Source: Xestospongia bergquistia
Taxonomy: Eukaryota > Porifera > Demospongiae > Haplosclerida > Petrosiidae
Direction: 5' to 3'
DNA: 64,000 nt
NCBI GenBank assembly: GCA_963965975.1
Contig: OZ014414.1
Coordinates: 2,765,501 to 2,829,500 of the forward strand
A model generated the notes under the pieces. It was not told the DNA's origin and ran no database searches. It worked only from the letters and a program-made list of their open reading frames with translations. The position numbers and the translations under genes were made by a program. Of this stretch, positions 1 to 64,000 are shown one piece after another. The number at the start of each line of letters is the position of its first letter. The stretch's first letter is position 1.

Positions 1-297
1 TTAGAGGAAGGTTTCTTACCATAACATTCACATGACTATCTACAAACTCATCACAATTATTCATAACATGTACAAAACATTCTTGCATTCAATTATAGCT
101 GATGCAATCAACATCACACCATTTTACAACTATTTAACAAAGTGAGTCAAGACTAACTTGATATTTTAATCACATTCAACTGATGTATATTGTGTGTTAT
201 CATTGTTGACTCAAATTGAATTTAACACATTTTACAGGAGTAGTCTGAAGACCATTATTAATAACCTTATTACTTTATAATAACTTATTACTCTTAC

Positions 298-1765
298 ATG
301 TACTAAGATATCGACGTATCAGATCAGCTGTCTTCTTATCATTAACAATAGGACTTTCAATAGCGGTTATCACTGTTTCCCAGGTAACAGTGGATGGTTG
401 AGCTGTTACAAAAATAATAATGACTGCTGAGAATTCATCAATCCCTTCCCTGTGTTTTAAATCATCCAAAACATCACGACTTATTTGTAATGATAATCCG
501 ATCTCATACCATTTGTCCCTAATATCATTTAATAGCCAGCACAGTTCCTCTCTTGTAGGATACTCACTTAATTTACTAGTAATACCTGAAATAACAACAA
601 AATAATTATCATAACAAATGTCATAATGTAAATTAAATCATGCCTTAAAATTATCATTTTAAATGAATGTGGTATTGATTAAGTGTTGACAAATGAAAAC
701 TTCAATTATCAATAAATGTACTTGTAATTTAATACAGAAAGTTAGAATAAAAAATTGTAATTATATTTATACAATTAACTAGGACATCTACATGTACTAA
801 TATTCTTCTACTGTTAATAACATTTACTGTTTATTATTCATTGACTTCACTGACACTGATATAACAAATTTACTACTTAAAATACAATGGTCTGTCATTG
901 GGCTATAAATAGAATATGTGCCATAACTTCTGTGTCAAACAAATACCAAGAACATTCAAGATATTAGGGTGGAGCTAATTATTAACTAGTAAATCATGGA
1001 CAATTACTGTCTACAATTATGATTCTCATTTACCTGCTGCCATTATACCCTCTCAGTACTACTTCACAATGTAGTCAGGAGTCACCTGACTTATTAACAA
1101 ATGTCAGGTTAGGTCTGACATTTGCAGGAGTAATAAGGGTAATCTAATTCATCATTAATGACTAATAAGAAAGTATGTAACACAAAGGCTATATGTATTA
1201 TAATACATTCCTTAGACTAATGTGGTAAATATTGATTCCAAACTACATAATTTAAAGCAAAAAGACTACATGCGTACTGGAAATAATTTCTGACCTAATT
1301 TCATCAACTATTATCAATTGAGTTAATTCTACTTAAGATCATTATAGTTCGGTGAGTTATTATTGTTTATGTGATAGTCAATTATTATTGACCAGAGTAG
1401 TATCAGATTATTATGTATAAAATTCCAATTCTGGAATAAATGTTTTGTCCATAATAAGAACAATTAATTTAACTCATTATAAGTGATTAACAAATGTGTA
1501 AAAAGGGACATAGGCTATTCATTTTAATAGTAGGGTTACCTGTTTCAGGTCCAGGATTGAGTTCAACATCTCCTGATAAAATAAGAAGAAGCGAGAGAAA
1601 GACACCTATGGATAAAGTAAGATCTTTAATCTTCCTGATAATAGTCACTCCATCTATCCTACTACTGCTCTCAGTAAGTAAAGTCTCTTTACAATGAGTA
1701 CTGTATGACATCTGACGACATGTCCACAATCCAATACTCGCCCTCCATTGAGATATATCAATCAT
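298..1765 (-). CDS. Gene L: 2A-signal / Death ROCO-family gene, 5' part (cut by the left edge)
   Basis: Two exons of a gene that continues beyond position 1. Exon 1 (1540-1765, 226 nt) starts at an ATG with MIDISQWRAS and encodes 75 residues: a polar N terminus with several Ser, Cys and His residues, a hydrophobic run at about residues 49-63, then the 2A motif GDVELNPGP, ending at a GTAACC donor in phase 1. Exon 2 (298-585, 288 nt, phase 1 to 1) follows a TTATTTCAG acceptor and encodes a Death domain with the marker residues DKWYEIG and VTWETVITAIESPIVNDK; its donor is CAT|GTAAGAG. No stop or frameshift is visible in either exon. Start, length and phases are identical to those of genes M and R, which supports the model. 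The Roc-COR part is expected to the left of the window. Death-fold identity comes from the pattern; the 2A function is known for this motif in other proteins. Confidence 0.75.
1547..1570 (-). other. 2A ribosome-skipping site of gene L
   Basis: The codons for residues 66-73 of gene L spell the canonical 2A consensus D-V-E-x-N-P-G-P. In known 2A elements no peptide bond forms between the Gly and the final Pro, so the upstream peptide is released and translation resumes at Pro. The preceding leucine-rich stretch ends directly in SGDVELNPGP, as in active cellular 2A elements. Confidence 0.75.
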
Positions 1766-2759
1766 TACTATAATTAAAGAATATTGAAGAAAAAATTAGC
1801 CAAACAATTTAGAAAATGTTTTAATCATATTTGCTTTAACTATGTTATACAATTACACATTAAGACACCCTCTATACATTTCATAGCTAGGACACCTGTT
1901 CCAATTTATTTAATCATTTATTGCACATGTGTATGTTTAGCATTAAAATTAATGTTATCAGTTTTAAAAGACAAAATTGTAATAATATAATGACAGGAAA
2001 GTATGTATTCCTTATAAAAACCATACTCAACTTTTACTGTAATTATGATCATGATTATCATTGCTAATGACACAGACATTACTCTTTATATGTAACAATA
2101 GAAAATAACACACCATAGTTCTTAAATGCCTCAATACAAGGCTAAATTTTAAAGAGTACTACATTCATACAATAAATATCATACTTATAGATATCATAAA
2201 TAGCTATATACCTGTACATAAAATATTTTATTATCCATTTTCTAATTACGTCATATATTGACAATAAGTGAATAAAAGCACTAAATTAAAATATAGGGGT
2301 AAGGCTGCTACAGCTACTAAAGACATATAAAACAAATGCTAATAAAAACTACTTTGAATATATTATGCAATGAGGCTTGACGATATATACTAGGTACCAT
2401 ATTGTGGGCTATGGTAGTCTGGGAATGAGGATAGTTTCTTAACGTATCTTGAGTCACAATGTCAGTATCAATCAAACCAGCAGTTTATTTAAAGTATATA
2501 ATTATAGGAAGAGCCATTCATACATATATAAAAGGTACATATAAACATATAAAGGTCAATATGTGTTAGTTTGGTAAGAAGTAAGCCCTCCTTATTGGCC
2601 GATTTATGAACCTTCACCCAATAAAAGGTGTGACCCCAAGGTTGCAAACTTAATCAATAAGTTATGAATATACAGAGGAGTCATTTAATAGGTTAGTACC
2701 TTGTTGCTTCCAAGGACAACAACACGACAAGTATCAACACAAGCTATAAGAAAGCTAGT

Positions 2760-2870
2760 GCTTTAGCAAGTAGTCTTGGTTGTAGCGCGGGTCTGGTCTG
2801 AAATACCGGAAATAACTACTATCCGTAAAATTAGAAAGTGGTACACTCGTATGGATTTGTTGCTATTTTT
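2760..2870 (-). promoter_or_regulatory. Candidate promoter / 5' region shared by genes L and M
   Basis: A G+C-richer block, reading TAGCGCGGGT then CTGAAATACCGGAAATAAC on the plus strand, is nearly repeated at 33003-33100 upstream of gene M. Both copies lie about 1 to 1.3 kb upstream of the 2A start codon and contain an ETS-type core (CCGGAA). Conservation in otherwise diverged spacer suggests a promoter or an untranslated first exon. The role is inferred. Confidence 0.35.
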
Positions 2871-4112
2871 AGACAAGAACACATTCTCTCCTCCCAATAG
2901 ATAACTTTCACCGTCCTAAATATTACGATCGAAAAAACTTTTTGATACATTAAGTACCTACAAGTAGTTTTGCATAGCCATCCCATCCCCCTGATGATTG
3001 CAACTAAGAGACTGGCTTAGCTACTCAAGATTATTTACAATCTAAGTTGACATGTCGTTATAATGTTTACTTTAAAAAGGTCATTTGCAATAAGTAAAAG
3101 TTAATGTAATAGTATACTTCCATGTAGTCTGTACTATCATGTTAATATTATGATTGATGTATACATATATTATGTGGTTTAAAAGAAACTGGCAGTGTTT
3201 TGACCCAATTCATCAATCTTTAATATTAATACATGCATTACCTAGGCCTCAGTATAACAGTTTGCTAAAGTCCTTGGAGTAATTAAAGCCTTTGATATAA
3301 GTGGTTAAGTCAATTGTGCATGCAAAATTTGGTAATATTCATTAATTTATTGTGTATTCACTAATGTCTTTCAACAAATAACCTCATATGAACAACAGTT
3401 GTTTTCCATAAAATTGCTAATAAAGAACTGGATTTAAATTGTTAGGTATATACACTGTATGTGTACTTGTATACAACTAACCCCTTTCTCTCCCTCTCTC
3501 TCTCACTGAAGCTATTCTAATTTCATTGGTAATATGATAGTTATTATTGATAACAAATACATTGACATGTTCACAGATACAAAGATCAAGAGAACAGTTT
3601 AGTCAGTGGAACAAAGATTTTAGAGAACTATATGTTAGATATCTACAGCGTACATTTATAAATTAATAATTTTCAGTAAGTTCTGCTCTTCACAATTCAA
3701 CACATTCAATAACACTACAAAAGTGTACATTCGTATGATTGTATGATAATCTAGTTTTTTTTAACATTAAAGTAAAAAAGAATTAAGAATTAACTATTCT
3801 GCTACTAGACAAACTTTGGACTTGTATTATTTAGGTACTGATCATGACTGATCAATATATGGACAAATATGACATCTATAGTTAAGTTAATACATATGAT
3901 ACTATAACATTTGTGCCACGTCACCTGTAGTACTGGAAAGTTTAAATATGTATCACTGTATGAAATAATGCATACACTTTATGTGTGATTTTAACCACAT
4001 TTTTCTCATATGTCAGCTCTAATATATGATATGGTTTTAGTAGTATTACATATCAATTTAATATATAAGACAAGACATTTGTATGTATTAATCACATACA
4101 TATAAATATAAT

Positions 4113-4166
4113 TATGTATGTATGTATGCATGTATGTATGTATGTATGTATGTATTTGTATATATT

Positions 4167-4225
<59 letters not shown>
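4113..4225. repeat. Compound microsatellite (TATG)n and (AT)n
   Basis: A TATG repeat at about 4113-4155 runs into an uninterrupted AT tract to about 4225. It produces a spurious reading frame of alternating Ile/Tyr on the minus strand, which I do not treat as a gene. Confidence 0.9.
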
Positions 4226-4227
<2 letters not shown>

Positions 4228-5429
4228 CATACAATACATGATACACCTGCATGCAATAATCACATAGATTTCACATGTGTATACAATATATAAGACAACT
4301 GATGCATTTCATGTGTTTATCATATAATCCATTTCCTTTACTGCAGGTATGATCGAGTGATTGGATGCATAGCAAATAATGTAAAGACTTCTTTTTACCT
4401 ATGACATCATAATATAGTAATCATGCACATTAACTACAGGCATGACAATAAAAATAAGTTAATATTATTAAGGTATTCATCCATTACATTGCACAGCATC
4501 ACAATATTTTGTCTTTTAATTTAGTATAAAATCCTTTCACTACAAACAACACTCCTTAAACCTATTAAAACCGTTCCATTATTATTGTTATCTCTTTTTA
4601 TATTGCAATAGTCCACTGAGGCACAATGATATGCATATGTAAAAAAAGTAATTAAATAATTAATTGGCAAAGTAGCTGCTCTTAATGACATTTTAAATGA
4701 AAAGCAGTATTCTGATCTCACTATAATTATGAACCTCTTTTGTAAGTCCTTAATCCACAGTGACATATTATCTGTTATTGTTATCATGTTGATTTACAAG
4801 TGCATTAAGTCAAAATAATCACTTAACCAATGTCCCTGGAGTGATCAAAGCAATAATGTGTGTTTACAGAGGAGTAGTCAACAGTGTTGTCACAACTGCT
4901 AAAGTATAATAATAATCATTATTAGGTACATATAATTATATGTGAGTTTTCACTTCATAAAGCCACTGAGTGATAATAACAATAAAATAATACAAACTGC
5001 TCTCCAAGAATTTATAAGTAAAGAACAGAAATTAAATGTATATTTCAGGTATAATATATGCATGCACTGTGTGTGTACTTGTATATGAAACTTCTCCCTT
5101 TCTTTCTTCCTTATTCATTCACTAGACTGCCCATTGGTGTTATGATGATTATTAATGGTGAAAAATACATTGACATGTTAACAGTAACAATGATTAAGAA
5201 AATAGTTCAGTCATGATTGTAGAGAAATATATTTGTTGAGATAATAGTTCATAAACTAATATTAGAAATTATGTTCAAAAATATTCAACTAAATAATACA
5301 TTATACTCACAAGACTCTAGGTGAGTAGTTTATTTGATGCAAATAGAGACCTTGAAGCAGTGTTATGTAAAAATGTCTGACATGATAGATATGGTATAGA
5401 TGGTCATGTAAATGTATCTGTAAGCTTAC

Positions 5430-5480
5430 GAGCAACAGAGCCTTGATCACCATCTTCCAGGTAACCATTGATGATTGAAT
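5430..5480 (-). pseudogene. Death-domain exon remnant
   Basis: One minus-strand frame reads SSMVTWKMVIKAL, matching the conserved core of the family's Death exons (for example SFVTWATVISAI in gene M). Flanking residues no longer resemble the domain and no clear splice sites remain. This is probably an eroded fragment of another family member; the short length limits certainty. Confidence 0.35.
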
Positions 5481-6025
5481 TGTTTTTAAGCTGTTATGAG
5501 TGACTTCAAAGAGCTCAGAATACTTTCATAATTGCATTTTAAACTACTCAAATTATTATGAAGAGTTTGCCAAAGCTAAGCTAATTTCACAGTAACTATT
5601 ATTTTATACTTCAATTCCTCAAGCAAAAGGCATGAAATTTTTAAAAGCAAATTGCATCAAATGAATAATAATAAGCAAAATTGCCAAATATTTTGCATAA
5701 AAATAGCTACATTATAATACTGATAATCATAAAACTACAATAATTACCAGGGGAGTACTCAAAAGATTGTAAACATATAAATGTAGTACAAAGAAATATT
5801 GAATTTTACTTTATTTCCTGAATTGATACATATACTTTTCATATACATCTTGATTACTTAAATGATCTCTAACTACATCAGAAACTTAAAACAAGCTCTA
5901 TTACTCTTAATTTTAATTGTAATTGGTTTATTTAATGCATTAATGTTGGAGTCCCAAGTGCAAATAAAATCATCAATCAGAAACAAAAGATCAGTAAAAT
6001 TATGAAATCATAAATCACCTTTCTC

Positions 6026-6141
6026 TCAATCTTTGAGAAGACGCTTCCCAAACAACTCATGCCATTTTTTTACATCATCTGCTACATTCAATAAATCAAA
6101 CTTGTCAGGAATGGCATCCATGATTTCATCAATATCAAGAT
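6026..6141 (-). CDS. Candidate terminal exon of an unrecognised gene
   Basis: After a plausible acceptor (ATTTAATAG) there is an open phase-1 segment of about 38 codons, acidic at first and then KKWHELFGKRLLKD, ending in TGA. Codon usage and a KKWHEL motif resembling the start of the Death exons (KWYEIG) hint at real or formerly real coding sequence related to the family. No partner exons could be joined with confidence, and it could be chance. Confidence 0.25.
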
Positions 6142-6869
6142 CTATTAAATAAAGGTTAGTTATAAATAGTATATCTCAGTAACAAACTATCATCAATTGG
6201 TTTCGGATTAGCATCAGGTGTAATGTTAATACATGAACTTAGGAAAATTTACCAGAAAAGAAATTAGACTATATACATCATAAAGTAAAGCCAGTGATTA
6301 CAACAGTCTCTCAGATATTATGTCTATTATAGAAAATAGTTCAGAGTTCTATATGTGTTATATAAACCTGTATATCAATGAAGAAATTTGTAACAGATAT
6401 CACCTGATGGTGATATCTTTTACAAAATACTGACTTGGTAAGTTTATGTAATGCATATAGATTATTGAACTGTTATATATTGATATAAATTATTATAAGA
6501 TTACCAATCAACCACTATTGCTCCATAATATAAAATGTAGCCATCAAGAAAGTAGTGTTTTGAACAGTCTTTTAAACTTGTCATAAGGTCCATATAAACT
6601 TGCCACTTTGATTTTTATGAAGAAGAAACTAGTTGTTTAAGGTAGAAATATCTGAAATTTTTTGCAACTTTTTTTTGATGCAATCATGTGAAGATACTTG
6701 TTCTAATAATTGATCGTGCTTTTTAAAATTTTTAAATCCTATAGTACTTTGCAGAAATGTAATGACGGAACTCTAAGAGAGATTCGAATCCAAAAGATGA
6801 CAAAGAAATACAATGTTTGATCCTTTCCTGCATTTATCTATACTTTACTATTGCATACATACTATATAC

Positions 6870-6990
6870 TGCCATGGTGCAGCTGACCATAAACTTGCTC
6901 AAGAGTAATTTCAGACTACATGAGGTTGATGTCTATTGCCTAATGGAGATCAACTAGCAGACTTTTAGCATTGGTCACACCCACAGATTT
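6870..6990 (-). repeat. Dispersed repeat copy holding the empty hAT target site
   Basis: The reverse complement of this stretch matches 24778-24890, the sequence flanking the hAT MITE, in blocks such as CTAGCAGACTTTTAGC and ATGAGGTTGA. At 6962-6969 it carries one copy of the octamer GCTAAAAG (read on the minus strand) where the other locus has two copies separated by the element. Confidence 0.7.
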
Positions 6991-7074
6991 TTCTCAGGCA
7001 TCAGTAAATTAGTTGTATTAATATAGTAATATAGGCTTCCCTTTGTCTTGGTGAAAGTTTCAAAGTGACAACAA

Positions 7075-8130
7075 CTCCTTCTCTTCTTAAATGTGAGACA
7101 ATTGTATTTGTAGACTGCACATCCAGATCCCAGAGACTGCACATTGGAAGATATTGAGGAGATAATTTCACAATCACTTGGAAGAAATGTGGAGATTCGT
7201 TACATACAAAGGAGTAACTCAATTGTTATCACTTGTTTCTTTCGACTTGATCTACTTGGTTCACTTATTGCCAAAGCTCATGAAATGCTAGAATTATTGA
7301 AGCAGGAAAAACTCATTATTGGTCACTATTAATTCATTTATGATAAATATAAAAGAGATGAGGTAACACAAGAATCATTTATATAAGGTAAATAGATAGT
7401 AGAGTTTTATATATTGAGTAGGAGACTGAAGAGGATCTGAGACACAAATTGGAGTCACTGGACACTGTTGTTAGAGAGTTGACAACAGAAATGAAAACTA
7501 TACATCAAGGTAAGGACAGTTATGAATATCCTATTAAAATGGTTATTGATTGTACAGGGTTAATTATTATTATCATAAAGTGTATCATTGAATAACTCTA
7601 TCATATCTTTATCTCCACTTAATAACAAAAATTATATATTGAATCCATTAACTTCAACTTACCAATGACAATTAAATTAAATTAAATTCAATACCACTAA
7701 GCACAAAATATTAAAAATATTGTCTATTACACAGTAATGTGTTTTTTTTTTTCATTTCATAGTAATTAATATGAAGTCAGAAAAACAAATGTCTGAACAG
7801 AAACAAAGAGAGAATAATGATTTGATATCACTATTAACAACAACATAAGGTGAGAAACTAATCTAGAGTATTATAAAAATAACTTGTAAATTCTTGTGTT
7901 CTGGAAATAATAACTAAAATATGATTTCTTAGCTCTGCCTATCGACAAAACTTATGTATTTCAGAATATTTAGTATATATATGTATCATTGAGAAATTAT
8001 AAGTTGATGATAATAATAATATTGTTACTATTATTATGTTTTAATTTAATGGTGTAGAGTCTATTGAACATATATCAACTAAAGAACTCCAATCAGGCAT
8101 TTCAGTCATGTCAGAAAGCCCAGGTACATC
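7075..8130 (+). pseudogene. Partial duplicate of the unknown-domain / coiled-coil module
   Basis: This segment repeats the second half of the domain found at 8792-9410. It preserves the blocks CETI, LEDIEEIISQSLG, NSIVITCFF and LLGSLIAKA, but is frameshifted near 7105-7140 and has a TAA after IIGHY at about 7330. A coiled-coil exon (about 7421-7509, ETEEDLRHKLES, donor CAAG|GTAAGG) and a second one (about 7763-7849) follow. The second ends in TAA just before its donor. A further open exon at about 8059-8121 (ESIEHISTKELQ) has phase-1 borders. The array looks like a decayed tandem copy of the gene downstream. No function can be assigned to the domain from sequence alone. Confidence 0.5.
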
Positions 8131-8292
8131 TATGATATATACTTATAATGATGTCACAGACAAAAATGCTACTAGTCAAAAATCTAATAAAACAACAAAG
8201 ATGCTACACATACTTCATAGATTACAATAGTTTGTTAGATTGTCATTGTAATGTTGTACAACAAAAAAATTATATAAATTATTTAGATTTTT

Positions 8293-9949
8293 GTTTTAGA
8301 TATTTCTGACGTCTTAAAGAAGACTCCCACTAAACATGAACTAATCAAGTTATTAGCTAATATTGATAGCATGTGGTATGAGATAGTCATTTTGTAGCTC
8401 TTATTTAGGTGTCTCAGCTTGTTAAATTCTACAGGAATATTATGATAGACTCTCATCACTTATTCTTCGTGTGGAGATTGTTCAGATGTTACCTACATGC
8501 AGAGAAAGTAGTCTCTAAAGAGACATCAGATGAAGTGAATAGATTAGGAAGTGTACTAGGAGAAGGTTCATTGAGAGCACTGTGTACTATAGTGTCTAAA
8601 GACCCTAATATTTTAAAAGTGTTCACGAGTGTCTTGTTGAAATCTGAAGGAACAGTACAGGTTACTAAAGATATACTCAAGGTATATGGTAAATAAATTA
8701 TATAATATTAATCTTCCATTATAACCTTCATAGAAAAAAGTTTCCTTCCCGAGTCAACCTTCAGCGTACTTATCAATATAATTTTGATCAGATGAAAGTT
8801 ACCTTTGGAAATCTTATAATGACAATGTCACCTCTCATTAAGACTGGTATTCCTTCACTAGAAGATCTCAAAATATATCTTCAAAGATGTTTTCGTGACC
8901 TAAGACCCCAACTGGCTACAGCTGAATCATTTGATGATGTGATGGATCTTGTACAAAATAAATGTACTATTATTAATGTCTGTTGTTTGGAGGCTATTGT
9001 CAAGATCACAGTGGCTAAACCACACATTGAAGAATTCAAAACAGCTGTTAATACATTTTGTAAGAATATCAAAACTGATATATGCTTTAAACAGAACTTC
9101 AAGATAACTTCATTTTCTCATCATCTCACTTGTGAGACTATTGAGTTTGTGCTGGAGTGGGAGACTGACAAATACATACTTAGAGATATCAAAGATTTGC
9201 TATCAAAAGCATTTGGAGACATGGCTAAGTCTGTATAAGTTAGAGCAGTTAGTGATGGCAACTCCATCATTGTTACCTGCTATGCTACTCTAAATTTGAT
9301 AGACTTCTTACTAACAACAGCAGAGAGGAATCTTAACCTACTGAAAGAGAATTGAGTGATAAAATTAACATTTGGCTATCACACCATTCATGATAAACGT
9401 CAAAGAGATGAGGTAAGAGATGAGTAGTATTAGACATCAGTTACTACATCTATTGTATATAAGAGATTAAAACTGTTGTAGATAAGAACACGAAGGAGTT
9501 AAGAAATCAACTGGAACTACAACAAACCATCAGTAGAAAAATGATAATGGAAAAAGAATCTATTACCAGAGAACATGAAGGTAACGTTAATATATTGTAC
9601 ATGTCCATGTATTATAATAGAGACATATCATTGATGTTATACTATATGGTCACTGTTATAACTATTATATTTAATAGATAATGTATAGTGACTAGTTGTG
9701 TATTTATAGATAATAAACAAATAAAAGAGAAGGAAATACAAAATTTGATGAAAACAAAGGAAGGTAGATGTAAGATATAATGATCATATGTTTTATGTTC
9801 TTTGCATATAGCTACTGAGAAGGAGTTATTGTCACTGTCTGTTGAGAGAAAAAGAGAAATAGAGACACTACAAGAAATAATAACAACATTGACATTATAA
9901 TTAAGAGAGAGAGACAAACAGATTGAGGAGTTAAAGCAAAGTTTGAAAG
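8293..9949 (+). pseudogene. 5' half of a Death-like / unknown-domain / coiled-coil gene, interrupted by stops
   Basis: The exon at 8293 begins DISDVLKKTPTKHELIKLL, closely matching the N terminus of the minus-strand Death exons (DITSILKETP). Reading frames at 8409-8690 and 8752-9238 follow. The second holds an unrecognised domain with QMKVTFGNLIMTMSPLIKTG near its start and LEWETDKYILRDIKDLLSKAFG near its end. TAA at 9236-9238 interrupts the continuation VRAVSDGNSIIVTCYA, and a TGA near 9353 splits LLKEN from VIKLTFGYHTIHDKRQRDE. Coiled-coil exons follow at 9482-9580, 9710-9763 and 9812-9949, all with phase-1 borders; the last has an in-frame TAA at 9898-9900. Either this half is a pseudogene, or some exons are used in ways I cannot see. 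The three separate stops favour decay. Confidence 0.5.
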
Positions 9950-10009
9950 GTAACTGATATTAGTAGATAATTGTTACTTTTCATTATATGATATTGTTAC
10001 TAAATTTAG

Positions 10010-11399
10010 CATTTATCCAAAAGCCTCAGAAACCATTAACTAATGAAGGACTTCATAAGTCTAGTCAAGAAAAGTCCACACTATCTATTAATGGTAAGTG
10101 TCATAGTACCATATCTATGTCTTAGGATGTGTCCATTGCCCATATATGGAAATGTTATTTTAGTATGTACTTGATCTTAAACCATGTAATCACATGTTGT
10201 TGTTTACAAATAAACTATTTTGATGACAGATACAAACAAGTCAATGACTTCTAAACAACTTCACATATTTTCTTTTTACTTAGTCTCACTCACCTTTTCT
10301 TTGTCAACCTTGATCTCTTGTAGTATTTAATACCACATGATGAAACTGCACAACCACAAAAGTTAGCAACCACTTTGTCTATGAAAGCATATATCTTATA
10401 TGGTATTCTAAGATAAGGACATGTCATAACAGATAGTACATGTTAGTGTATGAATATTTAACACTCCTTCTCTTCTTCATACACTCCTGACTGCATATAT
10501 TATACAAAAGATCAGACAAAAGGTTCAACTGATGATAAAGAGTCAGGTTATAGTATGTTGTGTTATGATGTTTCATAAAGTTACATTATAATAATGTATT
10601 GGTGGTCTATACAGAAGCTGTTGTCAAACAATCTTTCAACAAAATACTTCCTACCAATTTAACTATAAATGTTGGAGATGTAATCAAAGATGTTAATAAG
10701 GTATGGACACATTGTTTTTGTCTATCCGTTCATTATGTCAACATGTTATTTAAAGATCATTTCTATTCATATTATATATTTTTATAGATTGAAGAAGGAT
10801 GGTGTGAGGGGACTCTGAATGGAATCTATGGGTCATTCCCTTTGAATTTTACAGAATTACGACTAGCTAAATCTGAATTATCTCATGATGATTTCAAATT
10901 AGGAGGTAATACCTGTAATTTGTTCATTAGAGCTTAATTTATAATGCTTTGTATAGTACAATTGATAACTCTATATATTATATGTGTATACTATATCTAC
11001 ATACTAACTCTGTTTATAACAGGACATACTGGAAGAGTTGAGTGGAGAGATGATATAAAGACGGTTTGGCTTTTTTCACCAACTATTGAACAATGTGAAG
11101 AGGTTGTTAGCAGATTAATAAAAGAACAACAAACCAAAGGAAGTAGATGGTGTATTAATCTCAGATCATCATTTTCTGAAAGTCCTCTTGTAATTATTAG
11201 TCATCTCAGTAAATGTGCAGTGATGATACTTGATATACACAGCACTATATTGGACAGTACATGTATGTCAACATTATCAACAGAGCTAGAAACTACTAAA
11301 AAAACAATGATAGGCCTAATTCTTCAAAACTTTAATATCCAGTTATTGATAGAGATATTCATAAAAGGTGGTCTAGTGGTCAGTAAACCTTCTATTTGA
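10010..11399 (+). CDS. SH3-domain protein, 3' exons
   Basis: Five consistent exons: 10010-10093 (phase 1-1, linker), 10511-10546 (phase 1-1, linker), 10615-10700 (phase 1-0), 10788-10905 (phase 0-1) and 11023-11399 (phase 1 to stop). Together the third and fourth encode an SH3 domain: the TINVGDVI strand, the GWCEGTLNG motif (the usual GWWxGxxNG with Cys for the second Trp) and the YGSFPLNFTEL end (usual GlFPxNYVEL). The ALYDY motif is replaced by VVKQSFNK. The last exon gives 125 codons including the stop, beginning GHTGRVEWRDDIKTVWLF, with no family I recognise. All junctions are in frame and open, unlike the upstream half. SH3 domains bind proline-rich peptides, so this may be an adaptor. 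It could still be expressed from a shorter transcript, or be the surviving part of a dying gene. Confidence 0.65.
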
Positions 11400-11429
11400 T
11401 CTTGCCTTGCATAGAATACAATACATTAT

Positions 11430-13024
11430 ACACATACTCAAGTTCAAAAATAGTCAGTAATCAAAAGTGCCTTCATATCCTGAAGACATGTCCTCTAACA
11501 AGTATTTAATTCTATAGAACCTTGCTGTTCAAAGAACCATGTAAGGGCAAAGAACAGCTTATCTTTCACTGATGCAGTTGCTATAGACAATTTACTTTTA
11601 CTTCCAACTTCAACAGCTTCAATTTCAGAAATCTTAGTGGCTAAATCTATGGCTCAATATTTAGCCATGCTTGCTACTTAGTCTGGTACACATGTTAATA
11701 AGAGTAATAGCGCATAAGAAAATGTTAGGAGACTACAATTTCATTCTTTTAAAATTGACCTTTGTTTTAATTGTGTTATTACTAGGTAGTGAAAACGTAC
11801 ATAATTTCTAGGAGGCTCTGAAGGGACCACAAATAAGTGCTTGTTTTCACCAGAAATTTGTTTACTCTAATACAGCAAATTGAGTTTACAAATAGTTTGC
11901 ATAATTATAAAGCCAGTCTTATAATAAATATAATGGAAATATTACATCTAAAATCAACCAAGTTGTGATTAGCAACAAAAAAATAGGTCAAGACAGTTAA
12001 TAATACGAGGTTATTCCTAGCTAAGGGTTCCACTCTATGTACATGTATACATCGATATATGGACAATGTAACTTACCATAGTTTTTAAATAATCTTCATA
12101 AATATCTGCTACATCAGTCTGTCTAATAGCTGTTAAAGCATCTAATAAACTCCTCCTTGTTGCTTCTCTTCCTTTCTCCATGATCCATAATTGATACATA
12201 CTGGTATAATCATGACATTTAGCTAGATTGACACTATCCAGCTGTAGTGTTACACCTAACTGATTCTACTCTGAAGTTCAGGCATGTTTAGTAACTCTTG
12301 AATTGTAGTTTGTTGATCCAAGAGTTCATCTGTAAGTTAGATACGTGTACACCTCCTTCAACTATATTACCTAATATGAAATGTAAAATATATAATTTAA
12401 TATTGATGAACGAAATGAATTTTTCTTTATTAAACAATATATGAATATAAGTGTAATCATGCATACATGAATAAACAAGTGAGATTGTTAAAAAATCTGT
12501 CAATAATTCAAACACAACATTTCTAATTACACTTTTAATATCAATAGTGCATAAAATAAGCCATTAAAATACAATTTCATAAGATAATTCAGCCCCATGA
12601 TGTATTCAATAAAACAGAGGGTTTGTAGGTTTGGATTTATTTTTAGTACACTATAAGGTAAGGTTGGTTCCAAAGCAAAGATAGGTGGAACTTATGTGCT
12701 TTATAGAGAACTATACATCTGGCAAAGGTCCACTTAATGAACTATAAAACAAAGTATTACACTGTGATACAAGTGACAGATAACTATAAGATTCAGATAA
12801 CATGTTATTTAGATAACAATGCTCTATAACAAAAGAATTAACTGGTAAAATAATACAACCTACTCTCTAAAACTAGCTGGTTGAGTGTCTTTGTCTCAAT
12901 TATTTATGTGTCGTGATGTCATTACAATATCATAATGTTACATACCAGATAAAGAAAGTAAGAATATGCCCAAACTAAGTTATATTTGTAATAGATACAT
13001 GTACACCTCCTTCAACTATATTAC
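11430..13024 (-). pseudogene. Decayed C-terminal Death exon and flanking intron of the ROCO family
   Basis: The exon at 12077-12370 matches the C-terminal Death exon of gene C (35358-35644): EGGVHVS near the start, then TSMYQLWIMEKGREATRRSLLDAL. It carries two single-base deletions before the domain and in-frame TGA and TAG codons in the segment that should read HARTAEYNQLG. Its downstream intron (11430-12076) is similar to the intron between exons 10 and 11 of gene R (49670-50429), but the terminal exon is missing: similarity stops about 30 bases past the stop codon of the plus-strand SH3 gene. A second, truncated copy of the exon start (EGGVHVS) lies at about 12993-13024 after a GTTAG acceptor. 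This is clearly a dead fragment. Confidence 0.75.
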
Positions 13025-13960
13025 CTAACATGAAATGGAAAAATATACAATTTAGTAATGATCTAACGAAATGATCTTTGCTTTGTTAAACGAAATAATT
13101 AGTTTAGTCATGTTATTGGTATTAACACATGACTTTATTAATCAAGCTGTTTAAAAAAATAGCCAAAATACAAGTATAAACACAATATTCATAGTTGGTT
13201 GTGTCTATGAACTGGAAGTCCATACTAGAATAACTAGTTATGGCTTAAACAGAAGTGTCCTGTTGAGCAATATAAGGGAGCATTGGTCAAATGCATAGAT
13301 GTAAGGTATCATTAGGGAACTCTCTCTTATCTCAAAAAGTTGAATTTGCCTTTATTTTAATGGTGAAATCTACTTTGCTGAATCAAATTGTACTTGTGCT
13401 TACATTTCCTTCCCCGCTATCATATCTCATTGTGAGTGGACACTAGAAGCATCTCGTATCTAGCATGCTTGAGTCTTTCTCTGTCCATCACCCTTCGTCT
13501 TACACTCACTGGCATTGTTCATTATAAATCTATTATTGAATTCCTGAATATTGATAATTGCATTACTGAGTACAAACATACATACCATAAAATGGAACAA
13601 ACTCATCAGCTTTAAATTCATTTCTAAACCTTTAATTGTTTTTTGTTGGTTTGTGTATTTTATTAGTATGGTCTATTATATATGTTTTTGTTATTATAAT
13701 GAACCACAAAACTTATATAACACAAACAATACTGCATTTACAGAAGATAATGTACATAATACATGTATTTTGGCTTAGAATTGAGAGTTCTAACTACCAC
13801 AATTATAATTGCCTTGTGCTTTGGCACTTAGCTTAAAAATAGATATTAATAACAATATTAGAAATGCTCAAAGTAAGGTGATAATTAGGATACTACAAAG
13901 ATAAGTTAATATTAGACAAACACTCACTTAGTACATTACTGGTCAGTGATCTAGTAATCA
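13025..13960. other. Spacer without recognised genes
   Basis: Two overlapping plus-strand reading frames near 13551-13836 are rich in Ile, Tyr and Asn, lack domain features and look like chance openings in A+T-rich sequence. I see no gene here. Confidence 0.4.
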
Positions 13961-13965
13961 CAATG

Positions 13966-15458
13966 TTAGTTAGATCTATCTTTAGCTAATGCTTGACTGT
14001 CAGTAACTTCAATTGTTATAGGATATTTGAGATTATTTCTGAAGTCACTCATTCTATGATTAGCAGATATTTGTACAGGAATACTTGGAGGATTAAGACT
14101 CCATGACTGACTAAAGTCATCAGCGTCTTTCCTGTTAATCTATATCAGAGTAATTGAAATATAAAACAGATAAATTATAGTACATGTGGTTGACACATAG
14201 TTTTTCATCAATACTTCACCACCCCCCTCACCCCCCACACACATTGACATGTAACATAACTTACTACTGGTGGTATACGTAGTGGTGTTATTTCCCAACC
14301 ATGAACTGCTTCATCAGACAATCCTAATAATTTTAAACTCTCTTCTGTGTCAACCCGTTCTCTTGGTAAAGATACCTCAGTAGCAAAACGAAATGGAAAG
14401 TTATCTTCTTCATTACCATGTTTAGATGTCAAGTTTAGAATTACCTATATAAGAAAAGTTAATGATTAAATAATCATTTAAAGTGACAAACATTTATTAC
14501 ATTAGAATATGTGGTATCTTGAACGACAGTGAATCTCATCATCCACATTCCCACATTAACTACTTTGTAGAAGATATAAGCTCTGTAGTTGCAGTTAAGA
14601 ACATTAGTACCTGTATAAAGTAGGTATTATCCATAACTAATATGTTGGATTTGAAATCAAAGTTTATTTTATACACAAAGCATGCAATTGTTGACTCAAC
14701 AGCATTGCTCTAAACTTTTTATTCCATGCATGTATAAGTGATCAGTATATACTTACTAGTTGCATAATGATATCCAATAGCACTGCCAACTGCACCACCT
14801 AGAACTACTCCTCCTAGACCCAATGTGGTACAACCTAATGCAGCACAAAATACTATAGCCAGCAATGAAAATTTTTTGAGACGTATACTGCCATATTGTG
14901 AACCAGGACAAAGTGTTCCTCCTCGTAGGTGTTTAAACTTGAAAGGTGGATCAAATTTACAAACAACAAAACTGAGATATTCTGCTTGCTTTTTATCAAC
15001 TACATTAGCACAATGTTCCAGTTCAATTGTCACTTCTTTTTTAAACTAAAATGAGCTAGATATATAGCACACTCCACTGATAAGTTGAGTATTTTCAGGA
15101 AATTCAAATTTGCCACCCCATAATCCATTAGCAGTAATTTTGTACGAAACATTTACAGGCACGATATCTTGTGCAGGTATTAAAATTTTTAACCCACATT
15201 CTTCAACTGATAATTGCTGATCTTTAGCAGCATTCAACTTGGAGTAGTTCTTTCCTACCATGACCATTCCATTAAATACATCTGTGTGATAATAATTATA
15301 ACATGTAGTAATAATCATAGTTTACTGTGGAATATCATATATCTGGATAAGATTACTAATAATACCTTCTTTTTGTTGAGCTCATTGTTCCTTTACTAGT
15401 TGTGACTTTTCTAGTTGATCATCTTTAGCTTTACTTTGTTCAAGCATTCCTGCTTCTC
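13966..15458 (-). pseudogene. ZU5-domain gene with glycine-zipper segment, interrupted by two stops
   Basis: Five exons join in consistent phases: 15366-15458 (coiled coil), 14757-15281, 14501-14610, 14265-14444 and 13966-14139 (ends in TAA). The 525-nt exon encodes a ZU5-like fold: ECGLKILIPAQDIVP (compare GVSLIIPPGAIP), the strand LISGVCYISS, then KKEVTIELEHCA (compare kPVxLsiPHCa) and the late YGSIRLKKFSLLAIV. It then runs into a hydrophobic segment, GLGGVVLGGAVGSAIG, with Gly at every fourth position. The later exons contain CNYRAYIFYKVVN and end QALAKDRSN; they may be a UPA-like or other beta domain. An in-frame TAG (15046-15048) sits inside the ZU5 core, and a TGA (15382-15384) lies in the coiled-coil exon. 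ZU5 proteins often carry Death domains (UNC5, PIDD, ankyrin), which fits this neighbourhood. No Death exon was found for it. Confidence 0.6.
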
Positions 15459-16475
15459 CTAATAATATATCAAATTAAATGGATAAAATAAAGAATATAG
15501 AGGTACAACAAGATTAAGTTACTATTAGTCTTGCTTGTTCACATGACTCATTAAATATAACAGCAATAAATTATATCGGAGGCTAAGACCAAAGAAATTA
15601 TAAACAAATTATGGTCTCAACAGTATTCACTATGATGGGAAGCATAAATAGTCAAAGGTTCGTTATGATAACTGACTTTAAATCTACTCAACAGTTGACT
15701 AGTTTTTTATGAAGTTCAATCAATTAAGCAACATAGCTACAACATGCTTGATTGGAGCAAAGCCAATAAGTAACTTTAAAATAAAATGGGCAACTGATAA
15801 ATTAGTTATCAAACTAATTAGATTAAGTCAATATATATAGTCTGAAGTGTAAAGTGATTGCTATATTTTATTATCAATCTATTTGAAGGGAGCTGTCAAC
15901 TTTATAACATAAAAGAGTCTACACTCATAAGCATACAAAGTATATACAAGTACTATGTCATAAAAAATAATTCATATAGAAGAAAAGCCAATAATAAGTT
16001 GATTTATTCATTACCATTTCTATTATATAGCCCTATCTCTAAGCCTTAGCCTAAAATTTAAGTTTAAGTTTTTAAGGCTTTCTGCAATGACTATTGTTTA
16101 CGTTTTGAGTGTGCTTGATTATTGTGAGAATTTGTGCATATTCAGGATCACGTCACATGCAAAAAAAAAAACTTAAAAGTAATGTTATGTTTTGTGATTA
16201 TTTATATCGCATTTACTAAATAATTTTCATAGTGTGTGAGACAATTACTACTTATAAGAAAGCAAATATACAACAATGAACTTGTTATTATAAGCCATGT
16301 TGCTGAAAAACAATAGTAGACTACCTGTGCCTACTAGCTGTCTATATCTATGCCTGTATATTGTAAGTGCCAACTGGCCCTATATTAACCCAATTCACAC
16401 AAGATTTCTTTTCAGGCAATCTTTGTGAATGACTACATAAAACAAATGTTTAATTATATTCACAACATAGTTAAT
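15459..16475. other. Spacer without recognised genes
   Basis: A+T-rich sequence with short openings only; no domain, splice-bounded exon or RNA gene recognised. Confidence 0.4.
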
Positions 16476-16479
16476 CATA

Positions 16480-16721
16480 CTCATAATTGGTAAGCTTCCA
16501 TCATGATGAGCTGAATTTTTAAAAACTTTACATGGGATTTGTACACTTTTCTTCTTTAGTGAGGCTAAAAGCTACTGTTGTTACTTGTCAGTTGAAACAT
16601 GCTATCATGCGCTAGGCAGTCCTAAAGTTATGTTATTGGCCATGATAACACTTAATTTGAAGCAATATATGAACAGTTACATTTATTACTATCTTAAATT
16701 AGCTTTATTAATTGTTAACTT

Positions 16722-16763
<42 letters not shown>

Positions 16764-17230
16764 ATAGTAATAGTAGTATTCTTTTTTGATACTGGCATTT
16801 CCTCCATCTGGTTGGGTCGTTTATGACCTGTATAAAAAGAACAGCATCATAAACTATATACCTCCTAGGTAACATTTTAAACTAGTTAAAATTATCAATA
16901 CTATGATTTGCGCATGCGTTAAAAGTTAAATGCAAATGTACTTGTAAAAAAGTTAAAAACGTTGTTAACATCTTATGCAATAATCAAGTTAATACAATCT
17001 ACATAGAAATTGATTATAACTATTGTTTACCATTATTTCTCTCTTCCCTGCCTAACATGACAATAATTCAGTAAAGTATCTTTATTACATGTCACTAAAT
17101 CAGACTATACCTCTATTTTCATGTAATTTCTTTAGGCAATAAAGGTAACTTTTTGTAAGTCATTCCCTTTTTTCTTGAAAGGTCTCCCACTAGCTGGTTC
17201 TTTACCACAATTACTTGAAGTGTCACTGGT
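16480..17230 (-). pseudogene. Remnants of the ROCO-family small exons (Death, GHKRP and basic exons)
   Basis: Three decayed pieces lie in order. At 16480-16580 is a sequence related to the Death remnant at 44.9 kb. At about 16780-16827 is a good copy of the small exon of gene R, reading GHKRPNQMEEMP after a TTTTTATACAG acceptor. At about 17130-17215 is the 3' part of the basic exon of gene C (similar to 43440-43520). The GHKRP exon has no usable donor: the frame runs directly into the trinucleotide repeat at 16722-16778. Beyond 17215 the sequence switches abruptly to intronic repeat DNA. None of this can form an intact gene. Confidence 0.6.
16722..16778. repeat. (TAG)n trinucleotide microsatellite
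   Basis: About 18 near-perfect TAG/GTA triplets. On the minus strand they follow the GHKRP exon remnant in frame as a run of Thr codons with interruptions. Confidence 0.9.
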
Positions 17231-17329
17231 ACATATCAAGATGTACCAGTGATACTTGGTATTGAGGAAAATACTAATTAGACTTCAAAATATGGTGGCT
17301 ATAAATTATAAATATTTTGAATTTCTAAA

Positions 17330-17970
17330 TTCAATCCTTTAGTACTAACTACAATAGTCAGTTCCTATTGTTCAGTTTAACAAATACAAGTACATAACTC
17401 TTTGAGCACATGTACAATAGATAATAAAGTAAAAGAGATAAGACTTGTGGGTGTGGTTAGAATAGGACATGTGCCGTTGACTGGTGTCATAATTTCAGTA
17501 ATAATTATAAACAAAATTTTTACAGTAGTAAGTATGTAATGTTTGAACTTTTATTGTTATATATAAAGTTCACAAAAGCTTATACAATAGTATTCACATT
17601 AATGTAACAAGTTTACTTGGTTTATATTAATCACTTTTTATTATATAATTGGGTAAAATGTTGTGATAATTGTAATGATAATAAGCCACTAGTATATTGA
17701 TTGATAATTAATATTAGCACAAAAAAGTTATAAGGTCTTGTGATTAGAAGAAAAATCACTAAAACAACTTGGAAACTTTCACATGCTGTCCTGGAATTAT
17801 TAACAAGGGAGTCTTATAAACACAAACAAGTATTTCTTAAGGAGGTTATCAGTAATGATCCTGGTAGAGTTACTCATACACGAAAGTCTTCTCTAGTGAG
17901 AAACCATATTCAGGAATACTTAATATTAAAGGATGTATATGACATGGACTTCAAAATATACTCCTGAGTA
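17330..17970. repeat. Family intronic repeat, partial copy a
   Basis: Contains the blocks that recur in the introns of genes M, C and R: TTCCTATTGTTCAGTTTAAC, GTACATGTACAATAGATAAT and AGGTCTTGTG. Its 3' part happens to stay open on the plus strand (75 codons from 17740), whereas the other copies are broken at several places, so I do not call it a gene. Confidence 0.7.
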
Positions 17971-19170
17971 CTGTATACACAGAAGCTAAAATGTTTTGTA
18001 TTCAAACAAAGGTAGTCAGCATGTTCTTAATGACCTATATTTACCCTTTTTGTTTTAAAGACAGCTGTGATACATATACATGTATCAAGTTGGAAGCTCA
18101 TATGATAAAGCTAAAATAATGTAGTTGTTGGTACATTTAAATTAGAAGAGGCTACCTTTTGCCAATTTTCAAAAATAGAAGTTGCTGGTTTTAGACAACA
18201 AAGACATACTATCCCATATTTCACCACTACATTGACCTTCAAGGAAGTTATGTAAATATAATATTCATCTCAAAAAATACTTCCCTCGTATTTAAGGGGT
18301 CTATACTGAAAGTCAAATGCAAATCGTATATGAACATACTGATATACTTTAATCAAGTATAATATATAACTATGAAGCCTTTGTATTATAATGTTTACCA
18401 GTTTTTCAGATGGCATCAGTTAAGCATGCGTCAAATAAATTTTAAACATTTTTGGCTTAGAAAATATATAAGCATACTTAACGAGTGTAATTAAATAAAT
18501 GCATAGTGTTATGATGATACATACTGCTATATTGATGGTGAGAAAGTAAGGCCTTTCCACCTAGTACAATGTGTGCATGTCAGATGGTCCTATAACATTT
18601 TGGACTACATGTCAACTATAATATTATGTTCTCTTAATTATAGTCTTGTTTGCATGATCATCCCCACATTCTTTATTTTCAAATGGTTTTAATTACTTCT
18701 TCACCTTCTGATTTTGAACAGTACTACCTATGACTTTCATTTTTATTAATGTAATATATAATTTTGCTCTCTAAACATTAAAAGTGAATATTAAATTAGA
18801 GCAATAGCTACTAAATAATTTTTTTGAATTAAATGTTATTACATAAATGGCTATAATGCTCAAAGAAATGTGTTGATTAAACATTCTACTGTCAAGTGAA
18901 TGAAAGGTAGACTTTAGGTGATCAAATAGCTTTAAAAACTAACAATGAACAATAAAATACATTTGGATTGCATGATATTCAAGTTTCCTGATGTTATAGT
19001 CAAAGATAGTCTTGGTATATCTGATTTATAATTCTTCGGATCAAGAATTGACCTTTCATTCTGGACTTTAGCAATCTTTTAAATACACTTCTTGCTATAA
19101 CACTCATGCTTAATATAACTATGCTTTAAAAAACAGAATTTTAAAAAAATGTAATAAAAATTGCATGTAA
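17971..19170. other. Spacer without recognised genes
   Basis: A+T-rich; no supported exon, repeat array or RNA gene seen. Confidence 0.4.
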
Positions 19171-19179
19171 TATACTTAC

Positions 19180-20408
19180 TACTATCTCCTATATGCATAT
19201 CCTCTTGCATTATAAGAGCGCCTCCTAACTGATTGGTATACTCAGTTTGTTCACCCTACATTACAAAAGTACCACCTAATAACCAGAGACAGCTATCGTA
19301 ATAGACATTAACTATTATAGTATTGTAATATTGTGCTTATTTATTGCAAAACATGTCATTTTAAATATCAAACAAGTTAATTTTGTATATACTTTGGATA
19401 ATAAAATTCCAAAAATTGCTTGCAACTAATGTTTTAGATGCTCTACAGTTTCTGTTAATGTATTATCCATAATGTTGACATGTAATAACATTATTATATT
19501 ATTTATAAAGCAAGTGAAAGAAAAGAATACTCAATTACATCTGCATGTATATGCTGCTATGATAGACAAATTATTAATATCATCAACCATAAACTTAAAG
19601 TCATGATACAGATGTACATGTTTGAAGAGAAGAATATAGTTCCTTTAATTCGATGAACAATCAAGGTTTTTTTCTATGGACTATAGATTCTCCTCTATTG
19701 TGTTTACATGCAACAATTGACAATACTATACAGTGTATTAAAATATACATGTATAGATAATAAGAATAACTCTACATGTTATAATAATCTATAATTATGT
19801 ATCAATGTCACTCCTCTACATGTATATTGCAATAATTACTATCAACTTACTGTTAATGACTTCACATATTCTTTGTATTTATATGCTACATTATTCTGTC
19901 TAATAGCTTTTAAAGCTTCTAATAAAATGCTCCTTGTTGTTTTTCAGCTTTCTCCTGTATCCATAATTGATACATCCTGATATAGACATGACATCCAGCT
20001 AGACCCACATCATCCAGTTCTATAGTATCACACCCAAATGATTTGATTCTGCTGTTCTAGCATGTGCAGCTATTTCTGGAATTGGAGGTTGCTGAGCTAA
20101 GAGCTCATCCATTGAAGTAGATGTGCTTTTCTTAGTTTTACTCTCTAAAATTAATAAGTTCATAATATAAAATGGTATAAAATAAATGAACATTGTGTAT
20201 TGTACTAAATAAAAACCTGCTGGACAATTATATATTTCACATGTGGATGTGCATGTTCTTTCTAGTAAACTAAGAATTGATATTATGTACATTTACACCA
20301 TCCATACAATAACAACATCTTTAATAAATCAATCTATATGCATATTTCAATATGTTAAACTTACCATCTGCTGAAAACCAGTGCTTTTGACGTTCATCAA
20401 TATTAGGT
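19180..20408 (-). pseudogene. Broken ROCO-family unit: Roc-COR tail, C-terminal Death exon, unknown exon
   Basis: In transcription order: 20365-20408 keeps only the last 14-15 codons of the Roc-COR exon (DERQKHWFSAD before the GTAAG donor, compare RQQPWFSMN in gene R). 19851-20144 is a C-terminal Death exon with STSMDELLAQQPPIPEIAAHA and RMYQLWIQEKAEK; it is broken by an indel after HLGVIL and by a one-base deletion in the ATRRSLL region. 19180-19255 is a short open exon (GEQTEYTNQLGG) of unknown origin, phase 0 to 1. The Roc-COR body has been deleted. The unit is a pseudogene made by internal deletion. Confidence 0.6.
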
Positions 20409-20579
20409 CTGTAAGGAGAGAGATTGTTCTCATAATGTTTGGTAAGTCAAGAAGTAGGAACCAGAATCTATACAGTCTGTTAGTCTAACAATGTTCTCTG
20501 CAGTTAAAACTAAGACAATACTGTTCCTGATTATGTTACAGTGACAGTGTAATCCAGTAGTAACACTGTGTCCTTACCT

Positions 20580-21170
20580 ATTAAAGTATTGTTGCCAAGT
20601 CCAATATGTTCACTTTGTCTAAACAAAGGTTATATCCACTGTCCCTAATGCAAACCTTAATTACTTCCCAGTGATGTCAATATAATCTATGAGTAACACT
20701 ACTTTGATAATCTTCCAATGTTACCCTGTTGTGTTATAATACCAACAATTTCTCAAACATGTATACTGAGTCCTAATATATAATGTCCTAATGTTACTTT
20801 TTATTGTGTCTTAATACATTTTCCAATTTTATCCTACTAATATAATGCCCCAATGCTGCACAAAATGGTGTCTTAATCTAACATCCAAATGTTATACTGT
20901 GTCTTAATGTACTGTCCTAATTCTACCTATACTGTGTCCTAATGTAATGGTATAATGTTTTCCTATACTATGTCCTGATATAACCATTGTTATCCTGTAG
21001 TATGTAGTCACCCAAACATAACCCTATATTGTGTCCTAATGTTACCCTACTGTATTGTAATGTAACATTTCTATGTTATACAATACTGTCTCCTAATGCA
21101 ATATCCCAATTTTACTTTGCAGTGTCCCATTTTAACATTCCAATTTTACTCTATATTCCGTCCTAATGTG
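20580..21170. repeat. Degenerate minisatellite with a TGTCCTAATGTTAC-like core
   Basis: The core TGTCCTAATGT, often followed by TACCCTA or a variant, recurs many times at irregular spacing of about 25-60 bases with heavy divergence. No coding frame survives, so this is an old tandem array. Confidence 0.65.
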
Positions 21171-22548
21171 CAGATGCTTTTTAAAAATAATTTGTTTAGA
21201 AGATATAAGTTTCAATAAGTGTTTGTGTCATTGATGTTCTTGTTTTTCATCCAGCTGGTGAGATCTGATAAGGAAAAACTTCACTGTGATGTAAGTGACA
21301 TTTCAATATAATGGCACACAACTGATTACACAATGATTGTGATGGTGATATGGAACAGGAACACAGCCAATTTGACAGACTGCCCCTGTAAGTTGATACT
21401 GCAGCCATAGTTCATGGAAGTAAATACTAAACACTAAATCTATTGAATGCCTGGGTATCGAAGCCAGGTTCTGAAATATGCATTAATTATTGTATCAGGT
21501 ATGTAGCATCTGGAACATTTTACCATATATTGATCAATGATTTCTTTAAAACTTGAAAAAAAATGATAGTACTTCCTTCTGTACTGTCTAGTCTCATAGC
21601 CAGATCTACAATGTTTTCCTATTGTCTGGGTTCAAGGCTACATTCTGTCTGGACTAGTCTGGCATTGCTGTTCGCATTACCTAGAGCGAATGTGGTCTGG
21701 GAACACAAGCATATATCATTCATGCACATTGCAAACATATTGTAGCCCAATCAGATTGCAGCATTAATGAAATGCACTAAAGTGCTTAACCTCGCTGCGT
21801 CTTATCCAGAGATTTTCTTTATTCTTTTTAGCCTGCTCAAGTGACGTAATCCATGTGATGCGCAAGATGATTATTGATGACTCAGCATTTTTCTTCAATC
21901 AAAAGGAAAAAAGCTTTGACTTTTAGTGTGTCTACTGGATACTTTGCACTCTAATTGACAAAATGTATCATTATTATAAATTATAAGGCTTAATTTGTGA
22001 GATTGGCCCAAGAAAAGGTATCACCTATTATTTAGTGTACTTTATGGCCTCAAATTTCATTTTTAACATTCTTGCAGACTTTTATAAACTGACACCTCTC
22101 TTTTTGTGTGTTTCCAAAGCCATCAACTTAAGGCATAACATATTGCAGAAACAATAGCAAAGTAGCCTGACAATCAATGTTTTGCAGGAACAATAGCAAG
22201 TAGTCTGACAATCAATGTTTTTCTGATTGTAGTTTTAGTAGGAATATATACCACACTAATGCCTGACGACAATGTCCCAATTTATCATCAAAATGCTTCA
22301 TTGGGATAGTACATTGGCAGCAATGCACTAAAATAACATGAACTTATCCATTATTACACTACTAGCTTTTTATGTCAATGGATGCCACTTTCTCATTTAC
22401 CATGAACTACATAATTACTATAAATTAATAATAACTAAGTTTCATTCCAAGTGATGAAGGATTGGTATAGCCCTAAAGCAAATAATAAAGAAACATATTA
22501 AAATGCGAGAAGAAATGTAGGGATGAAATCTATACAAAAGCCCAATAC

Positions 22549-22585
<37 letters not shown>

Positions 22586-23200
22586 ATATAATTATATATA
22601 TTATATTTATATATGCAGTAAAATCTTTAACTACATACAAGGGCAGGACTGATCAGTAACTACAAATTGACTATTCACTACTGCCAGTACATACTGTCTT
22701 TCAGTAGCATATTAATAGTGAGTTTTATTCACTGGATTGACAAAAGGTTTAAAAAAGTGATACATATTAGTCACTTATGATGGGATTTTGTATATATTGT
22801 ATATTCATTGTTGCTACCTTGTTTCTTTCTTTGGTCCTATATCATTCCATATAATATAAACTCACAGTTCAAAATACAAAAACCTTAGAGCTTGAACAGC
22901 TAGTTCGTCTTAACAAATAAAATGTCAAGTCAATACAGATCTCATCACAAGTATTAAGGGTTATATCATTGTTGATGACCCAATAAGTCTATCAAATCAT
23001 GATTTTAAAATGTTGTTTAGAAGCTACACAATATTTTATGGAGGGATTACATTCCTTGGGTAATACCACAAGTCATTTATATAGTCTATGCTATTGTAAA
23101 ACCACAAGTATATAAATAATACATATATTAGTATACTAATGTATAGGCCAATGACAGAGAACCATTTCCTAGATAAGGGACCCACTCTATTAATCAATAA
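21171..23200. other. Spacer with simple repeats
   Basis: No supported gene. There is a roughly 40-bp imperfect direct duplication around 22141-22225 (CAATAGCAA...GACAATCAATGTTTT twice) and an interrupted (AT)n tract at about 22547-22615. A stretch around 21590-21730 with CTAGTCT and TCTGGGAACACAAG blocks looks like transposon-derived sequence, but I could not define its ends. Confidence 0.4.
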
Positions 23201-24503
23201 TTATACATACAATGATGCACACACAGTGTCACATACCATTGTTTTTAAATAATCTTCATAACCATCTGCTGCATCATTCTGTCTAATAGCTCTTAAAGCA
23301 TCTAAAAAAATCCTCCGTGTTGCTTCTCTTCCTTTCTTCATAATCCATAACTGATACATTCTAGTATAGTCATGACATCCAGCGAGATCCACACTGTCCA
23401 GTCCTAGTTTCACACCTAACTGATTCCATTCCGCTGTTTAGCATGTGAAATTAATTCTTCATGTGTAGGTTGTTGACCCAAGAGATGATCTGGTAAAGTA
23501 GATACATGTACACCTCCTTCAACTACATTACCTGATATGAATTGGAAAAATATACAGTTTCATATTGATCTAACAAAATGATCTTTGTTTGTTAAACAAT
23601 ATAACAAGTGTGATCAAGTTATTGGTATTAATACATGTACAGATGACTTAACAAGTCACAGTGTACGAAAAACCATGCATGCATACATTAATGATAAATT
23701 AATACTATATCTTTGACCCTAACTTCTAAATATAATAACCTAACAGCATTAATTTTGCATTGAAGAATACACTTCCAGTGCCTTACAAACAACCACTACT
23801 TTCTTATTTACATTTTAAAATGTCAACAGATGAAAAAAGAAGCCAATAAAATATTTAACATAATTACAGACTAAAACTTTACAGGCAGTTAAACTCATCA
23901 AATAAATCATGGTCATGATGTAATGAATGACACAGGAAGTTTTAAGGGTTGGATTTATTTTCAGCAGACTCTAAAATATGGCTGGTTCGAATCAAAGAAA
24001 AGTGTAGCTTGTGTCTTTACAGAGGGCTAGATATCAGGCAAGGGTCTGTTTTCTCCTTTAAGTAATATAAAACAGAATAATGCATTGAGAGGCATGTAGT
24101 TATAACATTCAGATGACATGTTAAGTAGCTGACAATACTTTTTAACAAAAGTAGTGACTAGTAACAACACAAAATATTTTTAAAAACCAGGTTGTAGAGA
24201 GTACTTGACTTGATTTCTTATTGTATTATGATGTTAGCATGACATCATATGTTCTTATATGACAGGTGGAAGACAATAATAAAGTTCCCAAACTAATTTA
24301 TATTTGTTTGCTGCCTGTGACACTGATCTAGGTATGTACAATGTGATTGATGAACATTAACAAAACACATACATCTAAATGTATTATAGAATTTCAAAGA
24401 AGTCCTGAAAAATGAACTTTTTAATAAAGCCTTTTTTATTATTTTAATATCATTTATTTACTGATATCTAAGAAAGAATTGTGAGTATCACCATTGCTAA
24501 AAG

Positions 24504-24777
24504 CACTGGCAGATCTAGGGGGGGGGTGCCTGGGGTGCACAGGCACCCGCTTTTTATTCTATAATAATATTCATAGTCAATCATTCAGTCACACCCTGTG
24601 GTACATAATTATTACTTTAAGAACATTCATAGCAAATTTTTGCAGCCAGATCTTACAATTAAAGGAGTGTCCTATGAATAATAAATATTGTGAATATTTA
24701 TTAGGGTTAAAAATTTTGCCATGAGCTATGCACGAAATCTGTGCACCCCCTATTTTTACACTCTGGATCCTCCAGTG
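24504..24777 (+). mobile_element. hAT-type MITE (non-autonomous DNA transposon), 274 bp
   Basis: The ends are inverted: CACTGGCAGATCTAG at the left and, read from the other strand, CACTGGAGGATCCAG at the right. The element is flanked on both sides by the same 8-bp sequence GCTAAAAG (24496-24503 and 24778-24785), the target-site duplication length typical of hAT elements. Just inside the ends are a G run and GTGC-rich stretches (GTGCACCCCC at the right). There is no transposase frame. It sits in an intron of gene M. A related locus at 6962-6969 shows the octamer only once. Confidence 0.88.
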
Positions 24778-27700
24778 GCTAAAAGTCTGCTAGTGAGCAG
24801 TGATTAGGCAATAGTGGTCAACCTCATATAGTCTGACATTCCTAAAGCTCTCTTGCATGAGCAAGCCTATTGCCAGCTACAGAATGCCTGTAGCATGTAT
24901 GTAACAATAAAGTAGGCTTCACAAAAAGGATCATTTCTCTGAACTCATTTAACAGATAGCCCTCATACACACTTCAAGCCAACATGACAAGTTTTGCATT
25001 TTTTCATGAAATCTCAGAATTAGAATAACAAGTGTGTATGAAATATCAAAAAACTGTATCTACTCCTTTGACTATAATATATTTTGAAGGAAAACAACTA
25101 TTGTAAAGGCAGTAAGACATGATTGTCACATAAATTAGGAATATAATAGAAAAATCAATGGTATGAGTCTATTAAAACTAGATCAGAGTCTAAGATGAAA
25201 GAAATGACTAACCAATTATTTTTGACTAGTCAAGAATAGTTAATAATTGTGGGTGTGTCATCAAATTACATGCAACATTCAAAATTTACATTTGAAATGT
25301 CAATAGATGAAAAGCCTGGAAGCCATTTACAACATTCATTATAGTACTAGACAAAAATATATTGAAATTGGCAAATTATTTTAATACATGTATAATCTTT
25401 ACTGTAATATATTATAATATAAATAATTAAACAGGCTATTTTATGGATACAGCTTATTAAATTCAATAAATCATGATATAAGGAAATCTAGATAGTTTAT
25501 ATATTCAAAAAACTTGAGGCTCTAAATATGAGGATGTCTTCAAAAAAGGAAGGTGGACTTTATGTATTTTATCAGGTAAAGGACTTTTCTCTATTACAAA
25601 ATAGTCAAAGTCATGTACACACATACAACATTATATTATATATGACATGAGTGTCAGGTAGTCTATAGCTTTTAATAACATGTTACGTAGCTGGTTAAAT
25701 ACTTGTTAAATGCTAAAATTAATTTATATATATATATTGGATGTCATATATTGTCTGCTGAAAATTTAAATTATCTTGTGTCAGCGCTAATATGATCATA
25801 TTAGAAATTATATGACAACAGTTACACCTCATATATAACTAGCTAATGAACTTGAATATACATGCATTTTTAATTGCTTCACTTTTTTAGTCAAAATAAA
25901 ACTAACCTGTAAACCAAGGTAGCTGACGTGACTTATCAGTATTAGTTGTTTGAGAGCTATCTTGACAAATACACTTTAGTTTGTCTTCACTTAAACGACA
26001 AAAATGTTCTGAATCTTTTTTAGGGCAATTGGATCTTGTACAATAAAAATATTCATTGACACTATTCACATTAGCCATATATTGGAATTTACTTATCACT
26101 TCATTGATTCCTGTGTAGATGATATGTTGTAAAGTGAAGCATTCTGTAGAAAAGCCAGAATAATATACTGCAATCCAATAAATTCCATCAACTAAAAGAA
26201 CATCACCAGAATCAATTTGTAAAGTGATGACATTATGATAACGTGGTGTTAAATCAGTAGGGAGTTTAAGTTGAAATCTCGGTAGCTCTGTACGATGTAG
26301 AAGGTTTACAATTAATGCAGGGAATACACCTCGAGGAAGAGGCTTCATATCCCAAGATAAAATAAGAGGTTTACGTATTCCTTAAAAGGAAGTGGTATGG
26401 ACTTGTAATCAGTTGAAGAGGTTGTAGCAAGAACTGTGGGAAGGAAGTATTTTCCTTTCTCAGGTAAAGAGGCCATTATAAATAAACTTGTCATTAACTT
26501 AAGAAAATCTTGTGGTGTAAACTCAGGATAGAATCCTTGTGATAAATGTGAATTGGGTGATGTCAACAAGTCTTCTTTAAATGTTCCATGAGCAGAATAA
26601 CTATGTATAGGGATACCTTCTTCCTCCAAGAAATCAACAGCATTAGCAAAAGATATACTGATTAAAACAGAGAGTTTGTTAAAAAGTGGCTGTGGATGAA
26701 GGAAAGCTACATTAGGTAAGATTTTAGGAAAGTACAGAAAGATGGTCAGGTCATGATTGAAGTTTAGAGCTGCTATAACATCACTAGCACTCATTTGTAA
26801 GGTCTTACCAATCTTTAAACAATTAGACAGACTTACAATGTTGGATTGAGAAGATCTTTGGAGCTCAAGTTGAAACAAAAACCATCGAATAGGGATTCCC
26901 TCCTTGATGTAATATTGGCAAATTTTCTTACGAATCCTAGTAGCCATTTTCATCTCATCATTACATCTGCCAATAGTATTGATTGGAAAAATTATTTCAT
27001 TTCCAGCTCTGTGATGCATAACTGTGATTTCCTGAAATTTCTCTAAAGCTGCTGAGAGAATCGTATTTTTCTTTTGGAGAGACTCATAAGATTCAACCAT
27101 TTTATCCAAGAATGTCCCTAATACTATGTGGAGAGGCTCTTGAACATGTTCGATAGGATTATTTGGTAATACAGAATAATTTATTGACAATACTGAGCGA
27201 AACATAGATTCAATAAGTTGCAAATTTGTGATCTGTTTTTCTACTGGCTCATCAATTAACTTTCCCTCAACACTATAGAAGAATTTAGCTTTGTCCTCAA
27301 GCCTCTCAGTTAGCTTGTGCGTGAGAATATTGACAGAGTGATATTGTAACAAAGCCGGAGCAATATCTATAAATGCAGCCTGACCACCAGTATCAACACC
27401 ATATATCCAATGACATTTATAAAGCTCTTCAGACTTTCCTACAAAGCCTAAGATGTCTATGATTTCCTGAGTTACAGAAGGTTTTGGTAAAGAGCTTTCA
27501 TCAACTATTTGTTCATGTCCAGCTGTGGTTGATGGATCAGAGCTATTACTGCCAGACATTTCTTTTGGATTGTTCGTTGGGTGATCAAATGATTCATCTA
27601 ATGGCTGGTTTATTACTTTGATTTCTGATGAAATATCAGGTTTCTTAACTACTTCTGGTTTGTGAGGGTGGATACTATGTTTCACTCCTTGAGCAATTAC

Positions 27701-28079
27701 TAATAGTAAAATGTCATTGTCTATTTTTCTCCACATGCAATCATCCCCAATAGCAGATATAATCCTTGCTTCTTTTGTTGCAATTACTGGAGTACTGTTA
27801 TGACAATCTGGAGGATCTTCATTGTAAAGTAGGTTTAAAAAGGATGACTTGCCAGTTCCAGGAGCGCCTGAGACAGAAAACTTGGTCCACTTAACAGTGA
27901 CATAACCTTCATTCATTGCTTTAGCAAGTAACATCTTGTTAGCAACTAATGTATAATAGAAATAAAATTTCAAACTCTAAGTAATCAATGTTAAGAAGGA
28001 TTATATAACACATTATATTGATGAATTTTTTATTAAATTTACTAAGTATAAAATATAGATATTTTAAATTTCCAATTGA

Positions 28080-29330
28080 ATCTTTTAGTACTAACTAGAA
28101 TATATAATTCTTTGTATACATGTACAATAGATAAATAGAGCAAAGGAAAGGTGTGATTACAATACAACATAAATTTATATGGCTACAATAAAAATGAACA
28201 CATGTACAGTTGACTAGAGTCATTTCAGTAACAATTACAAACAACATGTTTACAATAGTAATGTATGTAATGTTTGAACTTTCATTGTTATATATAGAGT
28301 TCAGAAAAGCTTATACAATAGTGTTTATATTAAGGTGACCAGTATAATTTCTTTATACCAATCACTTTTTATTAAATCAGTCAGTGGTGATAATAACCCA
28401 CTAGTATATTGATAATTTATATTAGTACAGTAAACTTATAAGGTCTTGTGGTTAGGAAGAGAAATCACTGAAACGACTTGGAAACATTCTAATCTCCTAG
28501 AAATTTGATAAGGAATTATGAGAAGTAAAGAGAAGTATTTATGGAGTGTGATATCAGTAATGATCCTGGTACAGTTACTCATACACAAAACTTTTATTTA
28601 GTAACAAAGGTCAGAATCCATATCTAGGAATACTCAGGATTAAGGTTTGTATATGCACTGACTCCTAGATAAACTCCAGAATGATCCATCCCAGGGTACA
28701 ATAGGTATTAAAGGAATGAAGGATACATGATATTAAAGGATCCATACACATGTCCAGGGCTAGTAAAGACCATCCAAGGATATATTAAGGACCACATATA
28801 CAGTACTAACCATTAAGTGATACCTTGATATGCACTGGGCTCTTAATTGATACTCACAATCCCAGAATGCAATAAGTATCAAGTAATTCCACTGATAATG
28901 GATACGTATGCACTTTACTAGTACTAGTGAATTGACCATTTTAGGATATACAACAATTAGTATGACTTTTTCACACTAAGAAATGTGTATGAGTTGGAGT
29001 CATGTCATGTATATATGTGATACTTGGTATTAAAGAACATACATGTACTAAACACAATCAGTATCCATTTATAGATACTCAGTCTTGACATTGGTCTGGT
29101 ATTAGTGACTAGTTACTATCCTGGGATATATAGGATTGCTATTTAATACAAAGGACAAGACATGGTAGTACTGGGAATCACTCTTTTTGGAAGCTGAAGA
29201 TCAGAACAAATTAAGGTAAATTGTTTGTTTAAAAACATTTATAAGTCTGTCTGGTATGCCAAGTAAATTAAGTAATATACATCCTCTTACATGAGCATTT
29301 GTTTCTAATCTAATAGTAATAGTCTTATAG
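28080..29330. repeat. Family intronic repeat, copy b (gene M)
   Basis: Starts with the GTACATGTACAATAGATAA block, continues with ATGTATGTAATGTTTGAACTTTC, AGGTCTTGTGG and a degenerate minisatellite whose unit contains TGCACT, CCATCCCAGGA and TATTAAGG, and ends with TAATAGTCTTATAGGACCTTTG. It lies between the linker exon and the Roc-COR exon. Confidence 0.75.
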
Positions 29331-31539
29331 GACCTTTGTATATTACTCATATTGTTTACTATGATAATATAAAACTATCAGTTAGTCCTGGGAAGAAGCT
29401 ATAATTATAATACTACAATAAATGTCCAGTGTAACAGTTAACATAATGTATTAACATATTATATAGAAATTATATTACCTGGATCAATAATTTTAGTAAC
29501 ACGATTACAAATAGATGGAACTCTATAAAACACACCTATATGAACAAACAAATTATAGATAATATCAATAATAATGATGAATTAATTAATAATGACCTAA
29601 TGTTTGGATATACTAACTACAAGTTAATACAGTTTTAGCTATGTTGTTGTCAAAATTATATAAAATTAATAAACTATAATTAAGAGAACTGTCTGTTCTT
29701 TCACTCAAACCTAACATTACATATTTTGAACCAAATGTTCCATATATATTACATAACTCTGATGTATCAGTAATATATACCATGCTCTTAAGGAGGGGTC
29801 ATTATGTTAGTATATTTAACACAATAATTTTTAATTAATGATGGGTGTGTCTAGAGTATTATGGGAAGTCCTACTATGATCACCATAAATCTAGATTCAA
29901 GGACATTTGCACTGTGTACAGTTTCTGTAATGCTGATCTAGACAAGTAATAAATAAAACTTATCAAATTCTTTGACAAATGAATGATAAAAGTTTGTAAT
30001 TCTAAAGTTTGTATTATACTGTCCATTGACAGTGACAATATTAATAAAACAACCTTGTTACTTAATAACTTACTAATTTAAGGTAATGACGTAGCGTAAT
30101 AGCTAGTTCCTTGTTGATAATAATAGGATTCTCCAAAGCAGTAATAAATGTTTCCCAGGTAACTGGAGATGGTTTAGTATCTTTCCAGATTTTAATTACT
30201 TCATCAACTTTTTCAATATTGCTCTTCTGACTGTCCTTTAAATCATTCAAAACATTGCAATGTACTTGTAATGCCAATCCAAATTCATACCACTTATCAC
30301 TAATCTCAGGTAAGTTACGGAAATAATTCTCATGGGCAGGAATCTCCTTTAATATACTGGTAATATCTGAGATGATAACAAAATAATTATTATAAAACTG
30401 TCATATTATAAATTAATTTAATACAAAAGTTGGAACAAAAAATTGTAATTATATTTATACGATTAACTAGAACATCTACATGTTACATTCATCTGATGTA
30501 CATTATGTGTGAACATGTTGATTCAAACTGAATTAAATACACTTTACAGTAATAGTCTGAACATCACGATTAATAACCTCATTACTTAATAATAATAACT
30601 TATTTTTCTTACCTATACGAAGATATTCACGTATTAGATCAGCTATATTCTTGTCATTAACAATAGGACTCTTAATAGCAGATATCACTGTCGCCCAGGT
30701 AACAAAGGATGGTTGAGTAGTCAGAAAGTTGTCAATAACAGCAAAAAGTTTTGCGAAATCAATGTTTTTTAAATTGTCCAAAATATTACGGTCTACTTGT
30801 AATGATATTCCAATATCATGCCATTTGTGTCTAATATCAGATAACAGCTCAAATAGTTCATATTGTGTAGGAGTCTCCTTTAATATACTGGTAATATCTG
30901 AGATAATAACAAAACAAACATTATAATAAACTGTACCATTACAAATTAATCAATGTCTTTAACATTGTCATTTTAAATGTATGTGGTATTGATTAAGTAT
31001 TCACAAATGAAAACTTCAATTATCAATAAATGTATACATGTACTACGAACTAACTTATTTTCCTATTGACCTACACTAATGAAGAATATCGACTTATCAT
31101 GATTACAATCAATGGAGCAGGGACTGGAATAAGGCTAGGCTTACATTTCTTAAGGTAATGAGGACAATCTAACTCATCATTAGTGACTAATAGATATGTA
31201 TACAACATAAAGGCTATATCATGGGTTCCCTGAACTAACCTCTTGTATACTTAATTCAAACTTATAGTTTGTATAATTACAAGCAAGAATAAGGATATCC
31301 TACATGAGTGTTAGAAACAGTTGGTGAGCTAATTTCATCAACTATTGTCATCTGAGCTGACACTAACTAAGTTCATCTTAGGTTAGTGGGATATTATTGT
31401 CAATGTAATTGCCAACTATTATTGACAAGAGTAGTATCAGATTATGTATTATAAATCATAATTCTGGAGAAAAGTTTTATTATAATAAATGTAATCAAGC
31501 ACAGAGGATGTGTTTTTTAATAGTAGTGTTACCTGTTTT

Positions 31540-31563
31540 AGGTCCAGGATTGAGTTCAACATC
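31540..31563 (-). other. 2A ribosome-skipping site of gene M
   Basis: Codons 66-73 of gene M encode D-V-E-L-N-P-G-P, the 2A consensus, directly after a leucine-rich hydrophobic run and 7 bases before the exon 1 donor. Codon position is identical to genes L and R. Confidence 0.75.
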
Positions 31564-31758
31564 TCCTGATAAAATGAGGAGAAGTAAGACAAAGATTCCT
31601 AAAGAGAAAGAAAGATCTTTAGCCTTTTTGATTATAGTCACTCTATGGATCTTATTACTGCTCTCAGTGTTTGGAGTCTCTTTAGAATGAGTACTATATG
31701 ATATCTGACAACATGTCCATAATCCAATACTCGCTCTCCATTGAGATATATCAATCAT

Positions 31759-33470
31759 TACTATAATGAGAGAATAATATGTCAATAGGTGAGTATTGTC
31801 ATTACCAATTCATGAACAAAGAGTTTTGATAAATTATGTAGTAAACAATTTTTCAATCATATTTGGTTGTAACACCCTCTATATATTACATACCTAGGAC
31901 ACATGAGTCAATTCATTTAATCAAACTGTATGTAATTCATTTAATCAAACTATATTACATACAAGTGTATTAAACACTAATTATTATCAGTTTTAAAAGA
32001 CAAAGTTCTAACAATATAATGACAGGAAACTATGGATTCTTTATAAAGGCCATATTTCAACTTTCACTATAATTATGTTCATAATTATCATTACTATTAA
32101 CCCAAACATTACTCCTTATCTGTAACAATAACAACTAATTCACAATAGTTCCTGAATGCTTGAACACAAAGCTAGATGGTATAGACTATTACATTCATAT
32201 GCTATATATCATACTGATAAATATCATAACCAGTTCTACAACTGTACATAAAATGTTTCAGTACTCAAGTTTTTAATCACAATATAAATTGATAACGCTG
32301 AAACGCATAACGCAGAACGCTGGCTACTATAGCTACTAAAGACATATAAGACAAAAGCTAATAGAAGCTATTTTGAATATGGATATACAATGAGGCTTGA
32401 CAATATCTGTTAAGTATTACAGTAGGATGTGGCAGTCTGAGAATAAGGCTAGGTCTTGAGGCATGATAATTCACAATGCCACTATCAAACTAGCAGTTTA
32501 TTTAAAGTATATAATTGTACAAAGAGCATCTATTTATTCATATATAGAAAGGAACATATATAAGGTCAATGTGTGTTAGTTTGGTAAGAATCATGTCCTC
32601 CTTATGGACCCATTTAAAGTGGTATAGTCTTGAATTTGATTTTTTCTAATTTTTTTTTTTTTTTTAAATGGGTCTTCTATATAAGATATTATTAAAATTA
32701 AATATTTTAATTTATTTAAAGTACTATCACTTTCCAGCTAAAGTAAGGAAGTAAAAAATCTGAAAAAATATAAAAAGAACCAGATAGAAAGAACTCTTTA
32801 TAATAACATAGTACAAAATTCTGAACCTGTACCACCTTAAGACCCTTAAAAGGGGGTGTAACGCCAAAATCTCAGATTTAAATTATAAGTTGTGAATATA
32901 CAAGGAAACTATTTAATAAGTTATTACCTTGTTGCTTCTAAGGAACAACAACACGACATATATCAATAGAAACTATCTTAGGCCACAGAGAAGTAAGTAC
33001 AGTCGTAGCGCGGGTTGATCTGAAATACCGGAAATAACTTCAATCCTTAAAATTAGAAAGTAGTTCACTGGTATGGACTTGTTTGCTATTGTTTGATAAG
33101 AGAGCATTCTCTCCTCTATATACATATTTCTGAGTGAATGTTAGTTTCACAGTCCTAAATGTTCAATGAAAAGACATTTGTGATACAATTTAATAGCTGT
33201 AAGTAGTCTTGCATAGCCTCTCACACTGCTAATTGCAATTATTATAAGGGACTGGCTACATCATGACTTTCTTAGATTGTACAATCAATGTGATCATGTT
33301 ATTATGTTGCCTTGATAAAGGTCATTTACAACATGTAAAAGTTAATGTAATAGTATACTTACATGTACTATCATGTTAATGTCAAGATAGATATATGCCA
33401 TTATGCATGTTGTGTACAAGAAACCGACAGTGTCTTGACCCAATTTATCAATCTTGTCATCATAAAAGAT
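31759..33470. other. 5' flank of gene M
   Basis: No coding exon recognised. Large parts are similar to the 5' flank of gene L (about 1780-3330), showing that the upstream region was copied with the gene. Confidence 0.5.
33003..33100 (-). promoter_or_regulatory. Candidate promoter / 5' region of gene M
   Basis: Counterpart of the block at 2760-2870: TAGCGCGGGT, CTGAAATACCGGAAATAAC, then AAAATTAGAAAG on the plus strand. It holds the same ETS-type CCGGAA core at a similar distance upstream of the 2A start codon. A regulatory role is inferred from the shared position and relative conservation only. Confidence 0.35.
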
Positions 33471-33472
33471 GT

Positions 33473-33877
33473 TTAGCTCGGTATAATAAGTTGACTAAAG
33501 TCTTTGGAATAGTCAAAACCTTTGTTAAAAGTTATATAGAGGCTAGGTTTTCCAATTTTGACACAAATGGCGCATCGTATAATATTGTTTGGCTCTGTAT
33601 TATCAAAATCTGTTTTCTCTATTAATAGTTTTTCAGTCTTTTCAGGTTTAGGACAAGTCTTGATTGAGTATGCTTTAGAAACATGCTGCATATAGTGTAA
33701 TTGGTTTGTGTTGGTTGATAAGAAATTATTTGACTTACATTGATCTAAAGTTCTTTTCATTGATACTGCAAGATCATAAGCTCTTTCATCTGTCCAATGA
33801 GATGTACTGGAGAGACATGGATTGTGGACATTGCACATTTGCTCTATGGAAATTATATGATAGTTGCCTCTTAGCAA
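33473..33877 (-). CDS. Unrecognised open reading frame, possible upstream exon
   Basis: An ATG-started frame of 134 codons with balanced composition, unlike the Ile/Tyr/Asn-rich chance frames around it. It contains HWTDERAYDLAVSMKRTLDQ, a Cys-x2-Cys pair (RCAICVKIG) and SLYITFNKGFDYSKDFSQL. A donor-like site (AACAAAG|GTTTTG) near 33520 would end an exon in phase 1. It lies upstream of gene M in the same orientation. If spliced to the 2A exon it would place a second polypeptide before the skipping site, but nothing shows this happens. I recognise no domain. Confidence 0.3.
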   Translation of the reverse strand: MLRGNYHIISIEQMCNVHNPCLSSTSHWTDERAYDLAVSMKRTLDQCKSNNFLSTNTNQLHYMQHVSKAYSIKTCPKPEKTEKLLIEKTDFDNTEPNNIIRCAICVKIGKPSLYITFNKGFDYSKDFSQLIIPS

Positions 33878-35020
33878 TGTTTATTGTTTCATTTGTCATG
33901 ATCAACAATATTTTACATAATAAATACTTTATTAAAAGTAGAATTTTCCTTACCATAGAATTCAATAGAACAACCAAGCTATGCAATAAAGCATGTAATA
34001 TAAGAAACGTCCATAAGTTCAAAATTATGTACGGGAAAAGCTTCAAATGGTTTGGAGAATAAGACCTATCTATAACGGTAAGATGTGCACCAGGGCTGCT
34101 ATTAATTATAACTGTGCTCTACAACTGTCAACAACGCAGTATTAGTATTTAGGGTAAAACTTAAAAAGTTGTTTAAAATAATTATCTTAAGAGGTAATTG
34201 CGTCATGGTTTTCATGTTTAGTAGGAGTATAGTTTATTGGTTGGTAAGTTCGTTATAAAGTATTTATTATGAATGCCGAAACAATAATGACATTATACTA
34301 AAAAATAAAAAGTTATGAATTATAAGGTTAGCTCTACCTTGCAAATAAAAATTGTAATTATTATCAATAACTTCCGGTTCAAATGGCGACGTGACTGTGA
34401 GCCAAGTTATTAGAAACACAATTGCATATTTCTCTATTCTGTAACGCCCACTATTTTATAATTATCACACAGAAGAATTTTAAAAAACAAGCACAGTTGT
34501 ATAGTCATATGCATAGTCATAGTGGTTAATTAAAGTAGTGTAATCAACATCATTTCTTGGTTTAAACAATATGTCTAGAGCAGTTACAAGGATCTCTCTT
34601 CTGAAGTATGAATCTGTGAAATTAGTAGATGATAATTATATACACTAACTACAAAATATACATCTAACTATCAATATCATGTTGTAAATTGGAAATAGCT
34701 CCTATGTAAATGGTTAACATGTCAAGATTATTTTTAGACATAAGCTAGAACAAGAAGACTGACAGTGAGTAAGAGCTTACTAAACTATAGTTTGTTGTTT
34801 ATGTTTACTTTATCTTCCTTTACATAACTCTTAATAACAATGGGTAAGCTATAAGTAACAGAATGACAAGATGGTATGAATGCTTTTTTTACAAGATTAT
34901 TATAGAAACAGCAACAGATCTAGAGAGAAAATACACTTAAGCCTGTAGCACATAATATCTCCGATATAAACATGGTATTAAGACAACTAGTATACTTACT
35001 ATATTGTACTTGTTCATATA
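33878..35020. other. Spacer; 3' flank of gene C similar to the 3' flank of gene R
   Basis: From about 34440 the sequence (GTAACGCCCA, TTAATTAAAGTAGTGTAAT) resembles 49119-49600 below gene R, so the two genes were duplicated together with their downstream flanks. No gene recognised. Confidence 0.5.
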
Positions 35021-35031
35021 TATAAGATCAC

Positions 35032-38000
35032 TTATATAGGTTGAACACTCTCGTTATTTCCCACCTACAAAAATGAGGAAAAATGTTAGTAATAATAATA
35101 ATAATTGTGGTTACAAGTTGTTATAAGTTAACTTATTATTGTCACAAGTTGTTACATATAAATAGCATATATAAAGCAAAGTTTATACATACATTATTAA
35201 AATCCAAAGCCTCCTACTAATATTACATCGAAAGTTATGATCAGTGTCAAAGTTTAATATAATTATATTAAATTCAGTTAATAATCTGAAGGTATTCATA
35301 GCTAATATGTCCACTTTATATACATGTATACATTGATATATGGACAATGTAACTTACTGTTGTTTGTAAATAATCTTCATAAACATCTGCTATATTATTC
35401 TGTCTTATAGATCTTAAAGCATCTAATAAACTCCTTCTTGTTGCTCCTCTTCCTTTCTCCATAATCCATAACTGATACATACTGGTACAATCATGACATT
35501 TAGCTAGATTGACACTATCCATTTGTAGTGTTACACCTAACTGATTATACTCTGCAGTTCTGGCATGTGCAGTTATTTCTTGAATTGTAGGTTGTTGATC
35601 CAAGAGATGATCTGGTAAAGTAGATACATGTACACCTCCTTTAACTATACAACATAATATGAAATAGAAAATATACAATTATTTTAGTATTAATTTAATA
35701 AGAAAACCTTTTCTTTGTTAAGCAATAAAACAAGTGTAATTATATTATCAATGTTAACATGATGACAAAACTAGTCAAATGACACTGCCAATAATTGTGG
35801 GTGTCATCACATTACTAATTGCAACAGATGAAAAACTGGGAAATCATTTTAGAACATTTACTATAATACTTGACAAATAGATAATTAAATCAAACATTTT
35901 GGCAATTATCAGCACAGATATACAGAGTAAGACTAAAGCAGCTATTTTATAGAGATTGTTTACTGAATAACAAAATCAAGGACATGATATGCATAATGAC
36001 ATTATGTATTACACATGATCTTAGCAAGTTCTTAAGGCATGGCTGGTTCTAAAAAGAAGAAAGGTGGAGTTTGTGTATTTTGAAGTCACTACCAAGTCAT
36101 GTCTGACTCCTTTGGATGTTGATGAAAGTTAACAATTAACTTGCATAAATTATTGTACTACCTACAGCTGGTTGCCATATACTCAACTATTCAAGTTATG
36201 AATTGACTCTATCTTCCTCTTTAATAAATTGATCCACACAATAACATGATAAAATGAAAAAAATTGTCATTTGATCATGCCATTTTTAAATTTCACAAGT
36301 AAATGCTCCAATAAGTAATTTAAAAACATCCAGATAATTTGATACTCATTATTAAATTATTATTGAATTGTGTGGATTTTTTTCACACAAGTGGAAGGGG
36401 AATAGAAGTTGAAATTTACTTTTTACTTTTAAATACAATTAATATTCTGTTATATGTGTATTTTCACAATAAATTAAAACTCACCATCCATGGAAAACCA
36501 AGGTTGCTGACGAGATTTATCTATAACATTAGTAGTACAGTTTGCACGGCATACAAGTATTTCCTTGTCTTCCTTCAACTGACAAAAATGTTCTGTAGTT
36601 TTATTGGAACATATGGTACAGTAAAAATATTCCTCAAGATTTTCTTATGTTAGACATATATTGAAAGTTTTGGATCACCTCACCAATTCCTGTATGGACA
36701 ACATCACGTATAGTACTACATCTTTTGTAGGGATCTGAATAATATACTGCAATCCAATAAATTCCATCAACTAAAAGAACATCACCATAATTAGTTTGTA
36801 AAGTGATGACATTACGATAACGTGGTGTGGAACGTAGTGGACGTTTAAGTTGAAAAGCAAGCTGATTTTTAGAACATAGAAGATTGACAACTAATGAAGG
36901 GAAGATACATCGAGGAAATGGCTTCATATCCCGTGACACAATTAAAAGGTCAACATGTTCCTTGAAAGCAAATGGTAAAGAATCGTAATTGGTAGAAGGT
37001 GTAGTAGGAAGGACAGTTGGAATAAAATATTTTTCCTCCTTGGGTAGATAGGCCATGATGAGTAAACTGGTCATTAAATGGAGAAAATTGTCTGCTGTAA
37101 AGTCATCAGAGAATCCATTAAATAGGGGCAGTGACAATAAATCTCTTGTAAAACAACCCTCATCTTTGAGGTCTCTATAATCACTTGGTTTAATAATGAT
37201 ACGATTACCTTCTATACCATGAACTTTCAAATGATCAATCGTTTCAGCAAAAGAGATATTAATCAAATCAGAAAATAATGTAAATAATGGTTGAGGATGA
37301 AGAAACACTACATTAGGTAAGATATCAGGAAAGTAAAGGAAGACAGTCAGATTATGATAATACATTAAAGCTGCTTCAACATCATCAACTTTCATTTGTA
37401 AGCCTTCGCCAATATCTTGGCATTTAGATTTACTCACAACAAATATGTTGGATTGACAAAACTTCTGGTCTAGTTCTAGCTTAAACAAAAACCATCGAAT
37501 AGGGATTGGAGCTTTTAGGGAATATTCACATATTTGACAACGGATTTCATCAGCTAGTTCTTTCTCATACTTGTCTCTGGCAATAGCATTGACAGGAAAG
37601 ATTACTGCATCTCCTTTTTCACGATAAAGAATGGCTTGATCTTTTAGATTTAATTCTTTCAATTTTGACCAAAGAATAAAATTTTTGGTTTCTATTGACT
37701 CACCAGAATAACCAGGCTTCACTAGTTCATCATAGTATGTCCCCAATACTATGCAGTGTGGCTTTTGAACATTCTCTTCTTCATTCTTATTTTCAGGTAT
37801 TCTTAGAGGATTAACTGATGTTAATGAACGAAACAAAGCTTCAAAAAGCTGTAGATTTGTAATCTGCCTTTCTACTGGATAACCAATTAGATTTCCTTGA
37901 ACACAGAAGAAGAATTTAGCTTTATCATCAAGTCGCTCATCCAGCTTGTGTGTAAAAATATTGACTGAGTTATATCGTAACAATGCTGGAGCAATATCTA

Positions 38001-41000
38001 TAAATGCAGCCTGACCACCAGTATCAATACCATATATCCAATGAGCTTTATAAAGCTCTTTAGATTCCTGTACATGATCTAACAATTTTATGATATGCTG
38101 AGATACATCAGACTTTGGTCTGTCTTCTATTATCGTTATTTGGTTAGGTTTATTTATGTCTGTGTCTGGTAATGGCTGATATGACTTAGCTGCTACTGGT
38201 TCTTCAATTGATCTGCCAACTACATCACTTCCCACTTGATGAGCTTTGATTTCTGGTGATATTTCCATGTTGTTCTTAATATTTCCAGCAATAATTTCCA
38301 TTATATCATCAGGCTTCACTATTTTCCATGATGATTTCTGATCATCACCTTTGATAGCAGTTATGACATGTGCTGGACGTGGGGCAACTACATTAGTACT
38401 GTTATGTACATTGTCACTATCACTTGGTTCATCATTATACAATAGCCTTAGAAAAGATGATTTACCAGTTCCAGGTGCACCAGATATTGAAAACTTGGAG
38501 AATTCAACAGTTACAAAACCGTTCTTCATAGCTTTGTCCAGTAACACATCATTGGCATCTAGTAATAAAATAACTTTATGATTTTTTAAAATTTATTTAA
38601 TTATCAATTTAACAAACACATTACTATGAATATTAGGTTATAACATAAATTGTTACTTTTCGAAAACACAAACTGTCTGTTCAGACCTAAAGATTGGGAC
38701 AAGTAAAATGAATCTTTTTTACAAACAATTGTAAGACTGTCTGACATGCTATGTGTGACATGTAAATTAATCAAAATGGTCCCAAAAAGCCACCTTTCAC
38801 ATTAGTATTGGTTTCTATTCCCTTTCCTGTGCTCTATGACATGCATGTAATATAATACTAATATGAACCCATAATCTCTGTATAGTTGACTACCGACTCA
38901 ATAATATTATCTCAAGCTAAGGATAAGCTACAGAGAAATAGTTTGCAATACATCATGCAAATCTGCTTAAAACATGAAAAGAAAGTGGAGTGCCAGATGT
39001 TTAGGAAAGTAGTAAACTAGAAATACTATATCACAGGAATAGTGTCTTTCACATACTACCATGATATGATGTCATATATACTTGCAGATTATTAACGAAT
39101 GAACACACAAGCATTCATTAGCTGGAATAAAAATGCTTAGAAACAGTTGAAAATGTCTTTTACAATACACAATTCTTTGTGTACATGTACAATAAATAAT
39201 AGGGTAAAGATAGGAGTTGGAATGTGGTTGAAATTGCACATAAATTTATATGGCTACCATAAAAATGGACACATGTACAATAACAAATAATATGTTTGTA
39301 GTAGTAAGGTATGTAATGTTTGAGTTTCCATTGCTATACATAAAGTTCACAAAAGCTTATACAATACTCTTCACATTAAGGTGACAGTGTACTTGGTTTG
39401 TATTAATCGTGTTTTATTAAATCAGTGAGAATAAGTCACTAGTATATTGATTAATAATTTATATTGACAAAGTAAAGTTATAAGGTCTTGAGGTTAGAAA
39501 TCACTGAAACAACTTGGAAACAATCACATGCTGTCCTTGAAATATTGACAAGTAAGTATGAGAAGAAAAACAACTACTTGTTGTGTATGTTATTAGTAAT
39601 GGTCCTAGTAGAGTTATACACTAAACATTTCACAATGACAACGGTGTGAATCCATACCCAGAAATACTAAATATTAAGGGATATATGTGACATGGGCTTA
39701 CAAAATGAACTCCTGAATAAACCATCCCAGGATAAAATAATTATTGAGGGATATTTGGTATTAAAGGACAAATACACATGCACTGGGCTACTAAGAACCA
39801 TCCCAGAATATACTAAGTACTAAGAACATAGTATTATAGTATTAGGGGCCACATATGCACTGGGCTCCAAAATGGACCCTTGAATGAACCAACTCATGAT
39901 GTACTAAGTACAACTTTATATTAAATGATATATAGGCATGCACTAGGCTCGTGAGACCACCATCCCAGGATGAAGTAAGTATCTAGTGATAGTAGTGTTT
40001 AGAAATTTGTATGCACTAGGCTAATGAATTTACCATTCTAGGATATACTACAGTTAGTATGAATACTTAGCACTAAGGAATGTGTCTATCTCTTGAGTTG
40101 GGGAGATATCAAGATGTACCAGTGATACTTGGTATTGAGGAACATACATGTGTTAGTATCAAGTTTAAGGATACTAAGTGTTGACATTGGTTCAGTCTTG
40201 GGGATTACTTAGTTACTCGGATATGTAGAATTACTAGTTAATACAATGGTCAAGATGTGGTGGTACTGGACATCACTCTTTTTTAAAAACTAAACATCAG
40301 TACAAGTACGTGAAAACTGTTTGTGTAAAACACTTATAGAACTGTCTGGTATGCCAAATAAATTAAGTAATATACATCATCTCACAAGAACATAATCTAA
40401 TACTAATAATCTTATAGGGCCTTTGTTATTACTCACATTGTTTACTATGATAATATAAAACTATCAGTTAGTCCTGGGAAGAAGCTATAATTATAATACT
40501 ACAGTAAATGTCCAGTGTAACAGTTAACATAATGTATTAACATATTATAGAGAAATTAAATTACCTGGATCAGATATTTCAGTGTCATGATTATGATGAA
40601 ATAGAAGCCTCTCAAGATCATCTACATGAACAAACAAATTATAGATAGTACTAATAATAATGATGAATTAATTAATAATGACCTAATGTTTAAATATACT
40701 AACTACAAGTTAATACAGTTATTAGTTATGTTGTTGTCAAAATTATATAAAATTAATAAACTATAATTAACTGAACTGTCAGTTCTTTCACTCAAACCTA
40801 ACATTAGATATTTTAGACCACATGTTCTGTATGTATTATATAACTCTGATGTATCAGTAATTTTTATCATGCTATGACTTAATTAACCAATCAGATTGCT
40901 CCATTTAGGTCAATAAATAAAGAGGAATACAAGTTCTTATATAATTTTTAAGGCTATAATTTTCAAGGTTATAAATATTTTAAATTTAAAATTCATTTCC

Positions 41001-43632
41001 TTAGTACTAGTTAGAATATAGTTGGTTCTTATTGTCCAGTTTAAGAAGTACAAGTATATAACTCTTTGTGTACATGTACAATAGATAATAGAGTAAAGGA
41101 AAGGGATAAGAGTTGTGGGTGTGGTTACAATAGAACATAAATTTATATGACTACAATATAAAATGGACAAATGTACAGTTGATTGGAATCATAATTTCAG
41201 TAACAAATACAAACAACATGTTTACAATAGTAAGGTATGTAATGTTTGAATTTTCATTGTTATAATAATAATTATATAGTTCACATAAGCTTATGCAATA
41301 TATAGTGTTCATTAATGTGACAAGTGTACTTGGTTTATAGTAATTACTGTTTTTTTACACCAGTGGGTAATGTTGTGATAATTGTTGTGATAATAAACCA
41401 CTAGTATATTGATTAATAATTTATATTAGCACATTAAGGTAATAAGGTCTTGTGCTTAGGAAGAGAGAAATCACTGTAACAACTTAGAAACCTTCACATG
41501 CTGGCCTAGAAATATTGACAAGTGAGAACAGAAGTCAAAACAAATATTTCTTGAGGATGTTATTCATACATTAAATGTTTCTCCAGTGACAATGGTAACA
41601 ATCCATTATCAGTGATATTTTTATATTAAGGAATAAATATGACATGAACTCCAAAAGGACCCTAAATGAACCATCCAGGATGTAATAAGTATCAAGGGAC
41701 ACTTGATATTAAGTGATATATAATGGGTTGGGCTACAGAGGACATCTCAGGATGTACTAATTATCAGGAGCACAGTATTAAGGGATACTTATGCACTCAG
41801 TACCAAAATGAACCCCTAAATGAGGGGTTCTAGGATGTATTAAATACAAAGGAATACTCAGTATTAACCGTTTATAATGAATTAGTTATTGTGAGTGTGT
41901 CCCTTAATACTAAATTAATAATTGCTAAAGACACTTAAGGTTTACTACCAGAAAGAAATAACTATTGGATATATATTATATATTATTATGCCCTATGGTT
42001 ATTTTATATAAAATATGAGTCCAATACCTTTAAGACTTCTACATAGAGAGCAAATTGTTGGACATAAAAATACATCTATCGTATTAACATGCACTTCAGT
42101 GCATGATGTTTTCATGTCTATTGTATATAAAGGGTTGAGCAATAGGTATACATTGGGACCACTTGAGTGTCATCACCACAGGATGTACTAAATATCAAGT
42201 GATATCAGTGTTTAATGATATGTATGCATTGGATTCATAAATTGACCATTATAAGATGTACTATGAATACTTAGTAGTAAGGAATGTGTATATCTCTTGA
42301 ATTGGGGTCATATCAAGATGTACTAGTGATACTTGGTATTAAGGAACATAGATGTACTAAACATATCTAGTATCAAGTTTAAAGATACTCAGTGTTGACA
42401 TTGCTCCAGTCTTAGGGACTATTTACTATCCTGGGATATATAGGATTGCTAGTTAATACAATAGACATGATGTGGTTGCACTGGACATAACTCTTTTATC
42501 AATCTAAAGATCAGAACAATTAAAAAATTGTTTGTTTAAAACAATTATAAGACAGTCTGATATGTCAAGTAAATAAAGTAATATACATTCACTCACTTGA
42601 ACATTTGTTTCTAATCTAATACTAATAGTCTTATAGGACCTTTGTTATTACTCACATTGTTTACTATGATAATATAAAACTATCAGTTAGTCCTGGGAAG
42701 AAGCTATAACTATAGTAAATGTCCAGTGTAACAGGTAACATAATGTATTGACATATTATATTGAAATTAAATTACCTAAATCAATAGTTTCAGCTCCAGG
42801 AACAAGATTTGATGCTTCTACATGAACAAACAATTTATACATAATATCAATAATAATGATTAATTAATTAATAATGACCTAATGTTTAAATATACTAACT
42901 ACAAGTTAATACAGTTATTAGTTATGTTGTTGTTAAAATTAGGTAAAATTAATAAACTATAATTAACTGAACTGTCAGTTCTTTCACTCAAATCTAACAT
43001 TACATATTTTGGACCACATGTTCTGTATGTATTAGATAACTCTGATGTATCAGCAACTTATACCATGCTATGACTTAATTAACCAATCAGAATGCTCTAT
43101 TTAGGTCAATAAATAAAGAGGTATACAAGTTCTTATACAATCTTTTTTCAGGCTATCATTTTCAAAGTTATAACAATCAATTTAATTAAAATTTCTGCTT
43201 TATATTTGTATTTTATACAAACACTCAAGCAGAATACCTTTGTCATGTACTATAGACAAAAGTATAAATGACAAAGTCATATTATTTCTATTACAAGTAA
43301 AATAGTAAGTTTTCCTTTGTTAATTAAAAATAACAATTCAACACATATGACAATAAATTATAATAATACATGAGAATGAATCAATAAAGTATCTTCATTA
43401 CAAGTTACTATATCAGACTATACCTTTATATTTATGTGGTATTCTTTTCTTTTTGTGAGGCATTCCTTTTTTCTTGTAAGGTCTCCCAATAGCTGGTTCT
43501 TTACCACAATTACTTGAAGCATCATATGACTCTGAGTCATGTCAGATGATAAAGTATGAGATTTTGGCTTCCTAGGATGTATATCTTTATCAGACTCTGA
43601 TATATATGATCTCAGTCTCTTCTGTTTTTTTC
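35032..43632 (-). pseudogene. Gene C: Roc-COR (ROCO) / Death gene, frameshifted, lacking a 2A exon
   Basis: Exons found: 43424-43632 (basic exon, KKQKRLRS start, KKKGMPHKKKRIPHKYK end, one-base deletion between); 42776-42817 (linker, 42 nt); 40565-40621 (linker, 57 nt); 36485-38558 (Roc-COR); 35358-35644 (C-terminal Death, phase 1 to 0); 35032-35064 (terminal, VGNNESVQPI, stop). The Roc-COR exon has P-loop GAPGTGKSS, DTGGQAAFIDIAP, GTYYDEL, FPVNAIARD, then COR motifs IPIRWFLFKLEL, YFPDILPNVVFLHPQPLF and KYFIPTVLP. A single inserted base near 36638-36648 interrupts the frame after QNFQYMSNI; the continuation EEYFYCTICSNK is intact in the next frame. The basic exon lies upstream of Roc-COR here but downstream in gene R, so it may be left over from a neighbouring unit. 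No Death exon or 2A exon precedes it. RPA1-type exons lie upstream in a compatible phase. Confidence 0.65.
38600..43150. repeat. Tandem duplication of a ~2.2-kb linker-exon unit in gene C
   Basis: The segments at about 38.6-40.9 kb and 40.9-43.15 kb are similar over most of their length, each ending with a linker exon (40565-40621 and 42776-42817) followed by the block TAATAATGATGAATTAATTA, AACTACAAGTTAATACAG and the CCAATCAGA...GCTC block near 40.88 and 43.08 kb. Each carries the family intronic repeat and its minisatellite. A partial third start lies at about 43.74-44.04 kb. Confidence 0.75.
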
Positions 43633-44904
43633 CTGTAATAAATTGAAGAAAACGTACTATTTACAGTTGTTAGAAGTGATTATAACATCACTAATTTTTC
43701 TTCTTTCTTGTATAATATAGATTTGCTTGTATGCATGACAATCTTTGCAAAGGTGACTTTTAAATTTTAAATTCAATCCTATAATAATAGCTAGAATATA
43801 GTCAGTTCCTATTGTCCAGTTTAACAAGTACAAGTCATAATTCTTTGTGTACATGTACAATAAATAATAGAGTAAAAGAAAGGAATAAGAGTTGTGGGTG
43901 TGCTTACAATAGGACATAAATTTATATGGTTGCAATAAAAAATGGACACATGTACAGTTGACTGGAGTCACAATTTCAGTAACAAGTACAAACAACATGT
44001 TTGTAGTAGTAAAGTATGTAATGTTTGAACTATCATTGATATATATAACGAAATAAAAACTAGTGACTTCTTATAATAAACATTTTGAAAATTTTGAATG
44101 GTAGTAACAAATAAGTCAGTAATATCAAAATTTACATATCTCAAGACTATTTTGAAAGTAAAAAACAATGGTCCTGAAAGCATTAAACAATGACTTTGAT
44201 TTAAAGAATGAACTTGATGAATGCTGAGTGGACTGATAGTAATTAAAGTGGTAGTTTTGCGAGGCCTTCCTCTAAAACTGTTATAACTAGGCTAATTCAT
44301 TGGTTCAATGTTGCCATTGATGAAGTCTAATGCTAAAAAAACTTTCCATGAGGATAAACATCATTGTATAATCATCTGTTTAGACATAACAACTATTCCT
44401 ATCAAGCCAAGTTGGAATCTCTAGCTAATCAGTATGACATATGACTGAACATTAAAGTAAGGGGTGGGGCTAGTAAAGGTTTAACACTCAAGCAGAATAC
44501 CTTTGTCATATACTGTGAATAAAATATAAATGATAAGTTATATTATTTCTATCACAAGTAAAATAGTAAGTGTTTCTTTGTTAATAAAAGCTAACAAGCA
44601 CATTTGACACACACGTATCAGTAATAAATGCTGAGTACTTCATATATTAATTGAAATGAAGTAATCTTATTTGTCAACATGGTCCAAGTATGTCATACAA
44701 ACATTGAATTGAATACATTACTTTCGAAATAAATAATTATCTTGAAATTTTGTTCTGATTTTATCTCTATAATTCACCATTAAAATTAATATCCTTAAGT
44801 ATTCTAATTCTGACACATCCTTCAATACTTGACAAGTGTGTTTAATGTGTAAGATGGATAAATATAACATCCATTTAAAATACAAGCTCTATGTGAATCA
44901 AATT

Positions 44905-45005
44905 CATAATTGGTAGCTTCCAAAGATGTTCATGAGCTAGTTTCTTCTTATCATTTAGAATGGGATTTTCACACTCTTCTTTCATAGTGAAGGTAAGGGC
45001 TCCTG
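44905..45005 (-). pseudogene. Degenerate Death-domain exon
   Basis: One minus-strand frame reads ENPILNDKKKLAHEHLWKL, recognisably the end of the family's Death exons (ESPIVNDKKTADLIRRYL). The N-terminal half and both splice sites have eroded. A related, more damaged copy lies at 16480-16580. It sits between the RPA1-type exons and the first linker of gene C, and probably marks the Death exon that gene C lost. Confidence 0.45.
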
Positions 45006-45916
45006 CATTTAGTTAAATATGAGTTGACACATACTATTAATCACTATTTAATTAAAACATAGTAATACCAGTGTTATTTGTAAAACGGTTAAATATTAGT
45101 TTTTCTTATAATGGAGTAAAAAACATTATTAACATGTTACACAATGATCAAGTTAATATAATGTATATAAGTAGGTAAATCAGATTATATATTTATGTTC
45201 AATGGTATTATTTTGGGAAATAAAGGTGTCATTTTGTGAGAGTTAATAGGTATGAGTAGTACATCTCTTTATATAAGCTATATATCTATCAATTTATATA
45301 GTGTGAATCAATTTGTTTATCACCTGTCATGCTGATGGTTATAGAAGCTATAGATTAAAATAAAACCAGTCTCAGTCACCACCAAGGAACCAAATTCAAT
45401 AATCTAGAGTTTATAACTTTTAACATGTCATTGGTACGTAGGTAATAATAATATGTTGTATTAATAATTATTTCCCAAAACATTAGTATTGAGAAAATGG
45501 TATACATAAAGAGACAAGCTATATAGAAAGTTTGTGTTCTTGGTTTATGGACAAATTAATACTACATATGCACTACCTTAGATAGAGATAAAATGCTATA
45601 CAATGTATTTTGGGGTCAAAACTTCAAAACATTTTTAAGTATGTTGAGCTAGCCCTTCAGAAGTCATAATCAGATCAGAATAGCCATAGGTACAATTTAG
45701 CTGTTGGGCTATTCACAATTTTTTACTTTAATCATGCATATGCTTTCTGGCTAAATTAAAGACACATAAACATAAGAGCTAGGTATTTATAAAATCCTAT
45801 AAAGTTGTTATAGGTTGGATTTGAATCTTAATGTACAATGTCCATGCCTTGCTACATGTTAAACAGTAAAGTAATTAATAATGCATGTATTTTACTCCAA
45901 CATTAATATAACACAC

Positions 45917-46630
45917 CTTCTAATCTAATCTGTGTGTTAGATTGAAATATTATTTCATATTCATTCTTGCATGTTGTAAATTGTTGTTTTGCTGGTTTGA
46001 TCCAACCATCAGATATAAGGTAAACCTATGACACAATGATAAACAGCATAATATAAGATTTTACTCAATTAAGTAGCCATCCATGAATTCAATTTATTTA
46101 TCATTCTATAAATTCCTTCAAACCTTGTTAGTTTCAAGAATAGAATTAACTCTGTCTGTATCATCATTAAAACCAGTACCATTTATTTCACCCTATCAAA
46201 ACATTAATCAGAGAACAATTATGTAATTATCTGCTAACAGATTGGTCTTTTAATTCAACAGACACGACACAGTCTTTTCCATTACTGGAAGTTCTAAGGT
46301 TATGTTTTGACACTACCTGAACCTTGATTGTCCACCTAAAAGTAAAAAATTAAGTCTCAACAATGTAGAACTCACTCTTCTAATAGACCTGGAATAGATA
46401 CTATTAACGACACTATAGACTAGTACACATCAGTTCGGCCTACTAGATATGTTATTGGATAGCTAAAACGAAAGACTATCCTATATCATTATGGTACAAC
46501 AAACTTACTTCTTTTGGTTTGGTTTAAGACTAGAAATAGGGATAATTTGCTGAGACAAAGCGCCAGCGGCTCTGGATAGAGTCACAGATGAGGACCTCTT
46601 GTGTGATCGATCTACTGGAGGTTTTGCCAT
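45917..46630 (-). CDS. RPA1-type single-stranded DNA-binding OB fold (DBD-A), four exons
   Basis: Exons 46509-46630, 46239-46335, 46124-46192 and 45917-46025 join in frame (phases 2, 0, 0, 1) into about 132 codons from an ATG. The product begins MAKPPVDRSHKRSSS, followed by PISSLKPNQKKWTIKVQV, RTSSNGKDCVVSVELKDQS, GEINGTGFNDDTDRV, LETNKVYLISDGWIKPA, KQQFTTCKNEYEI. This follows the DNA-binding domain A of the 70-kDa subunit of replication protein A, which coats single-stranded DNA in replication and repair. The N-terminal RPA1 domain and the later OB folds and zinc domain were not found. The last exon ends at GAAG|GTGTGT in phase 1, the phase of the ROCO-family exons downstream. It may be a truncated retained copy or the start of a chimeric gene. 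One donor (CAATCT|GTTAGC) is weak. Confidence 0.7.
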
Positions 46631-46879
46631 TCTTCCATCACCAAAACAAGATTGCATTTTAGTCAATGAAACATATTCGACACTGGGTTACCTCCATAAC
46701 TAGCGATGGGTGGTACAAAAATATTGAATACTTTGATACCCCGTTTGAATTTTCTGGTATCAATATTTTTATATGTACAATTACGTTGCCGTGGAAGTAG
46801 ATAGTCAACGAAACGAAAACGGAAATATGAAATCATACATGGGAACAACTTGCAAATGTAAAACAATATTTAATGAACA

Positions 46880-47740
46880 TTACTGGTAAATTGAGAAATA
46901 TTAGCGTTGGTTTTCATTTAAAAGTTGCTAACTTAATTGAACATTCAGGATACAGATCACGTGCACGCTCTCAGTTACCTGGAGGAAAAATGATCGAAGA
47001 AAGAGGGGACACTGCTTCATCACTTATGATGACCAAACACGTGCAAAACTGGCCAAGTATGCCAGTACCAATAGAAACAAAGCTGCCGTTGACAAATTCC
47101 CTCAAGAGCTTGGTCGTCCTATATCAGAGAGTTCAGTACGGAACATGAAGAAGGTTTTTCTTGAAAAACTGTATACAGATCCAGATCCATCAAGATTGTA
47201 AACTTACCACATGCTAGCCGAGGACATCCACTGATGGTTGACTTTGAAATAGTTATAATATATATATATATATAAGGAGTATCTGTCTGGCTGGGGGTAT
47301 TGTGAATGCTTCTATTGTGATAACAGGAGCCAAGGGAATCATACAACATTTCAAGCACAGTTTATTACGTGAGCATGGATGGTCAGGGAAAACATCGCCC
47401 TAGTCTTTCCTCTGTCGACATGGATATGTAAAACATAAAGATACTAATACTGCTAGAAAGTTGTCTGCTGACTACCTTGATCTGAAACTGGCATTTTTAG
47501 AAAGGATAAAGGAATAAGTTGTTGGAAGCATGATTCCATTAGAATTGATCATAAATTGGGATCAAACTTGTTGCAAACTTATTCCTGGAAGTGACTGGAC
47601 TATGGAGACACAGGGAAGTAAACAAGTCCCTGTGGTTGGTAAAGATGATAAACGGGGAAGTTTCAGTGCTTCTGGGATGGTGTTACCTTCTCAAGTGATC
47701 TACAAAGAAAAGACAAAGGCTCAGGGCAAATAGTGACATT
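46880..47740 (+). mobile_element. Remnant of a DDE-superfamily DNA transposon
   Basis: Pieces in different frames fit one transposase: a stretch with ELGRPISESSVRNMKK, then LPHASRGHPLMVDFE, then LVIYQ-like and KLSADYLDLKLAFLER-like segments, and at 47530-47733 IINWDQTCCKLIPGSDWTME with the QGSKQVPVVGKDDKR block. The Asp of NWDQT corresponds to a catalytic-core motif in DDE_1-type (pogo/jerky-like) transposases. Frames are broken by stops, and by an (AT)n tract at about 47252-47272. No terminal inverted repeats were recognised. A dead copy. Confidence 0.65.
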
Positions 47741-49600
47741 GTACGTACTGGATTTGGAATTCTAGACTACATAACCCCCCAAAAGACAATGGTCCTCACT
47801 GACAGTTACAATAACTTGATTTTTTGTTTAATTAAATGTTCGCCAGTGTGATCATTTTCCTAAAAGACTAAATATTTTAGACGCTAACTTTTGTTGATTT
47901 ACAGTAACCTACTGGGCACGTTGTGGAACATGTCATCGACGCCCGTGCACAAGTGTGATTTAAAGGAGACTTTTGAATCAGAGGACATTCATAAAAGCCT
48001 TTTTTCGAGTTTTTTAAATGCGTTTTTACTTGTTAAGGAATGTTGTTGAATGGCTTTACCATCTCTATTTCTCAAAGTAGTGTTGATTCTACTAAATCTA
48101 AACGTCAGGCGAGTCGACATTTTCAGTGATATGCTTACCAAATAAGTAGTGAAATTCAAGCGTATATATGCATGTGTTCTTCCTCAATATACTCTCATTT
48201 TCTACTTGCTCTCACGTGAATCTTTTGGTTCTTAACTAAATTAAAAAGGCGTGGTACCAGTCCTCTAGATTAAAAAGAGAATTTAATATTTGAAAACTCA
48301 CCATCTTATTGTTATTAACGTGGTCCGTTAGCTGTCCATCTACTTGAACTTACATCCTCTACACTAAATTCATACTTCATAATGAATGTCCTGTACTGCT
48401 ACAACATTGCTATATATTAAAACTGGTGAAAAACAAGATCACATTTAGATTTAGTGCCTTTATTAAAAACATTTGACGATTGCAATTGCTGAAAATCTGA
48501 TATACACATAAAAAGGCAACTGGATTGTATTAAGACTTCTTTTTTATGCAATCAATGCAGTTTGTTAAAACTATATATAGGCATGGTAGTAATAGAAAAT
48601 GGTAGCTTTTGTAAGACTGTTCCTTTGCTAATTACGTATTTGTAGACTTAGTGTAGCTTCTGTAACACTTACTATAATGGTAGTCTCACGAGACCAACAG
48701 TAGATATGTGTATTTACTGCTACGATTTTTATAATTAAAGAAGGCTGTCAAGACAAATAAAATTTGTCATAACCTCAAAACAACATCCTATAGTGATAAT
48801 TCCCGCAGTGAAATTGTAGATATATTTTGTATTTTGTAACCACGGTTTTTTTATCAGAGTAAACATTTGTTCCGTCTTGCCTGTACTTTTCTTAAGGTCT
48901 ATCTGTCTTTTTCAAGATTTGTCTCCTTTTGGCATCCTTTAACTAGAACGACTAGCTAGTACATAACTTTTGTCGTTTCTCTATGTAGTTTTGTAGCTGT
49001 AGAACACTGTCATTGCCGAGTTAGAGCAGTTCAAAGTGCAACTATTAGACAAACCCACGAATAAATTAACTGCAGTAATAAAGGTCCTCCACGAAGTGAA
49101 CGGAGCATTACATGCTGTAACGCCCATGGCCACTGATTATATTATTACTAAATACCACAAGTATTTTAATCAACAAACAATATACTATAGAAGTAATTAA
49201 TAAGGTGATATAGTGATGTGCATAGTCTTTAAACAATAATGAACATGTACTAATACATTCATGTACATATATAATTAGTTAACAAGGAGATAGTTAATTA
49301 AAGTAGTGTAATTTGCTTCTTCAATATATCTAGAGCAATTAAAAAGATCCTTCTTCTAATATATTGAGGTATATATCTGTGGAATTAATAGATAATAACT
49401 ATATACAGTAGCTATAGAATATATCGAACTACCAATATAATGATGCTAATGAAATGGTTAAATGTATAATTTTCTACACTAGCCACTATACTAACTACTA
49501 TTTCTGACACAAACTAGACCAAGAAGACACAGCTACAGTGTACATTCTACTCTTATCTTAAATATGTCTTAATACTAACTAGTAAAAAAGTAACTAGTAT
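47741..49600. other. Spacer; possible short coding remnant at 49018-49200 (+)
   Basis: Mostly without recognisable features. A plus-strand frame near 49018-49200 (ELEQFKVQLLDKPTNKL, then VIKVLHEVNGALHAVTP) has coding-like composition but no identified domain or partner exon. The part from about 49119 is the 3' flank shared with gene C. Confidence 0.35.
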
Positions 49601-49605
49601 ACTTA

Positions 49606-52600
49606 CTATATTGTAGTTGCCATAACATCACTTATATAGATTGAACACTCATTATTTCCCACCTACAAAATGAAAAAAATAGCTAGTAATACAGTGGAAA
49701 CCCTTAAAATTATGGATTCAAACAAACATATTCACAGTATACACAACACTGTATGCACATACTCAAGTTCATATACTGAAAACCATTTGCTTTAACAGTG
49801 ATCAAAATCTGCAATATTTTCTATTTAAAGGGTGAGAACAACTTATTATTCACAATTACAGTTGCTATATCTGATTTACTTTTACCTCCAACCTCAATGG
49901 AATTCAAATACAGAGATCTTAGTGGTTAATTGTATGGTTCAATGCTAGTCATGCTTACTATATAGTCTGGTACTTGTGTTAATGAGATTAATAGCATAGA
50001 GGCTACAATGAGGGAACTAAAACTTTGTTCTTTTAAAGCAGAATTTTGTTTTAATTATGCTCATGTTAAGTAGTGAAAATTTACACAGTTTCTATGGAAG
50101 CACTGCAGGGACCACAAGTAATTGTTACTTTCAACTAGAATTTTGCTTTAAACATATTTTTAAAGAGACTCCACTCTAGTTATTTGTTGCTACAATAAGA
50201 AATAAGTCAGTAATAATAATTTGTGGTCAAATTGTTTATATAGATATAAAACCACTTTCATATAAATAGATGGGAATATTACATCTAAAACAACCAAAAT
50301 ATGATTAATGACAAGGTTTAAAAACAAAACTTTTTGACAAAGTCAGGAAGTAATGATACAGGACTATTCTTAACTAAGGGGTCCACTCTATGTAAATGTA
50401 TACATTGATATCATGACAATGTAACTTACCATCATCTTTATATGATCTTCATAAGAATTTGCTACATTGTTTTGTTTAATAGCTCTTAAAGCATCTAACA
50501 AACTCCTTCTTGTTACTTTATCAGCTTTCTCTTGAATCCATAACTGATACATTTTGGTATAGCTATTGCATTCAGCTAGATTGACACTGTCCAGTTCTAA
50601 TATGACACCCAGATCATTCCATTTTGCAGTTCTAGCATATAAAACTAATTCTTTAATAGTAGGTTGTTGATCCAAGTATTGATTCAGTGACATACTACCT
50701 ATGAATTCGATGAAGTAATCATTTTAACATTGTGTAGTATTGTAATATAGTCATAGCAATTTTTTCACTTTTAACATAATTATGTCAAAGCACAATGTCA
50801 TTGAGAAGCACATCATTAATCAAATACATGTAAATATCATATGGACTACTTTGTATAGTTGGCTTTAAAATCAAAGAGATCTGACCCATTCCAAAATATG
50901 TGCATGCAATTAAATTCAACTACTGACTTGAAGTTGTAGTACATTCTCTTTTTGATGTTGGCATTTCCTCCATCTGATTGGGTCGTTTATGACCTAAATA
51001 AAAAAACTAACATGACAAACTAAATTCCAAATGGATCACTAGTTAATATAAACTACTAATACTATGATTTATGTTAACTGCTTTGCACTTGTAACATAGT
51101 TAAAACTTTGTTAACATGTTATACAATGATTAAGTTAATACAATGTGGATAGAAATAGATCAAAACTATTATATTCCCCTATTAATTTTCTTTCTTGTCT
51201 ACATAATGTTATAAGTAAATAAATGAAATAATGAAGTGTCTTCATTACTTGTAGTTAATCATTTATTTATGTTCCTGTGCTATTCTTTAGGCTATGGAAT
51301 TATCATTTTTGAGAGTCATTCAACTATCTGATTCCTCACCACGTCTACTTGATATGTCATCTGATTCTAAGTCACTATCATATGATGCATTATGAGGTAT
51401 TTTTTTCCTAGGAGATATATGTACATCATACTCAGATTGAACAGAATCTAAGTCTTCTGATCTCAGTCTCTTCTTTTTCTTTCCTATAATAAATTAAACA
51501 AATATTATTGTTTGGACTTCGTGGTTATATCAAAATATAATGTTTGTACTATTCCTAGTATAAAAAAAATTTGCATTGTAATATCGTTTCAATGAGTAAG
51601 TGCTTTATCAACACATTTAGTATCTATGATATCACTTGCTTAATTTGACATAATTAGCATATTTTAGCGTATAACCTAAAAATATATTATTACAAAAACA
51701 TAAAAAAACATAAATGGAGAATGAACGTGAACTTCAATTATATAATTTGATCATATTACTATTATAGACATATAAACAGTTAGGTTGGATTTGGTTACTG
51801 TAATTACAAACATTATAGATAAATTAACCTAAAATTTTAACTATCATACTATTATCAATGGTATACATAAACTAAGACTAAACCAGTCATTTGATAGACA
51901 TAGTTCATTAAATCAGATAAACTAGTGTCATGAATGACACCGAGAGTTTGTATATTTGAATTGATGATAATTTTATACAAAGTTCTAAAATGATTGGCAA
52001 CAAAACAACAAAGGTAGAGATTGTATATAGATATAAATATAGCATAAGCTGTCATATCATGTCTCCTAATAACTAAACAAAAATAGTCACTTTTGTTTAA
52101 TTTAAAAGCAATCATACTAGAAAAGCAACAAATTATACAACAATAGCTTTTGTTGTATAATTTATTGTTGTGTGTAACGATTAAAGGGATAGTTTGAATT
52201 AATTTACAACTTGAATATCAACTTGAATATATAATAATATCAACATTGTTGTGTCATTGCTGACTCGTCAAGATGTTAATCATATTAAACATTAGTGTAC
52301 TACCATATTATGATAGTGTAGGGAATAATACAAGTATGCTTTACATAGAATGCATTATACTACAGGACAATATAAGAGAAATTTGAATGATTGCTTATTG
52401 ACATACCAACTGGTTTAGGATCTTCACTAACAGGATAAGGAGGTGAAGATAGTGTAGCTATAGAATAAAAAAAATAAGACAAAAGATTTAATTAGTCACA
52501 CAAATTATTGTTCTGCTTACAGTGTTAGCTTGTTATCATATACATCAGATATTCAAGTTGTAAATTGATTCAAACTATCTCTCTAATTATTACACACAAC

Positions 52601-55600
52601 AATAAAATATCGAAAAATCATCATATGATCTTATGTCATTTATTAAGTTTTCATAACTAAATGCTATACCAACTAATTTTAAAAAATAGCTAGATAATGT
52701 AATGCTTTACCTATTCAATTAAGTAGATGTTTTCACACAAACGAGAGGAAGATGGAAGACAATACTTACTTTGACTTTTAAATGTAATCAATATTAATAT
52801 TCTACTATACGTGTATTGTTACAGTAAATCAAAACTCACCATTCATGGAAAACCAAGGTTGTTGACGAGTATTATCAATAATGTTAGCAGTAAAACTTTC
52901 ATAGCACATGAGTGTTTTCTTGTCTTCTTTTAAATGACAAAAATGTTCTGTAGTTTTATTGGAACATATGGTACAGTAAAAATATTCCTCAAGATTTCCT
53001 ATGTTAGACATATATTGGAAGTTATGGATCACCTCATGAATTCCTGTATGGACAACATTGCGTATAGTACTACATCTTTTGTAAGGATCTAAATAGTATA
53101 TTGCGATCCAACAAATACCATCAACTAAAAGAACACAGCCATAATTAGTGTGTAAAGTTATCATATTACGATAACGTTGTGTGTTACGTAGAGTACGTTT
53201 AAGTTGAAAACCAAGCTCATTTTCAGGATGTAGAAGATTGACAACTAATGCAGGGAAGATACCTCGAGGAAATGGTTTCATATCCCATGACAAAATTAGA
53301 GGATCAACATGTTGCTTAAAAGCAGGTAGTATGGAGTCATAGTTGAAGGAAGGTGTAGTAGGAAGAACAGTTGGAATAAAGAATCTTTCTTCCTTGGGTA
53401 GATAGGCTATAATGAGTAAGTTTGTCATTAAATGGAGAAAATCATCTGCTGTAAAGTCATGACAGAATCCATTAAATAGAGGTGATGACAATAAGTCTCT
53501 TGTAAAAGATCCTTCATCTTTGAGCTCCCTATAAGCACTTTGTTTAATAATGATACGATTGTCTTTTATACCATGAAGTTTAAAATGATCAACCGTTTCA
53601 GGGAAAGAGATACTAATCAAATTAGAAAGTATAGTAAATAATGGCTGTGGATGAAGGAACACTACATTAGGTAAGATATCAGGAAAGAAAAGGAAGACAG
53701 TCAGATTATGGTAGTGTATTAGAGCTGCTTCAACATCATCAGCATTCATTTTTAAGCTTTCACCAATCTCTTGGCATTTAGATTTACTCACAACAAATAT
53801 ATTGGATTGACAAAACTTCTGGTCTAATTCTAGCTGGAACAAAAACCATCTAATAGGAATGAGAGCCCTTAGAGGAAATGCACATATTTGAGAACGTATC
53901 TCATCAGCTATTTGTCTCGCGTGGTCATCTCTGGCAATAGCATTGACAGGAAATATTACTATATTTCCTTTTTCACGATGAAGAATGGCTTGATCTTTTA
54001 GATTTAATTCTTCCAATTTTGACCAAAGAATAGAATTTTTCACTTCCAATGATTCACCAGAGTAACCAGGCTGCAGCAGTTTATCATAATAAGTACCCAG
54101 TACTATACATTGTGGCTCTGTAATATTCTCTTTTTCGTTCTCCTTTTTAGAGGAAATTGGAGGATTAACTGATTTCAATGAACGAAATGAAGTTTCAAGA
54201 AACTGTAAATTTGTAATCTGCCTTTCACATGGCTCACTGAATACATTTCCTTGAACACAGAAGAAGAACTTAGCTTTATCATCAAGTCGCTCATCTAGCT
54301 TGTGTGTAAACATATTGACTGAATTATATCGTAACAGAGCAGGAGCAATATCTAGAAAAGCAGCCTGACCACCAGTATCAATGCCATATATCCAATGAGC
54401 TTTATAAAGCTCTTTAGACTCCTGTACATTATCTAACCATTTAATGATTTGCTGTATTATATCAGACTTTTTTATATCTTCAGTTGAGATGGTTTCTTCA
54501 AATTTACTCATGACTACAGACTGAAATGACTCAGTTGCTACTGGTTGTTCAATTGATCTATAAACAAAATCACTTCCCACTTCTTGACATTCTTCAGGGA
54601 ATATTTCAATGTTGTTTTTAATATTTCCAGCAATTATTTCCTTCACTTTGTCAGGCTCCACCTTTATCCATAACAAATTGTGATTGATAGCAGTAATAAC
54701 ATGTGTTGGACGTGGGGCAAGTACATTAGTACTGTCATGTAAATTGTCATCATCACAGTTTGGTTCATTATTATAAAGTAGATTTAGAAAAGATGATTTA
54801 CCAGTTCCAGGTGCACCAGATATTAAAAACTTGGAGAATTCAACAGTTACAAAACCGTTCTTCATAGCTTTGTCCATTAACAGATCATTGCCATCTAGCA
54901 AACAAAAAAATATATTTGCACCTTAATTTGATTTCTGGTTTAAGCAGGTTGCTTCTTAAGTGTGGTTCGAAGCATATATACTATTAAACTTGTCATTTTT
55001 TAAAAATTGTGATCACATTTAAGAAGAGTAAAATACATAATAAAATTAATGTTAGATTAGGTTAGATCACATTGTTACACCAAAATTGTTAACAAAATCT
55101 ATTGTAAAGAGGTTCTACTGAACCAAAAACATAATAAATATATAGTACTTGGGAAAAATTGTGCCAAAACTAAAAAATTATGTAATGTAATACATGCATA
55201 CCATACATGTTCTGTTCATGTTGAGAATGACCACTAATTGAATGTTCTAACTCAAGTGAGAGAAATGATTTAAATGACTCAAAACACATAGCAAGTCCAC
55301 GAACTATCAAAACAAGAACATTAGCTACATAGAAAAGTTGTAAACCAGAAATACAACATAAAATAAATGGCATTCTTCAAATTCCACCATGTCTGACATT
55401 AAGCATATTTTCAATATTATTAATGAAACATTTCCACAAGCATTGTCCAGCTTTAGTAAAACAGCTTAAAACTTTAAAAAATATCCATTGTGAAAAAAAG
55501 AGACAGTGACAAAAATTCATGAAAACTCTATCATTTGCCCAAAAAATTGTAAATATAATACCATGCTAATGTTAGGTTGATGAGTTAGTCATTAATAAAA

Positions 55601-58600
55601 TTCCAATGAACCGTAGTCATTCTCAATAGGTTATACTTAGATAACTTACTTCTTTGAAATGTTGCTGGATCTTGATTGGGTTCAAAATTAGGCACTATAG
55701 TAACATCTAAATAAAGGAATTAACAAATATTTTGATGGTCAATATCACTCATTTTAAATATTTTATATTACATTCCTGCCTCGTCTATTGCTAGAGCATC
55801 TCAATTATGGGATAAATTAGGTAAAAATAATGGGGATGATCCAAATATCCTTACAAGTTTTGGTATATAAATGTTGGGATTGTCCTGTAATTTTTAATTA
55901 TAAGACCTAAAGATAGGTATCCTGCTATATCCTAGGATTGTCCAATCACTATACTTAGCATCATACATGTACCCACATCCTGCATATATTATGATACTTA
56001 CATCTTGGAATGCTGGTATATCACATGACTATCCATCCATCAAGATACCATACTTGAAACATAACACATAAACTCCAGCATTACCTATCACATACTTGCC
56101 ACCATATATACTGTATCACTTAATATCTTGGGAGTTTTAGTACATCCCAGCATGTTCATCAAGCAACTATATATGTTACGTAATATATATGTTATGTAAG
56201 CAGTAGAAACTGTTTCCAAACTTCTATACACTTCTGCACACCTCCAATGGAATAACTTCTCAATTCTTATAGTTGTACTATAGTCGGTATACATACTTAT
56301 CACCAATATATGCGTACATATCTGAGTTATGTAAGAATATGTTGAGGTTGTCATCAGTAATGACCCTAATGGAGTTACTTTTACACTAAACTTTTCTCTG
56401 GTGACAATGGTGAGAATCCAAATCCAGGAATACTTGCATTAAGGAATATATATGCACTGTGCTCAAAAATGAATCCCTAAATGAACTAACTTAGGGTGCA
56501 ATAAGTATCAAGAGAATACTTGGTATTAAGGGACATATATCCATGCATTGGGTTATTAAAGACTATCACAGGATGTACTGAGTATCAAGAAAATATTCTT
56601 ATAGAGACAAACAATGCATGGGGCTCTAAAATGAACGTCTGAATGAACCACCCAGAATGTACTAAGTATGATAAAGAATATTCATTATTAAATGATACAT
56701 ATGTATGCAGTGGACTCCTAAGCTCAACATTCCAGAATTTAAGTATAGGTAGTGATATTTTTGAAATATGTATACACTGGACTCATGAATTGACCATTCC
56801 AGGATGTACTACAATCAATATGGAAATAGCCAGTACAAAACTCAGGGATACAAACACATTGTTAGTAATACATTGTATTGAGGATTGTACATCTACTACA
56901 CACAGCCAGTATCAAGATTAAGGATACTCAGTGTTTATATTGGTCAAATATTAGGGAGTATATACTTAATATCTTGGAATATATAGGTTTGTTAGTTAAT
57001 ATAATGGACAAGATGTAGCAATACTAGATATCATTCTCTTTTAAAACTAAAGATCAGAACAAGTAAAAGAAAACTATATATCTAAATTAAGACTACAGTA
57101 AATGTCCACTGTACATTGAACATAAAAATATTGATATATTACAAAGAAATAGAAGTACCTGAATCAGATATTTCAGTGTCAGGATTAGGATTAATTTGAA
57201 GCCTGTCAATTACTTCTACATAAACAAACAAATTATAGATATTATCAATAATAATAATAATGAATTGATTAATAATGACATGATGTTTGGATATACTAAC
57301 TAGAATTAATACAATTATTAACTATGTATTACATAACTTTGGCATATCAGTAACATAACATGTATGAGGGAGAGATCTGTATGACCAAAATATTAGTATT
57401 ACACAAGTGAAGACAAATTTGTATAAACAAAGAAACCCTATGCTTGAGTATACTATATATCTCATACACTAGAGTTACATACATGTACTTATTTATAAAC
57501 AGTACAAGTCATCATGGTTAATCTCAATATATGTACATATAATTATTATCAGTACATGGATTATTAAAAGAGGCACAAGATTAAGTAATTTAAAAGAGGG
57601 TATAACTGTAATTGGTAGTTTACTAGTCTCATTCAGGTTGACTACCAAAAATGGCATCCTCATTTCTTAATAATTACATTTTATTATCTATATTCCTTAC
57701 ATCTGTATTTATCTTCTATTCTATTAAAAAGCCAATTACTTAATATACTTGTTAAGTGTGCTAGAATTATTTTAATTATTCTTATAAAGAAATGAGAATT
57801 ACTGTCAAGTCAATATGTTTGTTTTATGTGTGTGTATGCTACATCATGTGACTTAGTTATATTATGTAAAATAGTACTACATAATATATGTACATTGGGA
57901 TAAAGAGGTTTTACTATAAAATGATATAAACTCTATGAAAAAGAATAATAAAGTTTTGTAAATCAAAAAATTGTACTATATAGTTCATTAACAATGGGAA
58001 TATTAATAAACACCTCATTATAGTCATTAATTAATAATGATGGTTTACCTAATTTAAGATGATGGCGTATATCTTTAGCTTTCTTCTTGTTTTTAATAAT
58101 TGGACACTCAATAGCAGTTATCACTTGCTCCCATGTGACAGGTAATGAGAGTTTAAAGACTTTCTTGAGTTTGTCTATATTATTGCCCTGACTTTGTTTT
58201 ATATGATCTAAAACTTTGCGATGCACTTGTAACAATTTTCCAAGCCTATACCACTCATCTTCAATGCCAAGTAATTGATAAACTAGTTTATCTTCGTCAG
58301 GAGTCTCTTTTAATATACTGGTAATATCTGAGATAGCATCAAAATTATTATCATAACAAAATTGTTATCATTTCACATCATAAATTAAATATGCAGGTAT
58401 TCAAATATGCCAAAATATATTGTGAGGGAAAATTACTCAATAGACTACTTAGGATGGTAACTAATGCTTGAGAATGTACCAATTAATTAAAATCAATGAT
58501 AAAGTCAATCATAACTTTTAACAGCTTTAATAACTTATTACTCTTACCTGTACAAAGATAATAACGAATATAATCAGCTTTTGCCTTGTTTTCAACAATA

Positions 58601-60210
58601 GGACTCTCAATTGCATTTATCACCATTTCCCAGGTAACAGAAGATGAATGATTGATCCATCTGTTAATGACGTTTGATAGTCTGAAAGTGTCATCACAAT
58701 GTCTGAGATGTGGGTCATCCAAAAAATTAGGATGTACATGTAATGCCAGTCCAATCTCATACCATTTGTCGCAAATATCATCTAATAGATCAAATAGTTG
58801 ATCTTCATCAGGAGTCATCTCTTTTACTATACTGGTAATATCTGAAATAACAACGAAATAATTATTATAACAAACTGTCACATTATAAATTAATTAATGT
58901 CTTTAAAATTATCATTTTAATACATGTGGTATTGATTAAGTGTTGACAAATGAGAACTTTAATTATCAATAAATGTACATGGAATTTAATTAATATGTAT
59001 ATTGTGGTGTTAGGTCATATAGTGCTATGTGTATTTGAGTAACCATTTAAGTCTGTTTCTCAGTTTTAATTGTCATTGTTGTTCTTTATCTAGTTGGTTG
59101 TTGCATTAATTCAGTAAGTTTCCAACATATTTACTAACAAGTTAAAACACCTTCAAAGATTGTAAATCATGGGACTCTTTTGTCATTCATTATATGAAAA
59201 GCACATCTATTACTACTTTTTAGCTAATGATATAAAAAATAAGGATAAGAAAAATCTATTTTAGTAAGCATTTGTGGCCTAACCAAAATAATTCAGCCTC
59301 TAAGTGCTACAGAACTGACTTTTAATCAATTAGTGTACATACTGTAAACATACTACAGTTTTGATAGCACTTAAACAATCGTAATATTATTTATAATTCA
59401 AATGGCTTTAACTTTACTATATTATCACATTTTATCATATTTGATTCAGAAATGAACTATCAACACTTTGAAAACAATCTCAAAGTACCTATTTTGAGCA
59501 TATTTCTATACTCTGCCAAAATAATTTTCTGTTAAAAGCTGTTGATTCTTTGCAACTTTGCTCCATTCAACTTTTTTTGTTCAAGCTAGCACTATATTTG
59601 TGGTCAACACCTCTAAGTTGGCATCCATTAAAGATTTGACATGTAACACGTAGAATCAGCTTTCAAAGTAACAACGAACTGAATTTATATTTTTATAAAA
59701 TTTGGATTTTGGATATAACATTTATTCATAATAAAACCAATCTAACTCAGTGTTAGTAACTAATAGATAAGTATAGAACACAGAGGCTATATGCATTTAA
59801 ATAGGTTTCCCATACCAAAACGGATTGATTGATTTAACAATTATTTGGTCATACTGGTTGAATTGAAAAATTATTTTATCAAAAAAGTAATCATAATACT
59901 GTTTTCATTAATAATATACTGTTACTTACGTATGTACGTAATCATCAATTTCATAATAGATCGGTTATTAAAATAATATTATGTTTACATTTTATATATG
60001 CTACCAGTATAACCATGTGTTAGATAAAACAATCAATTTTTGTAATGCTTAAACTAAGGTTTTGCATATTCAATTGAAACTAGTTTGTAGAAAAATATAT
60101 CCTATATATATGTTAGAAATAGTGATCTGAATTCATCAACTAATGAACTGAGACTATTTAAGTTTATTTAAGTTTGGTGAATTATTATTAATAATGCAAT
60201 TGCCAATTTA

Positions 60211-60305
<95 letters not shown>

Positions 60306-60560
60306 CAGCATAAACATTGTTTTTAATGGGTTACCTGTTTTAGGTCCAGGATTGAGTTCAATATCTCCTGATAAAATAAGAAGGAGTGAGAGAAAGACTG
60401 CTAAAATGAAAGTAAGAACTTTAATATTCCTGGCCATAGTCACTCCATCGATTTTAATACTGGTCTCAGTGTTTGGAGTCTTTTCAGGATGAGTACTGTA
60501 AGATATATGACAACATGCCCACGATCCAATACTCGCCCTCCATTGAGAGATATTAATCAT
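49606..60560 (-). CDS. Gene R: intact 2A-signal / Death-Death / Roc-COR / Death protein (ROCO family)
   Basis: Eleven exons join without a stop into 1179 codons: 60335-60560, 58548-58841, 58049-58327, 57159-57215, 55650-55706, 52840-54894, 52407-52457, 51340-51483, 50943-50993, 50430-50698, 49606-49662. All internal junctions are phase 1 except the last (phase 0). Residues 1-75: signal-like region, hydrophobic at 48-63, 2A GDIELNPG|P with the break after residue 72. 76-173 and 174-266: Death domains (DKWYEIG, VTWEMVINAIESP; DEWYRLG, VTWEQVITAIECP). 305-989: Roc-COR, with P-loop GAPGTGKSS at 331-339, DTGGQ at 477-481, GTYYD at 571-575 and COR from about 650 (IPIRWFLFQLEL). Cys 945, 948, 957 and 968 end this exon. 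1007-1054: basic (KKKKRLRS). 1072-1161: third Death domain (MYQLWIQEKADKVTRRSLLDAL). ROCO proteins are GTP-controlled signalling proteins; DAPK1 likewise joins ROCO and Death modules. The donors of exons 8 and 9 are the least certain. Confidence 0.8.
52126..52170. repeat. Long inverted repeat (hairpin) in an intron of gene R
   Basis: AATTATACAACAA and its exact complement TTGTTGTATAATT face each other across a loop of a few bases. The arms extend further (CAACA / TGTTG) with a two-base bulge. It could fold in RNA or mark the core of a small palindromic element. Confidence 0.6.
56350..57110. repeat. Family intronic repeat, partial copy f (gene R)
   Basis: Minisatellite part of the same repeat found in genes M and C: units with TGCACTGTGCTC, GAATGAACC, CAGAATGTACTAAGTAT and TATTAAGG. 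It ends just before the linker exon at 57159-57215. Confidence 0.65.
60214..60303. repeat. (AT)n microsatellite beside the exon 1 donor of gene R
   Basis: About 45 uninterrupted AT dinucleotides starting 31 bases downstream of the donor of the 2A exon (minus strand). Genes L and M have no such tract at this place. Confidence 0.95.
60342..60365 (-). other. 2A ribosome-skipping site of gene R
   Basis: Codons 66-73 encode D-I-E-L-N-P-G-P, a full match to the 2A consensus, directly after the hydrophobic segment. Skipping would release a 72-residue N-terminal peptide and start the Death-ROCO body at Pro73. Confidence 0.78.
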
Positions 60561-62780
60561 TACTATAATGAAAGAATATTTAATTTTAAAAAAGTCAGTG
60601 TTATCATAATAACTAAAATGAAACGGAACATGTTACATATCATCAATTGTATTTTTGCATAAGAGAAAGAGTCATCTACATGTTTAGAAATGTGCCATAA
60701 GTTCTAATAACTATATAATATAAGGAATCAATTTGTATCTTATTCATCACACCCACAAATTACACCTATTCTATTGTTTACATCCATGAATGAACCCTTG
60801 GGCATTTCTAATTATGAGTACTTTACATAGGTAAGATTCTTTTGGAACACTCTACAATATAGACATCAACTCTAAAATCTGTTCATTATTATATAGAATG
60901 TGAGCATGTTGTGTAAACAGTACATGCCACACCTATATACTATATCAAAATGTGGTTTCTTGACCACCATCGAATGAATAAATAATATGAAAGGTTTAAA
61001 TTATTGAAAAAGGTGAAGTTAAACATATCAACAGTCCCTTATTTGTCCACCCATATGTTATAGTATTGGGTAGTTTCTGTTGCTTGGTACTAATTTTTAC
61101 AAATTCATTTATACACAATGAATAATCAATAAACTTGAAGTGTGGAGAGCATGACAGCCTTTTGTTATGGAATAAAAACATGCCCATGGGAATCATCTAG
61201 TAAACATTATTAGCTGTAATTATTTTAGGAGTTCAGACTAAAAGAACAAGCCAAAAATTGTTGACACGTTTAACGTTATTTTTCTTATATAATTTTGAAT
61301 AGCTCACAACCACTAATGTGGTCTGAGTGATTTTAGAATAAAATGTTGTTTTAGAATTTCCATTTTAACATTAATATCCAGTTAATAATAGACATATACA
61401 TACAAGTTGGCCTGGTCTAATGGTCGGTAAACCTTTTATTTGTAGAGTGTCCAGTTACAAGTGGTAACTATATTATAACAGGTATACACCAAGCACACAA
61501 ACAGGATATTTAAGGGTGTTACAAGTATATAGCTATTTTATCAAGAAGTGTTTACATTTTGATTAAAATTCATAAACATACTCAATGATTTAAGGCCATG
61601 GAAATTAATATTTACCAAATCAGTGCCTTGCAATACTGTCTAACAGTCTAACTAGGATATGTTCTACACAAATACAGATAAGTCTAGGAATTTTTGAGAT
61701 AAGAGATTTTTTCATCCAGAAAGGAGGCTTCCTAGAGCTCAATCAGACAACAAATGTATGTGGGTGTAACAACCAATCAATTGTAAACTTATTCATAAAA
61801 AATATAGTATATTCAATGATATCCTCTTGAGTGGTATCATCAAATATATTATATTTCACATAATGTGATAATGAATATTAATACATTCCATGTAAGCAGT
61901 TCATGCATTAATGATCTATTTTTTAATAAAATATAATACTTCTATAATTTACATTGTGGATTGAGCTCGGAGAATTCAGTCTCCTACCCAGACACCAACT
62001 TTCTTAATCTGAGCAAGTACATCTGGTGACTTTAGTCAAATTTTATTACATTATGACATAATGCATCATTTGTAGGCAATTAGACAGATTCCAATTCAAA
62101 ATGTTTGCTTCAGATTATACAAGCAGTTACTATCTTATGCTTGTGATAGCTTCAAGAACTTCCCTCAAAGAACTACACTTTCACTCTTAATGTCATATGT
62201 ATTTTAATGTTTACACTTTTACTAATAACATGTGTGGCTAATGATGTAATAGATTTCAAGCTTTCTGATTGGTTAGCTAAATGCAGTTTAAATGCCAAGA
62301 TATTGGACTTGAGTCAATGAAAACATTTCTCACACATAAAAAAGCAAACATCTTAGTATGAGACAAGGAAGGTCACTTTTGGACATCAGGGCATAATATA
62401 AAGCTTAAAATAATTCAACTTTTCATTTACTGGACTAGTCCTACACATAGTATTACTCTATGTCATGGTTAACACTGATGAATATAAGCTTACAAATATT
62501 TCACACTCTACTTAAATCAATAAATAATGGTATATGTATAGACTAACTTTAACACAGTGTACGTTAATTTTGGCGGGAATTACTCATGAAATAAGTAGAG
62601 AAGTTTAACCGAATCTCTACCTGTTACTAAACTTTGTGAATACGCAAACAACTTATTAATAGGATCATACCTTATTTGTTTAAGGCAAATGATGATTAAA
62701 GAATGTATAATTTATTGTTAAGGAAAGTAAAGATTAAACAATTCATAAGTTAATGCGTTGAGACATGCCTGCTACATAAA
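60561..62780. other. Upstream spacer of gene R with a gene remnant
   Basis: No intact gene. Position 61365-61445 (+) resembles the last 25-30 codons of the SH3 gene's final exon (AATATCCAGTTA, then GGTCTAATGGTCGGTAAACC), so another copy of that gene once lay here. The promoter block shared by genes L and M was not found. An E2F-like TTTTGGCGGGAA occurs at 62569-62579. Confidence 0.4.
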
Positions 62781-62789
62781 GAGATTACA

Positions 62790-63065
62790 TTACTGGTAAA
62801 TCTTTCTTTGAGTTTATTAATGTGTTGATCTTTCTCTATAATTTTCTTTTTCTGACAAAGTGGATATGTACGTTGCAAGTTGCTGTATCGAAACCTCTGT
62901 GCTGACTTGTTTTCTCTGAAATACCTCAACACATTCAAAGATGTTTAGATGGAATTTGCCTACTAATCGCCATAGATGATTGTGCCAACCCTCCAAGTGA
63001 TTGTTTGTCAGTGGTCCTTTAGTCTTGTATAAGTTCCACTCTGGTGTGTGGTATGTTCTAGCTTT
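62790..63065 (-). mobile_element. Remnant of a MULE-like transposase C terminus
   Basis: A minus-strand frame gives HTPEWNLYKTKGPLTNNHLE directly followed by GWHNHLWRLVGKFHLNIFEC. The TNNxLEGWHNxL motif is characteristic of the C-terminal part of MULE-type transposases found in many invertebrate genomes. The catalytic DDE part upstream is not recognisable, and stops follow. A decayed fragment. Confidence 0.6.
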
Positions 63066-63284
63066 TCATGTGGTTACAAAATATGTAACAAATTGATCAA
63101 TTCTTAATAACTTCAGAGTACTTGCTTTTATTCGTTGCCATGCAAGACGAACATAATGAATGTGAACAAAGCCAAGAGCTGCTGTTCTATGTACAAATGA
63201 CTTTAGTTGCTCCGTCTTTTCTTGTATTGCATTTGCTGATCAATGTCTTGAATTTTTCTCATAATTGCCTGGCAGAAATTTTTT

Positions 63285-63806
63285 AGTTCTTCATGAGCAT
63301 CATAACTATGTATAGGGATACCTTCTTCCTCCAAGTAATCAACCACATTAGCAAAAGAGATACTGATTAAATCAGAGAGTTTGTTGAAAAGTGGTTGTGG
63401 ATGAAGGAAAACCACATTACGTAAGATTTTAGAAAAGTACAGAAAGATGGTCAGGTCATGGTAATAGTTTAGAGCTGCTTGAACTTCACTATCACTCATT
63501 TGTAAGTTCATACCAATCTCTAAACAATTAGACAGACTTACAATGTTGGATTTAGAAGATGTTTGGAGCTCAAGTTGAAATAAAAACCATCGAATAGGAT
63601 TTCTGCCTCAATATAATACTGGCAGATTTTCTTCTGAATCCTATTAGCCATTTTTATCTCATCATCACCTCTGCCAATAGTATTGACAGGAAAAATTACT
63701 TCATTTTCAGCTCTGCGATACATAATTGTGATTTGTCGATATTTCTCTAAAGCTGTTGAGAGAATTGTATTTTTCTTTGGGAGAGTCTCATAAGATTCAA
63801 TCATTT
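63285..63806 (-). pseudogene. Isolated Roc-COR fragment, closest to gene M
   Basis: Two frames cover the middle of the Roc-COR exon: IESYETLPKKNTILSTALEK and FPVNTIGRGDDEIKMANRI in the first, MSDSEVQAALNYYHDLTIFL and VVFLHPQPLFNKLSDLI in the second. A one-base indel near 63601 separates them. Similarity to gene M starts abruptly at 63806 and ends after GIPIHSYDAHE near 63290, directly against the MULE-like remnant. With no exon borders on either side, it looks like a piece copied or captured by transposon activity. Confidence 0.7.
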
Positions 63807-64000
63807 TTTGCTATTTCAATGATAATCTACAATTGATAATAATTATCAATATAATTGTGTACGGCATTTATTCAGGGAGGCTCTTATTTATGGAAATAAG
63901 GTACTTCTTTGCTACCAGGCAAAAAAAATTAATATTGTGATAAATCCACTGCAACTACAGATCAACTTCCCCATTTTCTGACAGGATGATGACACACAAA
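63807..64000. other. Right edge, nothing recognised
   Basis: Short A+T-rich end of the window without supported features. Confidence 0.3.

Follow-up and report, generated by a model that had tools for sequence, protein, structure and literature searches.

Can a single gene supply the same signalling protein in a membrane-directed and a free form? The question arises from gene R, a minus-strand gene in the window (the 64,000-nucleotide stretch of DNA analyzed here), where a hydrophobic N terminus closed by a 2A ribosome-skipping motif is predicted to lie ahead of Death and Roc-COR domains.

Predicted structure of gene R

The spliced model of gene R (60560-49606, minus strand) is an open frame of 12 exons encoding 1218 amino acids, with GT-AG borders at 11/11 introns. 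A sequence-only reading of this DNA had likewise found the frame to be open, but had counted 11 exons and 1179 residues. Exon 1 (60335..60560, 75 codons) starts with MINISQWRASIG, runs through a hydrophobic segment, and ends in the 2A core GDIELNPG|P, as that reading had described, followed by a phase-1 donor (GTAACC). Two Death-like domains are encoded by exons 2 (58548..58841) and 3 (58049..58327), after which come three short linker exons, 4 (57159..57215), 5 (55650..55706), and 6 (55202..55303). The large exon 7 (52840..54894, 685 aa) encodes the predicted Roc GTPase and COR domains, with GAPGTGKSS, DTGGQ, and GTYYDK as putative P-loop, G3, and G4 motifs. It is followed by a linker (exon 8, 52407..52457), a basic segment KKKKRLR...PRKK that looks NLS-like by eye (exon 9, 51340..51483, which runs into an in-frame stop if left unspliced), another linker (exon 10, 50928..50993), a C-terminal Death domain (exon 11, 50430..50698), and a terminal exon with the stop codon (exon 12, 49606..49662). 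Each of exons 2-10 begins and ends in phase 1, which fits the phase-1 end of exon 1. The predicted exon order is therefore leader-2A, Death, Death, Roc-COR, basic segment, Death.

Domain assignments through relatives

The Death and Roc-COR folds were assigned from sequence profiles, for which the sequence-only reading had suggested searching with gene R itself. All Pfam matches of gene R were weak (Death, the best, at E 0.014 and below cut-off; ABC_tran 0.031; AAA_18 0.13; ICL 0.17; AAA_29 0.27), and neither the whole protein nor exon 7 alone matched Roc or COR. The domains were instead established via relatives, at the exons where that reading had placed two Death domains, Roc-COR, and a C-terminal Death domain. 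The core of one relative, L037, passed the cut-off for both Roc (E 1.5e-13) and COR-A (E 3e-13). Exon 7 of gene R aligned to this core over 611 columns (24%, E 1e-16). Through this relative, gene R is predicted to be a ROCO protein, with Roc directly followed by COR. Several GTPase-motif columns are invariant or nearly so across 56 relatives of exon 7, among which COR-A was matched in 21 and Roc in 2. A weak P-loop match to ABC_tran was commoner than COR-A (28/56), which we count against the overall explanation proposed below. Searched as a profile against the PDB, the Roc-COR alignment had no significant match; a flavin monooxygenase (0.073) and LRRK1 (0.12) came out on top.

The C-terminal exon matched Pfam Death in 9/9 paralogues (best E 1.8e-9), with gene R's own exon at 0.002, below the curated cut-off; the best PDB profile match was the NRADD Death domain (0.0067). 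Among the N-terminal Death-like exons, 8/22 matched Pfam Death (best 0.0019). A profile built from all 22 ranked a designed repeat protein first, over a 16-residue match taken as spurious, and found the Death domains of FADD (E 3.1e-4). Exon 2 of gene R alone matched no family, and the N- and C-terminal profiles aligned weakly with each other in hhalign (probability 18%, E 0.0013). These profile matches point to a Death fold for both the C-terminal and the N-terminal exons.

Human DAPK1 is a ROCO protein with a Roc-COR GTPase core and a C-terminal Death domain. Gene R differs from it by two Death-like exons before the core, by the 2A leader exon, and by a Pfam result without a kinase. ROCO genes have also diversified in brown algae, a lineage unrelated to sponges, via exon shuffling, and are proposed there to be immune receptors, according to the accessible text of PMC11378527, where 2A does not come up.

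Copies in the window and across the genome

Three 2A cores are present in the window (60343, 31541, and 1548), all on the minus strand. None of 100 dinucleotide shuffles reached three matches, and with backward-pattern controls also giving 0, a chance origin of the motif was ruled out. The first exons holding these cores (starting at 60560, 31758, and 1765) had been said to share a length of 75 codons, and they align across all 75. The second gene begins with the same leader module (31533..31758, GDVELNPG|P), and continues on the minus strand with two Death-like exons (30074..30898; 30898-30614 and 30367-30074), a Roc-COR exon (25908..27943), and a C-terminal Death stretch (23237..23437). It may be dead, since its Roc-COR frame breaks once, near 26366. 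The third gene, also on the minus strand, has the same module (1540..1765, GDVELNPG|P) and a Death-like exon (299..583), past which it leaves the window edge. Two of the window genes look complete, and the Roc-COR frame is broken in one of them, which we again count against the overall explanation. An additional minus-strand Roc-COR core with a C-terminal Death domain lies at 35364..38559 (74% against gene R, with one frame break and a COR-A match of E 1.2e-5 that falls below cut-off); no 2A or N-terminal Death exon was found between it and gene R.

Genome-wide, two patterns gave a total of 152 motif sites. On contigs C1-C10, 67/105 sites lie behind the same conserved exon start, a count that does not include gene R with its MIN start. 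Roc-COR was found downstream on the same strand at 16 of the 41 2A loci examined, and the order 2A, Death, Roc-COR at 12 of these (four ankyrin loci were dropped). Same-strand Death-like exons follow leaders with the SQWR start on C1, C3, C4, C7, C8, and C14, and a phase-1 AG acceptor was present at 25/26 Death exons, all on C4. The arrangement for which the sequence-only reading had proposed a genome-wide search, the motif ahead of a phase-1 intron and a Death exon, is thus predicted from sequence to recur at these loci. Conversely, the searched 2A core lay in the 15 kb upstream of only 3/146 COR-A places. This is an undercount, since most of the cluster in the window escapes the COR-A profile. 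The searched core was absent nearby at the other 143 places, which comprise most ROCO-like genes of the genome, and this, too, we count against the overall explanation.

Structure and constraint of the leader exon

Thirty-one leaders passed the filter on the leader start, with lengths of 64-78 residues; that of gene R has 73 residues up to the proline. Most copies seen begin with a short conserved stretch, MIDISQWRASIGLW, followed by a variable stretch, a hydrophobic segment, and the 2A. The conserved start reads SQWRASIG. Gene R itself reads MIN at its start. The hydrophobic segment is strong in 31/31 leaders, with best Kyte-Doolittle means of 2.3-3.5 over 15 residues, and stops 8-11 residues short of the end of NPGP. 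By hydropathy, all 31 therefore have a 2A closing an N-terminal hydrophobic signal. A GT lies 7 nt past the NPGP codons in 28/31 leaders, and at 4 or 10 nt, also in phase 1, in the other 3.

Both GDIELNPGP and GDVELNPGP conform to (D/G/C/N)(V/I)ExNPGP, given as the accepted StopGo/2A motif in the accessible text of PMC12846837. Another 33 leader starts lacked the searched core. In a sample of 13 of these, 11 were broken or chance matches, and 2 carried variants, GGVELNPGP (L044) and GDIEVNPGP (L048), whose D-to-G and L-to-V changes fit the same motif pattern. No leader that had lost its 2A with the frame kept was seen among the 13 of 33 read. In two of the 13 (L046 and L051), the frame is open through the hydrophobic tract but shifts at the 2A; loss of the 2A from a leader is thus possible, which we count against the overall explanation. 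The leader start is constrained (pN/pS 0.19), and the middle shows no detectable constraint (pN/pS 1.10). Many paralogues, spanning several core types, keep the 8 residues of the 2A core, whereas the 34 residues ahead of the hydrophobic segment drift. This conservation is partly biased, because the motif itself served to find most copies.

The leader is shared with other gene families

Within this genome, NACHT, ZU5, GBP, and ankyrin genes also have the leader exon ahead of them, so that, with Roc-COR, five kinds of core were found downstream of it in the loci read. The leader of one ROCO gene is 99% identical to that of its ankyrin neighbor, which makes the exon look portable. N-terminal protein database searches found no ROCO protein with the leader, but did find two NACHT proteins, P0121 (unnamed) and P0124 (a predicted model). 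The latter, LOC109585322 of Amphimedon queenslandica, reads from the leader into NACHT. It shares the leader, MIDLSQWRASIGLW ... LLLLLSGDIELNPGP, with 43% identity to that of gene R over 72 aligned positions, but has a NACHT core and no Roc-COR in its Pfam result; its NACHT stretch is 58% identical to that of P0121. This similarity and the leader shared with the Amphimedon protein are the grounds for calling the animal sponge-like. Together, these genes suggest a portable leader rather than a ROCO feature. The proposal of a 2A leader on a ROCO family thus held in that the family repeats, with phase-compatible Death/Roc-COR/Death exons, but was too narrow in leaving out the other families.

A candidate dual-targeting leader and its alternatives

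The closest known arrangement, correctly pointed out in the sequence-only reading, is that of sea-urchin NLRs (SpNLR2A; Roulston et al. 2016), a large innate immune family in which a hydrophobic N-terminal signal ends in a 2A core. As described in the accessible text (PMC4981915), such a signal skips at ~80% in vitro, a reporter behind it yields a cytosolic and an exocytic product, with a fused fraction and ~15% of the reporter in the medium, and abolishing skipping sends the reporter mainly to the Golgi. The systems differ in host (an echinoderm versus a sponge-like animal), in core (NACHT versus Roc-COR, NACHT, ZU5, GBP, and ANK), and in signal length (26 residues versus 64-78 with a conserved SQWR start); gene R, with 73 residues on a Roc-COR core, thus departs from the sea-urchin layout of 26 residues on a NACHT-LRR core.

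By analogy, we favor, at a probability of about 0.6, a portable leader that combines an ER signal or anchor with StopGo and would give a free and a membrane-routed signalling protein, with gene R as one of a multigene ROCO-type family that presumably has an immune or cell-death role. Exon 1 would be spliced to the Death exons, and the hydrophobic segment should serve as ER signal or signal anchor. Skipping of the Gly-Pro bond would release a leader of ~72 residues and free the signalling protein, with proline as its first residue; unskipped protein would stay fused to the leader and enter the membrane or secretory route. We count against this explanation that exon 7 of gene R matches neither Roc nor COR on its own, that both database proteins with the leader are NACHT rather than ROCO proteins, that the unskipped product would place the GTPase in the ER lumen, where it would have no obvious use, and that the leader is far longer than the sea-urchin signals.

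Viral StopGo sites often leave almost no fused product. Near-complete skipping here would leave no meaningful membrane form, and the leader would itself be the other product, a small peptide, secreted or in the membrane, made alongside a cytosolic Death-Roc-COR protein. The intact core and adjoining hydrophobic tract in the examined leaders would suit this, as would the leader start, conserved past the need of a generic signal, which suggests that the peptide itself matters. The lack of detectable constraint on the middle of the peptide and the fused fraction reported for the sea-urchin signal (PMC4981915) argue against it, and we consider it a minority possibility. Somewhat less probable still is that NPGP is inactive, a relic or kept for another reason, and that the exon acts as a signal anchor and nothing more, giving a single membrane form. 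Sponge NLRs with transmembrane domains are indeed reported as putative membrane-bound receptors in the accessible text of PMC12909245; yet the core has been retained, subject to the motif-based sampling, where upstream residues drifted, and even its variants obey the accepted motif (PMC12846837).

The 2A exons could also be separate short genes or retrotransposon remnants, unspliced to the Death-Roc-COR genes behind them. In 2A-bearing non-LTR retrotransposons, too, a hydrophobic tract precedes GDIELNPGP, and a PHD finger comes directly after some of this genome's 2A cores (in L030 it is in frame, and in L004 a stretch that matches it lies 27 nt on), presumably as in non-LTR retrotransposon ORF1. 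However, the SQWR start is missing from both L004 and L030, and L030 has no splice donor at the leader position, whereas SQWR leaders end at a phase-1 donor; a retrotransposon origin of the window exons is for this reason not favored. With same-strand Death-like exons on six contigs, phase-1 acceptors where checked (C4), and an Amphimedon model that continues from the leader into NACHT, we regard unspliced exons as very improbable.

Implications

Cellular 2A sequences are described for NLRs only, as far as the accessible literature goes. On our best reading, the sea-urchin mechanism would also operate in a sponge-like animal, where it would serve ROCO as well as other Death-linked families. 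One gene could then yield a membrane-directed and a free protein; in gene R, this protein would be a Roc-COR GTPase with Death domains on either side. More tentatively, the spread of the leader over much of the sponge Death-linked arsenal (NACHT, Roc-COR, ZU5, GBP, ankyrin, and perhaps caspase) might amount to one translational switch, in which the skipping ratio sets the free and membrane-routed shares and could respond to the state of ribosomes or release factors in infection or stress; the reported "membrane-bound NLRs" of sponges might then be the unskipped half. If the leader works as in sea urchin, it may explain why transmembrane segments are predicted for sponge NLRs, and ribosome skipping would be a common control layer over the animal's cell-death and immune-type proteins.

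Gene R and its neighbors in the window

The window occupies positions 2765501-2829500 of contig C4, in a 146-Mb genome of 21 contigs, and contains three 2A cores, all on the minus strand. Gene R, which runs from 60560 to 49606, was modeled by picking splice sites by eye in the raw sequence and joining the exons by script. In this splice model the gene has 12 exons and 1218 residues and is open throughout; the open frame claimed by the sequence-only reading was retained, but its counts of 11 exons and 1179 residues were not, which leaves the overall picture unaffected. Exon 1, at 226 nt, covers 75 codons and one further base. Each of exons 2-10 begins and ends in phase 1 and has a length that is a multiple of three, as is classic for shuffled exons. 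Intron 1 holds a long TA microsatellite (about 60304-60213), some 30 nt past the exon-1 donor. If the exon 9 donor (51340-51320) were left unused, a stop codon would follow a few codons on, and such a form would be without the C-terminal Death domain.

As had been proposed, the first exons of the two other window genes, which start at 31758 and 1765, match that of gene R across all 75 codons (tblastn). In the 31758 gene, two Death-like exons are followed by Roc-COR and then a C-terminal Death stretch, the order seen in gene R (tblastn), with one break in the Roc-COR frame near 26366. The 1765 gene reaches the window edge beyond its first Death exon and is truncated there. An orphan Roc-COR core was found at 36637-38592 (COR-A E 1.2e-5, below cut-off), and another Roc-COR exon fragment lies in two pieces upstream of gene R, at 63278-63795. 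C-terminal Death stretches at 12077-12286 and 19854-20112 are probably remnants, as the former contains stop codons and the latter is split between frames.

Domain identity through relatives

Profile searches for Death, Roc, and COR had been suggested for gene R. Run on this protein alone, Pfam returned a weak Death match (0.014) and P-loop families such as ABC_tran (0.031), with no Roc and no COR; the identity of its domains is settled by homology, through relatives. A database search with exon 7 found 189 proteins, several with precomputed COR-A. Among the 56 relatives that were aligned, of the 120 listed, Pfam detected COR-A in 21 (best 3.5e-9), Roc in 2 (best 0.0039), and ABC_tran weakly in 28 (best 2.7e-4), the last of which is read as P-loop only. 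The core of L037, a 2A locus elsewhere in the genome, matched both Roc (1.5e-13) and COR-A (3e-13) past the curated cut-offs. Exon 7 of gene R aligns to this core over 611 columns (24%, E 1e-16), and is nearer to the cores of L036 (39%) and L038 (42%). Searching the PDB with a profile of the 56 relatives yielded no significant match; the best scores belonged to a flavin monooxygenase (0.073) and then LRRK1 (E 0.12). For the C-terminal Death exon, Pfam Death was found in 9 of 9 paralogues, and the PDB search reached NRADD at 0.0067. The N-terminal Death-like exons carried Pfam Death in 8 of 22 cases, and their profile reached FADD Death domains at 3.1e-4.

A variety of cores downstream of 2A

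Cores were called at 41 2A loci (fetched sets of 20 and 10, 8 short loci, and 3 in the window) by tblastn with family probes and by NACHT positions. Roc-COR was found downstream on the same strand in 16 of these, a count that, like the others from this set, is not a genome-wide frequency, since the loci were hand-chosen and the C4 cluster is over-represented. The 16 comprise the window genes at 60560 and 31758, L009, L012, L013, L016, L017, L019, L021, L024-L027, and L036-L038; four "ROC" probe matches at L032-L035 were left out, because the L038 probe includes a stretch common to these ankyrin genes. A Death exon lies between 2A and Roc-COR in 12 of the 16, the exceptions being L009, L012, L016, and L027. 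Some of the 16 are weak members: L026 holds a Roc fragment only, L027 gave a weaker match (E 7e-20) and has no SQWR start, and L012, L016, and L021 have a divergent core recognized by homology, with Pfam Roc below cut-off on L016 (0.025) and L021 (0.028). At L016:8483-9220 (minus strand), a caspase domain (PF00656, E 2.7e-14) lies between the 2A leader exon and the divergent Roc exon.

The leader-2A, Death, Roc-COR, Death architecture described from the sequence is real and recurs at further loci. The leader had been tied to the ROCO family; its presence there stands, but it is not restricted to it, being found at NACHT, ZU5, GBP, and ankyrin loci as well. ZU5 followed in 5 loci (L011, L014, L015, L018, and L020; the Pfam ZU5 match passed the cut-off in L015 and fell below it in L014), with a Death exon ahead of it in L014 and L018 only. 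Four loci, L032-L035, had ankyrin repeats (with Pfam applied to L033 and L034), and five had NACHT (L001, L002, and L005-L007, mostly by position). At one locus (L029:351-3693), the 2A leader is followed by a Death-like exon and then a guanylate-binding protein GTPase (PF02263, E 1.1e-33); in the run holding it, C3:1.55-1.60 Mb, 2A is accompanied by a leader start at four other sites. A PHD finger directly follows 2A in 2 loci, L004 and L030. At L030:93-569, the core runs in frame into the finger without an SQWR leader, and this sequence probably represents ORF1 of a retrotransposon; the stretch C4:8.60-8.91 Mb contains nine more 2A sites whose cores are similar. In 8 loci (L003, L008, L010, L022, L023, L028, L031, and the 1765 gene), Death exons only or nothing was recognized within reach.

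The leader as a module

By its sequence, the leader is a module. Its start, MIDxxQW, occurs at 146 places genome-wide, versus 1 in a backward control, and 67 of the 100 starts listed have a 2A core in matching orientation 165-212 nt downstream. Among 13 of the 33 core-less starts, two had variant cores (GGVELNPGP in L044, GDIEVNPGP in L048), and 11 were frame-broken, truncated, or chance matches, including L046 and L051, whose frame runs open across the hydrophobic segment and shifts on reaching 2A; none of the 13 had a substituted 2A in a kept frame. GT stands exactly 7 nt past the NPGP codons in 28 of the 31 leaders passing the start filter. Among 26 Death exons, drawn from the window or C4, 25 have AG at the matching phase.

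In 14 leaders of equal length, pN/pS was 1.10 in the middle (bootstrap 0.82-1.31), 0.51 in the hydrophobic part, and 0.09 in the core, the last value being biased by the use of the core to find most of the copies. The start (pN/pS 0.19; in gene R the first 14 residues, 60560-60519, with MIDISQWRASIGLW) is strongly conserved and common to Amphimedon.

In a small, midpoint-rooted tree of 34 leaders, built on a short alignment, ROCO leaders were scattered over four positions among NACHT, ankyrin, and Death-only leaders. The leader of L038, a Roc-COR locus, matches that of the ankyrin locus L032 at 99% and that of gene R at 59%. Gene conversion could also have caused this sharing between ROCO and ankyrin genes and the scatter in the tree.

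The modular leader also occurs in database proteins. An N-terminal search found four. Two of them are NACHT proteins with the leader: P0121, and P0124, a prediction from Amphimedon queenslandica that was also the sole match of a leader-only search. The other two, P0122 and P0123, are ankyrin proteins. P0124 begins MIDLSQWRASIGLW and later reads LLLLLSGDIELNPGP, separated by a long insertion that is possibly a retained intron. The two that carry the leader, P0121 and P0124, are not ROCO proteins.

Genome-wide distribution and literature

Two patterns found 86 and 66 2A sites genome-wide. The next feature on the same strand within 15 kb of these 152 sites was NACHT in 46 cases, COR-A in 3, another 2A in 37, and nothing in 66. 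Conversely, a 2A site lies upstream (same strand, within 15 kb) of 49 of 95 NACHT places versus 3 of 146 COR-A places, the latter an undercount, because most of the cluster in the window itself escapes the COR-A profile. At least 146 COR-A places (E up to 0.001; 105 over the curated cut-off by row count) amount to a greatly expanded ROCO family, of which the larger part apparently lacks this leader; human is reported to have four ROCO genes (PMC3995007). Many COR-A matches form tandem runs with open frames of ~700 aa, for example at C10:1.40-1.70 Mb, C11:6.37-6.47 Mb, and C12:5.39-5.54 Mb. Death matches numbered at least 150 (150 scored of 983 first-look candidates).

None of the open-access matches listed described 2A on a ROCO protein or in an immune gene of a sponge. 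Passages of a 2024 review name NLRs as the cellular 2A case (PMC11512398). A paper on Dysidea avara NLRs describes transmembrane domains in sponge NLRs and, in a figure legend, has COR among the domains; its text contains no NPGP (PMC12909245).

Possible dual targeting

The leader resembles the sea-urchin NLR 2A signals in that a strongly hydrophobic segment is followed by 2A. According to sections of one study, recoding by those N-terminal signals was roughly 80% in vitro, and a signal with skipping abolished took a reporter mainly to the Golgi (PMC4981915). For the C4 group to which gene R belongs, the 12 residues ahead of the hydrophobic segment have a net charge of +1 to +3; this positive flank is not general, since values as low as -2 occur among the leaders of the ZU5 and ankyrin genes and of L031, L037, L038, and L048. 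The segment is followed by acidic residues (-1 to -3), an arrangement that would favor translocation of the C-terminal side. Skipping activity is putative. Without skipping, a fusion protein would be routed to the membrane system. Skipping would instead release the leader peptide and a free Death-Roc-COR-Death protein, and because the basic exon 9 of gene R resembles, by eye, a nuclear signal, this free form might enter the nucleus.
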